Shown: positions 1-64,000 of the stretch, piece by piece | Layout of the letters: each line of letters begins with the position of its first letter | Position numbering within the stretch: the first letter of the stretch is position 1 | Assembly: GCF_013283645.1 (NCBI RefSeq) | Contig: NZ_JABEKV010000001.1 | Location: forward strand, 248,001 to 312,000 | Direction: 5' to 3' | Length of the DNA: 64,000 nt | Source of the DNA: Sinorhizobium psoraleae | GTDB taxonomy: Bacteria; Pseudomonadota; Alphaproteobacteria; Rhizobiales; Rhizobiaceae | Notes under the pieces: model-generated | What the model was told of the DNA's origin: nothing | Database searches by the model: none | The model's input: the letters and a program-made list of their open reading frames with translations, nothing else | Position numbers and translations under genes: made by a program

Positions 1-307
1 GAAGGTCGCCCCGACCGTTTCCGCGATGATCGTGCCGGGCTCCGGTCTCGTCAAGGAACAGGCGGAAGCCGAGGGGCTCGACAGGATCTTCAAGGAAGCG
101 GGCTTCGACTGGCGCGAACCCGGCTGCTCCATGTGCCTTGCGATGAACGACGACCGGTTGAAGCCGGGCGAGCGTTGCGCCTCGACATCGAACCGCAACT
201 TCGAAGGCCGCCAAGGCTTCAAGGGGCGCACGCATCTGGTCTCCCCGGCCATGGCCGCGGCCGCGGCGGTTGCTGGGCACTTCATCGATATTCGCGAGTG
301 GAAGTAA
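1..307 (+). CDS. leuC: 3-isopropylmalate dehydratase large subunit, 3' end only
   Basis: This is the C-terminal ~101 residues of LeuC, open at the window's left edge and ending in TAA at 305-307. LeuC with LeuD isomerises 2-isopropylmalate to 3-isopropylmalate in leucine synthesis. The visible part has the signature GCSMCLAMN, whose cysteines ligate the 4Fe-4S cluster in the aconitase family, followed by [17 protein letters not shown] and RTHLVSP, all diagnostic of the large subunit. The small-subunit gene leuD is not adjacent but about 13.4 kb downstream on the same strand, which is the usual arrangement in rhizobia. A strong terminator follows at 334. Confidence 0.96.
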
Positions 308-333
308 GCCGGTTCGAGCTTTCCGGCGTCTAT

Positions 334-362
334 GGCCGCCCCTCGGGGCGGCCTTTTTTTTT
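334..362 (+). terminator. Rho-independent terminator after leuC
   Basis: A perfect 9-bp GC stem (334-342 with 345-353) with a tiny loop is followed by nine T residues. It sits 27 bases after the leuC stop and separates it from the phosphatase gene. Confidence 0.9.
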
Positions 363-414
363 GCGCGCGACGGTGCGAGAATGAAACGATTGGCCGACAG
401 ATGAGGAACGCCCC

Positions 415-960
415 ATGCCTGACGACGCCAGACCCCCGACACGCCGTCTCATGTTGCTCCGCCACGGCAAATCCGCCTGGCCGGGGGGAGTTGCCGACCA
501 TCGCCGCCCGCTTGCCGGCCGCGGTCGGAAGGCGGCGCCGGCAATCGGCGCATTCATGGCGCTGCAGGAGTTGATCCCGGATCTCGCGCTCGTTTCGACC
601 GCCCGACGCGCCCAGGAGACCTGGGAGCTCGTCGCCGAGGCGTTTCCGCACAAGGTTGACGCCCGCGACGCTGTCGCCATCTATGACGTCGCCGCCAAGG
701 CCATGATCGATGTGATCCGCAAGGTAGAACCGGCGGTCGAGAAGCTTATGCTCGTCGGGCACAATCCGGGCATGGCGGAGCTTGCACTCCTCCTCGCCGG
801 CGGCGGAGACGAGGCGGCGTTGGCGCGCCTGCACGAGAAGTTTCCGACGGCCGGGCTCGCCGTCATCGACTTCACCGTCGAGCAATGGTCGGAGATAGCG
901 CCCGGCACGGGCCGGCTCGTTCAGTTCGTGACACCGCGCATACTGGACGACGGAACGTGA
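415..960 (+). CDS. Histidine phosphatase family protein (SixA-like)
   Basis: A 181-residue member of the phosphoglycerate mutase-like histidine phosphatase superfamily. The catalytic RHG triplet is at residues 16-18 (LLRHGKSAW), a second arginine lies in STARRAQET near residue 63-65, and the second catalytic histidine is in GHNPG at residue 116. The compact size and the RHGKS start match SixA, which removes phosphate from phosphohistidine domains, but the substrate cannot be read from sequence. There is no signal peptide, so it is probably cytoplasmic. It lies between the leuC terminator and a RIME repeat, so it is probably monocistronic. Confidence 0.85.
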   Translation: MPDDARPPTRRLMLLRHGKSAWPGGVADHRRPLAGRGRKAAPAIGAFMALQELIPDLALVSTARRAQETWELVAEAFPHKVDARDAVAIYDVAAKAMIDVIRKVEPAVEKLMLVGHNPGMAELALLLAGGGDEAALARLHEKFPTAGLAVIDFTVEQWSEIAPGTGRLVQFVTPRILDDGT

Positions 961-968
961 TGAGCCGT

Positions 969-1014
969 CTCTGCAGCGATCTTCACGCGTCCGATTGGGC
1001 GCGCGGCGCTGTGA
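969..1014. repeat. RIME-type intergenic repeat, partial copy 1
   Basis: A short copy of the palindromic module seen repeatedly in this window (CTGCAGCGATCTT...GCGCGGCGCTG). Its core GCGTCC-GATT-GGGCGC can form a hairpin. It lies between the convergent phosphatase and L,D-transpeptidase genes. Confidence 0.75.
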
Positions 1015-1017
1015 TTT

Positions 1018-1566
1018 CTACACCACCTTCACGACCGTTCCCCGGCGCATGTGCCGGATCAGCCGCTTCATCGCCGGCAGGCTGACGGCGACGCAGCCCT
1101 GCGTCGGCTCGTAGCCGGGGCGGATCAGATGGAAGAAGATCGCGGAGCCGGCGTTGCGCCGCCTGGAGAAAATGTTCCAGTCCATGACCAGGCAGACATC
1201 ATAGAGGCCGTCGTCGCGCAACATCGTCTCGTGGCTGGCCGTAAGCGGGGCTCTGGCCGGGCGGTTATAGGAGGCGTGCCTCGGATCGTCGCACCAGAGC
1301 ATGTCGCGGCGGATCGCGCGCATCGGCAGACAAGTCGGTGGCAGCGAGATGCGGTCGCGACGCATGTAGCCGCCGATCAGTTTCATCGATGCACGCGGCG
1401 TTGCGCCGTCGCCCTCGCGCTTCACCGCCGTCACGCCGCCACGGCCGATCGCCGCCTGCTCTGTTCTGCCGTCGAAACTGACAAGCGCGCGCCGGCGGTC
1501 GCGGGGTGCCGTTCTGACGATGATCGTGGATTTCGGCGATCTTACTCCCGACGTTTTCTTGCGCAT
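1018..1566 (-). CDS. L,D-transpeptidase family protein (YkuD domain)
   Basis: A 182-residue YkuD-fold protein of the type that makes 3-3 peptidoglycan cross-links or attaches proteins to the wall. The active-site region is H146-...-PTQGC-VAV with the presumed nucleophile Cys158. The canonical S/T-H-G-C reads T-Q-G-C here, a variant I associate with a subgroup common in alphaproteobacteria. The frame stays open to 1749, but that would overlap the divergent response regulator, so I chose the ATG at 1566 (MRKKTSG...). No convincing signal peptide is visible, only a basic N-terminus, so export is uncertain. Confidence 0.8.
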   Translation of the reverse strand: MRKKTSGVRSPKSTIIVRTAPRDRRRALVSFDGRTEQAAIGRGGVTAVKREGDGATPRASMKLIGGYMRRDRISLPPTCLPMRAIRRDMLWCDDPRHASYNRPARAPLTASHETMLRDDGLYDVCLVMDWNIFSRRRNAGSAIFFHLIRPGYEPTQGCVAVSLPAMKRLIRHMRRGTVVKVV

Positions 1567-1711
1567 TATTCTCACAAAATTTTGCCTTGTCCGTGACTTA
1601 GTGACAACCATAGGCATGGTTGCATTTATGACGACGCTCAACGGCGGCCGGCTTGCCAAGCGCGGCATTTGAGCTAGTTTTGATTCAGGAAGCAAACAGG
1701 AATTGTCCCCC

Positions 1712-2395
1712 ATGGCGACACGCACCATTCTCCTTGTCGATGACGACAATGACCTGCGCGAAACATTGGTAGAACAGCTTTCTCTCTACGAAGAGTTCGA
1801 CCTTCTGCAAGAGGCGACCGCCGGCAAGGGGATCCAGGCGGCTCGCGCGCATCAGGTCGACCTCCTGATCATGGATGTCGGCCTGCCCGACATGGATGGC
1901 CGCGAGGCGGTCAAGCTCCTGCGCAAGGGCGGCTTCAAGGCGCCGATCATCATGCTGACGGGCCATGACACCGATTCGGACACCATCCTCGGGCTTGAAG
2001 CAGGCGCCAACGATTACGTTACGAAGCCCTTTCGTTTTGCCGTTCTGCTCGCGCGCATTCGCGCTCAGCTTCGCCAGCACGAGCAGAGCGAGGACGCCAC
2101 CTTCAGCGTCGGTCCCTACACGTTCAAGCCGAGCCAGAAACTGCTGACGATGGAGAACGGCCAGAAGATCCGCCTGACGGAGAAGGAAGCGGCGATCATC
2201 CGCTATCTCTACCGCGCCGACCAGAAAGTGGTCACGCGCGACGTCCTGCTCGAAGAGGTCTGGGGCTACAATTCCGGCGTGACCACGCACACACTGGAAA
2301 CGCATGTCTACCGGCTCCGTCAGAAAATCGAACGCGACCCTTCCAATGCGGAGATTTTGGTGACAGAGAACGGCGGCTACAAGATCGTTCCTTAA
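1712..2395 (+). CDS. OmpR/PhoB-family response regulator
   Basis: A 227-residue two-component regulator. The receiver domain (about 1-118) has the acidic pocket D10-D12, phospho-acceptor Asp55 (LLIMD), Thr83 and Lys105. The C-terminal winged helix (about 130-227) has the usual recognition-helix pattern (RDVLLEEVWGY...THTLETHVYRLRQKIE). The start is the ATG at 1712 with CAGGAA about 9 bases upstream; an in-frame TTG at 1703 is less likely. No histidine kinase is adjacent, so it is an orphan by position. The N-terminus resembles CenR-type cell-envelope regulators, but that is a memory-based impression and I give no symbol. Confidence 0.88.
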   Translation: MATRTILLVDDDNDLRETLVEQLSLYEEFDLLQEATAGKGIQAARAHQVDLLIMDVGLPDMDGREAVKLLRKGGFKAPIIMLTGHDTDSDTILGLEAGANDYVTKPFRFAVLLARIRAQLRQHEQSEDATFSVGPYTFKPSQKLLTMENGQKIRLTEKEAAIIRYLYRADQKVVTRDVLLEEVWGYNSGVTTHTLETHVYRLRQKIERDPSNAEILVTENGGYKIVP

Positions 2396-2447
2396 GCGGG
2401 ATTGCGGCAAGGCGTGAAGTGGTTTTCCTTTCCGCATCCCGCTTCTT
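2394..2447. repeat. Palindromic GCGGGAT...ATCCCGC intergenic element
   Basis: AAGCGGGAT and GCATCCCGCTT form the arms of a hairpin of about 50 bases that starts inside the response regulator stop codon. The same kind of element, with better-preserved arms, follows the patatin gene at 59106. It may serve as a 3' processing or termination hairpin. Confidence 0.6.
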
Positions 2448-2450
2448 TCT

Positions 2451-2546
2451 GCATGTTGTCTTAAATCGCAACCGATCAAAGGAAACATGCAGTCATTCAA
2501 AGTGCTACAGCGATCCTTGCGTCTGACGAGACGCGCGGCGCTGCAA
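2451..2546. repeat. RIME-type mosaic repeat, copy 2
   Basis: A near-complete element with both palindromic modules: GCATGTTGTC...GGAAACATGC (2451-2491) and the CTACAGCG...GCGCGGCGCTG module (2506-2542). It fills the gap between the response regulator and the cyclic-nucleotide-domain gene. Confidence 0.8.
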
Positions 2547-2569
2547 TGTGAGCCAGGAGATTTGCCGCT

Positions 2570-3025
2570 TTGGCACTCAATGACGACATCGCGCTTTTGT
2601 CCAATGTCGCGCTATTCGCCGATATCAGCGAGGACAAGCTGAGGCTGATTGCCTTCGGTGCCGAGCGCCGCCGCTTGTCGAAAGGCCAGGAACTCTTTCG
2701 CGAAGGGGCGCCGGCCGACTGTGCCTTTGCCGTCGCCACCGGCAGCTTCACGCTTTCCAAGGCGGACGGCGAGGGTCGACCGCAGCACGTGACCACGGTC
2801 GAGCGCGGCGCGCTACTGTCCGAACTGGCGCTGATTTCGATGGTCGAACGCAAATTCACCGCGACCGCCGACGAAGACAGCGAAGTGATCCGCATCAACC
2901 GCCCGCTTTTTCGCCGAATGCTGGAAGAGTACCCGGAGGTGACGGCGCTCGTCGAAGCCCGCATCCGCGAGAACCTGCAGGCAATGATCCGGCGCGCCGA
3001 GGCGCTCGCCGGCCGTTTTGCTTAG
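2570..3025 (+). CDS. Cyclic nucleotide-binding domain protein (Crp-like domain without HTH)
   Basis: A 151-residue protein consisting almost only of a Crp/Fnr-type effector-binding beta-barrel (LFADISEDKLRLIAFGAERR..., KGQELFREG, GALLSELALI). A helical tail follows, with no DNA-binding helix-turn-helix. The start is a TTG at 2570 behind a good AGGAG at 2556-2560; no ATG gives a complete domain. It probably senses a small ligand or acts as a partner protein. The glycine/arginine phosphate-binding cassette of true cAMP receptors is not well conserved, so the ligand is unknown. Confidence 0.8.
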   Translation: MALNDDIALLSNVALFADISEDKLRLIAFGAERRRLSKGQELFREGAPADCAFAVATGSFTLSKADGEGRPQHVTTVERGALLSELALISMVERKFTATADEDSEVIRINRPLFRRMLEEYPEVTALVEARIRENLQAMIRRAEALAGRFA

Positions 3026-3037
3026 GGCAGCACCGGT

Positions 3038-3844
3038 TCAAAGATCGAAATGCGCGATCACCGGCACGTGGTCGGAAGGGCGATCCCAGCCGCGTGCCTC
3101 GCGCAGGATGTCGATGCGGCTCAGTTTCGGCGCGAGGTCGGCCGAGGACCAGATGTGATCGAGGCGGCGGCCGCGATCGGCCAACGCCCAATCCTTCGCA
3201 CGATAACTCCACCAGGTGTAGAGCTTTTCCGGCGGCGGAACGTGCTGGCGCATCAGGTCCACCCAGGCGCCGCCGGTCATCACCGATATCAGGCCTTCGG
3301 TCTCGATCGGGGTATGGCTGACGATCTTCAAGAGCTGCCTGTGCGACCAGACGTCGTCCTCGAGCGGCGCGATGTTGAGATCGCCGACGAGAATGGACGA
3401 GACGCCGGCTTCGGCTTCGGCGTGCAGGAGCTTCATTTCATCGACGAAGTCGAGCTTGTGACCGAACTTCGGGTTGATCGTCCGGTCGGGCTCGTCGCCA
3501 CCGGCCGGCACATAGAAGTTGTGCAGCCGTATCGTCTTGCCGGCGGCGGCGAAGACCACCGAAAGATGGCGTGCGTCGCCAACGCCGCAATAGTCGCGGC
3601 GGTCGGAGAGTTCATGCAGCGGCAGGCGCGAGACGGTCGCCACGCCGTGATAGCCTTTCTGGCCGTGCATCTCGATATATTTGTAGCCGAGACTTTTGAG
3701 CGGCGACGACGGAAACTGGTCGTTCGGGCATTTGGTTTCCTGCAGGCACAGGATGTCGGGCTGCCATGTCTTCAGAAAGTGCTCGACCAGCGGCATCCGC
3801 AGACGAATTGAGTTGATGTTCCACGTGGCGATGGAAAGGGCCAT
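3038..3844 (-). CDS. xthA: Exodeoxyribonuclease III / AP endonuclease
   Basis: A 268-residue ExoIII-family nuclease that incises DNA at abasic sites and trims 3' blocks in base excision repair. Metal-binding and catalytic motifs are in order: WNINS (8-12), LQETK with Glu36, a GDLNIAP block, and SDHVPV with His259 near the C-terminus. Length and motif spacing are normal for the family. It converges with the cyclic-nucleotide-domain gene (12-base gap) and has its own promoter region up to the lolA terminator. Confidence 0.95.
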   Translation of the reverse strand: MALSIATWNINSIRLRMPLVEHFLKTWQPDILCLQETKCPNDQFPSSPLKSLGYKYIEMHGQKGYHGVATVSRLPLHELSDRRDYCGVGDARHLSVVFAAAGKTIRLHNFYVPAGGDEPDRTINPKFGHKLDFVDEMKLLHAEAEAGVSSILVGDLNIAPLEDDVWSHRQLLKIVSHTPIETEGLISVMTGGAWVDLMRQHVPPPEKLYTWWSYRAKDWALADRGRRLDHIWSSADLAPKLSRIDILREARGWDRPSDHVPVIAHFDL

Positions 3845-3937
3845 TCCTCATTCCTTTGGAATTTTGCCGACGGCGGGAGAGCAAGTGTCCGGCAACACGC
3901 GGCGTTTTAAGCAGTTCTAGGGCCAATCGACAAGTCA

Positions 3938-3962
3938 AGAAAAAGGCCGCCCGAGGGCGGCC
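3938..3962 (-). terminator. Terminator after the LolA-like gene
   Basis: An 8-bp GC stem (3945-3952 with 3955-3962) is followed on the minus strand by five T residues (3940-3944). It lies 28 bases beyond the stop of the LolA-like gene and isolates xthA from it. Confidence 0.85.
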
Positions 3963-3990
3963 ATTTCTCACCGTTTTCCGTGTTGCCTGA

Positions 3991-4656
3991 TCAGCCGCCG
4001 CGTCCTTTGTTGCGCACCTCGTCATAGGGAATGCGGAAAACCTTGTCGTCCAGTTGCATTCCGGTCCGCACGTTGAAGATCATCACCGAAGTGTCCTTCT
4101 TCTGGGGATCGGTGATCGTCCACTGCCGGAGATCGTAGGTCTTGGGATCGAACATCATCGTGATGGTCGAATCACCGAAGATAGAGCGGTCTCCGAGTAC
4201 GATGGTGATGAGGTCGGACTCCTCCCGGACGGCACGCACCATCCTGCCGGTCAGGTCGATCCTTTCGCTCAGCAACAGATTGAGCGGCGTCTTCGAAAGC
4301 GGGTAGATGTCCCAGGTCTTCAGCTTCATGTTGCCGATGACGACCGACTTGCCGTCGGCGATCACCCGCATCGGGGAGGGTGCCTCGTAATTGAAGCGGA
4401 TGCGTCCGGGACGGCGGATGTAGAATTTGCCGCCCGTCTGCTCGCCGCGCGGCCCGAACTGCACGAACTCGCCCGCCATCGTCTTCACTGACGAAAAATG
4501 GTCGGCGATCCTCTGGGCGACACCAGAGGCCTGTGCCGAGGCGTGCTTCGCATCGAGCGTCGTTCCGGCCATGCCCGCGAGAGCCGCCAGGCCGCAAACG
4601 AAGACGCGCCGCGAGATTGCCCGATTGCGGTCCTGGCCGGTTTTTGTCTCTGTCAT
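3991..4656 (-). CDS. lolA: LolA-like outer-membrane lipoprotein carrier protein
   Basis: A 221-residue exported protein of the LolA fold, which ferries lipoproteins across the periplasm. It begins with an export signal carrying a twin-arginine-like pair (ISRRVFVCGLAALAGMAG), then the LolA domain (FSSVKTMAGEFVQFGPRGEQTGGKFYI, RPGRIRFNYEAPSPM). The ATG at 4656 is chosen because AAGGAG lies 6 bases upstream; an ATG at 4671 would put that ribosome site inside the gene. It sits directly downstream of ftsK with a gap of about 137 bases, an arrangement I recall as common in alphaproteobacteria. Confidence 0.85.
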   Translation of the reverse strand: MTETKTGQDRNRAISRRVFVCGLAALAGMAGTTLDAKHASAQASGVAQRIADHFSSVKTMAGEFVQFGPRGEQTGGKFYIRRPGRIRFNYEAPSPMRVIADGKSVVIGNMKLKTWDIYPLSKTPLNLLLSERIDLTGRMVRAVREESDLITIVLGDRSIFGDSTITMMFDPKTYDLRQWTITDPQKKDTSVMIFNVRTGMQLDDKVFRIPYDEVRNKGRGG

Positions 4657-4792
4657 CGCAGTCTCCTTCATTTCAAGATCATTTGAAGAGCAAGTGGGGC
4701 GCCTTCAAGGCGCTGCCCGATGCCGCAAGAGGCGTCGTTTTCAAATGACCGTTACCGGCCGCGCCTCATGGCGGCCGGCGATGAGGGCCGGA

Positions 4793-7459
4793 TTACCGGC
4801 CGGTGATTTCCGCCTCGGTCGGCACCAGGATCTCGCGCTTGCCGGCGTGGTTTGCCGGTCCGATGATGCCTTCCTGCTCCATCCGCTCGATCAGCGAGGC
4901 GGCACGATTATAACCGATACCGAGGCGTCGCTGCACATAGGAGGTCGAGGCCTTGCCGTCGCGCAGCACGATCGCCACCGCCTGGTCGTAGGGATCGTCG
5001 GAATCGGCGAGGTTGGAGGTGCCGGCCGGTCCGCCGCCGTCCTCGTCGTCGCCATCGTCTTCGGTGATCGCATCGAGATATTGTGGCACGCCCTGGGTTT
5101 TCAAGTAGGCGACCACCTCTTCCACTTCCGTGTCGGAGACGAAGGGACCGTGCACGCGCTGGATGCGCCCGCCACCGGCCATGTAGAGCATGTCGCCCAT
5201 GCCGAGCAATTGTTCGGCGCCCTGCTCGCCGAGGATCGTGCGGCTGTCGATCTTGGAGGTGACCTGGAAGGAGATGCGCGTCGGGAAGTTCGCCTTGATC
5301 GTACCCGTGATGACGTCGACCGAAGGGCGCTGGGTCGCCATGATGACGTGAATGCCTGCCGCGCGTGCCATCTGGGCGAGCCGCTGGACGGCGCCTTCGA
5401 TGTCCTTGCCCGCGACCATCATCAGGTCGGCCATCTCGTCGATGATCACGACGATATAAGGCAGCGGCGTGAGATCGAATTCCTCCGTCTCGTAGATCGC
5501 TTCGCCCGTCTGGCGGTCGAACCCTGTCTGAACCGTGCGGGTGATCGCGTCGCCCTTGGCGAGCGCCTGTTCGACGCGGGTGTTGAAGCCGTCGATGTTG
5601 CGGACACCGATCTTGGACATTTTCTTGTAGCGCTCTTCCATCTCGCGCACGGTCCATTTCAGCGCGACGACGGCCTTCTTCGGATCGGTCACAACAGGCG
5701 AGAGCAGGTGCGGGATGCCGTCATAGACGGAGAGTTCCAGCATCTTCGGGTCAATCATGATCAGGCGGCACTGATCTGGCCTGAGCCGATAGAGCAGCGA
5801 CAGGATCATGGTGTTGATCGCCACCGACTTGCCCGAACCGGTGGTGCCGGCGACGAGCAGGTGCGGCATCTTGGCGAGATCGGCGATGACGGGTTCGCCC
5901 CCGATCGTCTTGCCGAGCGCCATGGCGAGCTTGGTCTTGGTCGTCTCGAAGTCGCGCGAGCCGATCAACTCGCGCAGGTAGACGGTTTCGCGGCGTTGGT
6001 TCGGCAGCTCGATGCCGATGGCATTGCGGCCCGGAACGACGGCGACACGGGCGGCGATCGCGCTCATCGAGCGGGCGATGTCGTCGGCAAGGCCGATGAC
6101 GCGGGAGGATTTGATGCCCGGTGCCGGCTCGAGTTCGTAAAGCGTGACCACGGGGCCGGGGCGAACGTGGATGATCTCGCCCTTGACGCCGAAATCCTCG
6201 AGCACGCCTTCGAGCATGCGGGCGTTCTGTTCGAGCGCGTCGGACGAAAGCGAGGGATCGCGGGCAATGTTCTTCGGTTCGGCGAGGAATTGCATCGGCG
6301 GCAGCACGAAGTCACCGTCGTCGTCGACAAACGAGCGCTGCGCCTCGCGTTCGATGCGCTGGCCCGATTTGGGGCGTGGCGCGGGCGACGCGACGCGGGA
6401 TCCGGCCTTGGCGAGCGCTGCTGCCTTCGGCGGAGCGGCTTTCGGCGCCCAGTCGGCGGCCACGTCGTCGTAGTCGTCGTCCGGCAGGATGCCGGCGGGG
6501 CGCTGGTCGTCGAGATCGAAGGGCGAATCGTCATCGTCGTCGGCCATGATCGGCGGCGGCGTGACGATGCGGCGTTCCGAGCGGTCGAGCGAAGGCTCGA
6601 TACGGTCGGTGGAGGCCAGCGGCTTCGGCCGCACCGGTTCGTTCAACGTGCCGAATTCGTCGTTGTTGAAATCATAGGGTTCGTCATATTGGCGTTTAGC
6701 GCTTCGCGTGCCGCTCATGCCGAAGGCGCGGCGCAGGCGGGCCTCAAGCGTAAAGCGCATATGGGCAAGCGAGCCCATGAGCAGCGTGAAGGGGCCACCC
6801 GCGTCCTCATCCTCGATTTCCTCGCCGACGGTGCGGGCCTTGCTCGGCGCGGCTTCCTCCGCCTGGGCTTCCTCTTGCTCCTCGCTGACACCGATGAGGC
6901 CGGCGCTATAGATCAGGCACCAGGCAGCCGGGGCGGCGAAAAGGCAGGCGAGAACGGTAGCAAACGTGCCGGTCGGGAAGGCGCCGGTGAAAAGGGCCGG
7001 GAAGCGCAGGATCATGTCGCCGAAAACACCGCCGAGGCCGTTCGGAAGCGGCCAGGTAATCGGCGCCGGAACACAGCTCAGCGCCGCGCCCGCAAGCGCG
7101 GAGCCGATGAACCAGAAGCCGAGACGTTTGAATACCTTGTCGAACGGTTTGCCGCCGATGAGGACGAGCGCCCAGGCGACGGCGGGCAGCAGCGCGACGA
7201 CGCTCGCCAGTCCGAAGAACTGCATGAAGATGTCGGCGAAGGCGGCGCCGGCATAGCCGAGCACATTGGTCGGCTCGTCCGAGGTTGCGTAGGAGAAGCT
7301 CGGATCGGACACGTTCCATGTCGAGAGCGCCGCGACGGCGAGCGCCAGTGCGCCGAACAGGGCAAAGCCTGCCAGCGAGGCGACCTGTCGCCAAACGAAG
7401 GTGGCCAGCACGAACCGGTTGGAACGGCTGTCAAGCGTTGCGGGATTGCTTCTGCTCAT
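4793..7459 (-). CDS. ftsK: DNA translocase FtsK
   Basis: An 888-residue divisome-anchored DNA pump for chromosome segregation. Four hydrophobic segments lie in the first ~190 residues, followed by an acidic, proline-rich linker (about 200-430) and the RecA-like motor. Walker A GTTGSGKS is near residue 538 and Walker B ([12 protein letters not shown]) near 668. The C-terminal gamma winged helix ([27 protein letters not shown]) reads KOPS polarity sites. The ATG at 7459 (MSRSNPAT) is preferred; an in-frame ATG at 7504 would add 15 residues. A CtrA-like box lies about 180 bases upstream. Confidence 0.95.
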
Positions 7460-7709
7460 GTTGCCTGTTGCCCGTGTCGATCCTTCGGAGCGCCGCGCGT
7501 TCATGGGTAGACCATGGGGACGTTCCAGTACTTTGATTCCGGAGCACCACGCCCAGCTTCGAAGGTTGCTGCGTGCGAGCGGGATGCTTCGGGCACATTG
7601 CGTGCCATGGAATCAACCTACGCGGAGTAGGGTTAATGCGACATTAACCATGAGCGTGTGCCGGTAAAATACCGATTGGCGCGGCCGCCAGACAAAGGGG
7701 GAGCATCGG
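7460..7709. other. Gene-free upstream region of ftsK
   Basis: Apart from the CtrA-like palindrome at 7631-7649, and the amtB terminator at its far end, I see no gene here. Confidence 0.6.
7631..7649. promoter_or_regulatory. CtrA-like palindromic box upstream of ftsK
   Basis: GGTTAATGCGACATTAACC is a perfect inverted repeat (8-bp arms, 3-base centre) and contains TTAA-N7-TTAAC, the full CtrA consensus, at 7633-7648. CtrA is the cell-cycle master regulator of alphaproteobacteria. Control of ftsK is inferred from position only. Confidence 0.6.
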
Positions 7710-7711
7710 AC

Positions 7712-7742
7712 AAAAAAGGCCCGGATCTCGGGGATCCGGGCC
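7712..7742 (-). terminator. Terminator of the glnK-amtB operon
   Basis: A 10-bp perfect stem (7718-7727 with 7733-7742) is followed on the minus strand by six T residues (7712-7717). It lies about 80 bases after the amtB stop. Confidence 0.9.
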
Positions 7743-7822
7743 AGGGGCGGTCCGCAATAACCAGACGGACCGCGACGGGACTGTCGGCGGCGCCGCCTGC
7801 ATGCAGGCGGCGGCGCAATCGC

Positions 7823-9250
7823 TTAGCTCGTGTGGTAGGCGGCTTCGCCGTGCGAGGAGAGGTCGAGACCCTCACGCTCTGCCTCGACCGAGACGCGCAG
7901 ACCGACGAGCGCGTCGACTATCTTGAAGAGGATAGCCGAGCCGATGCCGGACCAGACGACGGTGACGAGGACGCCCTTGAGCTGCGCCCAGACCTGCGTT
8001 GCCGTGCCGGCATAACCAGCGGCGAAGTCGGCGGTCGAATAGTCGACGATGCCTGCGCCGCCCAGCGCCGGGTTGACGAGGATACCGGTTCCGATCGCGC
8101 CGAGGATGCCGCCGACGCCATGGATGCCGAACACGTCGAGGCTGTCGTCATAGTTGAACTTGTTCTTCACCACGTCGACGAAGAAGTAGCAGACCGGCGA
8201 GACGGCGAGGCCGAGCACGATCGCGCCCATCGGGCCGGCGAAACCGGCAGCCGGCGTGACGGCGACGAGACCGGCAACGGCACCCGATGCAGCGCCGAGC
8301 ATCGAAGCCTTGCCGCGGACGAGCGTTTCAACCACGGCCCAGGAGATGATTGCGGCGGCCGTTGCGAGGAAGGTGTTGATCATGGCGAGCGCCGCATAGG
8401 CGTTGGCTTCGAGGTTGGAGCCGGCATTGAAGCCGAACCAGCCGACCCACAGCAGCGAGGCGCCGACCATCGTGAGCGTCATGGAATGCGGTGCCATGAT
8501 CTCTTTCTTGTAGCCCGTGCGCTTGCCGAGCAGGATCGCACCGACGAGACCTGCGATACCGGCATTGATGTGGACGACGGTGCCTCCGGCAAAGTCGATG
8601 GCGCCGAAGGAGAAGATCAGGCCGGTCGGGGCCGTGTAGGCGCTCGGGCCGCCCCAGAACCACACCATGTGGGCGATCGGGAAGTAGACGAAGGTGACCC
8701 AGAGGACGACGAACAGCACGACGGCCGAGAAACGGATGCGCTCGGCGAAAGCGCCGACGATCAGCGCCGGCGTGATACAGGCGAAGGTCATCTGGAATAC
8801 TACGAAGACGTATTCGGGAATGAAGACGCCTTTCGAGAAGCTTTCCGCGAGCGTCGTCGTGTCGACGCCGGCAAGGAACATCTTGGAGAAGCCGCCGATG
8901 AAGGAATTCAGCGAGCCGCCGTCGGTGAAAGCCAGCGAATAGCCGTAGGTCACCCAGATAATCATGACGATGGCGGTGATCATCAGAACCTGCATCAGCA
9001 CCGAGAGCATGTTCTTGGCGCGCACGAGACCGCCGTAGAAGAGCGCCAGCCCCGGAACGGTCATGAGCAGAACGAGGATGGTCGACAGCAGCATCCAGGT
9101 GGTGTCGCCCTTGTCCGGAACAGGGGTTGCCGCAACGGCCTCGGCGGCGGCAGGGGCCGCCTCCTGGGCGAAGGCGACGACCGGCGCAAGCAGGGCGGCA
9201 GCTGTTGCGCCCAAGCGTCCGAGAGAGGTGGAAAGTTTGAACGATGACAT
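7823..9250 (-). CDS. amtB: Ammonium transporter AmtB
   Basis: A 475-residue inner-membrane ammonium channel. It begins with a cleavable signal (LGRLGATAAALLAPVVAFAQ), then about eleven transmembrane segments with Amt hallmarks: GLALFYGGLVRAKN, the GAIDFAGGTVVHINAGIAG block, and FGIHGVGGILGAIGTG carrying a pore histidine. The ATG at 9250 has GGGAG about 10 bases upstream; the longer in-frame start at 9343 would run into glnK. It is the second gene of glnK-amtB, the standard pair in which GlnK plugs the channel when nitrogen is abundant. Confidence 0.96.
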   Translation of the reverse strand: MSSFKLSTSLGRLGATAAALLAPVVAFAQEAAPAAAEAVAATPVPDKGDTTWMLLSTILVLLMTVPGLALFYGGLVRAKNMLSVLMQVLMITAIVMIIWVTYGYSLAFTDGGSLNSFIGGFSKMFLAGVDTTTLAESFSKGVFIPEYVFVVFQMTFACITPALIVGAFAERIRFSAVVLFVVLWVTFVYFPIAHMVWFWGGPSAYTAPTGLIFSFGAIDFAGGTVVHINAGIAGLVGAILLGKRTGYKKEIMAPHSMTLTMVGASLLWVGWFGFNAGSNLEANAYAALAMINTFLATAAAIISWAVVETLVRGKASMLGAASGAVAGLVAVTPAAGFAGPMGAIVLGLAVSPVCYFFVDVVKNKFNYDDSLDVFGIHGVGGILGAIGTGILVNPALGGAGIVDYSTADFAAGYAGTATQVWAQLKGVLVTVVWSGIGSAILFKIVDALVGLRVSVEAEREGLDLSSHGEAAYHTS

Positions 9251-9278
9251 TTGAGAAATGCTCCCTGAACGGCGTGGT

Positions 9279-9617
9279 TTACAACGCTTCTGAATCGGTT
9301 TCGCCGGTGCGGATGCGAACGGCATGGTCGATCGCATAGACAAAGATCTTGCCGTCGCCGATCTGCCCGGTCTTGGCGGCAGAGGCGATTGCGTCGACGG
9401 CCTTGTCGACGATCTCCGACGGCACGGCGATCTCGACCTTGAGCTTCGGCAGGAAGCTCACGGCGTATTCGGTGCCGCGGTAAATTTCGGTGTGCCCCTT
9501 CTGGCGGCCGTAGCCCTTCACTTCGGTTACGGTCAGCCCCTGGATGCCAACTTGAGTGAGGGCTTCACGAACCTCATCGAGCTTGAACGGCTTGATAATG
9601 GCCATCACAATTTTCAT
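9279..9617 (-). CDS. glnK: Nitrogen regulatory protein P-II GlnK
   Basis: A 112-residue P-II trimer subunit that reports 2-oxoglutarate, ATP/ADP and glutamine status and docks on AmtB. The N-terminus MKIVMAIIKPFKLDEVREAL is typical, the T-loop carries the uridylylation site Tyr51 (RGTEYAVSF), and the C-terminal signature is GDGKIFVYAIDHAVRIRTGE. The ATG at 9617 is used because P-II proteins begin MK-I; an upstream in-frame start adds only four residues. A sigma-54-type promoter lies about 90 bases upstream, fitting NtrC-dependent nitrogen-starvation expression with amtB (28-base gap). Confidence 0.97.
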   Translation of the reverse strand: MKIVMAIIKPFKLDEVREALTQVGIQGLTVTEVKGYGRQKGHTEIYRGTEYAVSFLPKLKVEIAVPSEIVDKAVDAIASAAKTGQIGDGKIFVYAIDHAVRIRTGETDSEAL

Positions 9618-9703
9618 CTGGTTTCCCATCCTATTCCGCCTCCGCCGGAGGCCGTTCTCCTTGCTGCTTAAGCGCGCGAAGCGCCGGGCAACCGAAGAGA
9701 CAC

Positions 9704-9720
9704 ATTCAAGGGGCGTGCCA
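9704..9720 (-). promoter_or_regulatory. Sigma-54 (-24/-12) promoter of glnK-amtB
   Basis: On the minus strand TGGCACGCCCCTTGAA matches the consensus TGGCAC-N5-TTGC with correct GG-to-GC spacing. The -12 dinucleotide reads GA instead of GC. RpoN promoters upstream of glnK-amtB are well established in proteobacteria. Confidence 0.75.
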
Positions 9721-9765
9721 GATTCGATGGATGGGCTTAAATCTTTGAAAAAAGGCGCAGAAATC

Positions 9766-9795
9766 GCATTCCGTGGAGATTACTCCACGGAATGC
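9766..9795. promoter_or_regulatory. 13-bp perfect inverted repeat between tesB and glnK
   Basis: The arms 9766-9778 and 9783-9795 (GCATTCCGTGGAG and its complement) are separated by ATTA. It lies about 60 bases upstream of the sigma-54 promoter, so it could be an activator site. It also lies about 60 bases past the tesB stop, so it could form a transcript-ending hairpin. It does not resemble the GCAC-N5-GTGC NtrC consensus I know. Confidence 0.55.
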
Positions 9796-9854
9796 TAAAA
9801 AATCACCAGATCTTCAGCGTAAAAAATAGGCAGAAATTGAAAAATGCTCAATTA

Positions 9855-10739
9855 TTATTCAGTTGCCTTTTTGCGGATCAATCCTTCCTGCGCCACGGAG
9901 GCAATCAGCACCCCTGAGCGGTCGAACAGGCTGCCGCGGGTCATGCCGCGGGCGCCATGTGCACTCGGGCTGTCCTGGGTATAAAGCAGCCAGTCATCCA
10001 TCTTCGAGGGGCGGTGGAACCACATGGCATGGTCGAGACTCGCGACCTGCAGGTTGCGGTCGAAGACCGAGGTGCCGTGGGCATAAAGAGAGGTGTCGAG
10101 CAGGGTCATGTCCGAGAGATAGGCAAGCACGGCCGCCTGCAGATGACGCTCGTCCGGCACGGTGCCGACAGCCTTCACCCAGACATCCTGTGTCGGCTGC
10201 AGCTTGTCGCGCGAGAAATAATGCTCAAGCGAGACCGGGCGGATCTCGATCGGTCGCGGCCGCTCCCAGTACCGGCGGATCGCCTCGGGTGCATGGACGA
10301 GAAATTTCTCCCTGAACTCCCGCTCGCCCGGCAACGTTTCCGGCATGGCCACTTTCGGCATCTCGAACTGATGATCGAAACCGTCTTCGTCATATTGGAA
10401 CGAGGCCGACATGGAGAAGATCGCCTTGCCATGCTGGATCGCCACGACCCACCGCGTGGCAAAGCTGGAACCGTCGCGGATGCGATCGACTTCGTAGATG
10501 ATCGGGACCGATGGATCGCCCGGTCGCATGAAATAGGCGTGCAGCGAGTGCACATAGCGGCCCTCGTCGACGGTCCGCTGCGCCGCCACCAGCGCCTGGC
10601 CGATCACCTGTCCACCGAAGACCCGCTGCCAGCCTACCTGGGGGCTTCGGCCGCGGAACAGGTTTTCCTCAAGCTTTTCGAGGTCGAGTATCGCAAGAAG
10701 CGCATCCATGGGCGTGGCAGTTTCGGCTGGGCGCGACAT
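9855..10739 (-). CDS. tesB: Acyl-CoA thioesterase II
   Basis: A 294-residue TesB-type double hotdog thioesterase that hydrolyses acyl-CoA to free acid and CoA. The sequence shows both halves: the N-terminal hotdog (RSPQVGWQRVFGGQVIGQALVAAQRTV, LHAYFMRPGD) and the C-terminal one with the catalytic-region blocks YLSDMTLLDTSL and SLDHAMWFHRP. The ATG at 10739 is preferred over 10775 because GGAG lies about 9 bases upstream. It is divergent from the flavin hydroxylase gene, with which it shares a short promoter region. Confidence 0.93.
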   Translation of the reverse strand: MSRPAETATPMDALLAILDLEKLEENLFRGRSPQVGWQRVFGGQVIGQALVAAQRTVDEGRYVHSLHAYFMRPGDPSVPIIYEVDRIRDGSSFATRWVVAIQHGKAIFSMSASFQYDEDGFDHQFEMPKVAMPETLPGEREFREKFLVHAPEAIRRYWERPRPIEIRPVSLEHYFSRDKLQPTQDVWVKAVGTVPDERHLQAAVLAYLSDMTLLDTSLYAHGTSVFDRNLQVASLDHAMWFHRPSKMDDWLLYTQDSPSAHGARGMTRGSLFDRSGVLIASVAQEGLIRKKATE

Positions 10740-10824
10740 TTCGGCTGTCTCCGATGGTAGGAACGGCGATGGCATTGATCTATATAGCCATAGGACAAAT
10801 GCTCAAGTGCGACGGGAGAAGCGG

Positions 10825-12039
10825 ATGATCGACGTGTTGATTGCCGGAGGCGGCTATGTCGGCCTGTCGCTTGCCGTGTCGCTGAAGAAAGCAGCACCCC
10901 ATCTCGCCGTCACGGTCGTCGACGGCGCGCCGGAAGGCGCCTGGAAGAAGGACGAGCGGGCGTCCGCCGTCGCCTCGGCGGCCGAGCGGATGCTGGACGT
11001 TCTCGGCGTCTGGGATGCGATCGTGCCCGAAGCCGAACCGATCCTCAGGATGGTGATCACCGATTCCAAAGCGGCCGATCCGGTGCGCCCGGTTTTCCTC
11101 ACCTTCGAGGGCGACGGTGGCGACGGACGTCCCTTCGCCCATATGGTGCCGAACACTGCGATGGTCGGCGCGCTGCGCACCGCCTGCAGCGATCTTGGCG
11201 TTTCCATCCGACAATCGACGATGGTCGAGAGCTTCAAGAGCGGCGAGCACGCGGTCGTGGTCACGCTCGGCGGTGGTGAAACAATCGAGACGCGGCTTCT
11301 GGTCGCCTGCGACGGCGTTCGCTCCAAGCTGCGCGAGGCTGCCGGCATCAAGGTGGTCGAGTTCGATTACGGCCAGTCGGGGATCGTGACCACCGTCGAG
11401 CACGAGCGTCCGCACGAGGGCACGGCCGAGGAGCATTTCCTGCCCGCCGGTCCCTTCGCCACGCTGCCGCTCAAGAACAACCGTTCGTCGCTTGTCTGGA
11501 CCGAGAGCACCTTCGACGCCGAACGCCTCGTCAAGGCCGACGATTTCCTCTTCGAGGAGGAACTCGAGCGCCGTTTCGGTCACAAGCTCGGCCACCTCAA
11601 GGTCGTCGGCGGCCGCAGGGCGTTTCCGCTTGGGCTGACGCTCGCCCGCGATTTCGTGGCCCCACGCTTCGCGCTTGCGGGCGACGCTGCCCACGGTATC
11701 CATCCGATTTCCGGGCAGGGACTCAATCTCGGCTTCAAGGATGTGGCGGCGCTCGCGGAAACGATTGTCGAGGCGGACCGTCTGGGCCTCGATATCGGGT
11801 CGCTCGCGGTTCTCGAGCGCTACCAGAGCTGGCGACGTTTCGATACCTTCCGCATGGGGGTGACGACGGATGTCCTGAACCGGCTGTTCTCGAACGACAT
11901 CACGCCGATCAGGATCGCGCGCGATGTCGGCCTCGGCATCGTCGATCGTCTCCCGTCGCTCAAGAATTTCTTCATTCGCCAAGCGGCCGGGGTCGCGAGT
12001 GAAGGGGACCCGCGCCTGCTTTCGGGTCAGCCGATCTGA
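10825..12039 (+). CDS. UbiH/UbiF/COQ6-family FAD-dependent hydroxylase
   Basis: A 404-residue class A flavin monooxygenase of the type that hydroxylates the ubiquinone ring. It has the FAD Rossmann motif GGGYVG (residues 8-13) and the second FAD motif GDAAHGIHPISGQGLNLGFKD characteristic of UbiH/F/I and COQ6. The ATG at 10825 follows GGGAGAAG. Which ring carbon is hydroxylated cannot be told; alphaproteobacteria use paralogues (UbiL, UbiM and others) with different regioselectivity, so no symbol is assigned. Confidence 0.85.
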   Translation: MIDVLIAGGGYVGLSLAVSLKKAAPHLAVTVVDGAPEGAWKKDERASAVASAAERMLDVLGVWDAIVPEAEPILRMVITDSKAADPVRPVFLTFEGDGGDGRPFAHMVPNTAMVGALRTACSDLGVSIRQSTMVESFKSGEHAVVVTLGGGETIETRLLVACDGVRSKLREAAGIKVVEFDYGQSGIVTTVEHERPHEGTAEEHFLPAGPFATLPLKNNRSSLVWTESTFDAERLVKADDFLFEEELERRFGHKLGHLKVVGGRRAFPLGLTLARDFVAPRFALAGDAAHGIHPISGQGLNLGFKDVAALAETIVEADRLGLDIGSLAVLERYQSWRRFDTFRMGVTTDVLNRLFSNDITPIRIARDVGLGIVDRLPSLKNFFIRQAAGVASEGDPRLLSGQPI

Positions 12040-12069
12040 GGGCTGACGCCATTCACGCGACGATTGCTC

Positions 12070-12276
12070 TTACTGCTCCGACAGCTTCATGTCCGGGTGA
12101 TAGTCCTTGCCTGCCACTTCCTTGACCACCGCTTGGCCGCACTGCATGTGCTGGGTGTCGGCATTGAAGGCATAGGTCGGGGGACCGTGCAGGGCCCATC
12201 CCTGATTCAATGCCGCCGTCACCTTGTGGCAGAAGGAGGCGTCGTCGGGGCCTGTGAGAAAGCGGTAGAGTTTCAA
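12070..12276 (-). CDS. DUF1737 domain protein
   Basis: A 68-residue protein made of one DUF1737 domain (LYRFLTGPDDASFCHKVTAALNQGWALHGPPTYAF). I recall it as a small cytoplasmic domain of unknown role. Its start overlaps the stop of the preceding CitE-like gene by four bases (ATGA-type), so the two are translationally coupled. No catalytic motif is apparent. Confidence 0.75.
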   Translation of the reverse strand: MKLYRFLTGPDDASFCHKVTAALNQGWALHGPPTYAFNADTQHMQCGQAVVKEVAGKDYHPDMKLSEQ

Positions 12277-13175
12277 GGTTTCGCCTTTCGTTTCTCGATC
12301 ATGTCCGCCTTGGCGGCGAGTTTCAGAGCCTGGTCGAGATGCAGCCGTTCGACCATGCGGCCGTGGAGATTGATCACGCCCTTGTCGGCGTTTTCCGGAA
12401 GATCGAATGCCGCGATGATCGCGCGCGCCTCGTCGACCGCCGCCTGATCGACACCGAAGTGCTCGTTCGCCGGACCGATCTGCGCCGGGTGGATGAGCAT
12501 CTTGCCGTCGTAGCCCATGTCACGCCCCTGGCGGCATTCGGCCTCGAAACCGTCGGCGTCGCGGAAATCGTTGAAGACCGCGTCGATGGCGTCAAGCCCG
12601 CTGCTGCGCGCCGTGAGCAGGACCTGCATAAGCCAGGGCACGAGATAGGTGCGGCCGGCATGCGCGGGAACGCGCGTCTCCTTTCTCAGATCGTTCAGCC
12701 CGACGACGAAGCAATCGAGCCGGCCGCCGAAGGTACGGCCGGTCTCGGCGATCGCCGCGACATTGAGCAGGCCGCGCGGCGTTTCGATCATCGCCCAGAG
12801 CCGCAGACTTTCAGGCGCATCGTTCTCCGCCAGCCAGTCAACGGCCACCTGGATATCGGCGGGGCTTTCGACCTTCGGTAAAAGGATCGCGTCGGGGCTG
12901 GCGGCAAGCGCGGCGGTGAGGTCCATCTGGCCGAAGCCGGATCCCAGTGCATTGACGCGAATGACCACTTCGCAGTCCGGTCTATTCTTCGAAAGATGCC
13001 GGACAAGCGCTTCGCGGGCTTCGCCCTTGTGTTCGGGAGCGACAGCATCCTCCAGGTCGAAGATCACGGCATCGGCGGCAAGCTGCCGGACCTTTGCCAG
13101 CGCACGGGAATTGTCGGCCGGAACGCAAAGCACGGAGCGGCGCAGGCGGGCCGGATGATGGTCGAGAGTTGTCAT
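12273..13175 (-). CDS. HpcH/HpaI aldolase / CitE-like CoA ester lyase
   Basis: A 300-residue TIM-barrel lyase of the citrate lyase beta / malyl-CoA lyase group. It shows LRRSVLCVPADNSRALAKV, the acidic metal-binding segment VIFDLEDAVAPEHK, the conserved LLPKVESP, an IETPRGLLN loop, and the late GYDGKMLIHPAQI signature. Substrates are probably an acyl-CoA such as malyl- or methylmalyl-CoA; sequence alone does not decide. The ATG at 13175 gives the family length, although the frame is open to 13487. It is co-transcribed with the DUF1737 gene. Confidence 0.85.
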   Translation of the reverse strand: MTTLDHHPARLRRSVLCVPADNSRALAKVRQLAADAVIFDLEDAVAPEHKGEAREALVRHLSKNRPDCEVVIRVNALGSGFGQMDLTAALAASPDAILLPKVESPADIQVAVDWLAENDAPESLRLWAMIETPRGLLNVAAIAETGRTFGGRLDCFVVGLNDLRKETRVPAHAGRTYLVPWLMQVLLTARSSGLDAIDAVFNDFRDADGFEAECRQGRDMGYDGKMLIHPAQIGPANEHFGVDQAAVDEARAIIAAFDLPENADKGVINLHGRMVERLHLDQALKLAAKADMIEKRKAKP

Positions 13176-13220
13176 GATCCCGTTGTGCCCGCCTTTCGAT
13201 TTTTGCGCAAGACGAGCGAC

Positions 13221-13270
13221 TACAGCGCCGTGCGTCCAATCGGACGCGCTAAAATTGCTGTAGCATTTGA
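13221..13270. repeat. RIME-type mosaic repeat, copy 3 (one module)
   Basis: TACAGCGCCGTGCGTCC...GGACGCGC...GCTGTAGC, a single palindromic module in the opposite orientation to copy 2, located upstream of the CitE-like gene. Confidence 0.75.
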
Positions 13271-13335
13271 TATAGGGCTTCCCTCTTGCAAGAGGAGCAT
13301 CCAGCCCCCACATCGCTGGTAGAAAGGTGACCATC

Positions 13336-13581
13336 ATGCAAAGCATCCGCTCTGTTCTCCTGACGGCCGCCGCCATTGCGATCACGCTGGCAGCCCTCGT
13401 CTTCACCGCCTCGCTTGCCGTGGCTCTTGCCGGCATCGCCGCCGTTGTCGCGATCGGCAGCGCCATCGCCGCCAGGCTCAATGGCAAGCCTCAGCATGCG
13501 CGCGCCCGAGCGAACCCGACCGGCGAAAGACGCGAAATGCGGATCTGGAACGACGGACGCGGCACGATCATCGATCTGTGA
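13336..13581 (+). CDS. Small membrane protein of unknown function
   Basis: An 81-residue protein with a hydrophobic block covering residues about 7-47 (VLLTAAAIAITLAALVFTAS then LAVALAGIAAVVAIGSAIAA). This fits two short transmembrane helices or one hairpin. A basic tail ends in REMRIWNDGRGTIIDL, a tail I recall from other small rhizobial membrane proteins. The ATG at 13336 follows AGAAAGG; a GTG at 13327 is possible. RIME repeats lie on both sides. No function is suggested. Confidence 0.6.
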   Translation: MQSIRSVLLTAAAIAITLAALVFTASLAVALAGIAAVVAIGSAIAARLNGKPQHARARANPTGERREMRIWNDGRGTIIDL

Positions 13582-13584
13582 CGT

Positions 13585-13643
13585 GCAGCAATTCAAAGCG
13601 CTACATCGATCTTTGCGCGTCCGATTGGACGCGCGGCGCTGCA
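13585..13643. repeat. RIME-type mosaic repeat, copy 4
   Basis: GCAGCAATTCAAAGCGCTACA...GCGCGTCC-GATT-GGACGCGC...GCTGCAG. The element lies between the small membrane protein and leuD. Confidence 0.8.
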
Positions 13644-13717
13644 GATTTCCCTTCATTTCGGCGCAAAACTGATCTAAACGCTCTTCAACATTTCCGCTGA
13701 AACCGAAGGCCAAAGTC

Positions 13718-14323
13718 ATGGAAAAGTTCGTCAAGCTCACCGGCGTCGCTGCGCCCCTGCCCGTTGTCAACATCGACACGGACATGATCATTCCGAAGGA
13801 TTACCTGAAGACGATCAAGCGCACCGGTCTCGGCAAGGGACTTTTCGCCGAAGCCCGTTACAATGAGGACGGCACGCCGAACCCGGATTTCGTGCTCAAC
13901 AAGCCGGCCTATCAGAATGCCAAGATCCTGGTTGCCGGCGACAATTTCGGCTGTGGCTCCTCGCGCGAACATGCGCCTTGGGCGCTCCTCGATTTCGGCA
14001 TCCGCTGCGTGATTTCGACGTCGTTCGCCGACATCTTCTATAACAACTGTTTCAAGAACGGCATTCTGCCGATCGTCGTCAGCCAGGCCGACCTCGACAA
14101 GCTGATGGATGACGCCAACCGCGGTTCGAATGCCGTGCTGTCGATCGATCTGGAAGCGCAGGAAATCACAGGTCCGGACGGCGGCTCAGTCAAGTTCGAG
14201 GTCGATGCCTTCAAGCGCCACTGCCTGTTGAACGGTCTCGACGACATCGGCCTGACGCTGGAGAAGGCGAGCGCCATCGACAGCTTCGAGCAGAAAAACA
14301 CCGTAGCGCGCCCCTGGGCCTGA
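13718..14323 (+). CDS. leuD: 3-isopropylmalate dehydratase small subunit
   Basis: A 201-residue swivel-domain subunit that pairs with LeuC in leucine synthesis. Diagnostic motifs are [13 protein letters not shown] near the start and the substrate-loop block [17 protein letters not shown], followed by [18 protein letters not shown]. The length is normal. It is followed 12 bases later by a RidA-family gene and may be cotranscribed with it. leuC lies about 13.4 kb upstream, so the two subunits are made from separate transcripts. Confidence 0.96.
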
Positions 14324-14335
14324 GCGCCAGCGCCC

Positions 14336-14716
14336 ATGACGCGCAAGCTCATCTCTTCCGGTTCCCCTTTCGAGAAGACGGCAGGCTACTCGCGTGCCGT
14401 CGTCAAAGGGGACTGGTGCTTCGTCTCCGGGACGACCGGCTACGACTATGCCACCATGGCCATGCCGGAGACGGTGGAGGAACAGGCGCGCAATTGCCTG
14501 AGGACGATCGAGGGCGCCTTGAAGGAGGCCGGGTTCTCGCTTTCGGACGTTGTGCGCAACCACTACTATGTCACCGACGCCGGCTTCGCCGACCGGGTCT
14601 TCCCGATCTTCGGCGAGGTGTTCGGCGACATCCGCCCGGCGGCGACGATGATCGTCTGCGATCTCATCCGCCCGGAAATGCTGATCGAGATCGAGGTCAC
14701 GGCGTTTCGCGGGTAG
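14336..14716 (+). CDS. RidA/YjgF family protein
   Basis: A 126-residue chorismate mutase-like trimer subunit. RidA-type enzymes hydrolyse reactive enamine/imine intermediates released by PLP enzymes. The arginine used for the carboxylate in active RidA proteins is present at residue 100 (DIRPAATMIV). The protein begins 12 bases after leuD, so it may protect branched-chain metabolism, but that is inference. Active RidA and inactive relatives share this fold, so activity is likely but unproven. Confidence 0.85.
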   Translation: MTRKLISSGSPFEKTAGYSRAVVKGDWCFVSGTTGYDYATMAMPETVEEQARNCLRTIEGALKEAGFSLSDVVRNHYYVTDAGFADRVFPIFGEVFGDIRPAATMIVCDLIRPEMLIEIEVTAFRG

Positions 14717-14763
14717 GGTCGGTCCTCTCCAGCCGCCGTTCAGCGTAGACCGAAGAGAAGCTC

Positions 14764-15603
14764 ATGCAGTTCGAAGGCACCGCCGACTACATCGCCGACA
14801 AGGACCTGATGATCGCCGTCAATGCGGCAATCCGGCTGGAGCGTCCGCTACTCGTCAAGGGCGAGCCAGGCACCGGCAAGACCGAACTCGCCCGCCAGAT
14901 CGCCGCCGCCCTCGGCCTCGAGCTCATCGAGTGGAACGTCAAGTCGACCACAAAGGCACAGCAGGGGCTTTACGAATATGATGCCGTCTCGCGGCTGCGC
15001 GACAGCCAGCTCGGCGATGCCCGCGTCAACGACGTGAAGAACTACATCCGCAAAGGCAAGCTCTGGCAGGCCTTCGAGGCGCCGCGGAAGACCGTGCTCC
15101 TGATCGACGAGATCGACAAGGCGGATATCGAGTTCCCGAACGACCTCTTGCAGGAACTCGACCGGATGGAGTTCCATGTCTACGAGACCGGCGAGACCAT
15201 CCACGCGCGGCACCGGCCGATCGTCATCATCACCTCCAACAACGAGAAGGAACTGCCGGACGCCTTTTTGCGCCGCTGCTTCTTCCATTATATTCGCTTC
15301 CCCGACGCCGAAACGCTCGCCCGCATCGTCGAGGTGCACTATCCGGGTATCCGCAAGACGCTGCTTTCGGCGGCGCTCAACGCCTTCTACGGCATCCGCG
15401 AGGTGCCGGGGCTGAAGAAGAAACCCTCGACATCCGAAGCGCTCGACTGGATCAGGCTGCTCGTCGCCGACGAGATCGATCCGGCGGACCTGCGTGCCGA
15501 TCCGAAATCGATGCTGCCGAAACTGCACGGAGCGCTTTTGAAGAACGAGCAGGACGCGCATCTCTTCGAGCGGCTGGCCTTCATGACGCGACGCGACGGG
15601 TGA
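14764..15603 (+). CDS. MoxR-family AAA ATPase
   Basis: A 279-residue AAA+ chaperone-like ATPase with Walker A GEPGTGKT (33-40), Walker B VLLIDEID (112-118), an ITSNNEKELPDAFLRRC sensor block and a C-terminal lid. MoxR ATPases work with von Willebrand A proteins to insert metals or remodel complexes. The matching VWA gene is nearby at 16748, but metA with its own riboswitch sits between them. Substrates are unknown. Confidence 0.9.
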   Translation: MQFEGTADYIADKDLMIAVNAAIRLERPLLVKGEPGTGKTELARQIAAALGLELIEWNVKSTTKAQQGLYEYDAVSRLRDSQLGDARVNDVKNYIRKGKLWQAFEAPRKTVLLIDEIDKADIEFPNDLLQELDRMEFHVYETGETIHARHRPIVIITSNNEKELPDAFLRRCFFHYIRFPDAETLARIVEVHYPGIRKTLLSAALNAFYGIREVPGLKKKPSTSEALDWIRLLVADEIDPADLRADPKSMLPKLHGALLKNEQDAHLFERLAFMTRRDG

Positions 15604-15608
15604 GGCCT

Positions 15609-15641
15609 GCATCGGCTACGATTTAAGGAAACATGCAGTAG
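15609..15641. repeat. RIME fragment, copy 5
   Basis: Only the GCATCGGCTACGATTTAAGG-AAACATGCAGTAG half of the second RIME palindrome is present, right after the MoxR gene. Confidence 0.6.
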
Positions 15642-15689
15642 AATCGTTTTTCGTTGACCGGGCGCCACGCGTCGCGTTATCAAACGATC

Positions 15690-15746
15690 CGTGGTGATTT
15701 GGCCGGCCGGCTTGCAGCCACGTTAAAGAAATCGCTAAAGGGCCGA
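15690..15746 (+). promoter_or_regulatory. SAM-II riboswitch upstream of metA
   Basis: The segment contains the SAM-II core: a GTGATTT-GGCCGGCCGGC stem region, GCAGCCACGTTAAAGAAA, then TCGCTAAAGGGCC forming the pseudoknot partner. SAM-II aptamers are specific to alphaproteobacterial methionine genes and shut them down when S-adenosylmethionine is high. It ends about 70 bases before the metA start. Confidence 0.92.
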
Positions 15747-15765
15747 GGAGAACGGATTTCCGAGG

Positions 15766-15798
15766 ACCGGTCGCGATGATTTCGCCGCCGGTTTTTTT
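15766..15798 (+). terminator. Intrinsic terminator between the SAM-II aptamer and metA
   Basis: ACCGG (15766-15770) pairs with CCGGT (15788-15792), with an inner GCGA/TCGC pairing, followed by a run of seven T (15792-15798). It sits 20 bases after the aptamer and 19 bases before the metA ATG, so it could be a riboswitch-controlled attenuator. Confidence 0.7.
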
Positions 15799-15817
15799 GT
15801 ATTGATCGAGTGGACCC

Positions 15818-16741
15818 ATGCCCATCAAGATTCCCGATACGCTACCCGCCTTCGAAACCCTCGTGCATGAGGGCGTGCGGGTGATGACCGAGACCGTGGC
15901 GATCCGTCAGGACATCCGCCCGCTTCAGATCGGGCTCCTGAATCTCATGCCGAACAAGGTCAAGACCGAGATCCAGATGGCGCGGCTGATCGGCGCCTCG
16001 CCGCTGCAGGTGGAATTGTCGCTGGTCCGGGTCGGCGGCCACCGGGCGAAGAACACCTCCGAGGATCACTTGCTCGCCTTTTACGAGACCTGGGAAGAGG
16101 TGAAGGGGCGCAAGTTCGACGGCTTCATTATCACCGGCGCGCCGGTCGAGACGCTCGAATACGAGGACGTGACCTATTGGGAGGAGCTGAAGCGCATCTT
16201 CGACTGGACGGAGACGAACGTGCATTCGACGCTGAACGTCTGCTGGGGCGCGATGGCAGCGATCTACCATTTCCACGGCGTTCCGAAACATCCGCTCAAG
16301 GAAAAAGCATTCGGCGTCTACCGTCACCAGAACCTGAAACCGTCCTCGGTCTACCTGAACGGTTTTTCAGATGATTTTGCCGTTCCGGTTTCGCGCTGGA
16401 CCGAGGTGCGCCGAGCTGACATCGACCGCGTGCAGGAGCTGGAGATCCTGATGGAATCGAAGGAGATGGGCGTCTGCCTCGTGCACGAAAAGAAAGGCAA
16501 CCGGCTCTACATGTTCAACCACGTGGAGTATGATTCGACCTCCTTGTCGGACGAATATTTCCGCGACGTAGATGCCGGCGTGCCGATCAAGTTGCCGCAC
16601 GATTATTTCCCGCACAACGACTCGAGCCTGCCGCCGCAGAACCGCTGGCGCAGCCACGCGCATCTCTTCTTCGGCAACTGGATCAACGAGATGTATCAGA
16701 CGACTCCCTACGAGTTGGAGAAGATCGGCACGGGAGACTGA
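15818..16741 (+). CDS. metA: Homoserine O-acyltransferase (probably O-acetyltransferase)
   Basis: A 307-residue MetA that acylates homoserine in the first committed step of methionine synthesis. The catalytic Cys142 is in VCWGAMA, and the partner histidine lies in MFNHVEYD. Residue 111 is Glu (TGAPVE); in this family Glu111 marks acetyl-CoA users whereas Gly111, as in E. coli, marks succinyl-CoA users. An acetyltransferase is therefore predicted despite the traditional annotation as succinyltransferase. It is preceded by a SAM-II riboswitch and terminator, and the VWA gene starts 6 bases after it, so both may respond to S-adenosylmethionine. Confidence 0.95.
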
Positions 16742-16747
16742 AGCCGG

Positions 16748-17932
16748 ATGTTCATCCCCTTCTTCCTCGAATTGAAGGCCGCGAAAATCCCGGTGACGCT
16801 CCGGGAATTCCTGTCGCTGATCGAAGGAATGGAGACGGGGATCGCGATCTTCGACGTCGAGGCCTTCTATTTCCTCGCCCGTGCTGCGCTCGTGAAAGAC
16901 GAGCGCCATATCGACCGGTTCGACAGGGTGTTCCGGCATTGTTTTGCCGGGCTCGATGCGGTTTCCCCGTCGGAAACATTTGGCGAAGCGACCATTCCCG
17001 AGGAATGGTTGAAAAAGCTCGCCGAGAAATACCTGACCGAGGAGGAGAAGAAGCTTGTCGAGGCGCTCGGTGGTTTCGACAAGCTGATCGAAACGCTGCG
17101 CCAGCGGCTTGCTGAGCAGAGCGGCCGTCACCAGGGCGGCTCGAAATGGATCGGTACCTCCGGCACCTCGCCTTTCGGCGCCTATGGCTACAATCCGGAA
17201 GGGGTGAGGATCGGCCAGGAGGGCTCGCGCCATCGACGCGCGGTCAAGGTCTGGGACCGGCGCGAATTCAAGGACTATGACGACACGGTCGAGCTTGGCA
17301 CGCGCAACATCAAGGTGGCGCTGAAGCGGCTCCGTCGCTGGGTGCGTGAGGGCGCTGCAGAGGAGCTCGACCTTTCGGGCACGATCCGCTCCACCGCCGA
17401 GCACGGCTATCTCGATGTGGTGACGCGGCCGGAGCGGCGCAACGCGGTCAAGCTCTTGATGTTCTTCGATGTCGGCGGATCGATGGACGACCATATTCGC
17501 GTCGTCGAGGAACTCTTCTCGGCCGTCCGCAGCGAATTCCGGCACATGGATTATTTCTACTTCCACAATTGCGTCTACGAAGGGCTGTGGAAGGACAATC
17601 GCCGCCGCCGCGCCGATATCACCCGCACGGCCGAACTGCTGCGCACCTTCGGCGGTGATTACCGCGCCATCTTCGTCGGCGATGCCTCGATGAGCCCCTA
17701 CGAGATCAGCCATCCGGGCGGCTCGGTCGAACACTGGAACGACGAGGCCGGCGCGCTCTGGCTTGAGCGGATCACCGCGCATTTCCCGCGCTCCGTCTGG
17801 CTCAATCCCGTTCCCGAGGAGCATTGGCGCCACACCCAATCGATCGCCATGATCCGCGCGCTTTTCGGCGAGCGGATGTTCCCGATGACGCTTGCCGGGC
17901 TGCAGGCGGCGACGAAGGAATTGTCGCGTTGA
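16748..17932 (+). CDS. VWA-domain protein, probable MoxR partner
   Basis: A 394-residue cytoplasmic protein. The N-terminal half (1-230) is helical and charged (FIPFFLELKAAKIPVTLREFLSLIEGM is the conserved start of this family). The C-terminal von Willebrand A domain has a MIDAS-like D241-V-G-G-S245-M motif, where the canonical form is D-x-S-x-S, so the second position is Gly. It resembles CoxE-type proteins that act with a MoxR ATPase; the ATPase is at 14764. It begins 6 bases after metA and probably shares its transcript. Confidence 0.85.
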   Translation: MFIPFFLELKAAKIPVTLREFLSLIEGMETGIAIFDVEAFYFLARAALVKDERHIDRFDRVFRHCFAGLDAVSPSETFGEATIPEEWLKKLAEKYLTEEEKKLVEALGGFDKLIETLRQRLAEQSGRHQGGSKWIGTSGTSPFGAYGYNPEGVRIGQEGSRHRRAVKVWDRREFKDYDDTVELGTRNIKVALKRLRRWVREGAAEELDLSGTIRSTAEHGYLDVVTRPERRNAVKLLMFFDVGGSMDDHIRVVEELFSAVRSEFRHMDYFYFHNCVYEGLWKDNRRRRADITRTAELLRTFGGDYRAIFVGDASMSPYEISHPGGSVEHWNDEAGALWLERITAHFPRSVWLNPVPEEHWRHTQSIAMIRALFGERMFPMTLAGLQAATKELSR

Positions 17933-18257
17933 ATCGCCCACGGCTCGGTGCGCACTTTCGAACATGCATGCTTGCCGTGTCTGAAGGAAAGGGGACATGC
18001 TGCAATTTCAAAGTGCTACGGCGCCTTTGCGCGTCTGACGCGCGGCGCTGAAGGTCGCTGGAGCACTCGATTTCTGCGTGATTTTGTTCCTGGATCCAAA
18101 GGAATCCTGCGGCGGAAAAGTATGACTTTACGGGTTGCCGCGCCGCCGGAAATGACGCAGGTTGTCGCCGGCTTGGAGCGGGGCCGAAGAAAAGGTATGC
18201 GGTTTGCCAATCAGAATCGATCGCCGCTATTTTGGTTGATCAAGAGGGGAGAATAAG
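17933..18257. other. Intergenic region between the VWA gene and galM
   Basis: About 325 bases holding a RIME repeat (17994-18050). The remainder shows no gene and no obvious terminator. The last ~100 bases must contain the galM promoter, but I could not pick a clear -35/-10 pair. Confidence 0.5.
17994..18050. repeat. RIME-type mosaic repeat, copy 6
   Basis: ACATGCTGCAATTTCAAAGTGCTACGG...GCGCGTCTGACGCGCGGCGCTG; the central palindrome has lost a few loop bases relative to other copies. Confidence 0.75.
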
Positions 18258-19280
18258 ATGGGAATGCCTGCGAGCACGGAAATCTTCGGGCATCTCGCCT
18301 CCGGTGAACCGGTCCACCGCGTGACTCTCGCCGGCGGCGGCCTGACGGCGAAGGTGATTACCTGGGGCGCGGTCATCCAGGACCTGCGGCTCGAAGGGCA
18401 TCAGCCGCCTCTGGTTTTGGGTTTCGAGGATTTCGACAGCTATCCTGCGCATTCGTCCTATTTCGGCGCTACCCCCGGGCGCAACGCCAACCGCATCGGC
18501 GGCGGACGCTTCACGCTCGACGGCAAGGCCTATCAACTCGAGCTCAACGAAAAGGGCGTGACCCACCTCCATGGCGGCAGCGACAATATCGCCAAGCGCA
18601 ACTGGACGATCGTCGACGTCGCAGAGGACCGAGTGACGCTCAGGATCACTGATCCGGAGGGGCGGGCCGGCTATCCCGGAAACTGCACGGTCACCTGCAC
18701 CTACGCGCTGCGGCCGGGCGGCATATTGAACGTCGTCTACGAAACCGAGGCCGACGCGCCGACTCTCGCCAATGTCTGCCAGCACAGCTACTTCAATCTC
18801 GACGGCGGCGACGACGCGCTCGACCATGACATCATGATCGCCGCCGACCACTATCTGCCGACGGACGAGCGGCAGGTGCCGACGGGCGAGATCCGGCCCG
18901 TCGCCGGCACCGCCTTCGACCTGACCGAAATGACCCCGATGCGGCGGCAGATGGAAGGCGAGAACAGCCCTTTCGACCACAATTTCTGCCTCTCGCCGGA
19001 ACGGATGCAGAAACGCTCCGTGGCGCTGGTGCGCAGCATCAATTCCGGCGTCTCACTGGAAGTGCTGACCACCGAACCCGGCATACAGCTCTATACCGGA
19101 GTCAAGCTGAACGTGCCGGTGCCGGGACTGGAAGGCCGCCACTACGGCCCCTACGCGGGCTTCTGCCTCGAAACCCAGATCTGGCCCGACGCCATCAACC
19201 ACGAGGGTTTCCCGAACGCGGTGCTCAGGCCGGGCGAAACGCTACGCCAGGAAACGGACTATGTTTTCATGAAGAGCTGA
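18258..19280 (+). CDS. galM: Aldose 1-epimerase (galactose mutarotase)
   Basis: A 340-residue GalM that interconverts alpha and beta anomers of hexoses. Family motifs include FGATPGRNANRI, the catalytic-histidine block NVCQHSYFNLDG, DHNFCL, and the late catalytic-glutamate block YAGFCLETQIWPDAINH. The ATG at 18258 is preceded by GGGGAGAATAAG. There is no signal peptide, so it is cytoplasmic. Its neighbours do not form a sugar operon, so the physiological sugar is unknown. Confidence 0.93.
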   Translation: MGMPASTEIFGHLASGEPVHRVTLAGGGLTAKVITWGAVIQDLRLEGHQPPLVLGFEDFDSYPAHSSYFGATPGRNANRIGGGRFTLDGKAYQLELNEKGVTHLHGGSDNIAKRNWTIVDVAEDRVTLRITDPEGRAGYPGNCTVTCTYALRPGGILNVVYETEADAPTLANVCQHSYFNLDGGDDALDHDIMIAADHYLPTDERQVPTGEIRPVAGTAFDLTEMTPMRRQMEGENSPFDHNFCLSPERMQKRSVALVRSINSGVSLEVLTTEPGIQLYTGVKLNVPVPGLEGRHYGPYAGFCLETQIWPDAINHEGFPNAVLRPGETLRQETDYVFMKS

Positions 19281-19393
19281 GGGAAGCGGGTGCCCAAAAT
19301 CGGAGAACCGAGCAGCGTGCATTTGCAGGTTGCGCGAGCATGACCCAGCGATAGCAGGTCGAAAATCAAAAAGGAATGAAGTGGTTGGGAAAC

Positions 19394-19468
19394 TGGAGCG
19401 GGTGAGGCGATTCGAACGCCCGACCCCAACCTTGGCAAGGTTGTGCTCTACCCCTGAGCTACACCCGC
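19394..19468 (-). tRNA. tRNA-Gly(GCC)
   Basis: On the minus strand a complete cloverleaf starts GCGGGTG and ends CACCCGC-T-CCA, with the CCA encoded. The anticodon arm CCTT-GCC-AAGG gives GCC, and the T-arm has GTTCGAAT. It is a single gene between galM and the YbaK gene on the opposite strand. Confidence 0.97.
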
Positions 19469-19722
19469 TCATCAACCGCGGTCCGGGGGTAGTCGGTGGA
19501 CCGTGGTGCCGCCCCGTCTTGCGGCGACGGGCGCTATATGGCCTAAGCCTTTTTCAAATGCAACAGGGAAATGACGCAAATGCGAAGAATTTTTTCGGCA
19601 TCATGCCAAAAGCCCGGAAATGCCGCGTTTTCCTTTGCTCGCCGCCGCCCTTGAGATTGCGGAGCGCGCCTCTTCTCCGTAAAGCAGGGCGAAAAATCGC
19701 CACGACAGGAAGGATCTGGAGC

Positions 19723-20232
19723 ATGAGCGAGGCGCAGCCGAAAACCGCGGAAGACCTGTTCCGCTTTCTCGACGAGCTTGGTATCGAACACAGGACGAAG
19801 CGACACGCACCGGTATTCACCGTCGCCGAATCGGTGGCGCTGCGCGATGAAATTCCCGGCGGACATACAAAGAACCTGTTCGTGAAGGATAAGAAGGACA
19901 ATTATTTCCTGCTGACCGTCGAGGAGCACGCGACGGTGGACCTGAAGACCGTCCATCAGACCATCGGCGCGGCGAGCAAGGTCTCCTTCGGCAAGCCGGA
20001 AAAGCTGATGGAATATCTGGGCGTCATCCCCGGCGCAGTGACCGCCTTCGGGGCGATCAACGACACCGGCGGCCATGTGAAGATCATTCTCGACGAAGCG
20101 CTGATGGCGTTCGACTCGATCAATTGCCATCCGCTTTCGAATGACCAGACGACCTCGATCGCGTCGAAGGACATGCTGCGCTTCATGGAAGCGACCGGAC
20201 ATGAGCCGCTTGTCTTGAAAGTGACGACCTGA
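19723..20232 (+). CDS. YbaK/ProX-type aminoacyl-tRNA deacylase domain protein
   Basis: A 169-residue single-domain protein of the YbaK/prolyl-tRNA synthetase-associated family, whose members remove misattached amino acids (Ala or Cys) from tRNA-Pro or related tRNAs. The N-terminus LFRFLDELGIEHRTKRHAPVFTVAES resembles PrdX/ProXp-type proteins; HTKNLFVKDKK contains the conserved lysine, and VTAFGAINDTGG a conserved loop. The ATG at 19723 follows AAGGATCTGGAG. The next gene, a thioredoxin-TPR protein, starts 58 bases downstream. Exact specificity is not determined. Confidence 0.85.
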   Translation: MSEAQPKTAEDLFRFLDELGIEHRTKRHAPVFTVAESVALRDEIPGGHTKNLFVKDKKDNYFLLTVEEHATVDLKTVHQTIGAASKVSFGKPEKLMEYLGVIPGAVTAFGAINDTGGHVKIILDEALMAFDSINCHPLSNDQTTSIASKDMLRFMEATGHEPLVLKVTT

Positions 20233-20290
20233 CATACGATCTTTGGCGCGAATGCATGAAGTCGGACGACAAGTCCGCGAGGAGAGAAGA

Positions 20291-21268
20291 ATGAGCGGTA
20301 GCGACAATCCCTATGCCGGATCCTTCGGCAACCAGATGACGGCTTCGGCTTCGTTCGGCGGCCAGCCGGCGCCGAAAGTGGCAGCCGCGGGCGATCTGAT
20401 CAAGGAGACGACCACCGCTACCTTCTCCCGTGACGTGCTCGAAGCTTCGCGCCAGCAGCCGGTTCTCGTCGACTTCTGGGCTCCCTGGTGCGGTCCCTGC
20501 AAGCAGCTGACCCCGGTGATCGAAAAGGTCGTGACCGAGGCTGCCGGCCGGGTGAAACTCGTCAAGATGAACATCGACGACCATCCCTCGATCGCCGGCC
20601 AACTCGGCATCCAGTCGATCCCCGCCGTCATTGCCTTTGTCGGCGGACGCCCGGTCGATGGCTTCATGGGCGCCGTTCCCGAAAGCCAGATCCGGCAGTT
20701 CATCGACCGCATCGCTGGGCCGGCCGTGAGCGACGGCAAGGCTGAGATCGAAGCCGCGCTTACCGATGCCAAGGCACTGCTCGATGCCGGTGAGGCGGAA
20801 AACGCGGCCGGCCTCTACGGCGCCGTGCTGCAGGCGGAGCCGGAAAATGCCACCGCCATTGCCGGCATGGTCGAATGCATGATCGCGCTCGGACAGCTTG
20901 CCGAGGCGCGCCAGGCGCTTTCGGAACTGCCGGAGGAGCTCGCAAAGGACGCGGCCGTCGGCGCCGTGTCGAAGAAGCTCGACCAGATCGAAGAGGCACG
21001 CAAGCTCGGCGACCCGACGGCGCTCGAGCATCAGCTGGCGCTCAATCCGGATGACCACGCGGCGCGGCTGAAGCTTGCCAAGATCCGCAATGTCGAAGGC
21101 GACAGGGACGCCGCGGCTGAACACCTGCTGTTGATCATGAAGCGCGACCGCAGCTTCGAAGACGACGGCGCACGGCGCGAACTCCTGGGCTTCTTCGAAG
21201 TCTGGGGACCCAAGGATCCGGCGACAGTCGCCGCGCGGCGCAAGCTTTCATCGATTCTTTTCTCTTAA
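20291..21268 (+). CDS. Thioredoxin-TPR protein (CnoX/YbbN-like)
   Basis: A 325-residue protein with an N-terminal thioredoxin fold (about 38-145) carrying an intact redox motif WCGPC (66-70), followed by a tetratricopeptide-like helical domain (about 160-325; GAVLQAEPENATAIAGMVECMIALGQLAEARQAL). This layout is that of CnoX (YbbN), a chaperone-redoxin. The start at 20291 follows GGAGAGAAG. A LON-domain gene and a Trm112-like gene follow on the same strand. Confidence 0.88.
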   Translation: MSGSDNPYAGSFGNQMTASASFGGQPAPKVAAAGDLIKETTTATFSRDVLEASRQQPVLVDFWAPWCGPCKQLTPVIEKVVTEAAGRVKLVKMNIDDHPSIAGQLGIQSIPAVIAFVGGRPVDGFMGAVPESQIRQFIDRIAGPAVSDGKAEIEAALTDAKALLDAGEAENAAGLYGAVLQAEPENATAIAGMVECMIALGQLAEARQALSELPEELAKDAAVGAVSKKLDQIEEARKLGDPTALEHQLALNPDDHAARLKLAKIRNVEGDRDAAAEHLLLIMKRDRSFEDDGARRELLGFFEVWGPKDPATVAARRKLSSILFS

Positions 21269-21387
21269 GCGGCAAGACTGCAGCAGGATCCGTGTGTTTC
21301 TCCCTTGAGATTTTCGAGGGACGCACCATTTCTTGAGCGGTGGCCCGCGCCTGGCGCGGCAAGCCGGTATCTGCAAGGTCCAACGGA

Positions 21388-22068
21388 ATGCATGTCGGAA
21401 ATGCGCGCTATCTCGGTCCTAAGGACTTGCCGGAGATTATTCCGGTATTTCCGCTGACGGGCGCCCTCCTGCTTCCCGGCGCGCAGCTCCCGCTCAATAT
21501 TTTCGAACCGCGCTATCTTGCGATGTTCGATGACGCGCTCGCCGGCAATCGCCTGATCGGCATTGTCCAGCCTTCCTTCTCCGAGGGGCGGAACGATATC
21601 GACTCCTCGCCCGTGCCGGCGCTCTGTCAGGTCGGCTGCATCGGGCGGATCACGTCCTTCGCGGAAACGGGCGACGGGCGCTACATCACGTCGCTCACCG
21701 GCGTCTGCCGCTATCGGCTCTTCGCCGAGGTCGCCGGTTGTCGCGGCTACCGCCGCTTCCGCATCGGTCCCTTCGCAACCGACCTCGAAAACCCGGACGA
21801 CGAGAGCCTTGTCGACCGCGAGGCGCTGCTTGCCGCCTTCAGGGCCTATCTCGATGCCAACAAGCTGGAAGCGGATTGGGAAAGCGTGGAACGGGCGAGC
21901 AACCGCACGCTCGTCAATTCCATGGCGATGATGTCGCCTTACGGCCCGGCGGAAAAGCAGGCGCTGCTCGAAGCCCCCGACCTCAAGACGCGCGCCGAAA
22001 CGCTGATCGCGATCACCGAGATCGTGCTTGCCCGCAATTTCGGCGACCTCGACAACATCCTGCAGTAA
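21388..22068 (+). CDS. LON substrate-binding (N-terminal) domain protein
   Basis: A 226-residue protein containing only the Lon-protease N-terminal domain ([51 protein letters not shown]). It lacks the AAA+ and Ser-Lys protease parts, so it is probably a substrate-binding or adaptor protein rather than a protease. The ATG at 21388 is preferred over the in-frame start at 21340. A Trm112-like gene begins 10 bases later, so the two are probably cotranscribed. Confidence 0.85.
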
Positions 22069-22078
22069 GTGGCAAAGC

Positions 22079-22267
22079 ATGGATATCAATGCCAGCAAGG
22101 TCGATCCGAAACTCCTCGAACTGCTCGTCTGCCCGCTGACGAAGGGGCGGCTGAGCTATGACGCCGAAGCGCAGGAGCTGATTTCCGAAAAGGCGCGCCT
22201 CGCTTATCCGATACGCGACGGGGTTCCGATCATGCTCGTGTCGGAGGCACGCAAGCTCGAAGATTAG
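22079..22267 (+). CDS. Trm112-family small protein
   Basis: A 62-residue protein of the YcaR/Trm112 type ([38 protein letters not shown]). In other organisms Trm112 is an activating platform for methyltransferases. Only one cysteine of the usual zinc set (VCPLT) is present, so metal binding is doubtful, as in many bacterial members. It is tightly linked to the upstream LON-domain gene. Confidence 0.8.
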
Positions 22268-22310
22268 CGTGCTTAAGGCAACAGGCGGATCAAGCCATAA
22301 TGCTCCATCA

Positions 22311-22362
22311 GCACCTTCTCCCCGCATGCGGGGGAAGGTGGCCGGCAGGCCGGATGATGGGC
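22311..22362. repeat. Palindromic CCTTCTCCCC intergenic element
   Basis: ACCTTCTCCCCGC pairs with GGGGGAAGGT, followed by GGCCGGCAGGCCGGATGATGGG. This is a short palindromic repeat I recall from many rhizobial intergenic regions. It lies between two convergent genes and might also act as a terminator, although no T-run follows. Confidence 0.65.
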
Positions 22363-22379
22363 AGCAGAAGACCGTTGCT

Positions 22380-22814
22380 CTAACCGCCCACGTGTTCCAC
22401 GCTTGCCTCGATCCGCTCCATGTCGTCGTCGGAAAGGCCGAAATGGTGGCCGATCTCGTGGATCAGCACATGGGTGATGATGTCGCCCAGCGTTTCCTCG
22501 TTTTCCGCCCAATAGTCGAGGATCGGACGGCGATAGAGCGTGATCCGGTTCGGAAACTGGCCGGTCTCCATAGTGAAGCGTTCGCCGATTCCGCGGCCTT
22601 CGAACAGCCCAAGCAGGTCGAAAGGCGTTTCAAGCGCCATGTCTTCGAAGACGTCGTCGCTCGGAAAATCGGCGACTTCGATAACGAGGTCGGTCGTCAG
22701 CTTGCGGAATTCCTCCGGCAGATGGCTATAGGCTTCAAGCGCAAGCAGTTCGAATGTGCTGAGCGTCGGTGCGTGGCGTTCCCGCCAATCATCGGTCTGG
22801 TCAATGCGGGCCAT
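22380..22814 (-). CDS. Minimal zincin-type metallopeptidase family protein
   Basis: A 144-residue protein with the zinc-protease motif H119-E-I-G-H123-H-F-G-L-S-D-D (HExxH followed by a downstream acidic residue). I recall it as a widespread family annotated as metallopeptidase with no known substrate. The ATG at 22814 has AAGGAG five bases upstream. There is no signal peptide. It is divergent from the imuA cassette, and the intergenic region contains that cassette's LexA box. Confidence 0.82.
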   Translation of the reverse strand: MARIDQTDDWRERHAPTLSTFELLALEAYSHLPEEFRKLTTDLVIEVADFPSDDVFEDMALETPFDLLGLFEGRGIGERFTMETGQFPNRITLYRRPILDYWAENEETLGDIITHVLIHEIGHHFGLSDDDMERIEASVEHVGG

Positions 22815-22946
22815 GGGCACTCCTTGTTGCCCTCATATAACGATTTCGCCTTTGTTTTTCGAGTGTTGAATTCGGTTCAGGCAGGGATCAGGAATAAATT
22901 CTTAAACTTGGTTGTTGACTCTTGCGGCAGGCTCTGGAATCCATAA

Positions 22947-22961
22947 GAACATAACATGAAC
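22947..22961 (+). promoter_or_regulatory. LexA (SOS) box of imuA-imuB-dnaE2
   Basis: GAACATAACATGAAC is an exact match to the alphaproteobacterial SOS operator GAAC-N7-GAAC. It lies 20 bases upstream of the imuA start, as expected for a damage-inducible mutagenesis cassette. Confidence 0.9.
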
Positions 22962-22981
22962 ATCTGGTGGAGCCGACCGTC

Positions 22982-23935
22982 ATGGCCGAGAAAGCCGTGC
23001 AGCGGGAAACCGTTCTTTCCCTCCGCGAAACCATAGCGCAGATTGAAAACCGCCGGCTGCCGGGAATCGTGCGTGCAGCCAAGGCGGCCGATCCTGCCGG
23101 TTTCCGCCGCAAGAGGGGGGAGGCGCCCCGCAACAAGGTCCTGCCCCTTGGCGTCCCTGAGCTTGATGACGTGCTCGACGGCGGACTGCCGCTCGAAGGC
23201 ATGACGGAAATCCGCAATGCCGAAACGCGCGATGCGGGTGCTGCCGCCGGCTTCGTGACGGCGCTTGCGGTGCTTTGTCAGCGAATGAAGAAGGAGAAGG
23301 GGCATCTCGCGCCGATCCTGTGGATCAGCCAGACCCTTGCCTCTCGCGAGGCCGGGCTTCCATACGCACCGGGCCTCAAGTCCTATGGGCTCGACATCGA
23401 GCGTTTCCTGTTCGTTTCGGTACGCACGGTCAAGGATGCGCTCTGGATTGCCGAAGCGGCTCTTTCGGTGCCGGTCTTTGCGGCCGTCATTCTGGAAATC
23501 CGCGGCAATCCCGACTGTCTCGCCTTGAGCGAGAGCAGGCGCCTGCATGTAAGGGCCCGGACGGGCGGAGTGCCTCTTCTCGTCTTCCGGCAGGCGGGCG
23601 AGGAGGAGGCAAGCAGTGCCTTCTTCCGGCTTCAGATCAAACCGGCATTTGCGGGCGAGCGACCGCTTCCGGACGGTTCGATGCTTTGCGGCAGCATCGG
23701 CCATCCAGCCTTTCACGTCCTTGTCGAAAAAAGCAGGGCTTACGCTTCTGCTGATATCTTTCTGGAATGGAATGCCCATGACCGCCGCTTCTACCCCATC
23801 GAGCAGCACCAGTCCGTCGCTCCTCCGGCAGACGGGCAACCAGCGAATTCTGTCGATCCATTTTCCGCATCTGTCGGCCGATCGAGTGGCGCGGATTCGA
23901 TGGGGCGCCTCCTGGCTTTCGCACGGGCGTCCTGA
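22982..23935 (+). CDS. imuA: Mutagenesis cassette protein ImuA
   Basis: A 317-residue RecA/SulA-like protein (ImuA) of the damage-inducible translesion cassette. It shows PLGVPELDDVLDGGLPLEGMTEI near residue 55 and a RecA-like core (WISQTLASREAGLPYAPGL, RFLFVSVRTVKDALWIAEAAL). Its C-terminus is long and low-complexity. The ATG at 22982 follows GGAG; an in-frame GTG at 22967 is also possible. The 3' end overlaps imuB by 158 bases in a different frame. It lies directly behind a LexA box. Confidence 0.92.
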   Translation: MAEKAVQRETVLSLRETIAQIENRRLPGIVRAAKAADPAGFRRKRGEAPRNKVLPLGVPELDDVLDGGLPLEGMTEIRNAETRDAGAAAGFVTALAVLCQRMKKEKGHLAPILWISQTLASREAGLPYAPGLKSYGLDIERFLFVSVRTVKDALWIAEAALSVPVFAAVILEIRGNPDCLALSESRRLHVRARTGGVPLLVFRQAGEEEASSAFFRLQIKPAFAGERPLPDGSMLCGSIGHPAFHVLVEKSRAYASADIFLEWNAHDRRFYPIEQHQSVAPPADGQPANSVDPFSASVGRSSGADSMGRLLAFARAS

Positions 23936-25391
23936 TCATCCGCCCGTCGTTTTTGCCGCCAAGATCGACAATGCCATGCGGCTCGTCGCGCTGGACACGC
24001 TTGCCGAGCGGGTGGGTATGAAGCGGGGCCAGGGGGCGGCGGAGGCCCGCGCTATGTGCCCGTCGCTCGACGTGATCATTGATGACCCGCCGGCGGATCG
24101 GGCCTTTCTGGAGGGGCTTGCCGACTGGTGCGATCGCTATACGCCGCTGGTCGCGCTCGATGGAACGGATGGCTTGTTCCTCGACATCACCGGCTGCGCC
24201 CATCTTCACGGCGGCGAGAAGGCGCTTGTCGACGATGTGCTTTCGCGCCTCTTCCTGCTCGGCATCGAGGCGCGGGCGGTGATCTCCTCCTCTGCCGGTC
24301 TTTCCTGGGCGGTTGCCCGCTATGGCGATGCTGCCGTCATCCGGCCCGAGGATGCCGAAAGGGTTCTCGCGCCCTTGCCGGTCGCCGCGTTGCGCCTGCC
24401 GGCGGAAACCACCGCCCTGCTCGAGCGGGTCGGGCTGAAGCAAGTCGGTGATCTTCTTCAGGCGCCGCGCGCGCCTCTGGCCCGCCGCTTCGGCCCTTCT
24501 CTTCTCCTGCGGCTCGATCAGGCGAGAGGCCACGAGGACGAGCCTCTCTCACCTCGTCTCCCCGTGCCGAGTTTTTCCGCCGAACGCCGGCTTGCCGAGC
24601 CGCTTCAGGAAGAAGAGCACATTCTTGAACTGGCACGCCATCTTTCCAACGATGTCCGCCTCTCCCTGGAGCGACATGGCGAAGGCGGGCGGCTGTTTGA
24701 GCTTCTCCTCATTCGCATCGATGGCCGGGTATTCCGCGTTCAGGCGCATGCAGCCGTCCCCTTGAACGATGCCGATCGGATCGCGGCTCTCTTTCGCGAG
24801 CGATTGCAGGCGGTTCATGATGACCTTGATGCCGGATATGGTTTCGAGATCCTCCGGCTTTCGGTCCTTAGAAGCGAAAGGCTCGATCCTGCCCAAGAGG
24901 ATTTTTCCGGAATTCCCGATGAAAGCCAGCCGCTGGCCGCCTTCGCCGACAAGCTATGTGCGCGCTTCGGGCCGGATTGCCTGACGTTTGCGACCCTTGC
25001 CGAAAGCCATCTGCCGGAACGCTCCGGCGGATTTGCTCCCTTGACGGATGTCGCGGCGGTCATGGAACCTCGACCGGTCGATGAAAAAGCCTGTCCCGAA
25101 AACCGCCCGCTCCGGATTTTCACGCATCCTGAACTTGTCGAAGCGACGGCCGAAGTACCCGAGGGCGCGCCGCGCAGCTTCAACTGGCGCAAGACCCAGT
25201 ATCGCGTCGCCCGCGCCGAGGGGCCGGAGCGGATCGCCGCCGAATGGTGGATCGATGGGGAGGACCATCCCACGCGCGATTACTTCCGGGTCGAGGATCA
25301 GGAAGGCCGCCGTTTCTGGCTGTTCCGCGAGGGCCTTTACGGACGGGAGACCTCCTCGCCCCGCTGGTTCATGCACGGAGTTTTCGCATGA
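23778..25391 (+). CDS. imuB: Y-family polymerase-like protein ImuB
   Basis: A 537-residue Y-family homologue that in characterised systems lacks polymerase activity and links DnaE2 to the sliding clamp. The N-terminal palm/fingers start is [20 protein letters not shown], then a [19 protein letters not shown] block and a helix-hairpin-helix region ([17 protein letters not shown]). Starts at 23772 or 23778 both have GGAATGG nearby. Conserved residues already lie upstream of the imuA stop, so a long out-of-frame overlap with imuA is unavoidable. It overlaps dnaE2 by four bases. Confidence 0.9.
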
Positions 25392-28300
25392 GCGCGGATC
25401 CTGTCTTCTACGAGCTTGGCGCGCGCACGAATTTCTCCTTTCTTGAAGGAGCCGCGCCGGCGGAGGAAATGATCGTCTTCGCCAAGAAGGTCGGGCTTGC
25501 CGGCCTCGGCATCGCCGATCGCAACAGCGTCGCGGGGGTCGTTCGGGCCCATGCCAAGGCAAAGGTGGAGGGCTATCCTTTCCAGCCGGGCGCCCGTCTG
25601 GTTTTTGCCGACGGCACGCCGGATATCCTTGCCTATCCGAGAAACCGGAGGGGGTGGGGGCATCTGTGCCGCCTGCTCAGCACCGGAAACCTGCGCTCGA
25701 AGAAGGGTGACTGCACGCTTTATCTCGCGGATCTTTTGGAGTGGCAGGAGGATCTTTCGCTCATCGTCATGCAAGGCGAGGGACGACCGGCGCCCGAAAC
25801 TATAGAAGCGCTCCTGGAGAAATTGCAGCAGCATGCGGGCAACAGGCTCTATCTCGGAATGACGCCGCGTTACGACGGCTTCGACCGGCATGATTTCGCC
25901 GTTCTTGCCACACTCGCCCGGAAGAGCGGTGTCCGGCTTCTGGCCACCAATGACGCGCTCTATCACGATCCGCAGTACAGGCCGCTGGCGGATGTCGTCA
26001 CCGCCATTCGGGAACATGTGACGATCGAGAGCGCCGGCTTCCTTCTTCAGAAGAATGCCGAGAGGCACCTGAAGGGACCGAAGGAAATGGCCCGGCTCTT
26101 CAGCGATTATCCCGAGGCGATCGACAATGCGCGCAAATTCTTCAAGCAACTCGCCTTCAATCTCGACGAGCTCAGCCACCAATATCCGGACGAAAACACC
26201 AAAGGCGAGACGCCGGCGCAAACCTTGAGGCGGCTTGTCGACGAAGGCGCGGAAGAACGTTATCCCGCCGGCGTGCCGGAAAAGGTGAAGCGGCAGATCG
26301 AATACGAGCTGGAACTCATCAACGACAAGAAATACGAGCCTTATTTTCTGACCGTCCATAAGCTGGTGAAGTTTGCCCGCAGTGAGAAAATTCTTTGTCA
26401 GGGGCGGGGGTCCGCGGCCAATTCGTCGGTCTGTTTCTGTCTCGGCATCACCGAGGTCGACCCGCAAAAGTTCACGCTCCTATTCGACCGGTTCCTGTCG
26501 CGCGATCGCGACGAGCCGCCCGATATCGATGTCGACTTCGAGCACGAGCGTCGCGAAGAGGTCATCCAATATATCTATAGAACCTACGGCAGGGAGCATG
26601 CCGGTCTGACTGCCGCGGTCATCAGCTATAGGTCGCGCTCCGCCGGGCGCGAAGTCGCCAAGGCGTTCGGTCTTTCGGAGGATGTCCAGTCCGCTCTCGT
26701 CAGTTCGATCTGGGGCTGGGGAGCCTCGCCCTTCACGGAGCAGCAGGCGAAGGGTGCGGGTCTCGATGCGTCGGAGCCGCTCACCAAGCGCGTTCTTGGC
26801 TACGCCAGCCTGCTCATGAACTTTCCGCGGCACCTGTCGCAGCATGTCGGCGGCTTCGTGATCACCCGCGACAGGCTCGACGAGGTGGTGCCGATCATGA
26901 ACACGGCCATGCCCGACCGCTACATGATCGAATGGGACAAGGACGATCTCGACCAGCTGAAGATCCTCAAGGTCGACGTGTTGGCACTCGGCATGCTGAC
27001 CTGCCTCGCCAAGGCCTTCAAGCTGCTGGAGGGGCATTACAGAGAGCCGAAAACGCTCGCCGAAATCTACGAGGATCATCAGGACCGCGTTTACGACATG
27101 ATCTGCCGGGCCGATACGATCGGCGTCTTCCAGATCGAAAGCCGCGCGCAGATGAGCATGCTGCCCCGCCTCCAGCCGCGCGAAATGTATGATCTGGTGA
27201 TCGAGGTCGCGATCGTTCGCCCGGGCCCTATCCAGGGCAACATGGTGCATCCCTATCTGAAACGACGCGAAGCACAGCGGGAAAGACAGGAGCCGGTCGA
27301 ATATCCGAAACCGGAATTGAAGGCGGTCCTGGAAAGGACGCTCGGCGTGCCGTTGTTTCAGGAGCAGGCGATGCAGATCGCGATCACGGCCGCCGGTTTT
27401 TCACCCAGTGAAGCCGATCTCCTGCGCCGCGCCATGGCGACCTTCAAGCGGACCGGCACCATCCATACGTTCAAGCAGAAAATGATCGATGGCATGGTCA
27501 GGAATGGTTACGAGAAGGATTTTGCCGAGCGCTGCTTCAAGCAGATCGAAGGCTTCGGCGAATACGGTTTTCCCGAAAGCCATGCCGCCTCCTTCGCCTC
27601 CCTCGTCTATGCCTCGTCCTGGTTCAAGGCCTATTATCCGGATATCTTCTGCGCAGCACTCCTGAATTCGCAGCCGATGGGCTTCTATGCACCCGCACAG
27701 CTCGTGCGCGATGCCCGCGAACACGGGGTCAAGGTGCTGCCGGTCGACATCAATCACTCGAGCTGGGACGCTTTGCTCGAAGGTGGCGGCCCGTTCGACA
27801 GGAAGGCGATCCATCCGCGTCATGCCGAAATGAAGAATGTGATCAAGACGCAAAAGGCGGTCCGGCTCGGTTTCAGGCTGGTCAAGGGGCTAAGGCAAAA
27901 GGATATGGATGCGCTCGTTGCGCGCCGGGGTAGGGGATACCGCTCCATCCACGATCTCTGGATCCGCTCCGGGCTTACCCGCTCCGTTCTGGAGCGCCTT
28001 GCGGATGCGGACGCCTTCCGCTCCATCGGCCTCGACCGGCGCGGAGCTCTCTGGGCCGTGAAGGCCCTGGATGAGGCGTCGGCGGTCGAGCGCCTGCCGC
28101 TTTTCGATGGCGAGGGTTCTGCGGATCTGCGGGCCGAACCCGCAGTCACTCTGCCCGACATGCTTCCCGGGGAGCATGTGATCAACGACTACCGCTACCT
28201 GACGCTTTCGCTGAAAGCTCACCCTGTTTCCTTCATGCGGGGCGATTTCTCGCGAATGGGCATAGTTCCCAATCGCGATCTGGCTCAGACCGCAACAGGA

Positions 28301-28741
28301 CGAAGGGTCACTGTCGCCGGCCTTGTGCTCGTTCGCCAGCGTCCGGGTTCTGCCAAGGGCGTCATCTTCATGACGATCGAGGACGAGACCGGCGTCGCCA
28401 ACATCATCGTCTGGGAAAGAATGTTCGAGAAATACCGGGCGCAGGTCATGGGCTCGCGGCTTGTGAAGGTCCGTGGTCGCTTACAGAACGAAAGCGGTGT
28501 CATCCATGTGGTCGCGGAGCATGTCGAGGACATAACGCCCATGCTCGGCCTCTTGCGCAAGGAAGCACGGCGTTTCGGAGCCAACGACCGTACGGACGAG
28601 GCCTTGCGGCAGACGGCCGACGCCCGCGAAAAGAAAGCGCTTAAACAATTGCGCCTGGCCTTGCCCGCCCGCCCAAATCAGCACGTGGAAGCGACAAACG
28701 ACGTGGCCGATGTCATGCCGAAAGGGCGCAACTTCCACTGA
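25388..28741 (+). CDS. dnaE2: Error-prone DNA polymerase DnaE2
   Basis: A 1117-residue C-family polymerase alpha subunit of the SOS mutagenesis cassette. An N-terminal PHP domain ([20 protein letters not shown]) is followed by the palm with the catalytic aspartates in [17 protein letters not shown] (near residue 380), the fingers, and a C-terminal OB-fold ([29 protein letters not shown]). The ATG at 25388 overlaps the imuB stop (ATGA). Length and motifs match DnaE2 rather than the replicative DnaE1. It performs translesion synthesis with ImuA and ImuB. Confidence 0.95.
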
Positions 28742-28867
28742 GCTTCGACGAGGCCGTATCGGTATCTTCTCGGTTTCCGGCAGGTTTGCGCCGTACCGAT
28801 TACTCCTGTGTAAAAATGTCGCAGGCGGCTCGCCCGAAATTGCAAGTTCTGGAAGAAAAATCGCCTC

Positions 28868-28884
28868 CTTAGAATCGGCTAATG
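28868..28884 (+). promoter_or_regulatory. Weak second Irr-like box
   Basis: CTTAGAATCGGCTAATG aligns to the iron-control element TTTAGAA-N3-TTCTAAA with four mismatches. It lies 45 bases upstream of the better box, in the same spacing class as tandem Irr sites. Confidence 0.35.
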
Positions 28885-28912
28885 TAATGAAAATACGATG
28901 ATTCTTGTCAAG

Positions 28913-28929
28913 TTTAGAACCAGTCTAAT
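28913..28929 (+). promoter_or_regulatory. Irr box (iron control element) of bfd-bfr
   Basis: TTTAGAACCAGTCTAAT matches 12 of 14 defined positions of the ICE motif TTTAGAA-N3-TTCTAAA bound by Irr, the haem-responsive iron regulator of rhizobia. The target makes sense: iron storage is expected to be repressed by Irr under iron limitation. Confidence 0.7.
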
Positions 28930-29030
28930 ATTCCCTTCAACTTTACGGGGAGGAGTTTTTTCTTGACGGCAAATATCCTCTTTTGCTTTATGCGAGAAAT
29001 CAGGGCGTTGCGTTTGATAGGCAAGACGAG

Positions 29031-29342
29031 ATGCTGGTTTGCAGCTGCAATTTCATCACTGAAAAAGAGATCGAAGATACGATCATCAGCCTCCTCGACG
29101 AAGACTGTTGGCAGCTGATCGTTCCGGCAAAAGTCTATCACGCGATGGAAAAGCGCGGCCGTTGCTGCGGCTGCTTCCCGAACGTCGTCGACATCATCAT
29201 CCGCACCACCGAGGAATATCACGCCCGTCGCGACTCGACGGAAGCCGAGATATTTGATTTCATGATCCGCCTAAAACAATTCCACGAGGAAAACCGGAGG
29301 GCGGATCTTGAAAGGCGACAAAAAGGTCATCGAGCAGCTTAA
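29031..29342 (+). CDS. bfd: Bacterioferritin-associated ferredoxin
   Basis: A 103-residue 2Fe-2S protein that reduces bacterioferritin to release stored iron. The four ligands are Cys4, Cys6 (MLVCSCN), Cys45 and Cys48 (GRCCGCF), the exact C-x-C...C-x2-C pattern of Bfd. The C-terminal 35 residues are longer and more charged than in the E. coli protein. The start is MLVCSCN at 29031, not the upstream in-frame ATG at 28983. Its end overlaps bfr by 35 bases; the pair is preceded by Irr-like boxes. Confidence 0.94.
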
Positions 29343-29793
29343 CGAAGCGCTCTTTCTCGAACTCGGTGCCGTCAACCAGTATTGGCTGCATTACCGCCTC
29401 CTCGAAGACTGGGGTTACACGCTGCTTGCAAAAAAAGAGCGTGAGGAATCCATCGAGGAAATGCACCATGCCGACAAGCTCATCGACCGCATCATCTTCC
29501 TTGAGGGCCATCCAAACCTGCAGACGGTCGCGCCGCTGCGGATCGGGCAGAACGTCAAGGAAGTGCTGAAGGCCGACCTCGCCGGCGAGTATGATGCGCG
29601 CAAGGCCTACAAGAATTCCCGCGATGTCTGTCACGCGGCCGGCGACTATGTCTCGATGAAGCTCTTCGAGGAACTGCTCGCAGACGAGGAAGGCCATATC
29701 AACTTCCTCGAGTCGCAGCTTCAGCTGCTCGACACGATCGGCGAGGAGAAGTACGGGCAGCTCAACGCCGCCCCCGCCAACGAAGCCGAGTAA
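29308..29793 (+). CDS. bfr: Bacterioferritin
   Basis: A 161-residue haem-containing ferritin subunit that oxidises and stores iron as a 24-mer. All ferroxidase ligands are present (Glu18, Glu51, His54, Glu94, Glu127, His130), as is the haem ligand Met52. Translation probably starts at a TTG (29308) behind GGAGGGCGG, inside the 3' end of bfd, so the two are coupled. A very strong terminator follows. Confidence 0.96.
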
Positions 29794-29816
29794 GCGTTGA
29801 TCTTTCTCTGACGCAA

Positions 29817-29856
29817 GCGCCGCGCGCCCTTCAAAGGCGCGCGGCGCTTTTTCTTT
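29817..29856 (+). terminator. Terminator of bfd-bfr
   Basis: A 12-bp perfect GC stem (29817-29828 with 29836-29847), a 7-base loop and then TTTTTCTTT. Confidence 0.93.
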
Positions 29857-29962
29857 ACCGGTCGAACTGCGCCTCCCTCGCCTGGCCCGCCGCCCGCAGG
29901 CGGAAAGAAGGTTCCGGCAGCAGGATCAGCGGAGAAACGCGGGCGGAAAATCGCCCATTTCC

Positions 29963-30490
29963 TCAACGCACCAGATGGGAGAAGGCGGCAACGACTTCCT
30001 CATACACCTTGCGTTTGAAGGGCACGATCAAATGCGGCAATTCATGCATCGGCTTCCATTCCCAGGCATCGAATTCCGGATCGTGGCCACCGGGCGGTGG
30101 ATTGATGGCGATTTCGCTTTCGTCGCCTTCGAAGCGGAAGGCATACCAGCGCTGTGTCTGCCCGCGATATCTGCCTTTAAGGCCGATCCCGATCAATTGC
30201 GGCGGCAGATCGTAGTTGATCCAGTTTGGGGCCTCCGCAAGCAGTGAGACAGAGTGAATGCCGGTCTCCTCGTAAAGCTCGCGGTAAGCGGCCTTGAGCG
30301 GATCCTCGCCCTCGTCGATCCCGCCCTGGGGCATCTGCCAGCGTTGCGGCGAGCCGTCATATTCCGAATTGCCGACGGCGATCCGGTGGCCCGCCCAGAC
30401 GAGACCTTCGCGGTTCAGGACCATGACGCCGACGCAGCGCCGGTAGGGCAGGTCCCCCGCCTTGACCACCTTGCTCTTTTCCTTGCTCAT
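29963..30490 (-). CDS. rppH: RNA pyrophosphohydrolase
   Basis: A 175-residue Nudix hydrolase of the RppH/IalA type, which removes pyrophosphate from 5' triphosphate RNA to start mRNA decay. The Nudix box runs from residue 56 to 78 ([20 protein letters not shown], then TGI) with all metal-binding glutamates. [10 protein letters not shown] and [11 protein letters not shown] are typical of RppH. The ATG at 30490 follows GGAAG. It is the last gene of the long minus-strand run of region 2. Confidence 0.9.
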
Positions 30491-30565
30491 ACTGACTTCC
30501 TTTTTCCGCCCGCAGGGCTTTACCGGCCCGCATACCCGATGCGACGGCCATAGCGATCGCAGCGC

Positions 30566-30667
30566 CTACAGCGCCGCGCGTCTTATCAGACGCGCAAAGG
30601 TCGCTGTAGCTGAAATGCTGCATGTCTTGTCCTTGAATCGAAGTCGATTCAAAGAGACATGCAGTAG
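30566..30667. repeat. RIME-type mosaic repeat, copy 7 (complete)
   Basis: One of the best copies. Module A is CTACAGCGCCGCGCGTC-TTATCA-GACGCGC...GTCGCTGTAG, and module B is GCATGTCTTGTCCTTGAATC...GATTCAAAGAGACATGC. It lies between the deacetylase gene and rppH. Confidence 0.88.
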
Positions 30668-30710
30668 CAACCGCTCGAGCGGGAACGCTGCCTCTTTCGC
30701 CCCGCTTACC

Positions 30711-31928
30711 TCAATTTTGTTGCGGATCGTTGACGAGCGCCGAAACGCCGACGAATTCGATGCCGCGTCCGCCGGCTTCCTGCATCCATTCTGCGATCGC
30801 AGCCACGCTTTCCTCGAAGGCGGAGGCAACGCCGATCGCCGTGCCGTTGCGCCTCGCGATGCGCTCGAGCTCGTCGAGCTTACGCAGGATCGCGCTCCGG
30901 CTGAGTTCGCTGTCGACGATGAGATCGGCAAAACCGTGGGGCACGTCGAAGGCGCCGGCGAGTGTCCCCGAGAGCGATTGCGCCGACGTACCGTCGTCGA
31001 GAAAGAGCAGTCCGCGCTTGCCGATGTCGCGCATCACCGGCTCAAGCGCGTCGGCGTCGGAAAGGAAACGTCCGCCGAGATAGTTCATGATACCGGTGTA
31101 GTTGGTAATCTGGCCCATGCTCCGGTGCAGTTCGGCGAGGTTCTTCGTGGCGCTGAGAGAAACGCGCAGCGCACGCGGACCCGGATCATTGTCCGGATAG
31201 TCGAACGGCTCCATCGGTATCTGCAGCAGGATCTCGTGGCCGTCGCGTCTCGCGTCCTGCATCCAGCGCTGCAGGCTGTTGCCGGCGGCCGCGAGGCCGA
31301 GCGTCACCTCCGGCGGAAGACCTTGGATCGCCCGCTGCGTTCCGGTCTGGCTGAGGCCGAGGCCGCCGACGACGAGCGCGATGCGGGTGCCGCGTGCGCC
31401 GGACCAGGGGCGCGCGTATTGATCCATCGGTTTCAGCCCATCAGGACCGACGACAGGCAGCCGGCCCTGCGGGCCATCCTCCAGCAGGTCCTCGTTCGGC
31501 AGCGCCGCCATGCGCGGATCCTGGCCGCGAACAGCTCCGACATTGATAAATGCCGGGCCGTAGCTCTCGCGCGATCGCGGCGTGTACTTCGTCACTGTCG
31601 CCCCATCATTGGTCAGCACCTCTTCCACGTGAGCACCGGAAAGTGCAGCGTCCGGGCGAAGAGGGCTTTTTCGTCTTCCTGCGGCCTCAGTCCTTCCGGC
31701 CGTTGCGGATGTCTCTCCGGCGGAGACCGCGCCTTTCCCGGCGAGTTCCGGTGCCTCGGGCGCACGGGCGAGGTCGTCGGGAAACAAGGCGCTCCATGCG
31801 GAAAGCCCGACGACGGTGACGGCACAGAGGCTCACGAATGAATAGCCGAGGAGGATGCGGAGGTCGCGCCGACGCGCAGGCCTGACCTTCCGGTTCTGGC
31901 CAAGTGGGGCATTGAGATCGGTTCCCAA
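30711..31928 (-). CDS. Divergent polysaccharide deacetylase family protein (YibQ-like)
   Basis: A 405-residue protein with a basic N-terminus, one transmembrane anchor near residues 25-45 (ILLGYSFVSLCAVTVVGLSA), a disordered linker and a C-terminal NodB-fold domain (RIALVVGGLGLSQTGTQRAIQGLPPEVTLGL, EILLQIPMEPFDYPDNDPGP, GLLFLDDGTSAQSL). This family (DUF610) often sits beside envC-ctpA and is presumed to act on envelope polysaccharides; activity is unproven. I take the TTG at 31928 (LGTDLNAPLGQ) with GAGG upstream; a GTG at 31979 would add 17 residues. Confidence 0.8.
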   Translation of the reverse strand: MGTDLNAPLGQNRKVRPARRRDLRILLGYSFVSLCAVTVVGLSAWSALFPDDLARAPEAPELAGKGAVSAGETSATAGRTEAAGRRKSPLRPDAALSGAHVEEVLTNDGATVTKYTPRSRESYGPAFINVGAVRGQDPRMAALPNEDLLEDGPQGRLPVVGPDGLKPMDQYARPWSGARGTRIALVVGGLGLSQTGTQRAIQGLPPEVTLGLAAAGNSLQRWMQDARRDGHEILLQIPMEPFDYPDNDPGPRALRVSLSATKNLAELHRSMGQITNYTGIMNYLGGRFLSDADALEPVMRDIGKRGLLFLDDGTSAQSLSGTLAGAFDVPHGFADLIVDSELSRSAILRKLDELERIARRNGTAIGVASAFEESVAAIAEWMQEAGGRGIEFVGVSALVNDPQQN

Positions 31929-32066
31929 ACGGAGCCTCGGTCGACGTGAAGGAAATTGCCTGTGAAGAATGCCGCTCACGAAGAATCATCGGATCCTCGC
32001 TGCTTTACCGCTGCATAATATAAAGGCGCCGGGTTGAACAGCCCGGCGCCCATGTTCACGAATTTC

Positions 32067-32174
32067 CTACAGCGCCATGCGTCTTTTCAGACGCACAAAA
32101 GGTCGCTGTAGCACCGTGAGCCACTGCATGTTCTCATCCTTAAATCGGCTCTGATTTAAGGAAACATGCAGCAG
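32067..32174. repeat. RIME-type mosaic repeat, copy 8 (complete)
   Basis: Both modules are present: CTACAGCGCCATGCGTC-TTTTCA-GACGCAC...GTCGCTGTAG and GCATGTTCTCATCCTTAAATC...GATTTAAGGAAACATGC. It ends three bases before the ctpA stop codon, so it is transcribed as the ctpA 3' UTR. Confidence 0.88.
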
Positions 32175-32176
32175 CC

Positions 32177-33499
32177 TTACTTCTTGAGCTCGGCCTGCTC
32201 CGGATTGGCCGGGAAGGTCGGATCCGTCTTCTTGCCACGCAGGAGATCGAGCGCGTAGTTGAGCTGAATATCGTCCTTGGCTTCCGGCGGGACGAAGGCG
32301 ACAGAGCCCGAGCCCTCATCCGTCTCGTTCTGCCCCGGGATATGGCCGCGCAGGTCGGATTCGCCCTGTGCTTCCACCTTGCCCAGGAGTTCCGGCGGCA
32401 ACGGCTGCTCGACCTTGATGTCCGGCGTGATGCCAGTGCCCTGGATCGACTTGCCGGAAGGCGTGTAATAGAGCGCTGTCGTCAGACGCAGCGCGCCGGC
32501 ATCGCCGAGCGGAATGATCGTCTGAACCGACCCCTTGCCGAAGGAGCGGGTGCCGAGGACGGTGGCGCGCTTCAGATCCTGAAGGGCACCGGCAACGATT
32601 TCCGATGCTGATGCCGAACCGCCGTTGACGAGCACGATGACCGGCTTGCCGTCGGCGAGATCGCCCGGTGTCGCATTGAAGCGACGGGTCTCGTCGGGGT
32701 TGCGGCCGCGGGTCGAGACGACCTCGCCGCGCTCGAGGAAGGCGTCCGAAACATTGATCGCCTGGTCGAGCAGCCCGCCCGGATTGAGGCGCAAGTCGAG
32801 CACGAAGCCCTTCAGCTTGTCTGCCGGAACTTCCGACTTGATCTTCTCGATACCCTTCTTCAGGTCGTCGAAGGTCTTCTCGGTGAAGGAGATGACACGC
32901 AGGTAGCCAACGTCGCCTTCGGTGCGGAATTTCACCGCGCGAACGGCGATCACGTCGCGCACGATCGTCAGTTCGATCGGCTTTTCGGCGCCCTTGCGCA
33001 GAATGGTCAGCTTGATCGGCGTGCCGACGGCGCCGCGCATCTTGTCGACCGCTTCCTCGAGCTTCAGACCGCGAACGTCCTGACCGTCGATCTTCGAGAT
33101 GAAGTCGCCGGCAAGCACGCCGGCGCGCGCAGCAGGCGTATCGTCGATCGGGCTCGTCACCTTGACGAGATCGTCTTCCATCGTGACTTCGATACCGAGA
33201 CCGCCGAATTCACCGCGCGTCTGAGTGCGCATATCCTCGGCGTCTGTCGAGTTCATGTAACTCGAATGCGGATCGAGAGAGGAGAGCATGCCATTGATGG
33301 CATTCTCGATCAGTTTGTCGTCCTGCGGGGGCGTCACATATTGCGCCCGCACGCGCTCGAAAACATCGCCGAAGATCGCCAGTTCGCGGTACGTCGACGA
33401 ATTGGCAGCCACGGCCGGAATGGTCGCCGAATAGACGACGCCCATCGCCGTCGCACCCATCAGCGCCCCGACCAGAACAAGTGAAGCTCTACGTATCAT
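32177..33499 (-). CDS. ctpA: Carboxyl-terminal processing protease CtpA (S41)
   Basis: A 440-residue exported serine protease. A signal-anchor (MIRRASLVLVGALMGATAMG) is followed by a PDZ domain (about 85-170; GEFGGLGIEVTMEDDLVKVTSPIDDTPAARAG) and the S41 catalytic domain. The nucleophile serine lies in NGGSASASEIVAGAL and the general-base lysine in SFGKGSVQTI. It acts in the periplasm on envelope or tail-tagged proteins. The ATG at 33499 follows AAAGGCG and overlaps the envC-like gene by 11 bases, indicating coupling with that cell-separation factor. Confidence 0.94.
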   Translation of the reverse strand: MIRRASLVLVGALMGATAMGVVYSATIPAVAANSSTYRELAIFGDVFERVRAQYVTPPQDDKLIENAINGMLSSLDPHSSYMNSTDAEDMRTQTRGEFGGLGIEVTMEDDLVKVTSPIDDTPAARAGVLAGDFISKIDGQDVRGLKLEEAVDKMRGAVGTPIKLTILRKGAEKPIELTIVRDVIAVRAVKFRTEGDVGYLRVISFTEKTFDDLKKGIEKIKSEVPADKLKGFVLDLRLNPGGLLDQAINVSDAFLERGEVVSTRGRNPDETRRFNATPGDLADGKPVIVLVNGGSASASEIVAGALQDLKRATVLGTRSFGKGSVQTIIPLGDAGALRLTTALYYTPSGKSIQGTGITPDIKVEQPLPPELLGKVEAQGESDLRGHIPGQNETDEGSGSVAFVPPEAKDDIQLNYALDLLRGKKTDPTFPANPEQAELKK

Positions 33500-34922
33500 T
33501 TCGCGCCTTTCCAACCTCTGCTGCGGACCACCACGGTCGGGAATCAACCGGTTTTCCGTCTTTCCGGAATTCAATGTAAAGCGTTGGCCTGTCTGTTTCC
33601 AGCGCCAAGGCCGCTGCACTCGCCACTCTTTTTGCACCCATTGTAGCCAGCGGCTCCCCTGCCACGACGAACTGTCCCGGCCGGACACTGACGTTTTCCA
33701 TTCCCGACAGAACGATATGGTACCCATCGCCGGGATTGAGAATGATCATCTGCCCGTAGCTGCGGAAACTTCCGGCGTAGACGATCCACCCGTCCGCCGG
33801 CGTGGTAACCAGTGCGCCTGCATTGGTTTCCAGCATGATGCCTTGCAGCGAATGCCCGGTGCCGTCGGCATCGCCAAACTGCCGCAGGAGCGCCCCCGCG
33901 ACGGGATAGGCAAGCCTTTCCCGCAACTCCGAAAATACGTATGCGGGCGCAATGCGGTTTTTGTCGGGCACCGCGCTGCGGGCGAGTTCACGTGCGGCCT
34001 CCCGTTCTGCCTCGTTCATCCGCCGGCGCTCCTCTTCTTGCGCACGGGCCGCCTCGGCGGCTTCGCGTACGGAGGAGATCTCGTTCTCGAGCGACGAGAT
34101 CAAGCCCTCGAGGTTGGTCGCCTGCGAGGCCAGCTCGCCTGCCTTGCGCTGCTCGGCCGCAAGTTCGTTCGCGTTCTGCTGTCGCAACTTTTCCTTTTCG
34201 GCCACCAGCATCGACATGCGACGCTCTTCCTCGACATTGGCCGTCATTGCCGCCGTCAATTCCTCTCGCTGCTTTCCGATGCCGCTGCGAATGTCCGCAA
34301 GCGCCTTCAGGTCGGCGACGAGACTATCGGTCTGTTCGCGTATCTCCGGCACGACGGCGCCGAGGAGGATTGCACTGCGAACGGAGGCCAGCGCGTCCTC
34401 CGGCGTGACCAGGATGGCCGGCGGCGGATTTCGCCCCATGCGCTGCAGGGCGGCCAGCACTTCGGCAAGCAAGCCGCGCCGGGCGCGAAGAGACAGCCGC
34501 ACCACGTCCTCTTTCACGCGCAGGTCATTAAGCTTTTTTTCGCCGTCGGCAATCTGCTGCTCGAGTCCTCGCCGCTTGCTCGCTGAATCGACGATTGCCG
34601 CGCGCAGCGTTTCGTTGCTCTTGTCGATCTCGGCGATCGTTTGTTCGAGCGCCTCGGCGCGCTCGCGCGACAGCGTGATCGTCCTCGAGAGCGCTTCGAG
34701 CTCGCTGCGCGTGCTATCGCGCCGGAGCGCCAGACCGGCGGCGGGGTCCGGCGGTCCCTGTTCTTTCGAGGTCTCGGCGGGAGGCGCCTCGACGGCTGCA
34801 TCCTGGGCAGTGGCCGGCGCGATCACGCCAAGCAGAAGGGTCAATGCCGCGACACCGCGTCCGACCCGCCGTGCGTCACGCACGGTCCACCCCAAATCGG
34901 CTCGTTTCTCTCGGCGCGTCAT
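33489..34922 (-). CDS. EnvC-like murein hydrolase activator (degenerate LytM)
   Basis: A 477-residue periplasmic protein: signal peptide (VAALTLLLGVIAPATAQ), a long coiled coil from about 60 to 320, and a C-terminal M23/LytM domain (about 345-465). The LytM domain lacks the metal-binding set: the first site reads GHSLQGIML rather than HxGxD, and HIVLS stands in place of HxH. This is the hallmark of EnvC-type activators that switch on amidases at the septum rather than cut peptidoglycan. It is coupled to ctpA downstream and follows rlmH on the same strand. Confidence 0.85.
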   Translation of the reverse strand: MTRREKRADLGWTVRDARRVGRGVAALTLLLGVIAPATAQDAAVEAPPAETSKEQGPPDPAAGLALRRDSTRSELEALSRTITLSRERAEALEQTIAEIDKSNETLRAAIVDSASKRRGLEQQIADGEKKLNDLRVKEDVVRLSLRARRGLLAEVLAALQRMGRNPPPAILVTPEDALASVRSAILLGAVVPEIREQTDSLVADLKALADIRSGIGKQREELTAAMTANVEEERRMSMLVAEKEKLRQQNANELAAEQRKAGELASQATNLEGLISSLENEISSVREAAEAARAQEEERRRMNEAEREAARELARSAVPDKNRIAPAYVFSELRERLAYPVAGALLRQFGDADGTGHSLQGIMLETNAGALVTTPADGWIVYAGSFRSYGQMIILNPGDGYHIVLSGMENVSVRPGQFVVAGEPLATMGAKRVASAAALALETDRPTLYIEFRKDGKPVDSRPWWSAAEVGKARNDT

Positions 34923-35045
34923 CCGGCCCGATACTTCCCTGCAAAAATAAGTGCGGAAACCCTAATCTGATTTGGCTGGAGCGACCAACACATAATCATG
35001 TTATCGCATGCCTGCGGACCTGCCCGGCAGCTCAAGCCAATTCAG

Positions 35046-35528
35046 TCAAGCGCGGTGATAGGGGTGGCCCGACAGGATCGTGACGGCGCGGTAGAGCTGT
35101 TCGGCGATGAGAATGCGCACGAGCTGGTGCGGCCAGGTCATCTTGCCAAGGCAAAGGATCGCGTCGGCGCGCGCATGCAGCGCCGGATCAAGGCCATCGG
35201 CGCCGCCGATCGCGATCGTCAGATCGCGTTTTCCGCTATCCCTGAAGGAGCCGAGCAGCGAAGCGAAAGCTTCCGAATCGATCGCCTTTCCGCGTTCATC
35301 TAGCAGCACAAGCAGGCTGCCGTCGGCGAGTACCTTTTCGAGCTGAGCAGCTTCCTCGCGCTTGCGCGTCTCCGCGTTCGCGGCCCGGCTTTCGCCCACT
35401 TCCACGACCCGGGCGAGCTCCAGGCCAACCGCCGGCCCCGCCTTGGCGAAGCGGTCGAGATAACGGCCCGCGAGGTCCTTTTCCGGGCCCGTCTTGAGAC
35501 GGCCGACTGCGAAGAGCCCGATACGCAC
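35046..35528 (-). CDS. rlmH: 23S rRNA (pseudouridine1915-N3) methyltransferase
   Basis: A 160-residue SPOUT methyltransferase. It has the family start VRIGLFAVGRLKTGPEKDL, a LVLLDERGKAIDSEAFA block, and the knotted SAM-binding C-terminus (IAIGGADGLDP, CLGKMTWPHQLVRILIAEQLYRA, GHPYHRA). The GTG at 35528 gives the normal length; the open frame extends upstream to 35597 without homology. It follows rsfS on the same strand, as in most bacteria. Confidence 0.95.
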   Translation of the reverse strand: MRIGLFAVGRLKTGPEKDLAGRYLDRFAKAGPAVGLELARVVEVGESRAANAETRKREEAAQLEKVLADGSLLVLLDERGKAIDSEAFASLLGSFRDSGKRDLTIAIGGADGLDPALHARADAILCLGKMTWPHQLVRILIAEQLYRAVTILSGHPYHRA

Positions 35529-35689
35529 GACCCGACCATCCCCACCGGTGCCAGATCGATCCTGCGATCCGACTGGCAAAACCACTCTCGCCGCCATCAG
35601 CCCCGTCGGGCGATGACAGCCGCATTTTCATTCGACACCGGCGCTGCCGCTCCGCCCTGAGGTGACGGGTCAGGCTCGGGCGGCGCGTC

Positions 35690-36103
35690 TCAGTGCAGGG
35701 TACCGTCCTCGATTTCCGGGGCAGCCCACATCTTTTCGATGTTGTAGAACTCCCGGATTTCCGGCCGGAAAATGTGAACGATCACATCGCCGGTGTCGAT
35801 CAGCACCCAGTCGCCACCTTCAAGACCTTCGACGCGGGAATTGCCAAACCCTTCGTCCTTCAGGTCCGTGATCAGGTGGTCGGCAATCGCCATCACATGC
35901 CTGTTCGATCGCCCGGAGACAACGACCATGAAGTCTCCCAGCGCCGATTTTCCGGCAATGTTGATGGTGACGATATTTTCTGCTTTCGAGTCCTCTAGGC
36001 TTTCGAGGACCAGGTTAAGCGCACGGATAGCGGCTTCGTCGCTTGATCCCGTGCTGCGCGGGTATGCGGTTGCCGCATAACCCTTGGCGTGTACTGTTGT
36101 CAG
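35690..36103 (-). CDS. rsfS: Ribosomal silencing factor RsfS, apparent CTG start
   Basis: A predicted 137-residue protein that binds L14 and blocks subunit joining under stress. The conserved core (ALNLVLESLEDSKAENIV, SALGDFMVVVSGRSNRHV, GDWVLIDTGDVIVHIFRPEIREFYNIEKMW) begins well upstream of the first ATG (35929, which would leave only 79 residues). Reading back in frame there is no ATG, GTG or TTG before the TAG at 36116-36118. A CTG at 36103 sits 7 bases after AAAGGA and starts LTTVHAKGYAATA, so CTG is the best start. It precedes rlmH. Confidence 0.85.
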   Translation of the reverse strand: MTTVHAKGYAATAYPRSTGSSDEAAIRALNLVLESLEDSKAENIVTINIAGKSALGDFMVVVSGRSNRHVMAIADHLITDLKDEGFGNSRVEGLEGGDWVLIDTGDVIVHIFRPEIREFYNIEKMWAAPEIEDGTLH

Positions 36104-36247
36104 GGTTTTTCCTTTCTAAAAGAACAGAACAGGCACTTCCGATTCGATGATCAGGATCGAACCGTCCGTAAATGTAGGCACCAAACCATGTGGGTTTCAA
36201 GACGCGAGAAATGAATCATCGGAATTCACGCTGATTTCACCACTGCC

Positions 36248-36337
36248 TGTTGCCCTAAATCGAAGCCGATTAAGGGAGCAGCAGCAACTCAAGGCGCTAC
36301 AGCGACCTTTGCGCGTCTGATGAGACGCGCGGCGCTG
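36248..36337. repeat. RIME-type mosaic repeat, copy 9, overlapping the nadD 3' end
   Basis: TGTTGCCCTAAATC...GATTAAGGGAGCAGCAGCAACTCAAGGCGCTACAGCGACC...GCGCGTC-TGATGA-GACGCGCGGCGCTG. The nadD stop codon (36297-36299) lies inside it. Confidence 0.82.
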
Positions 36338-36947
36338 TCGAGCGAAGCGCCGTGGAACTGAGCGGCGAGCGCGGCCCATGAATGAATGTCCAGGCGGGTG
36401 CGGCGTGGAAGGCGAGCGACAGGGCATCGTCCTCGTCGATGCGGGCATAATCGAAGGTCCGGGCCATGCGCGAGGAAAGATAGGCCAGCGTCGAGCCCGG
36501 CCGGTCGACAACCGCGATCGGAAAGGTCGAGACGATCTTGCGCCAGTTCTGCCAGCGGTGGAAATTCTTGAGGTTGTCCGCGCCCATGATCCAGACGAAG
36601 CGCACGTCACGATTGCGTGCGCGCACGATTTCGAGCGTGCGCGCCGTATAGCTCTGGCCGAGCGCCTGCTCGAAAGCCGTAACCTTGATGCGCGGATTGG
36701 GAGCGATTTTCTCGCTAAGCGCGATGCGTTCAGCCAGCGGCGCGAGATCGTTGTGGTTCTTCAACGGATTGCCGGGCGTCACGATCCACCAGAGCTGGTC
36801 GAGACCCAGCTTGCGCAGCGCCGTATCGGCGACAAGGGCGTGGCCTTCATGAGGCGGGTTGAACGACCCGCCGAAGAGGCCGACCTTCATCCCGCTTTCG
36901 ACATGCGGCATGCGCAGGTAGCGCGCGTTCACTTGAGGGTGGATCAC
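36297..36947 (-). CDS. nadD: Nicotinate-nucleotide adenylyltransferase
   Basis: A 216-residue NadD that makes deamido-NAD from nicotinate mononucleotide and ATP. It has the nucleotidyltransferase motif GGSFNPPHEGH (HxGH type), FVWIMGADNLKNFHRW, and SSTALR of the ISSTxIR motif near the C-terminus. After SSTALR the last ~16 residues (STAPRVSSDAQRSL) are translated from an inserted RIME repeat, so the native C-terminus has been replaced. The start is a GTG at 36947, one base after the proA stop; an internal ATG (MPHVESG or MKVGLFG) is possible. Confidence 0.92.
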   Translation of the reverse strand: MIHPQVNARYLRMPHVESGMKVGLFGGSFNPPHEGHALVADTALRKLGLDQLWWIVTPGNPLKNHNDLAPLAERIALSEKIAPNPRIKVTAFEQALGQSYTARTLEIVRARNRDVRFVWIMGADNLKNFHRWQNWRKIVSTFPIAVVDRPGSTLAYLSSRMARTFDYARIDEDDALSLAFHAAPAWTFIHGPRSPLSSTALRSTAPRVSSDAQRSL

Positions 36948-36948
36948 G

Positions 36949-38232
36949 TCAGGACCGCACCTGTCCCGTGCCGCGCACGCGGTATTTGAACGAGGTCAGC
37001 TGTTCGACGCCGACGGGACCGCGCGCATGCATCTTGCCGGTGGCGATGCCGATCTCGCCGCCCATGCCGAACTCGCCGCCGTCGGCAAACTGCGTCGAGG
37101 CATTGTGCAGGAGGATGGCGGAATCGATCTCCGAGAAGAAGCGTTCCACCGCGGCCGGATCTTGCGCGATGATCGCTTCGGTATGGGCCGATGACCAGGT
37201 GTTGATATGGTCGATGGCGCCGGAAATGCCGTCGACCAGCTTCGCCGAAATGATCGCGTCGAGGTATTCGGTCGCCCAATCCTCGTCGGTCGCGGGCTTC
37301 AGACCCGGCAGCAGCTGTTCCAGCTCTTTCGAGACCCTGACTTCGCAGCCGGCTCCAACGAGCGCTTGCAGCAGCGGCTTCGCAAAACGATCTGCGGCGT
37401 AGCGGTCGATCAGCAGCGTTTCGGCAGCGCCGCAGATGCCGGTGCGGCGCATCTTGGCGTTGACGACGATCTTCTTCGCCATGTCCAGATCGGCTGAGGC
37501 ATCGACGTAGATGTGGCAGAGGCCTTCGAGATGCGCGAAGACCGGCACCCGCGCCTCGTTCTGGACGCGGGCGACGAGGCTTTTTCCTCCGCGCGGCACG
37601 ATGACGTCGATCGCGCCGTTGAGCCCGGACAACATGGCGCCGACGGCGGCGCGGTCGGCGACCGGCACCATCTGGATCGCATGCTCCGGAAGACCGGCGG
37701 CCTTCAGCCCCTCGACCAGGCAGGCATGGATCGCCCGCGACGAATGAAAACTGTCGGAGCCGCCGCGCAGGATCACCGCATTGCCGGCCTTGAGGCAGAG
37801 CGCGCCGGCATCGGCCGTGACGTTGGGCCGGCTTTCGTAGATCACGCCGATCACGCCGAGCGGCGTGCGCACGCGCTCGATATGCAGCCCGTTCGGGCGA
37901 TCCCATTCGGCGATCACGTCGCCGATCGGATCCTTGAACGCGGCGATGGCGCGGATGCCATCGGCCATATCGCGGATGCGGTCCCGGTTGAGTGTGAGAC
38001 GATCGATGAAGGCCTTGGCGACGCCGGTTTCCCGGGCGTTTTCAAGATCGACCGCGTTGGCCGCGAGGATTTCGTCGGTCCTGGCGACGATGGCGTCTGC
38101 CATGGCAAACAGCGCCGCGTGCTTGCGCTCGGCGCTGGCAATGGCGAGCGGGCGGCTTGCCGCCTTGGCCCGGCGGCCGATTTCCAGCATGACGCTGTTG
38201 ACGTCCTCGCCGTTCTTGGCCGCGTCAGGCAT
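36949..38232 (-). CDS. proA: Gamma-glutamyl phosphate reductase
   Basis: A 427-residue aldehyde dehydrogenase-fold enzyme: NADPH reduces glutamyl 5-phosphate to the semialdehyde in proline synthesis. The sequence shows [35 protein letters not shown] (starting near residue 115) and the catalytic cysteine in [15 protein letters not shown]. The ATG at 38232 follows AAGGCGAGG and overlaps the proB stop by eight bases; an in-frame start at 38265 is less likely. proB-proA-nadD form a compact run. Confidence 0.96.
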
Positions 38233-39406
38233 GAACCTCGCCTTTCCTCTCGTCGTTTCCATCATCGAGTCGCGCCCCGGCGGGACCCGTCAGCACCAGA
38301 TCGTCGCGGTGCACCATCGCAGTGCGGCCGGCATAGCCGAGGATCGCGGCGATCTCGGCCGACTTCTTGCCGGCGATCTGGCGCGCCTCGTCGGCATCGT
38401 AGCCGGCGAGGCCACGAGCGATTTCGCGGCCGGACATGCCGAGGATCGCAATCGTGTCGCCACGGCTGAAGCTGCCCGTCACCTGCCGGACACCGGCCGG
38501 CAGCAGGCTCTTGCCGGAGCGTAAAGCGGTTTCGGCGCCAGCGTCGATTGCAAGCGAGCCGGCCGGCAGCAGCTGCCCGGCAATCCAGGTCTTGCGCGCC
38601 GTGACCGGCGAGCCGGCCGGCGCGAACCAGGAGGAACGGGCGCCGGACTCGATCGCGTTCAGCGGATGCTCCGGCTTGCCCGAGGCGATGATCATCGCAC
38701 AACCAGCCGTCGTTGCGATCTTGCCGGCGTCGATCTTGGTACGCATGCCGCCGCGCGAAAGCTCGGAAGCCGCACCCCCGGCCATCGCCTCGATCTCCGG
38801 CGTGATTTCGGCGATCGTGTCGAGAAAGCGTGCGTTGGGGTCGAGATGCGGCGGGGCGGTGTAAAGGCCGTTGATATCCGAGAGCAGCACGAGCAGATCG
38901 GCGCCGACCATCGTTGCCACCCGGGCGGCAAGCCGGTCGTTGTCGCCATAACGGATTTCGGTGGTCGCAACCGTGTCGTTTTCGTTGATGATTGGCACCG
39001 CGCCGAGCTTCAGCAACTGGCTGATGGTTGCTCGGGCATTAAGGTAGCGGCGGCGCTCTTCCGTATCGCCTAGCGTCAGCAGGATCTGTCCTGCGATGAT
39101 CTGATCGGTCGAGAGGCTTTCCGACCAGGCGCGCGCCAATGCGATCTGGCCGACGGCGGCGGCCGCCTGGCTTTCCTCGAGCTTCAAGGCGCCCGCAGGA
39201 AGGTCCAGCACCGTTCGCCCGAGCGCAATGGCACCCGAAGAGACGACGAGCACCTCCACGCCCTTCGCCTTCAGTCCGGCAATGTCGGCGCACATGGCGT
39301 CGAGCCAAGCCTTTTTCAGCCCGGATTTGCGATCGACCAGCAGCGCCGACCCGATCTTGATGACGACCCGGCGGTATTTTTGCAGCGGCTTGCGGGTCTT
39401 TGTCAT
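38225..39406 (-). CDS. proB: Glutamate 5-kinase
   Basis: A 393-residue enzyme catalysing the ATP-dependent first step of proline synthesis. The amino-acid kinase domain ([55 protein letters not shown]) is followed by a C-terminal PUA domain (about 300-375). The PUA extension and length are those of the feedback-inhibited E. coli type. The obgE stop is two bases upstream of its start, and the proA start overlaps its stop. Confidence 0.96.
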
Positions 39407-39407
39407 T

Positions 39408-40484
<1,077 letters not shown>

Positions 40485-40489
40485 TTATC

Positions 40490-40650
40490 GTGCGGTTTCT
40501 TGGCTATCACAATCAATAGAGCATCGGTCTCGATGGGCGCTTCGACCCGGCGCGCATCGCCGCCTCTCTCGATCATGCCGACATCATCGCGCCGCAGGAA
40601 AAGACGCGCATCTTTCGCTGCCACGGCGATGCCGTGTCTTCGGAAAATCC
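40490..40650 (+). pseudogene. Remnant of an endonuclease/exonuclease/phosphatase-family gene
   Basis: Translation from the GTG at 40490 gives VRFLGYHNQ-stop-SIGLDGRFDPARIAASLDHADIIAPQEKTR and so on. This resembles the start of rhizobial EEP-family proteins as I recall them (MRF-x-TYN-x-Q...GLDGRFDPARIA...ADIIALQE). There is an internal TAG at 40517-40519, key residues are changed (YN to YH, LQE to PQE), and homology stops at the RIME copy at 40658. It is antisense to the surrounding genes. This is a decayed 5' fragment; the identification rests on memory of the family. Confidence 0.5.
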
Positions 40651-40657
40651 GCGAAGG

Positions 40658-40720
40658 CTACAGCGCCGTGCGTCTTTTCAGACGCACAAAGGTCGCTGTA
40701 GCACTTTGAATTGTGCAGTA
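40658..40720. repeat. RIME-type mosaic repeat, copy 10
   Basis: CTACAGCGCCGTGCGTC-TTTTCA-GACGCAC...GTCGCTGTAGCACTTTGAATTGTGCAGTA. Module A is complete and module B truncated. It sits at the breakpoint of the decayed EEP-family gene. Confidence 0.82.
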
Positions 40721-40738
40721 CCTTCGCGGGTCTCTCCT

Positions 40739-41323
40739 TCAGTTCGGCCGGCGCAGATCCGCCGCCGTCAGCCGTGTCTCGATATGCGCCACCATGGCAT
40801 TGCGGGCGAGCGCATAGATCTGGCTGCAGCCGGTGATCCTGAAGCCGAGCTTCTCCTGCACCCGCAAGGAGCCGGGATTGTCGGCAAAGACGCCCGAGTG
40901 GAGCACCGTCTCCGGCATGCGCCGGAAGAAGCGCTCGATGGCCGCATGGACCGCCTCGCTCGCGAGACCCTTGCCCCAATAGAACCGGTTCAGCCAGTAG
41001 CCGACATGCCACTGACCGTGCCGGAGCTCGATGCCGACGCAGCCGATATGGACGTCATCGCCCGTGGTGATGGCGAGCGTCCAGTCGGCCAGGACATTGG
41101 CCGCCTGGCGGTTCAGCCAGTCGAGCGCGTCCTGGTGGTCATAGGGCGCCGGGACGCGCGCCAGCGTGCGCGCGACCTGGAAATCGCCGAGCGACTGGGC
41201 GATCGCTTCGGCATCGGCAAGTCGGTGCGGCCTGAGCCGCAACCGCTCCGTCTCGATGACGGGGCAAGGGCCGGGATCAGGGCGGACGATGATCCGCGAC
41301 CGTTCGGAAACGAGCGCGTTCAT
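40739..41323 (-). CDS. GNAT-family N-acetyltransferase (RimJ/RimL-like)
   Basis: A 194-residue acetyltransferase. It begins the RimJ/L type of domain at ETERLRLRPHRLADAEAIAQSLGD, and has the acetyl-CoA-binding block YWGKGLASEAVHAAIERFF (Q/R-x-x-G-x-A motif as GKGLA) and LRVQEKLGFRITG. The ATG at 41323 overlaps the stop of the upstream GNAT gene (ATGA) and follows GGGGAGG. Two consecutive RimJ/L-type paralogues between rpmA and obgE are typical of rhizobia. Substrates are unknown. Confidence 0.87.
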   Translation of the reverse strand: MNALVSERSRIIVRPDPGPCPVIETERLRLRPHRLADAEAIAQSLGDFQVARTLARVPAPYDHQDALDWLNRQAANVLADWTLAITTGDDVHIGCVGIELRHGQWHVGYWLNRFYWGKGLASEAVHAAIERFFRRMPETVLHSGVFADNPGSLRVQEKLGFRITGCSQIYALARNAMVAHIETRLTAADLRRPN

Positions 41324-41952
41324 CGCATGCCTCCCCAGCTTCTCAGCGAAACCCAGGTCTTGCGGTCGAGCCGGTACCATTCGACGGACATCATGCCGCC
41401 CAGCGCCAGGCTGTCGACCATGCCGGAGCCCTGGAACTGGAAGCCGCACTTCTGTATGACGCGGCGCGAGGCGATGTTCATGACCCGGCAGCGCGCATCG
41501 ATCTGGTCGATGTCGCGGGTGCGGAAGGCCATGTCCGTCAGCGCCTGTGCCGCCTCGGTGGCGTAGCCCTGGTTCCAATAGGGTTCACCCAGCCAGTAGC
41601 CGAGCTCCGCCGTCTTGCCGTCGGGATGCGGCTCTATACCGCAGCAACCCAGGAATGCGCCATTGTCCGCCTTGGTAATCGCGTAGACGCACTTGCCAAT
41701 CGTGCCGGCTTTTGCGCGTCGCACGAAATCGGCCGCATCCGCCGTGGTGTAGGGATGCGGCATGCGCGAGACCATGGTGGCGATATTGGCGTTGTTGGCA
41801 AGATGGGCAAGGGCGTCGATATCGTCTTCATGGGGAGCGCGCAAAACGAGCCGTGGTGATAACAATATCGGGCAATCGGTCCTTGACCGCTGAGGCCTCA
41901 GCCTTTGTTCGGGAGACCGGGATTGGTCTTCCCTCAAGAGCTCGGTTTGCAT
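41320..41952 (-). CDS. GNAT-family N-acetyltransferase (RimJ/RimL-like)
   Basis: A 210-residue acetyltransferase and paralogue of the following gene. It has LLSPRLVLRAPHEDDIDALAHLANN, the acetyl-CoA motif YWNQGYATEAAQALTD and SRRVIQKCGFQFQG. The ATG at 41952 sits behind a strong GGAGGAAG, and the gene is coupled by an ATGA overlap to the second GNAT gene. It follows rpmA by about 130 bases. It may acetylate a ribosomal protein terminus, as RimJ/L do, but this is only suggested by family and location. Confidence 0.87.
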   Translation of the reverse strand: MQTELLREDQSRSPEQRLRPQRSRTDCPILLSPRLVLRAPHEDDIDALAHLANNANIATMVSRMPHPYTTADAADFVRRAKAGTIGKCVYAITKADNGAFLGCCGIEPHPDGKTAELGYWLGEPYWNQGYATEAAQALTDMAFRTRDIDQIDARCRVMNIASRRVIQKCGFQFQGSGMVDSLALGGMMSVEWYRLDRKTWVSLRSWGGMR

Positions 41953-42083
41953 GGTTCTTCCTCCAGACATGCGAAAAGGGGAGTTGGGTATTGCCCCATC
42001 TCCCCTTTGAAGTCTGGCTTTTGAACCTTGCGGGTGCATCAGCCGGGTCGATGAGACGCCGGCTGTTTTAGAGCGCTACCGGC

Positions 42084-42353
42084 TTATTCCGCTGCTTCCG
42101 CTTTCGGCATTACAGACACGTACACGCGGCCATTGGCCTTCGTACGGAAGTCCACGTTGCCTGCCGTAAGCGCAAAAATCGTATGGTCCTTGCCGAGGCC
42201 GACATTGGCGCCCGGATGCCACTTCGTGCCGCGCTGGCGCACGATGATGTTGCCTGCAATGACGGTTTCGCCGCCGAACTTCTTCACGCCAAGGCGCTTG
42301 GACTCAGAATCGCGACCATTGCGCGACGAACCGCCAGCTTTCTTGTGTGCCAT
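42084..42353 (-). CDS. rpmA: 50S ribosomal protein L27
   Basis: An 89-residue L27 with the canonical start [20 protein letters not shown] and the core [19 protein letters not shown]. Its N-terminal tail reaches the peptidyl transferase centre. It has no cleavable Firmicutes-type leader. It lies 32 bases downstream of rplU as a two-gene operon. Confidence 0.98.
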
Positions 42354-42385
42354 TGGTGTTCTCCTTTAAACCTTCGATCCCAAAC

Positions 42386-42760
42386 TCAGTTTGCAGCAGC
42401 TTCAGCGGCGGCTTCGGTCTTCTTCGAAGACTTCTTCGCCTTGCCGCCGGCAGCAGCGATGTCCAGGATGCGGACGGTCGTCTGATGCTGGCGATGGCCG
42501 CGCGAGCGCTTGGAGTTCTGGCGGCGGCGCTTCTTGAAGGCGATGACCTTCTTGGCGCGGCCCTGTTCCACAACTTCGGCGCTGACAACGGCACCTTCGA
42601 CAAACGGAGCACCGATGGTGGCATCGGCGCCGGCGCCGACCATCAGGATCTCGGTGAATTCAATCTTGTCGCCTTGAACGCCTTCCAGCTTTTCGATGGT
42701 GATGACGTCGTTGGCCGCCACGCGGTACTGCTTACCGCCGGTCTTGATGACTGCGAACAT
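42386..42760 (-). CDS. rplU: 50S ribosomal protein L21
   Basis: A 124-residue L21 ([43 protein letters not shown]). The conserved protein is about 102 residues; the extra ~20 are an Ala/Lys-rich tail ([20 protein letters not shown]), common in alphaproteobacteria. AAAGGATAAAG precedes the ATG. A sigma-70-like promoter is visible about 170 bases upstream. Confidence 0.97.
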
Positions 42761-43064
42761 TCTTTATCCTTTCATGTTCGGTCCGGCTCATTACCTCAAA
42801 AGGCAAGGCCGTCTTTTTATCAGTCGCTACATTGAGCGGAGCGCCTCGGAAAACCCTTGACCTCCACCAGTGGGTGGGCACAAACTCTTACCCTTCGCGG
42901 TGCGGGCAGACCACACCACTTCATTGCGCGGATTACGGGAATCGCTCTTCCCTGTCAAGGCGAAAGGCGCGGCCAAGCAAGATATTCTTTCCACGGCCCC
43001 TTGTCAGGGCGTAAATCTGCCGCTATGAACCCGACCGCGCCGACAAAGCGCCAACCGGCCCCGC
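42761..43064. other. Leader region of rplU-rpmA and gap before tRNA-Ser
   Basis: About 300 bases without a gene. It contains the rplU promoter and a transcribed leader of about 160 bases in which CCACCAGTGGGTGG (near 42864) forms a small palindrome. I cannot assign a known ribosomal-protein leader motif. Confidence 0.5.
42930..42958 (-). promoter_or_regulatory. Sigma-70-like promoter of rplU-rpmA
   Basis: On the minus strand TTGACA (42953-42958), a 17-base spacer and TAATCC (42930-42935) match housekeeping promoter elements and would give a start about 160 bases before rplU. Confidence 0.6.
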
Positions 43065-43154
43065 GGAGAGGTGGCAGAGTGGTTGAATGCACCGCACTCG
43101 AAATGCGGCATGGGTGCAAGCCCATCGGGGGTTCGAATCCCCCCCTCTCCGCCA
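43065..43154 (+). tRNA. tRNA-Ser(CGA)
   Basis: A 90-base class II tRNA: acceptor GGAGAGG...CCTCTCC-G-CCA, anticodon loop CT-CGA-AA in the arm CCGCA/TGCGG, a long variable arm (TGGGTGCAAGCCCA), and T-arm GGGGGTTCGAATCCCCC. The CCA is encoded. Accessory DNA begins immediately after it. Confidence 0.97.
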
Positions 43155-43468
43155 TCTATCGCCATGTTTTTTCGGCTAGCGTATTCGGCCCATCAGTAAA
43201 ACGTTGGCCGGCGCGTGGTCGGCACCTGTGAATCTATATTGCCAGCTGAGCTTTCATGAGCCTCCATGAACATACACGCGGACATCCAGTTCCGGATCCG
43301 TGATACCTGCCAAAGCGCATGAGTGCTTTCAACCCCGCCTGACAGGCGGAGAGAGGAAGACGCATGTCTCGCGATAGCGAAGGTTCATTGTTTCCAGCAA
43401 ATTCCCAATCAGCAAGAACTCGATGCAATCGCGTCGGGCGCAACTGATCCTCATCCGCCGAAGGAAAA
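43155..43468. other. Gene-free DNA right after tRNA-Ser
   Basis: About 310 bases with no convincing coding region, no long repeat of the tRNA 3' end and no integrase. The base composition is slightly less GC-rich than the core. I see nothing functional here. Confidence 0.5.
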
Positions 43469-43927
43469 ATGACCCTCGACGCGTCTGCGTCTCTCGCAAC
43501 CACCCTGGCCAATTGGATCAAGTACGGTCTGCGGTCCATAGAGGCAGATCAGCGGCTCCTCCGTGGCGAAGACGTGAACGGCTTCCATCACAAGCGTCGT
43601 ACCGGGGCAAAGCGTGCGTGCCGTCTCGATGAGGTGTACTGCGTCTCATGCAAGAACAAGCACTCCATGATCGACGAGGACATTGCCGCCAGCCTGGGCG
43701 CCGTGGCAGCTTCGTGTGTCGATGGAATGGCCCTAGGGCAAAGGGCGGGCACACAAATGGCCAATCTCGGAAGAATGGGATGTCATTCAAAGGCTGCGCT
43801 CCACCAATCCCAGACGCGAGACTCCCGGCTAATGTGTTCCGGTTCTCTCTACAGGGATTGGGCAGAATCCCACATTCGCATCCGTAAGCTCGCCGACCTT
43901 GCGCGCGGAAAAGGGCAAGCCGCCTAA
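43469..43927 (+). CDS. Putative small DNA-binding-type protein, possibly truncated
   Basis: A 152-residue frame with GAAGGA four bases before its ATG. Residues about 8-45 (ATTLANWIKYGLRSIEADQRLLRGEDVNGFHHKRR) resemble a family of rhizobial proteins, as I recall it, in which a helix-turn-helix start is followed by a zinc-ribbon-like part. Here only one CxxC (YCVSCKN) survives; the second pair is spread out and the C-terminus (from about residue 105) looks unrelated. It may be a decayed or truncated copy of a mobile-element regulator. Function is not assigned. Confidence 0.4.
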   Translation: MTLDASASLATTLANWIKYGLRSIEADQRLLRGEDVNGFHHKRRTGAKRACRLDEVYCVSCKNKHSMIDEDIAASLGAVAASCVDGMALGQRAGTQMANLGRMGCHSKAALHQSQTRDSRLMCSGSLYRDWAESHIRIRKLADLARGKGQAA

Positions 43928-44109
43928 GCCAAAGGAGCTATCCTGAGCTAGGTTACGAGGCCGATTTAATGAATTTGGGGGATGCCCTAATCCCTTTTTG
44001 AAGCTCGCTGCTGCCAACCGGCTTTGCTACCCTAAGCAAGGTGTTTGCGGATCATCAGTGCCGTGCGCATGGCCTTCGTGCCAGCCGCGCATGGACGGAA
44101 GGATCAGAA

Positions 44110-46557
44110 ATGGATCTTGTTCAGAGATCCAAGGCCGCGTGCGACCGCCCTGCATTCCTCTGTAGGAGCCGAACCTTGGGAATTCCAAGGCCCCGGACCC
44201 GGCAGGCGCCGGTTGGTGCCGCCCTGAGCCTCATCCCGTTCTGCCTTATTATGTTGCTTGGATCGCCCGCAAGAGCGACTGACGACAGGCTATCCCTGCA
44301 AGACACAGTCGAGATGCCAGCGGTCGGTCTGCGTGCGAGTGAACTGACGGAACCGATAGCCAAGCGCCTGCACGCCGAACGCGGCAGCCAGGGAACTCCG
44401 GCCACGACGGTACTGCGACGAACGCCGGCGCCTGAAGAGCCGTCATCGCGCGCCGCCACCGCTGTCGGGCGGCACCCGACGGGGGAGCAACCGCGCATCG
44501 AGGAGCCGTCGGCGACGGAACTATCGCAAGCTCTCGCGCAAGAACGCTCAAGGGTCAAAGCTTTGCTTCGCGATCTGGCGGCCGCTCGCGCGGAACTCGA
44601 AACGGTTCGCGGAGAAGCGCGGGCTGCCCGTCGGGCCGACGAGAAAGACGCGTTCCTGCACAAACAGGGCCTCGCTGTGGAGCGTCAACTTGTTGCCACC
44701 TTGACACAGGAACTCAGTGCCGCATGGGCCGATCTCAAAGCTATGAGCGTTCAACTCGAGCAGTCAGCGAACGCGGCGGTCAGAGCACGGGAGGCTGCGG
44801 AAGCAGCGGTCAACAAGGCTCATGAGGTGGCTGAGAGCGAACGTGTTAAGAATGACGCATTGGAGCAAGAGCTGCTCGCCGTCCGCAAGGAAGTCGCCGC
44901 CATAAAGGACGCCGCGCCAACGGCTCGTGGTGAGCGTGAGGAAATTCTCCGGCGGGACCTGGCGGCGGCCAGAAGGGAGCTGGATGCACTACGGCGCGCC
45001 GCCGCCACCGCTGACGCTCAGGCACAAAGTGCGGCCGAAAGGGCGGCCGAAGACCGTCAAGCCGCTGAAGAACAGCGCCAACGAGCCGACGGGCTCTCAC
45101 ACGATCTGGTGGCGGCCGGAAGGGAGCTTGATGCACTACGGCGCGCCGCCGCCGCCGCTGACACTCAGGCACAAAGAGCGGCCGACAGTGCGGCCAAAGA
45201 TCGTCAAACCGCTGAAGAACAACGCCGACGAGCCGAGGGGCTCTCACACGATCTGGCGGAGGCCAGAAGCGAGCTTGATGCAATACTGCGCGCCGCCGCC
45301 GCTGACGCTCAGGCACAAAGAGCGGCCAACAGGGCGGCCGAAGACCGTCAAACCGCTGAAGAACAGCGCCGACGAGCCGAGGGGCTCTCACACGATCTGG
45401 CGGAGGCCAGAAGCGAGCTTGATGCAATACTGCGCGCCGCCGCCGCTGACGCTCAGGCACAAAGAGCGGCCAACAGGGCGGCCGAAGACCGTCAAACCGC
45501 TGAAGAACAGCGCCGACGAGCCGAGGGGCTCTCACACGATCTGGCGGAGGCCAGAAGCGAGCTTGATGCACTACGTCGCGTCGCCGCTGCCGCTGACGCT
45601 CAGGCAAAAAGAGCGGCCGATAGTGCGGCCGAAGATGGTCAAACCGCTGAAGAACAGCGCCGACGAGCCGAGAGGCTCTCACACGATCTGATGGCGGCCA
45701 GAAGCGAGCTTGATGCAACACGGCGCGCCGCCGCCGCCGCTGACGCTCAGGCAAAACGAGCGGCCGAGAGTGCGGCCGAAGACCGTCGAACCGCTGAAGA
45801 ACAGCGCCAACGAGCCGAGGGGCTCTCACACGATTTGGTGGCGGCGCTGCACGAGATGCAGGATTTACAGGCCAAAGCCGCTGGGGCAATCCGATCAAAG
45901 GCTGCCGCGCTCAGAGCGCGACACGCGGCGGAGGCATCTCTGGCCGCCGCGAGGCGAGCGCTCGACGACGAGCGGCAGAAGCTTGAAGCCTATGAGCACG
46001 ATATTGCCTTGACCCGCCAGTCGACCGGTTCGCTGAAGGCTCTCGTCGATCAGGGCGCGGCAGAGCGGGATGCCGCCGTCGAGGCTCGGAAGTTTGCCGA
46101 GGCTGCGGCAAAGCAGGCTGGCGCAGCGCTCGCGTTGGAGCGTGAGAAGCGAAGATCGCTCGCGCGCGATCTGGACACTGCCCGTCAGGAACGCGACTCG
46201 GCAAAGGAAGAATTGAGTCGGGTCTCAGCGGCACAGCGCAAGGCGCTCGGAGACGAGCGCGAGCGGGCCAACGGCCGAAAACTTCGGGCCGCTAAAGAAA
46301 ATGACAGCCCCAACGCCCGAACGGAGCGCCGCATTTTGGATGTTGAACAGGTAGCAAAGTCGCGGGCCGGCGGTCGCGCAAGTGAACGTGCAAGGAAGCA
46401 CTCCGTAAAGACGAGCGCTCGATCGGCCCGTGAACCAGCGTTGCGGGAAGTCCGCCGGATGAAGGTCCGCAAGCCGACGCCACCCGCTCGACCTCTGACG
46501 ATCGTGCTCCCCTACGCACTGCTCCCCAAAGAGCGGCTCGTGAATGGCCTTTGGTAA
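44110..46557 (+). CDS. Exported coiled-coil protein with tandem repeats
   Basis: An 815-residue protein. It has a basic start, a hydrophobic export segment near residues 35-56 (VGAALSLIPFCLIMLLGSPARATD) that ends like a signal peptide, a Pro-rich stretch, then almost continuous Ala/Arg/Glu/Gln-rich coiled coil from about 135 to 735. A basic tail ends in PPARPLTIVLPYALLPKE. The middle holds tandem 48- or 49-residue units (SHDLAEARSELDA-ILRAAAADAQAQRAA...). The ATG at 44110 follows GGAAGGATC. It is followed by a Gly-rich exported protein gene. I do not recognise a function; a periplasmic or surface structural role is a guess. Confidence 0.75.
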   Translation: MDLVQRSKAACDRPAFLCRSRTLGIPRPRTRQAPVGAALSLIPFCLIMLLGSPARATDDRLSLQDTVEMPAVGLRASELTEPIAKRLHAERGSQGTPATTVLRRTPAPEEPSSRAATAVGRHPTGEQPRIEEPSATELSQALAQERSRVKALLRDLAAARAELETVRGEARAARRADEKDAFLHKQGLAVERQLVATLTQELSAAWADLKAMSVQLEQSANAAVRAREAAEAAVNKAHEVAESERVKNDALEQELLAVRKEVAAIKDAAPTARGEREEILRRDLAAARRELDALRRAAATADAQAQSAAERAAEDRQAAEEQRQRADGLSHDLVAAGRELDALRRAAAAADTQAQRAADSAAKDRQTAEEQRRRAEGLSHDLAEARSELDAILRAAAADAQAQRAANRAAEDRQTAEEQRRRAEGLSHDLAEARSELDAILRAAAADAQAQRAANRAAEDRQTAEEQRRRAEGLSHDLAEARSELDALRRVAAAADAQAKRAADSAAEDGQTAEEQRRRAERLSHDLMAARSELDATRRAAAAADAQAKRAAESAAEDRRTAEEQRQRAEGLSHDLVAALHEMQDLQAKAAGAIRSKAAALRARHAAEASLAAARRALDDERQKLEAYEHDIALTRQSTGSLKALVDQGAAERDAAVEARKFAEAAAKQAGAALALEREKRRSLARDLDTARQERDSAKEELSRVSAAQRKALGDERERANGRKLRAAKENDSPNARTERRILDVEQVAKSRAGGRASERARKHSVKTSARSAREPALREVRRMKVRKPTPPARPLTIVLPYALLPKERLVNGLW
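44947..45843 (+). repeat. Tandem 144/147-bp repeats inside the coiled-coil gene
   Basis: The anchor CTCTCACACGAT recurs at 45094, 45241, 45385, 45529, 45676 and 45823, i.e. spacings of 147, 144, 144, 147 and 147. The two 144-base units 45241-45384 and 45385-45528 are identical base for base; the others differ at several positions. All spacings are multiples of three, so unit number can change without breaking the frame. Confidence 0.92.
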
Positions 46558-46611
46558 ACCACTGGAAGACGGTTTTCGAGGGTGGATTTGCCGAATATGA
46601 GGAAAATCGCG

Positions 46612-47406
46612 ATGCGCAAGTACCTCGCTGCCACCTTGTTGATCACGGTTGCGATCGGGCCCGCCTGGGGTCTCGGCCTCGGTGTCTCGGCCGGCGGTGT
46701 CGGGCTCGGCGCTGGTGTGAGCGTCGGCAAGAATGGCGTCTCGGTGGGGATTAGTGCGGGCGGAGCAAAGGTGGGAGCCTCGGTCGGCAAGAATGCGGGA
46801 TCAAGCAGTAGGTCCCGCAGCAAGGCCGGCGGGAAAAGTGGCGGCATATCGAAGGGCTCCCATTCGGGAGTCGGATCATCGAGAGGTGGCGGAAAGGGCG
46901 CCAGTCAGGGAGGTGCCTCAGGTGGTGCGGCTAAAGGTTTCGATCTGGGGGGCAGGTCGGTGAGTGGAGCGATATCGGATAACAATCCGACGAATGCTTC
47001 AGGCAATCCGGTTAACACGAAAGCTGGCGTTGCTCCCGCGACCGCGACAAGGCAATCCGCTGTCTTGCCTCGCATGCTTTTGCCGTTAAAACAGAAGCGC
47101 GCCGTCACCGAGCGAGGCGAATGGGGTTACCTGTTACGGGTGCCGGCGCCAGTTGCAGCGATTCCGGCTACCCCGGGCACCGTAGTTCGCACCTGCCTTC
47201 ACGCGATCGCGTCGGCGGCCTCCCCCCTTGGAGCCGTGCGGGTGCGCGCGGCAAGCGCCGGCCCCTTGAACCGGGGTCGCGGCGGCGATCTCACCGCCCC
47301 GCTGACGGTTCGCATAGACTATGCCGGTCCGAACGACGTCGAGGTCCGTCAGGCGCGCATCAGCTGTCGCCTCGATTCCTCCGGCAGAGTTATCGCGGTG
47401 ATTTAG
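46612..47406 (+). CDS. Glycine-rich exported protein of unknown function
   Basis: A 264-residue protein. It has a signal peptide (MRKYLAATLLITVAIGPAWG), then a Gly/Ser/Val-rich segment (about 20-65) with repeated VGASVGKN/VSVGKN/GVSVGISAGG units, a Ser/Gly/Lys-rich linker, and a C-terminal part (about 165-264) with two cysteines (VRTCLHAI, ARISCRLD) that could form a disulphide. The ATG at 46612 follows GAGGAAAA; in-frame starts at 46597 and 46582 exist. It lies 54 bases after the coiled-coil gene and may share its transcript. Function is unknown. Confidence 0.65.
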   Translation: MRKYLAATLLITVAIGPAWGLGLGVSAGGVGLGAGVSVGKNGVSVGISAGGAKVGASVGKNAGSSSRSRSKAGGKSGGISKGSHSGVGSSRGGGKGASQGGASGGAAKGFDLGGRSVSGAISDNNPTNASGNPVNTKAGVAPATATRQSAVLPRMLLPLKQKRAVTERGEWGYLLRVPAPVAAIPATPGTVVRTCLHAIASAASPLGAVRVRAASAGPLNRGRGGDLTAPLTVRIDYAGPNDVEVRQARISCRLDSSGRVIAVI

Positions 47407-47826
47407 ACGAGGCCGCAGCGTTACTGTGCGGGCGAAGCTGTCTCCCGGCAGCGTTCAGAGATTCCTGTGGCGAGATACGTGCGGTGGCCGCTGCGGAACG
47501 TCTGGCCGACGACCGTGCCCCGGGCGCCGCGCGGTGCCCGGAACGGAGATGATCATCGAAGGCGATGACTTCTACCGCGGGGTCAACAACAGAGATGGGC
47601 TAATCGGCTTCGTGCCCCATCTTCTCCGACCGGAGGGGAAGGTGTGCAACCCGAACTGATGCTATAAAGTGGTCGGTCTGTAACAGCCACAACCATCAGA
47701 AAGAGGAAGCGTAGCGCGAAAAGACGTTGAACGCTGCACAATTTGGAAGGGGCCGGTTGCTAAGAAGAACTTCTGCTCCTGTAGAGCAGCGATTTCGGCT
47801 GGAATGCGGACATTCCTTGTCGTGGT
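47407..47826. other. Gene-poor region after the Gly-rich gene
   Basis: No confident gene in 420 bases. A short frame at 47549-47659 (MIIEGDDFYRGVNNRDG...) faintly recalls the GDDFY motif of uridine kinase-like proteins and could be a fossil, but it is too short to call. Confidence 0.4.
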
Positions 47827-48347
47827 TCAGACGTCCCCCATTTGCATAAGCACGTCCTGAACCAGAGCCTCCGGAGATTTCTTTGCCGTATCAATCGTTA
47901 TGCGATCCATGGACCACGGCTCGTATTCGGCGCGACGTTCTTCCACGCGCTCCCACGGTATGTCAGGCATGCCTGTAATGCCGCGCACCCGGTTTTCAAT
48001 TCTCTTGCGATGAACACCCTCATCGGAACAGTGGGCTTCTACGAAAATCAGCTTGCTCTTTTGACGCTCCGATAATCGACCCATGTCGCTCTCGCAACTT
48101 CCACAGGGTTCACGGCATCCACAATGACGGTCAATCCGAGCTTCAGGTTCTCTTCCGCCACAGCTGCCGCAACTTCATAGGCAGCTATTCCCGTCATATA
48201 CTTGGGAATATCAGATCGCCACATTGCAGCCTCTATCGGATCAACAGAGAGAACGGGCGCGCCAATCGCCCTGGCAAGCCCTTCAGCGATGATGCTTTTC
48301 CCTGAACCTGGCAGTCCTGCTGTAACAATCAGTCGAATTTGGCGCAC
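47827..48347 (-). pseudogene. AAA-type nucleotide/small-molecule kinase, frameshifted
   Basis: Two abutting frames together make one P-loop kinase of about 173 residues. The first (48347 to about 48083) has Walker A GLPGSGKS, LSVDPIEAAMW and VIVDAVNPVEVARATW. The second (from about 48078 to 47827) continues RLSERQKSKLIFVEAHCSD...KRIENRVRGI...WERVEERRAEYEPW. Joining needs one extra base at the GGG run at 48080-48082 (minus strand). It is either a one-base deletion inactivating the gene or a sequencing error. The family phosphorylates small molecules such as gluconate or antibiotics; the substrate is unknown. Confidence 0.8.
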
Positions 48348-48610
48348 AGTTCTCTCCCATGGAATTCATCCAAGATATGCGACGTATTTGAACGTTGTAT
48401 ATGGCTGCTTAGGGCCGACTGCTGACGATGAGTGTCATCTCCTCCCAGCAAGGGGAAAGCGCGAAAGGTGCTTGACCTCGACAAACGCATCGACCCGGCG
48501 GTTTCCCGCCTGGTCCGTATCCGTTCCGATCAGGCGCTCGGGGCGATCCGCGAAGCTGGCCCGAATCGTGAGAAAGTGATTGAGTGTCTGCAGCGGAAGT
48601 GAATGGGGGC

Positions 48611-48661
48611 AGGTCCCAGAGCGGGCGGTATTGGGGGCATTGGGACGTCGCTCTGGGACCT
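48611..48661. repeat. GGTCCCAGAGCG inverted repeat, copy 1
   Basis: Perfect 13-bp arms AGGTCCCAGAGCG (48611-48623) and CGCTCTGGGACCT (48649-48661) around a 25-base centre. No T-run follows, so it is unlikely to be a simple terminator. A second copy lies at 49112. Confidence 0.8.
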
Positions 48662-48867
48662 CATGGCCCACGGCGGTTGCCACCGACGGTTTCGTCGGAA
48701 TCAGCCGCCATGGATAGCAGGAGCCATATCCAAGAAAGATACCGCGACTGGCGGCGCGGCGCATCGGACCTTTGGCCCTGCATTAGCCTCTGGAAATCGG
48801 ACCAAAGTCGGAAAAGTTCGGCCGGGTCAAAGCATTCGGCAAAGGGCTAGGACTTTTGGCGGATCAA

Positions 48868-48884
48868 ATCGGACTAAGGTCCCA
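48868..48884. repeat. ATCGGACTAAGGTCCCA direct repeat, copy 1
   Basis: A 17-base motif that recurs exactly at 49262-49278; both are followed by GGATCA within a few bases. The AGGTCCCA part is shared with the arms of the inverted repeats. Confidence 0.75.
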
Positions 48885-49111
48885 TGGATCAAGGTTGATG
48901 CCCCCCTAGCTCTCTAGGGGTTCGCTGCGGCGGGCACTCACAAGAACCTAATCATTTCAGCAAAAATTTAGAGTGGGGCCTGTGCCTTTGTCGCGGGTCC
49001 CGCTTGTGTTGGCTCTATCGGTTCTGACATCCATGATGTCGTGGAGGGGCGTGGTTGGAGCAGAACGTGCCGGTTGAGGTTCTATCGATTGGTCTTTGGG
49101 CAAGGAAAGAA

Positions 49112-49156
49112 GGTCCCAGAACGCCAGAAGGGACTATTGCCATCGCTCTGGGACCC
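49112..49156. repeat. GGTCCCAGAGCG inverted repeat, copy 2
   Basis: AGGTCCCAGAACG (49112-49124) and CGCTCTGGGACC (49145-49156), with one mismatch between the arms and a different 20-base centre from copy 1. The arms are conserved but the centre is not. Confidence 0.75.
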
Positions 49157-49261
49157 CAGCGCGCCGCCGGCGGCGTTGGAGAAGCCGTCGCTGGCGCCCA
49201 ACCCAGGATATGTGTCGCCAGGAACATTCCACAACGGGTCTAAGACCTCTGGCGATGCCGT

Positions 49262-49278
49262 ATCGGACTAAGGTCCCA
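49262..49278. repeat. ATCGGACTAAGGTCCCA direct repeat, copy 2
   Basis: Exact second copy of the 17-base motif found at 48868, in the same orientation. Confidence 0.75.
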
Positions 49279-49575
49279 ACGGGATCACCCTCCCGCGCGA
49301 GCATCGCGGAGCGGGGCTGCCATCGTCGTCCAGCGATTACGGCTGGCTGGCCGGGAGCTGCGGTCCTTGAGGCCGGTCTCGCCCTCCCGTCGATAGCGTC
49401 CCACCATTTGTGGACGTCTTTACACAGAACCCGAAAGCCGCGGCGACGGCCATCGGCCGCTGTCCTTCGGCCACCACGTGCGCAATTAGGGCTCCACCCT
49501 CAGAAAATCGCTGAAGCTTCGACAACCTCAGCCTTCCGGCTGGGACCGGACGGGCAACCTGTTGAAAGCTCGCAT

Positions 49576-49682
49576 CTACAGCGCCGCGCGTCTTATCAGA
49601 CGCGCAAAGGACGCTGTAGCACTTTGAATTTCTGCATGTCTTTCTCCTTGAATCGAGGTCGATTCAAGGAGACATGCAGTAG
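49576..49682. repeat. RIME-type mosaic repeat, copy 11 (complete)
   Basis: Module A CTACAGCGCCGCGCGTC-TTATCA-GACGCGC...GCTGTAGCACTTTGAATT and module B GCATGTCTTTCTCCTTGAATC...GATTCAAGGAGACATGCAGTAG. It lies just downstream of the Tat-signal mini-protein. Confidence 0.88.
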
Positions 49683-49713
49683 CTCGCTTGATTGAATCAA
49701 TATGCCATAATTT

Positions 49714-49947
49714 TTACGGTCGGGACTTTGATTTCCCTTTTCCACCCTTTCCAGCGTTGCCTTTTTTAGGCCCGCCACCGCCACCGCCACCGCCGGATTT
49801 TGCGATCGCATCGGATGTGAGACTGGTTGAGAGTAGCATCGTCACCAGCGGAGGAGTTACCGCTGCGAAGCGCCCGCAACTTTTCAGAAACTCACGCCGA
49901 TCTTCATCGCTCCGCGAGGTCTGTAGATCTGATTTTTCCTGATCCAT
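49714..49947 (-). CDS. Small Tat-signal protein with poly-glycine tract
   Basis: A 77-residue protein behind an excellent GAGGAG ribosome site. It has a twin-arginine signal DRREFLKSCGRFAAVTPPLV followed by a hydrophobic segment and SDAIAKS, then eight consecutive glycines and a Lys/Gly tail (PKKGNAGKGGKGKSKSRP). The mature part would be only about 30 residues. The RREFLKSCG...TPP pattern resembles leader proteins I recall as annotated only as twin-arginine signal proteins. Whether it is exported folded, with a cofactor, or is a membrane-anchored peptide cannot be said. Confidence 0.65.
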   Translation of the reverse strand: MDQEKSDLQTSRSDEDRREFLKSCGRFAAVTPPLVTMLLSTSLTSDAIAKSGGGGGGGGPKKGNAGKGGKGKSKSRP

Positions 49948-50219
49948 AGCGCTCTCCTCTTGCTGGGCATTCTACAGCACGGGCTAATATGTCGCCATAT
50001 ATCCGTAAGCATAGGACTTCAGCAGTTCGATGATCCTGGTCTGCACCAAGGCATCGAGCCCCGACAGGACGTCGTTGCAAATCAGGAGTTGAGACCGGCG
50101 CCGGCGTGCATGCAGCAAGCGTGGAGCGGTCTTTGGCCATAACTGGGGTCGGCACCTGTAGCTGACCGCAGTTCATCGGCGCAGCCACGCGCCGCGCCTC
50201 GCCAGCAGGCCCAATGCGC

Positions 50220-50512
50220 TCAGGCGATGCGTTTGAGAAAGTGAACGGCTTCGCGCCGCTCGACGTTATTTTCGCCGTGCGCATGAAAATGGGCGATGTG
50301 CTCCGGTTGTGATGTTTGCCTTGCGCCCCGGCATCGCGCCAGTGTTCGACCAACACAAACCGCCGGCCATCATTCGCATCGGCAAAGAGTTCGTAGCGCA
50401 GATTGCCTTCCTCTGCCGCTGATTTCTGGGTGACCGTCATCAGGTCGGCACGCAGGGCATCCTCGCGTCCTTCCCTGGCATAAAGAATCGCCACGACATG
50501 AATGTCACTCAT
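50220..50512 (-). pseudogene. Antibiotic biosynthesis monooxygenase (ABM) domain gene, frameshifted
   Basis: The first ~63 residues (MSDIHVVAILYAREGREDAL...GRRFVLVEHWRDAG) are a normal ABM-fold quinol/monooxygenase start. The expected end, QPEHIAHFHAHGENNVERRE then AVHFLKRIA and TGA at 50220, is in another frame. One missing base at the CCCC run 50326-50329 (GGGG on the coding strand) restores a family-length protein of about 96 residues. Without it the frame runs on to 49904 with unrelated sequence. ABM proteins are small dimeric oxygenases or detoxification enzymes. Confidence 0.8.
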
Positions 50513-50606
50513 AACTTACCTCCCGCTGGAAAAGTGCTGTGCCAACTGCCGCTTCAACCGGCGGCAACCAGCCACAGCCGGTTGCCGTCATATTCTTCGT
50601 TAGATC

Positions 50607-51248
50607 CTATTCGCTACGGTCGTAGGAGAACTGGATGCCGGGAGTACCGCCCGTTTCGATGAACAGGTTCATGAAAGCGGGGACGGTCTCGCTGCGTTTC
50701 CAGTCCCGCTGCAGTTCGCAGAAGAGCTGGACTGTCGAAATCAGCTTGGCGCCGGCCTGTTCGATACGACGCAGCGCGGCCTCGTGCGCGGCGACCGACG
50801 TGCCGCCTACCGCATCCACCGGCACATAGACCTCGTAGCCTTCCGCCAGTGCATCGAGTGCCGGGAACGTCAGGCACGCCTCGGTCCAGAGCGCGGTCAT
50901 GATCAGCTTCTTACGGCCGGTCTCCTCGACGGCCTTGCGAAACTCGACATCCTCCCAGCTGTTGATGCTGGTGCGGTCATAGGTTGGATAGCCGTCCAGG
51001 GCCTTCCGGATGTGAGGAACGGGCGGCTTGTTGAGCCCGGTCTGCACATTGACTGTGGAATGCACGATCGGCAGGCCGTAGGCGACGGCCGCCTTCGAAC
51101 AGCCGACGATGTTGTTCAGCAGCAACTGCCGGTCCATCGAGGCGATCGAGTTCACCTGCACCGGCTGATAGTCGATGATGATGAAGGCCGCATTCTGCGG
51201 TGTCAGCAGTTGATCCGATTTCGGATCTCGAATGGGTTCGCTGGCCAT
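50607..51248 (-). CDS. Isochorismatase-family hydrolase (YcaC-like)
   Basis: A 213-residue cysteine hydrolase. The presumed triad is Asp26 (FIIIDYQPVQ), a lysine at 113-114 (GRKKLIM) and Cys125 (WTEACLTFPALDA). The family hydrolyses amides or related bonds of small metabolites; YcaC-type members lack a known substrate. The ATG at 51248 follows AAAGGACGAA. It lies downstream of the pirin gene on the same strand (gap about 140 bases), and a LysR regulator is divergent from pirin. Confidence 0.87.
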   Translation of the reverse strand: MASEPIRDPKSDQLLTPQNAAFIIIDYQPVQVNSIASMDRQLLLNNIVGCSKAAVAYGLPIVHSTVNVQTGLNKPPVPHIRKALDGYPTYDRTSINSWEDVEFRKAVEETGRKKLIMTALWTEACLTFPALDALAEGYEVYVPVDAVGGTSVAAHEAALRRIEQAGAKLISTVQLFCELQRDWKRSETVPAFMNLFIETGGTPGIQFSYDRSE

Positions 51249-51386
51249 GAGTTCGTCCTTTCTGGTTTGCGGGCGCCCGCCATCGTGCCGGCGCGGAAGA
51301 GCGTCTCCCGGCAGGTAGGGACGGCGCGGGCGCGTCAACCGTCCCGATTCTAAAGAAGAGTTCGGCCTCCTAGAATGGCCGAGATG

Positions 51387-52253
51387 TCAGCTCGCCGGTG
51401 CGAACCGGCCGCTCTTTAAGTCGTCGAACGCCTGGCGGATTTCCGCCTCGGTGTTCATCACGAAGGGGCCATGGCCGACGATCGGTTCGTCGATAGGCTC
51501 GCCCGTCAAGACGAGCAGCATGGCATCTCCATTTGCATGGACGAAGACATCGCGGCCCTCGCGGCTCAAGAGCATCATCTCGGCCTCGCCGGCCTCCTGA
51601 CTGGCGTTGACCGTGATCCGGCCGGAGAGAACCACCAGCATGGCGGTATGGTTCTCGGGCAGGTCGAGCTTCAGCTCGGCGTTGCCCTTCAGACGAAGAT
51701 CCCACATGTTGACGGGCGTGAATGTCTTCGCCGGCCCTCTGACGCCGAGCAGTTCGCCCGCGATGACCCGCGCCTTGCCGCTTCCGTCGGGCAGATCCAG
51801 CACGGGAATGTCGGCCGAGGCGATGCCCTGATATCCGCCAGGCGCCATCTTGTCCTTGGCCGGGAGGTTGATCCACAGCTGAACCATCCGGAACGGACCG
51901 CCGGTCCTGGCGAATGCAGGCGCATGATACTCCTCATGCAGTATGCCGCCGCCCGCCGTCATCCACTGCACGTCGCCGGGGCCGATGATCCCGCCGTTGC
52001 CGGCCGAGTCCTTGTGTTCGACCTGACCGTCGTAGACGACGGTCACCGTTTCAAAGCCGCGATGCGGATGCTGGCCAATACCGCGACGCTGCTTGGTCGG
52101 CTCGAAATAGTGGGGTCCCGCATAATCGAGCAACAGAAATGGGCTGACGTGCTGCCCGAGACTGCTGTACGAAAAGAGTGAGCGGACCGGAAAACCGTCG
52201 CCCACCCAGTGGCTGCGATTGTTGCCGTAACGGCCGAGAATTGTCTTGCTCAT
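51387..52253 (-). CDS. Pirin family protein
   Basis: A 288-residue bicupin. The metal set of pirins is present in the N-terminal cupin: His62 and His64 (QHPHRGFET), His106 and Glu108 (GILHEEYH), matching the HxH...HxE of human pirin. Bacterial pirins can have quercetinase activity or act as redox regulators. GGAG lies just before two adjacent ATGs (52256 and 52253); spacing favours the second. It is divergent from a LysR gene (gap 113 bases), which probably controls it. Confidence 0.92.
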   Translation of the reverse strand: MSKTILGRYGNNRSHWVGDGFPVRSLFSYSSLGQHVSPFLLLDYAGPHYFEPTKQRRGIGQHPHRGFETVTVVYDGQVEHKDSAGNGGIIGPGDVQWMTAGGGILHEEYHAPAFARTGGPFRMVQLWINLPAKDKMAPGGYQGIASADIPVLDLPDGSGKARVIAGELLGVRGPAKTFTPVNMWDLRLKGNAELKLDLPENHTAMLVVLSGRITVNASQEAGEAEMMLLSREGRDVFVHANGDAMLLVLTGEPIDEPIVGHGPFVMNTEAEIRQAFDDLKSGRFAPAS

Positions 52254-52366
52254 CATCTATCTCCAGTGGAGGCAGTGTTCGAAGCGTCTGTTGCCATTGA
52301 AGATATCACTGCAATGAAGTCCGTATAAGATTGCGATTTTCGACGCAGCGTTCTAAGAATAGGACG

Positions 52367-53278
52367 ATGCAAGACCTCAATGATCTCTACTACTTCGTCC
52401 AGGTGGTGGACCATGGCGGCTTCGCCGCGGCGGCCCGCGCCACCGGCATGCAGAAGTCCAAGCTCAGCCGACGCATTCAGCAGCTGGAGGAGCGCGTCGG
52501 CGTGCGGTTGCTTAACCGGTCCTCCCGTCGCTTTTCCGTGACGGAGATTGGCCGCGAATACTACGATCGCTGCATCGCCATGCTGGTGGAGGCCGAGGCT
52601 GCCGACCAGGTCATCGCCCGAGTGCGGGCAGAGCCGCGAGGCGTCATACGGGTGAGTTGTCCGGTGGCGCTGATCAATTTCCAGTTCGGGGCGCTGTTTT
52701 CGCGCTTCTTGACCGCTTACCCCGCTGTCGAAATCCATCTGGAAAGCTCCAACCGGCGCGTCGACGTGATCGCGGAGGGCTTCGACGTCGCCATTCGCGT
52801 TCGCTTCCCGCCGCTGGAGCCGACCGATCTGGTCATGCGCTGGCTCGACACCAGCACCCAATGCCTGGTCGCGAGTCCCGCGCTTCTGGCCGGCCGAACG
52901 ATCGGCTCGCCGGCCGACCTGCACAACTTGCCGAGCGTTACGCTCGGACCGCCGCTACGGGACTATCAGTGGCAGCTCGAACATGCCGACGGCCAGACGG
53001 CGAATGTTCCGCACGTCCCACGGCTGGTTACCGATGACATGGCAGCACTGTGCGAAGCGGCCCTTGCCGGCGTGGGGATAGTGTCGCTGCCAACGATGAT
53101 GGTCTGGCGGCAGGTCGAAGCGGGCCGTCTCGTTCACGTGCTGCCCGACTGGCGCCCGCGCGCCGGCATTGTCCATGCCGTTTTCCCTTCCCGGCGCGGC
53201 CTTCTTCCTTCCGTTCGAACGCTGCTTGATTTCCTCGCGGCGGAATGCGCCGAGGCGAGGAAGCGAGCAACCGTGTAG
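52367..53278 (+). CDS. LysR-family regulator, divergent from pirin
   Basis: A 303-residue regulator. The N-terminal winged helix (MQDLNDLYYFVQVVDHGGFAAAARATGMQKSKLSRRIQQLEERVGVRLLNRSSR) is followed by a periplasmic-binding-like effector domain from about residue 90 (RGVIRVSCPVALINFQFG). LysR proteins usually control the divergent neighbour, here pirin and the isochorismatase gene. The ATG at 52367 follows AGGACG. The effector is unknown, but such pairs are often induced by electrophiles or redox-active aromatics. Confidence 0.9.
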   Translation: MQDLNDLYYFVQVVDHGGFAAAARATGMQKSKLSRRIQQLEERVGVRLLNRSSRRFSVTEIGREYYDRCIAMLVEAEAADQVIARVRAEPRGVIRVSCPVALINFQFGALFSRFLTAYPAVEIHLESSNRRVDVIAEGFDVAIRVRFPPLEPTDLVMRWLDTSTQCLVASPALLAGRTIGSPADLHNLPSVTLGPPLRDYQWQLEHADGQTANVPHVPRLVTDDMAALCEAALAGVGIVSLPTMMVWRQVEAGRLVHVLPDWRPRAGIVHAVFPSRRGLLPSVRTLLDFLAAECAEARKRATV

Positions 53279-53599
53279 CCGATCCAAAGGCTCGGCGGAT
53301 GACGATCAAGCAGACGGGAGTAGGCGCTGGTTGCCCCCAAAAGCTTGAAGGCAACCGTCTGCAACTCCCACATCCGCTTTTGCGAGAGTGGGCGGGCGAT
53401 CGTTGAGTTAGCGATGCCGTGACGAGGTCTACTCTTGTGCAAGGGTGAGTTTTCATCGGGGGGCTCGAGCCGGTTCAAGGCGAGCACGCAATGGTCGAGG
53501 CGCTCCTATTGAGTGCCTTCAAGGCCGTCGCCATAGAGAAGTGCAGAAGCGCTCGCCGGCTCCCGGATAAGGAACAGGACGAGCGCTTTGGCCGCGCCT
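53279..53599. other. Gene-free stretch between LysR and DUF302 genes
   Basis: About 320 bases between convergent genes. I see no gene, no clear terminator with a T-run and no repeat of the families found elsewhere. Confidence 0.5.
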
Positions 53600-54079
53600 C
53601 TACTCTTTGACGGTTGCTGTGACCGCTTCGATCACCTGCGACGCCATGGCGAATTCGCGGTCTCGGCTCGAAATTCGATGGCGCTTTGCAATCCAGCCGA
53701 AGTCGGTGTAGGCGGCGTATACGGATCCGTCTTTCGCCTGATAGACGAGGACCCGGACGGGCCAGTCGAGTCCGGCGAGGGGATTGGCGGTGATGAAAGT
53801 CGTGCCGAGTGCCGGATTGCCGAACATCACCAGGCGCGACGGACGCACCTCGTTGCCGGCGGCGTTGCCGAGATTGGCCTGATCGATGATGCCGAAGAGG
53901 GTGATGCCCTTTTCCTCGACGCTGCCCTTGATGCGGTTCACCGTCTCGCTGACCGAATAGCGGCTCTTGACCGTGACGATGCCGTTGCTATCTGCGGCCT
54001 CTGCTGTCGACACTTGACCCAACACCGTGGTTGCGGTGATCAAGGCCGCCGACAGCATTGCATTGTTGATCTTCGTCAT
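53600..54079 (-). CDS. DUF302 domain exported protein
   Basis: A 159-residue protein with a signal peptide (MTKINNAMLSAALITATTVLGQVSTAEA, cleavage near AEA/AD) and one DUF302 domain (SVSETVNRIKGSVEEKGITLFGIIDQANLGNAAGNEVRPSRLVMFGNPALGTTFI). This is a ligand-binding-like fold of unknown role that is often found with metal or oxidative stress genes. GAGGAG precedes the ATG. It lies 36 bases downstream of the MFS gene on the same strand, so it is probably cotranscribed. Confidence 0.88.
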   Translation of the reverse strand: MTKINNAMLSAALITATTVLGQVSTAEAADSNGIVTVKSRYSVSETVNRIKGSVEEKGITLFGIIDQANLGNAAGNEVRPSRLVMFGNPALGTTFITANPLAGLDWPVRVLVYQAKDGSVYAAYTDFGWIAKRHRISSRDREFAMASQVIEAVTATVKE

Positions 54080-54115
54080 TTCAAAGCTCCTCTCTCTAGC
54101 CCCGAATGGGCTTAT

Positions 54116-55378
54116 TCAAGGATGCGGCTGGCCGCTGCCATTTGATAATGCCGTCTCTTGTCCATTTCGATAACTGGACTTCATGGCGCGCAGCGGTACG
54201 GCAAAGAGCATGGCGAAAACAAGCATCGCGACGAGCACCAGGACTGAAGTGTTCCATCCGAAACGATCGTAGATCTGGCCGATCACCAGGCTGCCCAAGA
54301 GCCCACCCGTGTAGTAAGAGGCGAGATAGGCGCCGCTTGCTGCCGCCTTCTCCGTGTCGGCGATGCGGCCGACCTGACTGGTCGCGAGCGCTTGCGCGAG
54401 AAAGGTGCCGACCGCGACCACGGCGAGGCCCGCGAGCACAATGGCGAGGCTGCTGCTCAAAAGAGCGATGAGCCCCAGCGCAGCGCAAAAGAGCGTGAGC
54501 ACAATGCCGGCTCCGGCGCCGAGACGACGCGAGATATACCCGCCGAGCGGCGTCGTGAACAAAGATGGCAGGAATACGAAATAGACCAGGCCGAGCTGCA
54601 TCGGCGATAGCCCGAGCTCGACGAGCCGGAAGTTGACATAGGTGTATGTCCCTATGAAGACGAAGAGGATCAGGAAGCCGATGGCGAGCACGCTCTGCAG
54701 GCGTCGATTGCCGAGCACCAAGCGCCAGTTCCCGCTCCTGCGTCGCCTCAGTCGGTCCGGCATCATGCGTTCCGTCCGTTTCAACGTCGTCCAGACGAGG
54801 GCCGCTCCCGCCAGATTGAGTAGCGCGAAAGTCTGGAAGTTGATGGACAATCCGCCGAGGTCGGCAACGGCCGCCGAGAGAATGCGGCCGAAGAGGTTGC
54901 TCGCGACGTTGCCGGTCACATAGGCCGCAAGCGCGCCCGTCGCCCGCTCGGCCGGGAAATGCTCCGCCAGATAGGCCATGGTGAGTGTGAAGGCGGTCGC
55001 CATGCACAGGCCCTGCGCCACGCGCAGGCCGGTGAAGATCGCGATGTCCCGGGTCGTCGAGAGCAACACGGTCGGCACGGCGAGCACTGCGAGACTGATC
55101 CAGATGCCGCTTCGCCGGTCCAGGTTGCGCCCGAAGATGCCGACGGCAAGCCCAGCGGCCGCCATGCCGAAGGTGCTGGCATTGACCGCGAAGCCCATTG
55201 TAGCGCGGCTGACCCCGAACTCCCGCTGCAGCGATGGCAGGATCGCCTGGGCGGCGAAGAGATCGACGAGGGTCAGGAATGCGATGAGCGCAATGATTCC
55301 GAAATGCCAGCGATCGGCTGCGGGGTTTGCCAGAACGGACGCGGACGCCGGCAGCGAGGCACGATCGAGGTTAGCCAT
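54116..55378 (-). CDS. MFS transporter, drug/sugar efflux type
   Basis: A 420-residue twelve-helix major facilitator. It shows the first-helix signature LTLVDLFAAQAILPSLQREFGVS, a GIFGRNLDRRSG loop (the MFS A-motif position) and SYYTGGLLGSLVIGQIYDRFGW in the second half. Members of this subfamily (YdeH/AraJ-like) export sugars, arabinose or drugs; the substrate cannot be predicted. The ATG at 55378 is preferred to 55393 because GGGAGG lies 8 bases upstream. The DUF302 gene follows. Confidence 0.87.
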   Translation of the reverse strand: MANLDRASLPASASVLANPAADRWHFGIIALIAFLTLVDLFAAQAILPSLQREFGVSRATMGFAVNASTFGMAAAGLAVGIFGRNLDRRSGIWISLAVLAVPTVLLSTTRDIAIFTGLRVAQGLCMATAFTLTMAYLAEHFPAERATGALAAYVTGNVASNLFGRILSAAVADLGGLSINFQTFALLNLAGAALVWTTLKRTERMMPDRLRRRRSGNWRLVLGNRRLQSVLAIGFLILFVFIGTYTYVNFRLVELGLSPMQLGLVYFVFLPSLFTTPLGGYISRRLGAGAGIVLTLFCAALGLIALLSSSLAIVLAGLAVVAVGTFLAQALATSQVGRIADTEKAAASGAYLASYYTGGLLGSLVIGQIYDRFGWNTSVLVLVAMLVFAMLFAVPLRAMKSSYRNGQETALSNGSGQPHP

Positions 55379-55458
55379 CGCGTATCCTCCCAAAATATGG
55401 ACGTTTCCCGCCAGCGGCCGGAAACGTCCGTGATGTTACGGTGCTATCGCTTTGCGGC

Positions 55459-55953
55459 TCACATGGCGTGGTCGTCAGCCTGCATCGGCGGCAGGATATC
55501 GGCCGAGTAGAGCACAGCCGGCTTTGAGCCGTTGTTCTTCCACCAATGGGCGAGCTCGCCGAATTCCGCAGTGACTTCGCCCGCCTTGTGCTCGATCGGG
55601 ACCTTGCAGCTGCTGCGGTATTCCGTGATCGTGCCTTCCACTACCAGAATGTTGGCGGGACGCGCGTCGTGCGAATGCCACGGCACGATGCCGCCTGGCT
55701 GGACGACCAGCTTGCGCAGCCGCAGCGCATTCCCTTCCCACGCGCTTCCCTTCGAGGAAAGATCGATCGACGCGAGGACTTCATCGGTCACGCCTTCAGG
55801 CGCCGTGGCGCCGGGCGCCATGGCATTTGCTGCGATCTGGTCCTTGGGGCATTCCCCGGCCATAGCCAATGGCGCGGCGAGTGTGCTTGCGAAGAGTCCG
55901 AGCGCCGCAGCGGCGGCCAACGATAGACGGCCTGCGATGGGTTTCTGAATCAT
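55459..55953 (-). CDS. Exported cupin-domain protein
   Basis: A 164-residue protein with a signal peptide (GRLSLAAAAALGLFASTLAAPLAMAGE) followed by a single cupin barrel: the first motif around VQPGGIVPWHSHDARPANILVVEG has two of the usual histidines, and the second around AEFGELAHWWKNNGSKPAVLYSADI has one. It may bind a metal in the periplasm; two cysteines (GECPKD, SSCKVP) are also present. AAGGAG precedes the ATG at 55953. It is upstream of the MFS-DUF302 pair and may be part of the same transcript. Confidence 0.85.
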   Translation of the reverse strand: MIQKPIAGRLSLAAAAALGLFASTLAAPLAMAGECPKDQIAANAMAPGATAPEGVTDEVLASIDLSSKGSAWEGNALRLRKLVVQPGGIVPWHSHDARPANILVVEGTITEYRSSCKVPIEHKAGEVTAEFGELAHWWKNNGSKPAVLYSADILPPMQADDHAM

Positions 55954-56065
55954 GTCCGGTTCTCCTTGGTCGGTCCGGCCGGAGATATTCCGGCGGCACA
56001 AGGAGATTGCGGGACATTCGGCCGACAAAGAAATGCCGCCTGCTTTTGAATTCCATAGCTCAGAG

Positions 56066-56998
56066 CTATTGCGGGAGAGGAGTAGCGTCGGCCGATCGGC
56101 GCATGTCTATACCGGAATGTGGTGCGGCCCAGCCGTAGGATTTGACTGCTCCAACGAAGGTGGCGACAGCCGGCGAGAACCGCCGGCCCGCGACAGTCAC
56201 GAGGCAAACCTCCCGCGTGACCTCCGGTTCGACCACAGGCCGGACCTGCAAGCCTGGAATGACGGCGCTGTATTCGGGAATGAAGCAGATGCCGAGCCCG
56301 CCCGCCACCATGTTTTGTATCCAGTCCTCCCGCTCGCTGGAATAGGAGATCTGGGTCTTCACGCCAGAGGACTCGCACAACTCCGTCAGATAATCCCAGT
56401 ATTCGCAGTTCACGCGTCTGAGATAGATCTCGCCATCGATGGCGGTAATGGGAACCGCGTCGTATTGACAGAGACGGTGACCCGGAGGAAAGGCGAGCAT
56501 GAACCTTTCACGAAACAGCGGGGTCACGTCGAAGCGTTCGGGGAAGCGGTCGCTGCTCGCCATGATGGCGACATCTATCTCTCCTTCCCCAAGCAGTTCT
56601 GAAAGCTTGGACGGCACACCTTCGACGAGCTGAAGTTGAACGCCGCGATGGCGCATGTTGAAGTCGGTGAGCAGGCCGGTAAACCGACGCGGTCCGATCG
56701 TGCACATGATGCCGACCTTCACATGCGCATCTTCCAGGCAGAGAAAGCGTGACGCTTCCTGTCTGACGCCCGAGAGCTCGTCGAGAATCGACTGAAACCG
56801 CGGTCTCAGCAGGTTTCCGAGATCCGTGATGTGGGTCAGGTTCCGTTCCCGCCGAAACAGGAGCCCGCCGACTTCATCTTCGAGTTGCTGGACGGCACGG
56901 CTCAACGCCGGCTGGGTGACGTTGCACTTTTCGGCCGCACGCGTGAAATTTCGCGTCTCGCAAACGGCCAGGAAATACCGAACGTGGTGAATGTCCAT
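56066..56998 (-). CDS. LysR-family regulator, divergent from bdhA
   Basis: A 310-residue regulator. The N-terminal helix-turn-helix is MDIHHVRYFLAVCETRNFTRAAEKCNVTQPALSRAVQQLEDEVGGLLFRRER, with the effector domain from about residue 90. The ATG at 56998 starts the conserved MDIHHVRYF; the frame is open to 57073. It is divergent from the 3-hydroxybutyrate dehydrogenase gene (176 bases between starts) and also follows the cupin-MFS group in the other direction, so either side could be its target. Confidence 0.9.
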   Translation of the reverse strand: MDIHHVRYFLAVCETRNFTRAAEKCNVTQPALSRAVQQLEDEVGGLLFRRERNLTHITDLGNLLRPRFQSILDELSGVRQEASRFLCLEDAHVKVGIMCTIGPRRFTGLLTDFNMRHRGVQLQLVEGVPSKLSELLGEGEIDVAIMASSDRFPERFDVTPLFRERFMLAFPPGHRLCQYDAVPITAIDGEIYLRRVNCEYWDYLTELCESSGVKTQISYSSEREDWIQNMVAGGLGICFIPEYSAVIPGLQVRPVVEPEVTREVCLVTVAGRRFSPAVATFVGAVKSYGWAAPHSGIDMRRSADATPLPQ

Positions 56999-57173
56999 AA
57001 CCGCCCCCGCAGGGTTTTCGTGTCCAGGCGGCCACTCTCCAATGCAGGCGCCGCTTTCACCAATGCAATTCACCTATCGAATTCATAGCACAGTGGCATT
57101 TCAGTTGAAATGAATACAGCGCCATTCTCGTCCCGGAAGAGGCCCTCCGGCCCAAACGTGAGGAGACGCGGAC

Positions 57174-58004
57174 ATGTTCAAAAGTACCGAGGCTGAAATC
57201 GACGCGATGTTCGGGCGCAGGGCGCTCGAGGGGCGCAGCGCCATCGTCACCGGTTCCACCAGCGGCATTGGTCTCGGCATCGCCCAGGCGCTTGCCAAAG
57301 CGGGCGCGGCAGTGATGCTCAACGGCTTTGGCGATCCGGCGGAAATCGAGCGGCAGCGGGCCGAGATGACGGAGGAGAACGACGTCGATGTCGCCTATGA
57401 CAGCGCCGATATGTCGAGTCCGGAGGCGATCCGAATGATGGTCGAGCGCGCCGGCGCCCGCTTCGGGCAGGTCGACATCGTCGTCAACAATGCCGGCATA
57501 CAGCATGTTGCACCGATCTCTGAGTTCCCGACGGCGAAATGGGACGCGATCCTTGGGATCAATCTTTCTGCTGCGTTTCACCTCGTTCAGGCGACCTACG
57601 GGCAGATGTGCGCTCGCGGCTACGGACGCGTCATCAACGTCGCCTCAGCTCATGGTCTCGTCGCCTCGCCCTACAAGTCCGCTTACGTGGCCGCCAAGCA
57701 TGGGCTCGTCGGACTCACCAAGGTTGTGGCGCTCGAAGGCGCGGAATTCGGCATTACGGCCAATGCGATCTGCCCGGGCTATGTCTGGACGCCGCTGGTG
57801 GAGGCGCAGATCGACGGACAGGCAAAGTCGCACGGGATCGCGCGCGACGCGGTTATCCGCGACGTGTTCCTGAAGAACCAGCCGACCAAGCGCTTCGCGA
57901 CAGTCGAGGAAATGGGGGCGCTCAGCGTCTTCCTGTGCAGCAGCGCGGCCGCTTCGATCACCGGCGCGGCCATTCCCGTGGATGGCGGGTGGACAGCCCA
58001 TTGA
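57174..58004 (+). CDS. bdhA: 3-hydroxybutyrate dehydrogenase
   Basis: A 276-residue short-chain dehydrogenase that interconverts (R)-3-hydroxybutyrate and acetoacetate in polyhydroxybutyrate turnover. The cofactor motif is TGSTSGIG (26-33), the structural motif NNAGIQHV, and the catalytic residues are Ser158, Tyr171 and Lys175. FLKNQPTKRFATVEE and ITGAAIPVDGGWTAH are typical of this enzyme. The N-terminus is about 16 residues longer than the usual 260-residue protein. A patatin-like gene follows after 17 bases. Confidence 0.92.
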   Translation: MFKSTEAEIDAMFGRRALEGRSAIVTGSTSGIGLGIAQALAKAGAAVMLNGFGDPAEIERQRAEMTEENDVDVAYDSADMSSPEAIRMMVERAGARFGQVDIVVNNAGIQHVAPISEFPTAKWDAILGINLSAAFHLVQATYGQMCARGYGRVINVASAHGLVASPYKSAYVAAKHGLVGLTKVVALEGAEFGITANAICPGYVWTPLVEAQIDGQAKSHGIARDAVIRDVFLKNQPTKRFATVEEMGALSVFLCSSAAASITGAAIPVDGGWTAH

Positions 58005-58021
58005 TCGAGAGGAGCAGAGCC

Positions 58022-59107
58022 ATGAACAAGCACATCCAAGTGGGCCCGCCGGAATCCGAACACGCGGTGCGGCGCTCCGAGCCCGACATGCGCCCGCCGC
58101 GAACGATAAACCTCGCGCTTCAGGGCGGGGGTGCGCACGGCGCATTCACCTGGGGCGTGCTCGACCGGCTGCTCGACGAGGTGAACCTCTCCTTCGACGG
58201 CATCGTTGCGACCAGTGCCGGCGCGATGAACGCCGCGGTCCTGGCCTATGGGCTTGCGGAAGGCGGCCGCAGCGGCGCGCAGAAGGCGCTCGCCAATTTC
58301 TGGCGCCGCATCAGCCATGCGGCAGCCTTCAGTCCGCTGCAGCCGAGTGTGCTTGACCGTGTAACGGGGTCGAAATCATTGGAGTTTTCGCCGGCCTTCG
58401 TCATTTTCGACATGGTGACACGGCTGCTCTCGCCCTATCAGTTCAACCCGTTGAACTACAATCCGCTGCGCCAGGTTCTGGAGCAATCGATCGACCTCGA
58501 TGCGATCCGCATGTCCCGCTGTCCCGTGAAGCTCAACATCTGCGCGACCAACGTGCGCTCCGGCAAGGTCAAGGTGTTTTCCAATGACGAGATCTCGATC
58601 GACGCCGTAATGGCCTCGGCCTGCCTGCCGTTCCTGTTTCAAGCCGTCGAGATCGACGGCGAGGCCTATTGGGACGGAGGCTACATGGGAAACCCTGCCA
58701 TTTTCCCGCTGATCTACGGCTGCGACACGCCGGACGTGCTGGTGGTACACATCAATCCGCTGGAGCGAACGGAACTGCCGCGCACTGCGGCGGAAATCCT
58801 GAACAGGATCAACGAAATAAGCTTCAACTCGTCATTGTTGAGGGAGATGCGGGCAATCGCCTTCGTGACGCACCTGATCGATTCCGAGGCCGGCAATTCA
58901 CTTGGCCTCAAACGTGTCTTCGTACACGGCATCTCCGACGATGAGACGATGAGAAACCTCAGCGTCTCAAGCAAACTCAATGCCGAGTGGGGAGCCCTCG
59001 TAGACCTCCGTGACCGCGGTCGACAGTGCGCGGAGGACTGGCTGATGGCGAACTACGACGCGATAGGGAAGCGTTCGAGCGTCGATATCAGTACGCGTTA
59101 TCTCTAG
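58022..59107 (+). CDS. Patatin-like lipid/ester hydrolase
   Basis: A 361-residue cytoplasmic protein with the patatin Ser-Asp dyad. The oxyanion motif is GGGAHG (35-40), the nucleophile is Ser65 in ATSAG (canonical GxSxG with the first Gly changed to Ala), and Asp218 lies in YWDGGYMGNP. Patatins cleave acyl esters. Its tight coupling to bdhA suggests a substrate in polyhydroxybutyrate metabolism, but this is inferred from context; such pairs are common in rhizobia. GAGAGGAGC precedes the ATG. Confidence 0.9.
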   Translation: MNKHIQVGPPESEHAVRRSEPDMRPPRTINLALQGGGAHGAFTWGVLDRLLDEVNLSFDGIVATSAGAMNAAVLAYGLAEGGRSGAQKALANFWRRISHAAAFSPLQPSVLDRVTGSKSLEFSPAFVIFDMVTRLLSPYQFNPLNYNPLRQVLEQSIDLDAIRMSRCPVKLNICATNVRSGKVKVFSNDEISIDAVMASACLPFLFQAVEIDGEAYWDGGYMGNPAIFPLIYGCDTPDVLVVHINPLERTELPRTAAEILNRINEISFNSSLLREMRAIAFVTHLIDSEAGNSLGLKRVFVHGISDDETMRNLSVSSKLNAEWGALVDLRDRGRQCAEDWLMANYDAIGKRSSVDISTRYL

Positions 59108-59156
59108 AGCGGGATGAGGAAAAATGTGAAGCGGTTTTCCGCCCACATCCCGCTCT
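59106..59156. repeat. Palindromic AGAGCGGGATG element after the patatin gene
   Basis: 11-bp perfect arms AGAGCGGGATG (59106-59116) and CATCCCGCTCT (59146-59156) around GAAGCGGTTTTCC. The left arm overlaps the patatin stop codon. It is related to the element at 2394. Confidence 0.8.
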
Positions 59157-59437
59157 AAACCAAATCATCGTGATGTAGGGCGTTCGACGCTTCCCGACCA
59201 ATCGCAGCGCGTCGCCACGGAGTGCGCGCAAGCCCTCGTTGCCATCTTCCCTCCCGATGGCAGTCTTGCCCCCTCCCGGGGGCTTTTTTTCGTCCTGGGT
59301 GCGCCCATCGCTGACGGATAGTTCGGCCTATCGAAACCATGCCTGAACAGCATTTCAAACAGCGCGAGCGGTCTGCGAAGCTTCTCAGCATCAGGCCGAT
59401 GTGCGGTCTGAACAATGTCAGATCCAGGAGATGTTCA
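59108..59437. other. Leader region of the buf operon
   Basis: About 330 bases without a gene: the palindromic repeat, then a strong terminator at 59268, then about 145 bases up to bufA1. The promoter of the buf operon must lie in the last part unless transcription reads through. I could not find a convincing ECF-sigma or sigma-70 pair. Confidence 0.5.
59268..59290 (+). terminator. Terminator between the patatin gene and bufA1
   Basis: GCCCCC (59268-59273) pairs with GGGGGC (59278-59283), followed by seven T residues. It separates the bdhA-patatin pair from the buf operon, or acts as an attenuator in the buf leader. Confidence 0.85.
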
Positions 59438-59707
59438 ATGATCAACACTCGTACGCTCATCAGTTCCGCGCTTGCGGCGATCGCCTCCGTCTCGGCTTCC
59501 ACGGCTTCGGCGGGGCCGGCCGCCCAGCCCGACTTCTCGTTCGAGAAGTGCTACGGCATCGTCAAGGCCGGGCAGAACGACTGCCAGACGGCAACCCATT
59601 CCTGCGCGGGCACGTCAACGATGGACGACCAGGTCGACGCCTGGATCTACGTGCCTGCCGGCACCTGCGGAAAGATCGCCGGCGGCAGCAACGCCCCGAA
59701 GGCCTGA
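59438..59707 (+). CDS. bufA1: Bufferin-type RiPP metallophore precursor (DUF2282)
   Basis: An 89-residue precursor. A Sec signal peptide (TRTLISSALAAIASVSASTASA) ends at ASA/GP near residue 25. The remaining ~64-residue core has exactly four cysteines, 38, 49, 56 and 77, in the BufA1 pattern EKCYGIVKAG-x-NDC-x6-SCAG...GTCGKI. In known bufferins the MNIO enzyme converts core cysteines to thiooxazole-type heterocycles and the exported peptide binds excess copper. AGGAG precedes the ATG. It is first in a tight operon with the DUF692, DUF2063 and DoxX genes. Confidence 0.93.
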   Translation: MINTRTLISSALAAIASVSASTASAGPAAQPDFSFEKCYGIVKAGQNDCQTATHSCAGTSTMDDQVDAWIYVPAGTCGKIAGGSNAPKA

Positions 59708-59743
59708 CGGCCCCGCGACAGCAAGCAAAAAGGGAGTAGACCG

Positions 59744-60775
59744 ATGCCCAAGACGTTTCCAACCCACCCGATGCCGTGCGCTGCGGGCATCGGCCTCCGT
59801 TCCATACACATTGCCGAGATGCTTTCCCGCAGGCCTGCTGCGGGTTGGCTCGAAGTCCATGCCGAAAACTACATGGGCCAATCAGCGGCCGTGGATGCGC
59901 TCGAGAAGCTGCGCGAGGTTTATCCGCTTTCGGTGCACGGCGTCGGACTGTCGCTCGGCAGCGCCTCAGGTCTCGACCGAGCGCATCTGGAGCGGCTGCG
60001 CCTCGTCTGCCAACGCTTTCAGCCAGCGATCGTCTCCGAACACCTTGCGTGGAGCGTCGCCGATGGCGCCTACCTCAACGACCTTCTGCCGCTCCGTTAT
60101 GACGATGAGGCACTTGCCATCGTTTCCGCGAACGTCGGCCGGCTGCAGGACACGCTCAAGCGCCAGGTGTTCATCGAAAACCTCTCCGCCTATCTCGCCT
60201 TCGCTGAATCGAGCATGACCGAGGCCGAATTCCTGAGCGAGCTCGTCAACCGGACCGGTTGCGGCTTGTTGCTGGACGTCAACAACGTCCATGTCTCAGC
60301 AAGCAACCTCGATTTCGATGCACTGGCCTTCATCGACGCCCTGCCTGCCGACGCGATCGGTGAAATTCACCTTGCCGGCCACGCGGTCAATGAAATCGAC
60401 GGCGACGTCATTCTCATCGACGACCATGGGTCTCGTGTGCCGCCGGCCGTCTGGTCGCTCTATGCCCACGCGCTCCGCAGGATCGGCCCTCGGCCGACAC
60501 TCATCGAATGGGACACGGATGTGCCGCCGCTCGAGGTCCTGTTGGGCGAAGCGATGTGGGCCGACATGCTCGCCCGTCGGATCGCCTTCGACGAACGCCT
60601 CGAGGAGCCGCCGGTTACTGTGCCAGACGGCCGTTTCGAGACCATGAGGTTGCCCGGCCGCGACGGCACAACTGGCATCCTTTTCCCGGCGCTCGCCGCA
60701 ACAGCGGCAGTCAAAGCCGCTTGCGGCAAGTGCGCATCGGATCATTGCAGGAGGAACGGCCATGTCTTCCATTGA
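59744..60775 (+). CDS. bufB: MNIO-family (DUF692) cysteine-modifying enzyme BufB
   Basis: A 343-residue TIM-barrel multinuclear non-haem iron oxidase that modifies cysteines of the precursor peptide using O2. Residues of the family iron site lie in VHAENYM, SVHGVGLSLGS, SEHLAWS, FIENLSAY, LDVNNVHVSASN, EIHLAGH and DDHGSRV, and the barrel ends LIEWDTDVPPLEVLL. The C-terminal ~60 residues include an unusual Cys-containing tail (CGKCASDHC). AAAGGGAG precedes the ATG. It overlaps bufC by 14 bases. Confidence 0.95.
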   Translation: MPKTFPTHPMPCAAGIGLRSIHIAEMLSRRPAAGWLEVHAENYMGQSAAVDALEKLREVYPLSVHGVGLSLGSASGLDRAHLERLRLVCQRFQPAIVSEHLAWSVADGAYLNDLLPLRYDDEALAIVSANVGRLQDTLKRQVFIENLSAYLAFAESSMTEAEFLSELVNRTGCGLLLDVNNVHVSASNLDFDALAFIDALPADAIGEIHLAGHAVNEIDGDVILIDDHGSRVPPAVWSLYAHALRRIGPRPTLIEWDTDVPPLEVLLGEAMWADMLARRIAFDERLEEPPVTVPDGRFETMRLPGRDGTTGILFPALAATAAVKAACGKCASDHCRRNGHVFH

Positions 60776-61562
60776 AACGCTGCAGAGTGTCGTCGCGCGT
60801 GCGGTTCTGACGACCGGGCCGGCAGATATCCTGCCGCTTCTGGCACGGGGTCGTTTCGATCCCGCAAGGCGGTTCAACATCTACCGCAACAATACACTGG
60901 TCTCGCTCACCACGACCTTGAAGGCCGTCTTTCCCGTGACGGTGCGGCTGCTCGATGAACGCTACTTCAGTTATGTCGCCGGCCGCTTCACCCGGAGCAG
61001 CCCGCCACGAGAGCCGCGCCTTTCGCGGTACGGTGCAGGATTTGCGCCATTTCTCGCGAACTTCGAGGGAACCGCCGATATGCCCTTCGTCTCTGAGGTC
61101 GCGCGCCTCGAGTGGAAGATCGCCGAAGCGCTCGACGCCCCGTTGGAGCGGCCAAGTACACTCATCGAACTCTATGAGCGGCTTTCGAGTGGGTCCTTCG
61201 TGCTTTTCTTGCAGCCTTCGCTGCGACTTGTTCTTTGCCGTTGGCCCGCCCTCAGCATATGGGCGGCGCATCAGCATGGAGGCGAACCCGACAGACTCGC
61301 GGACCTCAACCGCGAACCGGAGCGCATCGCGCTCTGGAGACATGATGACACCGTTCGCTTCCTGCGCCTCGACGCCGCGGAGTTTGCGTTTTGGCATGTG
61401 TTGAGGCGGGGCAAGGGACTCGAGGCTGCGGTTGCCCGCGCCTGCCGCCACTCGCCTGAGTTCGATATCGCACGAGCGGTGACAGGCCTTTTCGTCAGCG
61501 AGCTCGTCACCGGCATCCATCGCACGAAGGAGTCTTCCAACCAGCAGGAGAGAGTGTCATGA
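60762..61562 (+). CDS. bufC: BufC-type MNIO partner (DUF2063)
   Basis: A 266-residue protein of the DUF2063 family, annotated historically as a putative DNA-binding domain but now known as the peptide-recognition partner of MNIO enzymes. It has FNIYRNNTLVSLTTTLKAVFPVTVRLLDERYF near residue 40 and ASLAR-type domains (AFLARRF equivalents: RYGAGFAPFLANFEG). It is translated from an ATG inside the bufB 3' end and overlaps the DoxX gene by four bases, so stoichiometric production with BufB is likely. Confidence 0.92.
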   Translation: MSSIETLQSVVARAVLTTGPADILPLLARGRFDPARRFNIYRNNTLVSLTTTLKAVFPVTVRLLDERYFSYVAGRFTRSSPPREPRLSRYGAGFAPFLANFEGTADMPFVSEVARLEWKIAEALDAPLERPSTLIELYERLSSGSFVLFLQPSLRLVLCRWPALSIWAAHQHGGEPDRLADLNREPERIALWRHDDTVRFLRLDAAEFAFWHVLRRGKGLEAAVARACRHSPEFDIARAVTGLFVSELVTGIHRTKESSNQQERVS

Positions 61563-62032
61563 CCACAATGCGCGCAACACCGATCAGCATTTCCAGAACG
61601 ATATACAGGCTTCACGACACTGTCGTGGAGTGGACGACCGCCCTGCCGCTATCGATCGTGCAGTTTGCATCGCGCGTGGCGGTCGCAGAGGTATTCTGGC
61701 AGTCCGCCCAGACGAAGCTCGCCTCATGGCCGGTCACGCTCCAGCTGTTCGCCTTCGAATATCGCTTGCCGCTGCTCGATCCCGGGCTGGCCGCCCTCAT
61801 GGCGACGGCGGCGGAACTCAGTGGCGCGGCGATGCTCGGATTGGGACTGCTCGCGCGGCTCGCCTCGCTGATGCTGCTCGGCGTCGTCGCGACCATCCAG
61901 ATCTTCGTCTACCCGGATCATTGGGTCGAGCATCTGATGTGGACGAGCCTGCTCATGCTCATTCTTTCGCGAGGCGCCGGCGTGTTTTCAGTCGATCATC
62001 TGGTCGCCCGACGCATCCGTGCCGGAGGCTGA
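61559..62032 (+). CDS. bufD: DoxX-family membrane protein of the buf operon
   Basis: A 157-residue inner-membrane protein with four hydrophobic helices (ALPLSIVQFASRVAVAEVFW, LAALMATAAELSGAAMLGLG, ARLASLMLLGVVATIQIFVY, LMWTSLLMLILSRGAGVFS). DoxX proteins are regular last members of bufferin operons, called BufD in characterised systems; they may handle redox equivalents or quinones. The ATG overlaps the bufC stop (ATGA). The flavoprotein gene begins four bases after its stop. Confidence 0.9.
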   Translation: MTTMRATPISISRTIYRLHDTVVEWTTALPLSIVQFASRVAVAEVFWQSAQTKLASWPVTLQLFAFEYRLPLLDPGLAALMATAAELSGAAMLGLGLLARLASLMLLGVVATIQIFVYPDHWVEHLMWTSLLMLILSRGAGVFSVDHLVARRIRAGG

Positions 62033-62035
62033 GTG

Positions 62036-63352
62036 ATGTCAGTGACGCCTGTTCAGAGCGGCTCCGTGCCGGGCGAAATTGCGACCGGCACGGACCAGGC
62101 AAAGCACCGGCCGCGTGTGGTCATTCTCGGTGCGGGCTTCGGCGGCCTGAACGCGGCGATGACGCTTCGCCGCGCGCCGGTCGAAGTCACCGTCATCGAC
62201 CGGCGAAACTATCACCTGTTCCAGCCTCTCCTTTACCAGGTAGCGACCGCGGGGCTCTCGCCGGCGCAGATCGCCATGCCGATCCGCCGCATTCTTTCGC
62301 GGCAGTCGAATGCCACGGTCCTGATGGACAAGGTCGAGGCGGTCGATACCGCCGCTGGATGCGTCGTGACTGGCAGCCGGCGCATCCCATATGATTATCT
62401 GATCGTCGCGACCGGCGCCCGCCACACTTATTTCGGCAACGACATCTGGGCGGACCACGCCCCGGGCCTCAAGACAATCACGGATGCGACGGCGATCCGC
62501 GCCCGCATCCTCTCCGCCTTCGAACGGGCGGAGGTGACCGATGATCCCCGTTTGCGTCAGAGGCTGTTGACCTTCGTCGTTGTCGGCGGCGGGCCGACCG
62601 GCGTCGAGCTCGCCGGCGCGATCGCCGAGCTCTCCCGAAGGACGATCGTTCACGATTTCCGGCGCATCGATTCATCCTCCGCCCGGGTCGTGCTCGTCGA
62701 GGCGGGTGAGCGGATATTGCCGGCGATGCCGCCTTGCCTTTCGAGAAAGGCCCAGAGACAACTCGAAAAGCTTGGCGTCGAGGTCGTGCTCGGCAATGCC
62801 GTCGCCGGCTGTGATGACAGCGGTGTACGGCTGGTCGACGGAACTGAAATCGGCTCCGCCTGCATTCTCTGGGCCGCGGGCGTCATGGCTTCGCGCGCCG
62901 CCAAGTGGATCGGTGCGGCGGCCGACCGCGCCGGACGAGTCATCGTCGACGAGCGCCTCAATCCACCAGGGCACGACGAAATATTCGTCATCGGTGACAC
63001 GGCCTCGGTCACCGATGCGGCCGGACGTCCTGTACCGGGCGTGGCGCCGGCAGCCAAGCAGATGGGGCGTTATGCAGCCTACGCCATTCTCGGCGACATG
63101 GCGGGACGGCACCCGGCGCCGTTCCGCTATCGTGACTACGGCAATCTCGCGACTATCGGCCGCAAGGCAGCGGTCGCGGATTTCGGCAAGACCAGGCTCT
63201 CCGGCTATCCGGCATGGCTCGTCTGGAACTTCGCCCATCTCTGGTTCCTCGTCGGCTTCCGCAACCGCCTCGTCGTCTTTCTCGACTGGGCCGTCGCATA
63301 TGCCCGCAACGATCGCGCCGCGCGGCTGATTACCGGTCACCATGAGGCCTAG
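62036..63352 (+). CDS. NDH-2-like FAD-dependent NAD(P)H dehydrogenase
   Basis: A 438-residue two-dinucleotide-binding flavoprotein. The FAD motif is LGAGFGGLNAA (32-41), the NAD(P)H motif VVVGGGPTGVELAGAIAEL near residue 182, and IFVIGDTAS is the second FAD contact. A C-terminal hydrophobic amphipathic region (LVWNFAHLWFLVGFRNRLVVF) fits the membrane-anchoring end of type II NADH:quinone oxidoreductases. GGAGG sits 7 bases before the ATG at 62036. It starts four bases after the DoxX stop, so it belongs to the buf transcript, although it is not a canonical buf gene. Confidence 0.9.
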   Translation: MSVTPVQSGSVPGEIATGTDQAKHRPRVVILGAGFGGLNAAMTLRRAPVEVTVIDRRNYHLFQPLLYQVATAGLSPAQIAMPIRRILSRQSNATVLMDKVEAVDTAAGCVVTGSRRIPYDYLIVATGARHTYFGNDIWADHAPGLKTITDATAIRARILSAFERAEVTDDPRLRQRLLTFVVVGGGPTGVELAGAIAELSRRTIVHDFRRIDSSSARVVLVEAGERILPAMPPCLSRKAQRQLEKLGVEVVLGNAVAGCDDSGVRLVDGTEIGSACILWAAGVMASRAAKWIGAAADRAGRVIVDERLNPPGHDEIFVIGDTASVTDAAGRPVPGVAPAAKQMGRYAAYAILGDMAGRHPAPFRYRDYGNLATIGRKAAVADFGKTRLSGYPAWLVWNFAHLWFLVGFRNRLVVFLDWAVAYARNDRAARLITGHHEA

Positions 63353-63354
63353 CG

Positions 63355-64000
63355 ATGTATCGCCCGAAGCTCGCCCAGGTCATCATCGTTATCCTCATGC
63401 TAGCGGTGCTCTCCACTGCCGCGCTGATCCATCTCATCTGGCAGCGTGCAGCCGGCGAGAACATCGAGGAGATCGTCGCGAGTCTCGATGCCCAGACGGC
63501 GGGATCCGTCAGGAACGACCTATCCCGGACGTTGTCGCTCGTGACGAGCACCGCCGAAGTTGTCCGCTCCATCTTCTTCCAAGGTGCGATCAGCGCCAAT
63601 GACGAGGTCAAGCGCGAGTTCCTGTTCCTGTCGCTGCTGCGCGAGCAGCCGGCGATCGACTGGATCGGCTTCGGTTTTCCGGATGGGCGCTTTTTCGGAT
63701 CGCATGCGACCGCCGACGGCCGCATCGAGATGGTCGAGATCGGCGCCGCTGAAGCTGGCGAACTCCGTCCGTTGCGGCGCGATCTGTACAGACCGATCCC
63801 GGGCGACATCTTTTTCGAGGAGCGCATCAAGGCGGAGAGCGCCTATGTGGCACTCGGCGCCCCGTGGTATCGATTGGGCAAGGAAACCGGAGAGCCTGTC
63901 TGGGTGGTCACCAATGTGCTGCCGAACGGTTTCGAGCCCGCCATGGTGCTATCGAAGCGCGTCGTGAGCTTCGGAAAGTTTACCGGCGTGGTGATGGTGG
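63355..64000 (+). CDS. Membrane sensor protein, N-terminal part (cut by window edge)
   Basis: At least 215 residues, open at the right edge. It has one N-terminal transmembrane helix (LAQVIIVILMLAVLSTAALIHL), then a periplasmic sensor region that looks like a Cache domain (SVRNDLSRTLSLVTSTAEVVRS, QPAIDWIGFGFPDGRFFGSH, SAYVALGAPWYRLG). The output domain, perhaps a nucleotide cyclase or kinase, lies outside the window. The ATG is two bases after the stop of the flavoprotein gene, so it is the sixth gene of the buf transcript. Confidence 0.75.
   Translation, partial: MYRPKLAQVIIVILMLAVLSTAALIHLIWQRAAGENIEEIVASLDAQTAGSVRNDLSRTLSLVTSTAEVVRSIFFQGAISANDEVKREFLFLSLLREQPAIDWIGFGFPDGRFFGSHATADGRIEMVEIGAAEAGELRPLRRDLYRPIPGDIFFEERIKAESAYVALGAPWYRLGKETGEPVWVVTNVLPNGFEPAMVLSKRVVSFGKFTGVVMV

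Follow-up and report, generated by a model that had tools for sequence, protein, structure and literature searches.

An extended bufferin operon

The window, the whole 64,000-nucleotide stretch of Sinorhizobium psoraleae DNA that was analysed, carries at its right-hand end six plus-strand open reading frames (bufA, MNIO, DUF2063, DoxX, NDH-2 and cyclase) at the places given in the original prediction, preceded by three recurrent neighbours and two noncoding features:

56066..57073, minus strand: LysR-type regulator, divergent, recurrent neighbour (Pfam HTH_1 and LysR_substrate)
57174..58004, plus strand: 3-hydroxybutyrate dehydrogenase (HBDH), recurrent neighbour (NCBIfam PHB_DH, 357.5 bits, cut-off 307)
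58022..59107, plus strand: patatin-like phospholipase, recurrent neighbour (Pfam Patatin, 7.8e-27)
59268..59283, plus strand: terminator-like hairpin and T run, between patatin and bufA
59315..59437, plus strand: conserved leader/promoter block 5′ of bufA, including a GATAG-TTCGGC-CTATC dyad (16 genus upstream regions aligned)
59438..59707, plus strand: bufA, bufferin-1-type precursor, 89 aa, signal-like N-terminal stretch, four Cys (Pfam DUF2282, 3.3e-25)
59744..60775, plus strand: bufB, MNIO enzyme, 343 aa, with a C-terminal extension of ~60 aa (Pfam PF05114, 1.1e-99)
60762..61562, plus strand: bufC, DUF2063 partner protein (Pfam DUF2063, 4.2e-18)
61559..62032, plus strand: DoxX membrane protein, 157 aa (Pfam DoxX, 3.8e-11)
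62036..63352, plus strand: NDH-2, type II NADH:quinone dehydrogenase, 438 aa (Pyr_redox_2, 2.5e-50; NDH2_C, 2.8e-9)
63355..64000 and on past the window, plus strand: class III adenylate cyclase, membrane-anchored, with a Cache-like periplasmic part

The first four genes had been recognised as the known bufferin set, and their Pfam scores, all over the curated cut-offs, bear this out. The bufA product reaches 88.2 bits for DUF2282 against a cut-off of 22.4, and its four cysteines and Ala-rich N-terminal stretch were read by eye from the sequence. Since the NCBIfam BufA2 model gives it only 28.1 bits of the 60 required, and it has four Cys against six, a BufA2 (Buf2) identity was rejected; so was a start at 59339 instead of 59438, as that frame is broken by indels in some aligned leaders. 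The MNIO enzyme belongs to the Pfam family MbnB_TglH_ChrH and exceeds the cut-off of 310 for NCBIfam MNIO_BufB (NF050167) with 363.6 bits, and its C-terminal extension is common to tandem-type orthologues. For bufC the Pfam DUF2063 score is 65.8 bits and for DoxX the Pfam score is 43.9 bits, with the NCBIfam models HvfC and HvfX giving 49.5 of 142 and 40.5 of 80 bits, respectively; DoxX rows of bufferin operons were also compared by alignment. From what is known of these families, bufA, MNIO and DUF2063 would together yield an exported, thiooxazole-bearing, copper-binding peptide.

The genes are closely packed, with 36 bases between bufA and MNIO, overlaps of 14 bases (MNIO and DUF2063) and 4 bases (DUF2063 and DoxX), 3 bases or none between DoxX and NDH-2 (ATG at 62036 or GTG at 62033, respectively) and 2 bases between NDH-2 and the cyclase. 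On the host contig a DUF3307 gene comes next and overlaps the cyclase 3′ end. In a simple scan, using the sigma-70 consensus only for promoters, the junctions leading into NDH-2 and the cyclase showed nothing resembling a terminator or promoter; the one promoter-like match within the NDH-2 gene compares with a chance expectation of 1.5. Rfam gave no match at gathering scores between 56000 and 64000. Judged by its gene content, the locus is an extended bufferin operon, probably transcribed as one unit.

Conservation of the linkage

The proposal that the operon extends beyond the four bufferin genes stands up well in relatives, within the genus, within the family and in other families. Among 33 genomes of the genus, MNIO is found in 22 (at least 80% identity), NDH-2 in 21 (at least 82%) and the cyclase in those same 21 (at least 80%); the remaining 11 lack all three, and in the 22nd MNIO genome the contig stops partway through MNIO. 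The order bufA-MNIO-DUF2063-DoxX-NDH-2-cyclase-DUF3307 is kept in 18 of the 19 genus loci fetched, the 19th running off its contig. In a family sample of 247 genomes, MNIO (at least 65%) and the cyclase (at least 56%) occur in the same 8, a ninth MNIO being truncated where its contig stops. Besides Sinorhizobium, where S. fredii NGR234 carries the operon on pNGR234b, the tandem order occurs in Rhizobium and Mesorhizobium and in two more families, and in distant Alphaproteobacteria the same parts recur with the order changed. The 80 cyclase loci taken from named genomes include 27 with the six genes in tandem and 4 more with all parts in other orders. Changed orders of the parts are seen in L107, L109, L110, L125 and L164-L168, and in L107, L110 and L125 NDH-2 is directly flanked by DoxX and MNIO. 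In the class sample, where NDH-2 was counted at E <= 1e-130, 5 of 30 NDH-2 places (the window's own left out) lie less than 4 kb from MNIO, with a naive expectation of ~0.17 within 10 kb. This conservation across the genus, family and class samples argues that the linkage of NDH-2 and cyclase to the bufferin genes is real and not a matter of chance.

The linkage is not universal. Among 100 MNIO-bearing genomes of the class sample, NDH-2 lies within 4 kb of MNIO in 6, the window's own included; most bufferin loci, by this count, do without it. Genome G498 has bufA, MNIO, an interrupted DUF2063 and DoxX; neither NDH-2 nor cyclase is present in the 17 kb fetched, and the genome as a whole gives no cyclase at E <= 1e-75. 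A universal tie between cyclase and bufferin genes was likewise rejected, since MNIO is absent from the fetched stretch in 33 of the 80 cyclase loci, mostly Ruegeria, and the neighbours of L117 and L112 differ; G117 and G243 have extra partial cyclase copies without MNIO. A peroxiredoxin (AhpC/TSA), present in 8 of 98 MNIO-bearing loci and missing from the window, can be considered accessory only.

NDH-2 and its association with DoxX

Both Pyr_redox_2 and NDH2_C score over their curated cut-offs in the flavoprotein, which thus has two dinucleotide-binding domains and the NDH2 C-terminal domain. At the quinone site, whose motif in NDH-2 we take to be AQxxxQ, APAAKQ is read in the window protein, in the genome's other NDH-2 (L012) and in most of 88 rows. 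The protein matches the solved structure of mycobacterial NDH2 (PDB 9mqy; phmmer 8e-109). An E. coli plasmid NDH-2 of 53% identity sits among formaldehyde genes.

In the NDH-2 tree, the 20 tandem-operon proteins form one clade (support 100/99), separate from the clade with this genome's other NDH-2, and bufferin linkage requires at least four changes on supported branches. The other NDH-2, 54% identical, lies 6.6 kb from the MNIO of a second bufferin locus; NmrA, HxlR and SRAP genes, unrelated, intervene, and it was rejected as an operon partner of that MNIO. These data bear on the notion that the extra genes are passive neighbours, co-inherited with the operon and sharing no common function. 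Inheritance of the set as a block within the genus would fit that notion, as would the nonoperonic position of the second NDH-2, but the same parts recur in changed orders in the nine loci named above and in several NDH-2 lineages, and we regard it as highly improbable.

The original prediction also suggested that a quinone reductase beside DoxX could supply or remove electrons for thiooxazole formation or periplasmic copper handling. That the enzyme acts with DoxX is now better supported; either use of the electrons would be a further step. In seven proteins of relatives, DoxX and NDH-2 domains lie in a single frame, and the existence of such in-frame fusions makes cooperation of the two more plausible. 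Fusions of the L109 and L175 type have the layout DoxX-DoxX-NDH-2. Three of the seven adjoin bufA/MNIO. The other four (L173, L175, L179 and L183) have no bufferin gene in the fetched stretch, which suggests that the DoxX/NDH-2 pair has a use of its own. The count leaves out G644 and G756, NDH-2 places with long frames. Also left out were L174, L177 and L169, with long N-termini in which Pfam DoxX is absent, and the 605-aa frame of L105, which has no DoxX by Pfam and no hydrophobic N-terminus, its DoxX match being in a different frame.

The adenylate cyclase

A Cache-type membrane sensor had been predicted as the last gene. A membrane protein with a putative Cache-like part stands; the product, truncated by the window end, is actually an adenylate cyclase, of 640 aa at full length in the host contig (L003:8356-10278), and dCache_1 gives it 37.1 bits against a cut-off of 45 (relative L170 gets 45.4). 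Two membrane helices flank the periplasmic domain, and the C-terminal domain (Pfam Guanylate_cyc, 3.7e-19) resembles those of CyaC and CyaB; all listed matches in fold searches with the cyclase model are to the cyclase domain. The catalytic residues are intact: D438, D481, N556, R560, K477 and T549 are invariant in 36 of 36 aligned relatives and would correspond to the class III set of two metal-binding Asp, an Asn, an Arg and the adenine-specific Lys/Thr pair.

The further suggestion, that the sensor reads periplasmic metal, is not supported here but may still hold. Across the sensor part of the 36 relatives no Cys or His position is invariant, and among the Met positions just one is (M126); in the window protein this part (residues 29-331) has no Cys. 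Of the seven tandem-operon rows, all have M126 and M214, and five have H117. TRAP transporters were considered as a clue to the ligand and rejected, as they occur in only 5 of the 33 MNIO-less loci, in three of these at least 8 kb off. A periplasmic ligand and downstream targets for the cyclase are presumed.

The upstream region and carbon reserves

The HBDH/patatin pair is, from its recurrence, part of the conserved neighbourhood, with HBDH probably on a separate transcript. A link to cAMP was sought in the leader with the Clr box consensus given in PMC10127613, which in its available part also puts the number of putative cyclase genes in S. meliloti at 28. Upstream of the window bufA, the core site of Clr, the cAMP receptor, is absent even with one mismatch allowed, and a feedback site there is not supported. 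Relatives may differ: of the 16 upstream regions from the genus, that of L018 contains the core exactly, and those of L013, L022, L026, L027 and L028 contain it with one mismatch, at the same conserved position, the remaining one-mismatch matches being about the number expected by chance.

These neighbours raise the possibility that NDH-2 is an auxiliary respiratory dehydrogenase: with respiration impaired by copper or other stress, it would re-oxidise the NADH that HBDH produces as PHB is mobilised. It would be co-regulated with the bufferin genes and hand no electrons on to DoxX, MNIO or copper. In L176, L178 and L169, HBDH-patatin adjoins NDH-2 or is close to it, with bufferin genes absent; across 80 MNIO-bearing genomes, 4 of the 47 HBDH places are within 10 kb of MNIO; HBDH and acetoacetate decarboxylase occur together in L109 and L198; and a Legionella bdhA-patD mutant fails in PHB breakdown, as stated in the available part of PMC4549902, citing Aurass 2009. 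This account would leave the in-frame fusions unexplained, and NDH-2 is 0-3 bases from DoxX, whereas HBDH-patatin lies beyond the terminator-like hairpin; we consider it possible but doubtful.

A proposed membrane redox unit for the bufferin pathway

Our preferred reading, to which we give a probability of about 55%, is that DoxX and NDH-2 make up a redox unit in the membrane that serves the bufferin pathway, with NDH-2 as the partner on the NADH side, and that the cyclase reports a periplasmic signal. NDH-2 would oxidise NADH on the cytoplasmic side and, in probable physical contact with DoxX, form an NADH-FAD-quinone/DoxX unit in the inner membrane. Such a unit could maintain the redox state that the iron of MNIO and the thiols of the precursor require, or it could act in the periplasm as a reductant of copper or disulphides; the direction of electron flow and a copper-handling role are presumed. 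HBDH, supplied by PHB, would be a likely NADH source under stress, and the cyclase would convert the periplasmic signal into cAMP.

A rival account is that NDH-2 acts in the cytoplasm as the direct reductant of the MNIO iron centre or of the precursor thiols, taking the place of in-vitro ascorbate or DTT, with DoxX a mere membrane anchor. In the available portions of the MNIO literature, a reductant is required in vitro and activity correlates with mixed-valent iron (PMC13419390), while ascorbate raises turnover, the need for an external reductant being left open (PMC13097082); moreover, NDH-2 lies between DoxX and MNIO in L107, L110 and L125. Against this, the conserved core genes of MNIO clusters, as listed in the portion available of PMC12452194, include no reductase, so other MNIOs seem reductase-independent, and the four fusions noted above have no MNIO in the fetched stretch. 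Direct reduction seems to us quite improbable.

A broader scheme is that DoxX and NDH-2, as two proteins or fused, form an unrecognised complex carrying electrons from NADH (from PHB via HBDH) across the quinone layer and on to thiols or copper in the periplasm, with bufferins as the metal-holding partner and the ligand-gated cyclase coupling the process to carbon status. This is speculative and rather unlikely; if true, it would give DoxX a defined job in bufferin operons, where HvfX is called uncharacterised (PMC13419390, available part). In any case, the DoxX-NDH-2 pair and its natural fusions offer a concrete candidate for two questions in the field, the job of DoxX and the source of the MNIO reductant. 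The conserved NDH-2 and cyclase mean that the making or use of the peptide may be linked to cell energy and signalling, and the recurrence of cyclase and PHB-type genes suggests a tie of copper-peptide production to cAMP signalling and carbon reserve state, which is not discussed in the open-licence bufferin literature examined, as far as its available text goes.

Relation to known systems

In the available part of the MNIO landscape survey (PMC12452194), extra conserved genes occur in extremely low proportions, with a few of redox type (oxidored_molybd, ferric reductase) in related EGKCG clusters; by word search, NADH, oxidoreductase, dehydrogenase and Cache are all absent from its main text. 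The NDH-2 itself shares with known NDH-2s the FAD/NADH domains, NDH2_C and the match to the solved mycobacterial enzyme, and differs in being operon-borne beside DoxX and in a clade other than that of the genome's second NDH-2. The cyclase has the helix/periplasmic/catalytic layout of class III adenylate cyclases with membrane sensors; unlike them, this subfamily lies near MNIO in 46 of 80 loci.

A precedent is the Legionella pneumophila H4 cluster, lpg0671-lpg0676, described without interpretation in the available part of a 2017 paper (PMC5413113). Compared by description, it combines four bufferin homologues with an adenylate cyclase and an NADH dehydrogenase that carries DoxX, a parts list similar to the one here; it differs in using both strands, in having DoxX and NADH dehydrogenase as one protein and in its acetoacetate decarboxylase. 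In Legionella, expression of lpg0665-0669 rises in the same two phases as that of lpg0670-0674 (PMC3048289, available part). With bufferin-1 clusters (bufA-bufB-bufC-DoxX; gig operons), the S. psoraleae locus shares the four core genes in their usual order, the four-Cys DUF2282 precursor and the BufB-type MNIO; unlike those clusters, the same run continues here into NDH-2, adenylate cyclase and DUF3307.

Conservation of the extended operon

The core of the window operon is ordinary for a bufferin system; its extension is real and conserved, so far uninterpreted, and of interest chiefly as a lead on DoxX. The features concerned are:

59315-59437: strongly conserved block 5' of bufA with a GATAG-TTCGGC-CTATC dyad
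59438-64000, forward strand: bufA-MNIO-DUF2063-DoxX-NDH-2-cyclase (the tandem order)
60595-60775: MNIO C-terminal extension of ~60 aa, common to tandem-type operons

Whether the flavoprotein and membrane sensor stay linked to the bufferin genes in relatives was the check originally proposed, and the linkage is borne out in the genus, family and order samples and in reordered clusters. Window-type MNIO is present in 22 of 33 genus genomes, and NDH-2 and cyclase orthologues both occur in the same 21 of these; in the 22nd (G030) a contig edge falls inside MNIO, and none of the three orthologues was found in the other 11. The run is complete through the cyclase and DUF3307 in 18 of the 19 genus loci fetched, and in the 19th (G026) a contig ends inside NDH-2 and the run resumes on another contig. 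Among 247 family genomes, MNIO (at least 65% identity) and cyclase (at least 56%) are confined to the same 8, a ninth MNIO being truncated at a contig end, and all five non-genus members (L051, L052, L053, L055, L056) have the tandem order; any MNIO at E <= 1e-50 occurs in 132 of the 247, of which 123 have none above 52% identity. The order sample (297 genomes) yielded MNIO (at least 63%) in 4, three of them with NDH-2 and cyclase. Neither gene was found within the 17 kb fetched from the fourth (G498, L066), the sole window-type locus found lacking both, and its DUF2063 frame is interrupted. This break, like an MNIO split over two overlapping frames in G021 (L031), represents either decay or sequencing error. 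One Sinorhizobium terangae assembly (L080, L081, L082; also G031) carries the operon and its LysR-HBDH-patatin flank on three separate contigs, through recent duplication or as an assembly effect; a second S. terangae genome (G032, H1) has the operon once.

The MNIO extension finishes, in most Sinorhizobium loci read, with a short tail containing Cys (CGKC...C) that is absent from other genera read. The window genome also has a second, common-type bufferin locus (L012, G000:C1:1624000-1642000, at 3721-6457), with MNIO 47% identical and both NDH-2 and cyclase absent from the operon.

The sensor part of the cyclase was also scanned against single genomes of each species, keeping the best 80 of 159 relatives; the counts are not independent of the genus, family and order samples, because several genomes recur. 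MNIO lies in the fetched stretch at 46 of these 80 loci and NDH-2 (at least 55% identity) at 33, 32 with MNIO and one at a contig edge; another 33, mostly Ruegeria, have neither in the fetched stretch. All six genes stand in tandem order at 27 of the 46 MNIO-bearing loci, one more (L103) is truncated at a contig start, the complete set is arranged differently at 4, and 14 (Bradyrhizobium, Mesorhizobium, one Lichenifustis) combine cyclase and bufferin genes without NDH-2, the cyclase often divergent from bufA. Rearranged orders include HBDH-patatin-bufA-DoxX-NDH-2-MNIO-DUF2063 with LysR and cyclase divergent (L107, L110, L125) and bufA-MNIO-DUF2063-cyclase-HBDH-patatin-acetoacetate decarboxylase-DoxX/NDH-2 (L109).

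Several reordered clusters (L167, L169, L109, L165, L153) contain a peroxiredoxin (AhpC/TSA) gene, in some adjoining NDH-2 or HBDH. In Ruegeria and its relatives, about 30 loci (L112-L118, L121-L124, others) encode this cyclase family with MNIO missing from the surroundings, and the two whose neighbours were inspected, L112 and L117, are unlike each other. The operon-type cyclase has a partial extra copy in each of L062 (G117:C217, 66%) and L057 (G243, 69%); DUF3307 follows one of them, and the stretches fetched around both contain no bufferin gene.

NDH-2 and its probable partners

NDH-2 enzymes oxidise NADH and reduce quinone. Searched independently of the cyclase in 289 class genomes, NDH-2 (E <= 1e-130) has 31 places in 29 genomes, and MNIO (E <= 1e-55) occurs in 100. 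Besides the window operon, 5 of 30 NDH-2 places (G684, G841, G588, G761, G600) lie within 4 kb of MNIO, against a random expectation of ~0.17 within 10 kb, a rough figure that assumes 1.3 MNIO per 4.5-Mb genome and ignores kinship. The window genome's other NDH-2 is a sixth near-MNIO place, 6.6 kb from the second MNIO and not operonic. Of the 31 places, 20 had their neighbourhoods fetched; these include DoxX fusions as well as five loci (L171, L172, L180-L182) with none of the parts around NDH-2 in the fetched stretches. A 53% NDH-2 relative on an E. coli plasmid record (L159, NZ_CP040068.1) is encoded amid formaldehyde-detoxification genes, a further example of NDH-2 used in a stress operon.

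In a tree of 57 NDH-2 proteins, the 20 from tandem operons form one clade (100/99), and seven fused to DoxX, with a similar G707 protein, form another (100/99) in which bufferin-linked and unlinked members are mixed; the window genome's other NDH-2 falls in a separate clade with further unlinked rhizobial proteins. The bufferin-linked label requires 5 changes, at least 4 on well-supported branches, with ten rows scored unlinked without inspection of their neighbours. The association has therefore been gained or lost several times, which counts against mere co-inheritance. We consider passive linkage very improbable.

The seven fusions (L109, L166, L167, L173, L175, L179, L183) hold DoxX and NDH-2 Pfam domains in one reading frame, DoxX in L173 passing the cut-off by whole-protein score only. 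Three (L109, L166, L167) adjoin bufA and MNIO; around the other four neither gene was found within the fetched stretch. The G707 protein, a near end-to-end match (49% over residues 40-729), is distant from that genome's listed MNIO. The predicted L109 model (pLDDT 85.7, pTM 0.66) has a helical N-terminal half and an NDH-2 half matching mycobacterial NDH2. Such natural fusions make it likely that DoxX and NDH-2 generally work as partners, physically or functionally; in the window operon they are separate, adjacent genes.

We favour, at roughly 0.55, a redox unit of DoxX and NDH-2 dedicated to the bufferin pathway. Its likeliest uses would be to hold thiols or copper in reduced form on the periplasmic face of the membrane, where bufferins would act, or to support MNIO chemistry; direct reduction of MNIO by NDH-2 seems improbable. 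A tentative alternative, which we think distinctly possible, is that NDH-2 is co-regulated with the bufferin genes as a respiratory dehydrogenase that takes NADH derived from PHB. HBDH-patatin lies immediately 5' of bufA in 25 of 27 tandem loci and recurs in reordered clusters, and at L169, L176 and L178 NDH-2 stands beside HBDH-patatin with bufferin genes absent from the stretch fetched. Among 80 genomes, drawn in table order from the 99 further class members with MNIO, there are 47 HBDH places, and 4 of these (G633, G607, G600, G630) lie within 10 kb of MNIO, G607 reading bufA-MNIO-DUF2063-DoxX-HBDH-patatin.

The cyclase and the region upstream of bufA

The cyclase very likely makes cAMP, on the evidence of its sequence. 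Periplasmic metal sensing, as originally proposed, finds no clear support: the window sensor part has no Cys, though M126 is invariant in 36 aligned rows, and M214 and H117 are kept in 7/7 and 5/7 tandem-operon rows. On these residues copper sensing is possible but unsupported; an organic ligand is our guess. No core site for the cAMP receptor Clr was found upstream of bufA in the window, whereas of 16 genus relatives one (L018) matches the core exactly and five match it with one mismatch, all at one conserved position. A cAMP effect on the bufA promoter is therefore unsupported in the window, though it may exist in relatives. The conserved block 5' of bufA has no Rfam match and is possibly a regulator site or leader.

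Comparison with known systems

In the parts available of the MNIO landscape paper (PMC12452194), the four core bufferin genes are conserved, some Buf1 clusters have sigma/anti-sigma genes, and EGKCG clusters have a few redox-type extra genes; two further sources, in the parts available, state that the MNIO reductant and the role of DoxX are open questions (PMC13097082, PMC13419390). The open-licence literature searched yielded no account of the extension as a conserved system. At L198 (G630, 4186-15168), a bufferin operon has acetoacetate decarboxylase, HBDH and a partial match to the cyclase ~5 kb away, company resembling L109 and Legionella pneumophila H4 (lpg0671-lpg0676). H4, known here from its published description alone, as far as available, has genes on two strands that encode four bufferin homologues, an NADH dehydrogenase carrying DoxX, an acetoacetate decarboxylase and an adenylate cyclase (PMC5413113); lpg0665-lpg0669 and lpg0670-lpg0674 are up-regulated in the same two phases, according to the available part of PMC3048289. 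The extension is thus on record in one species, without interpretation in the portion of the description available.
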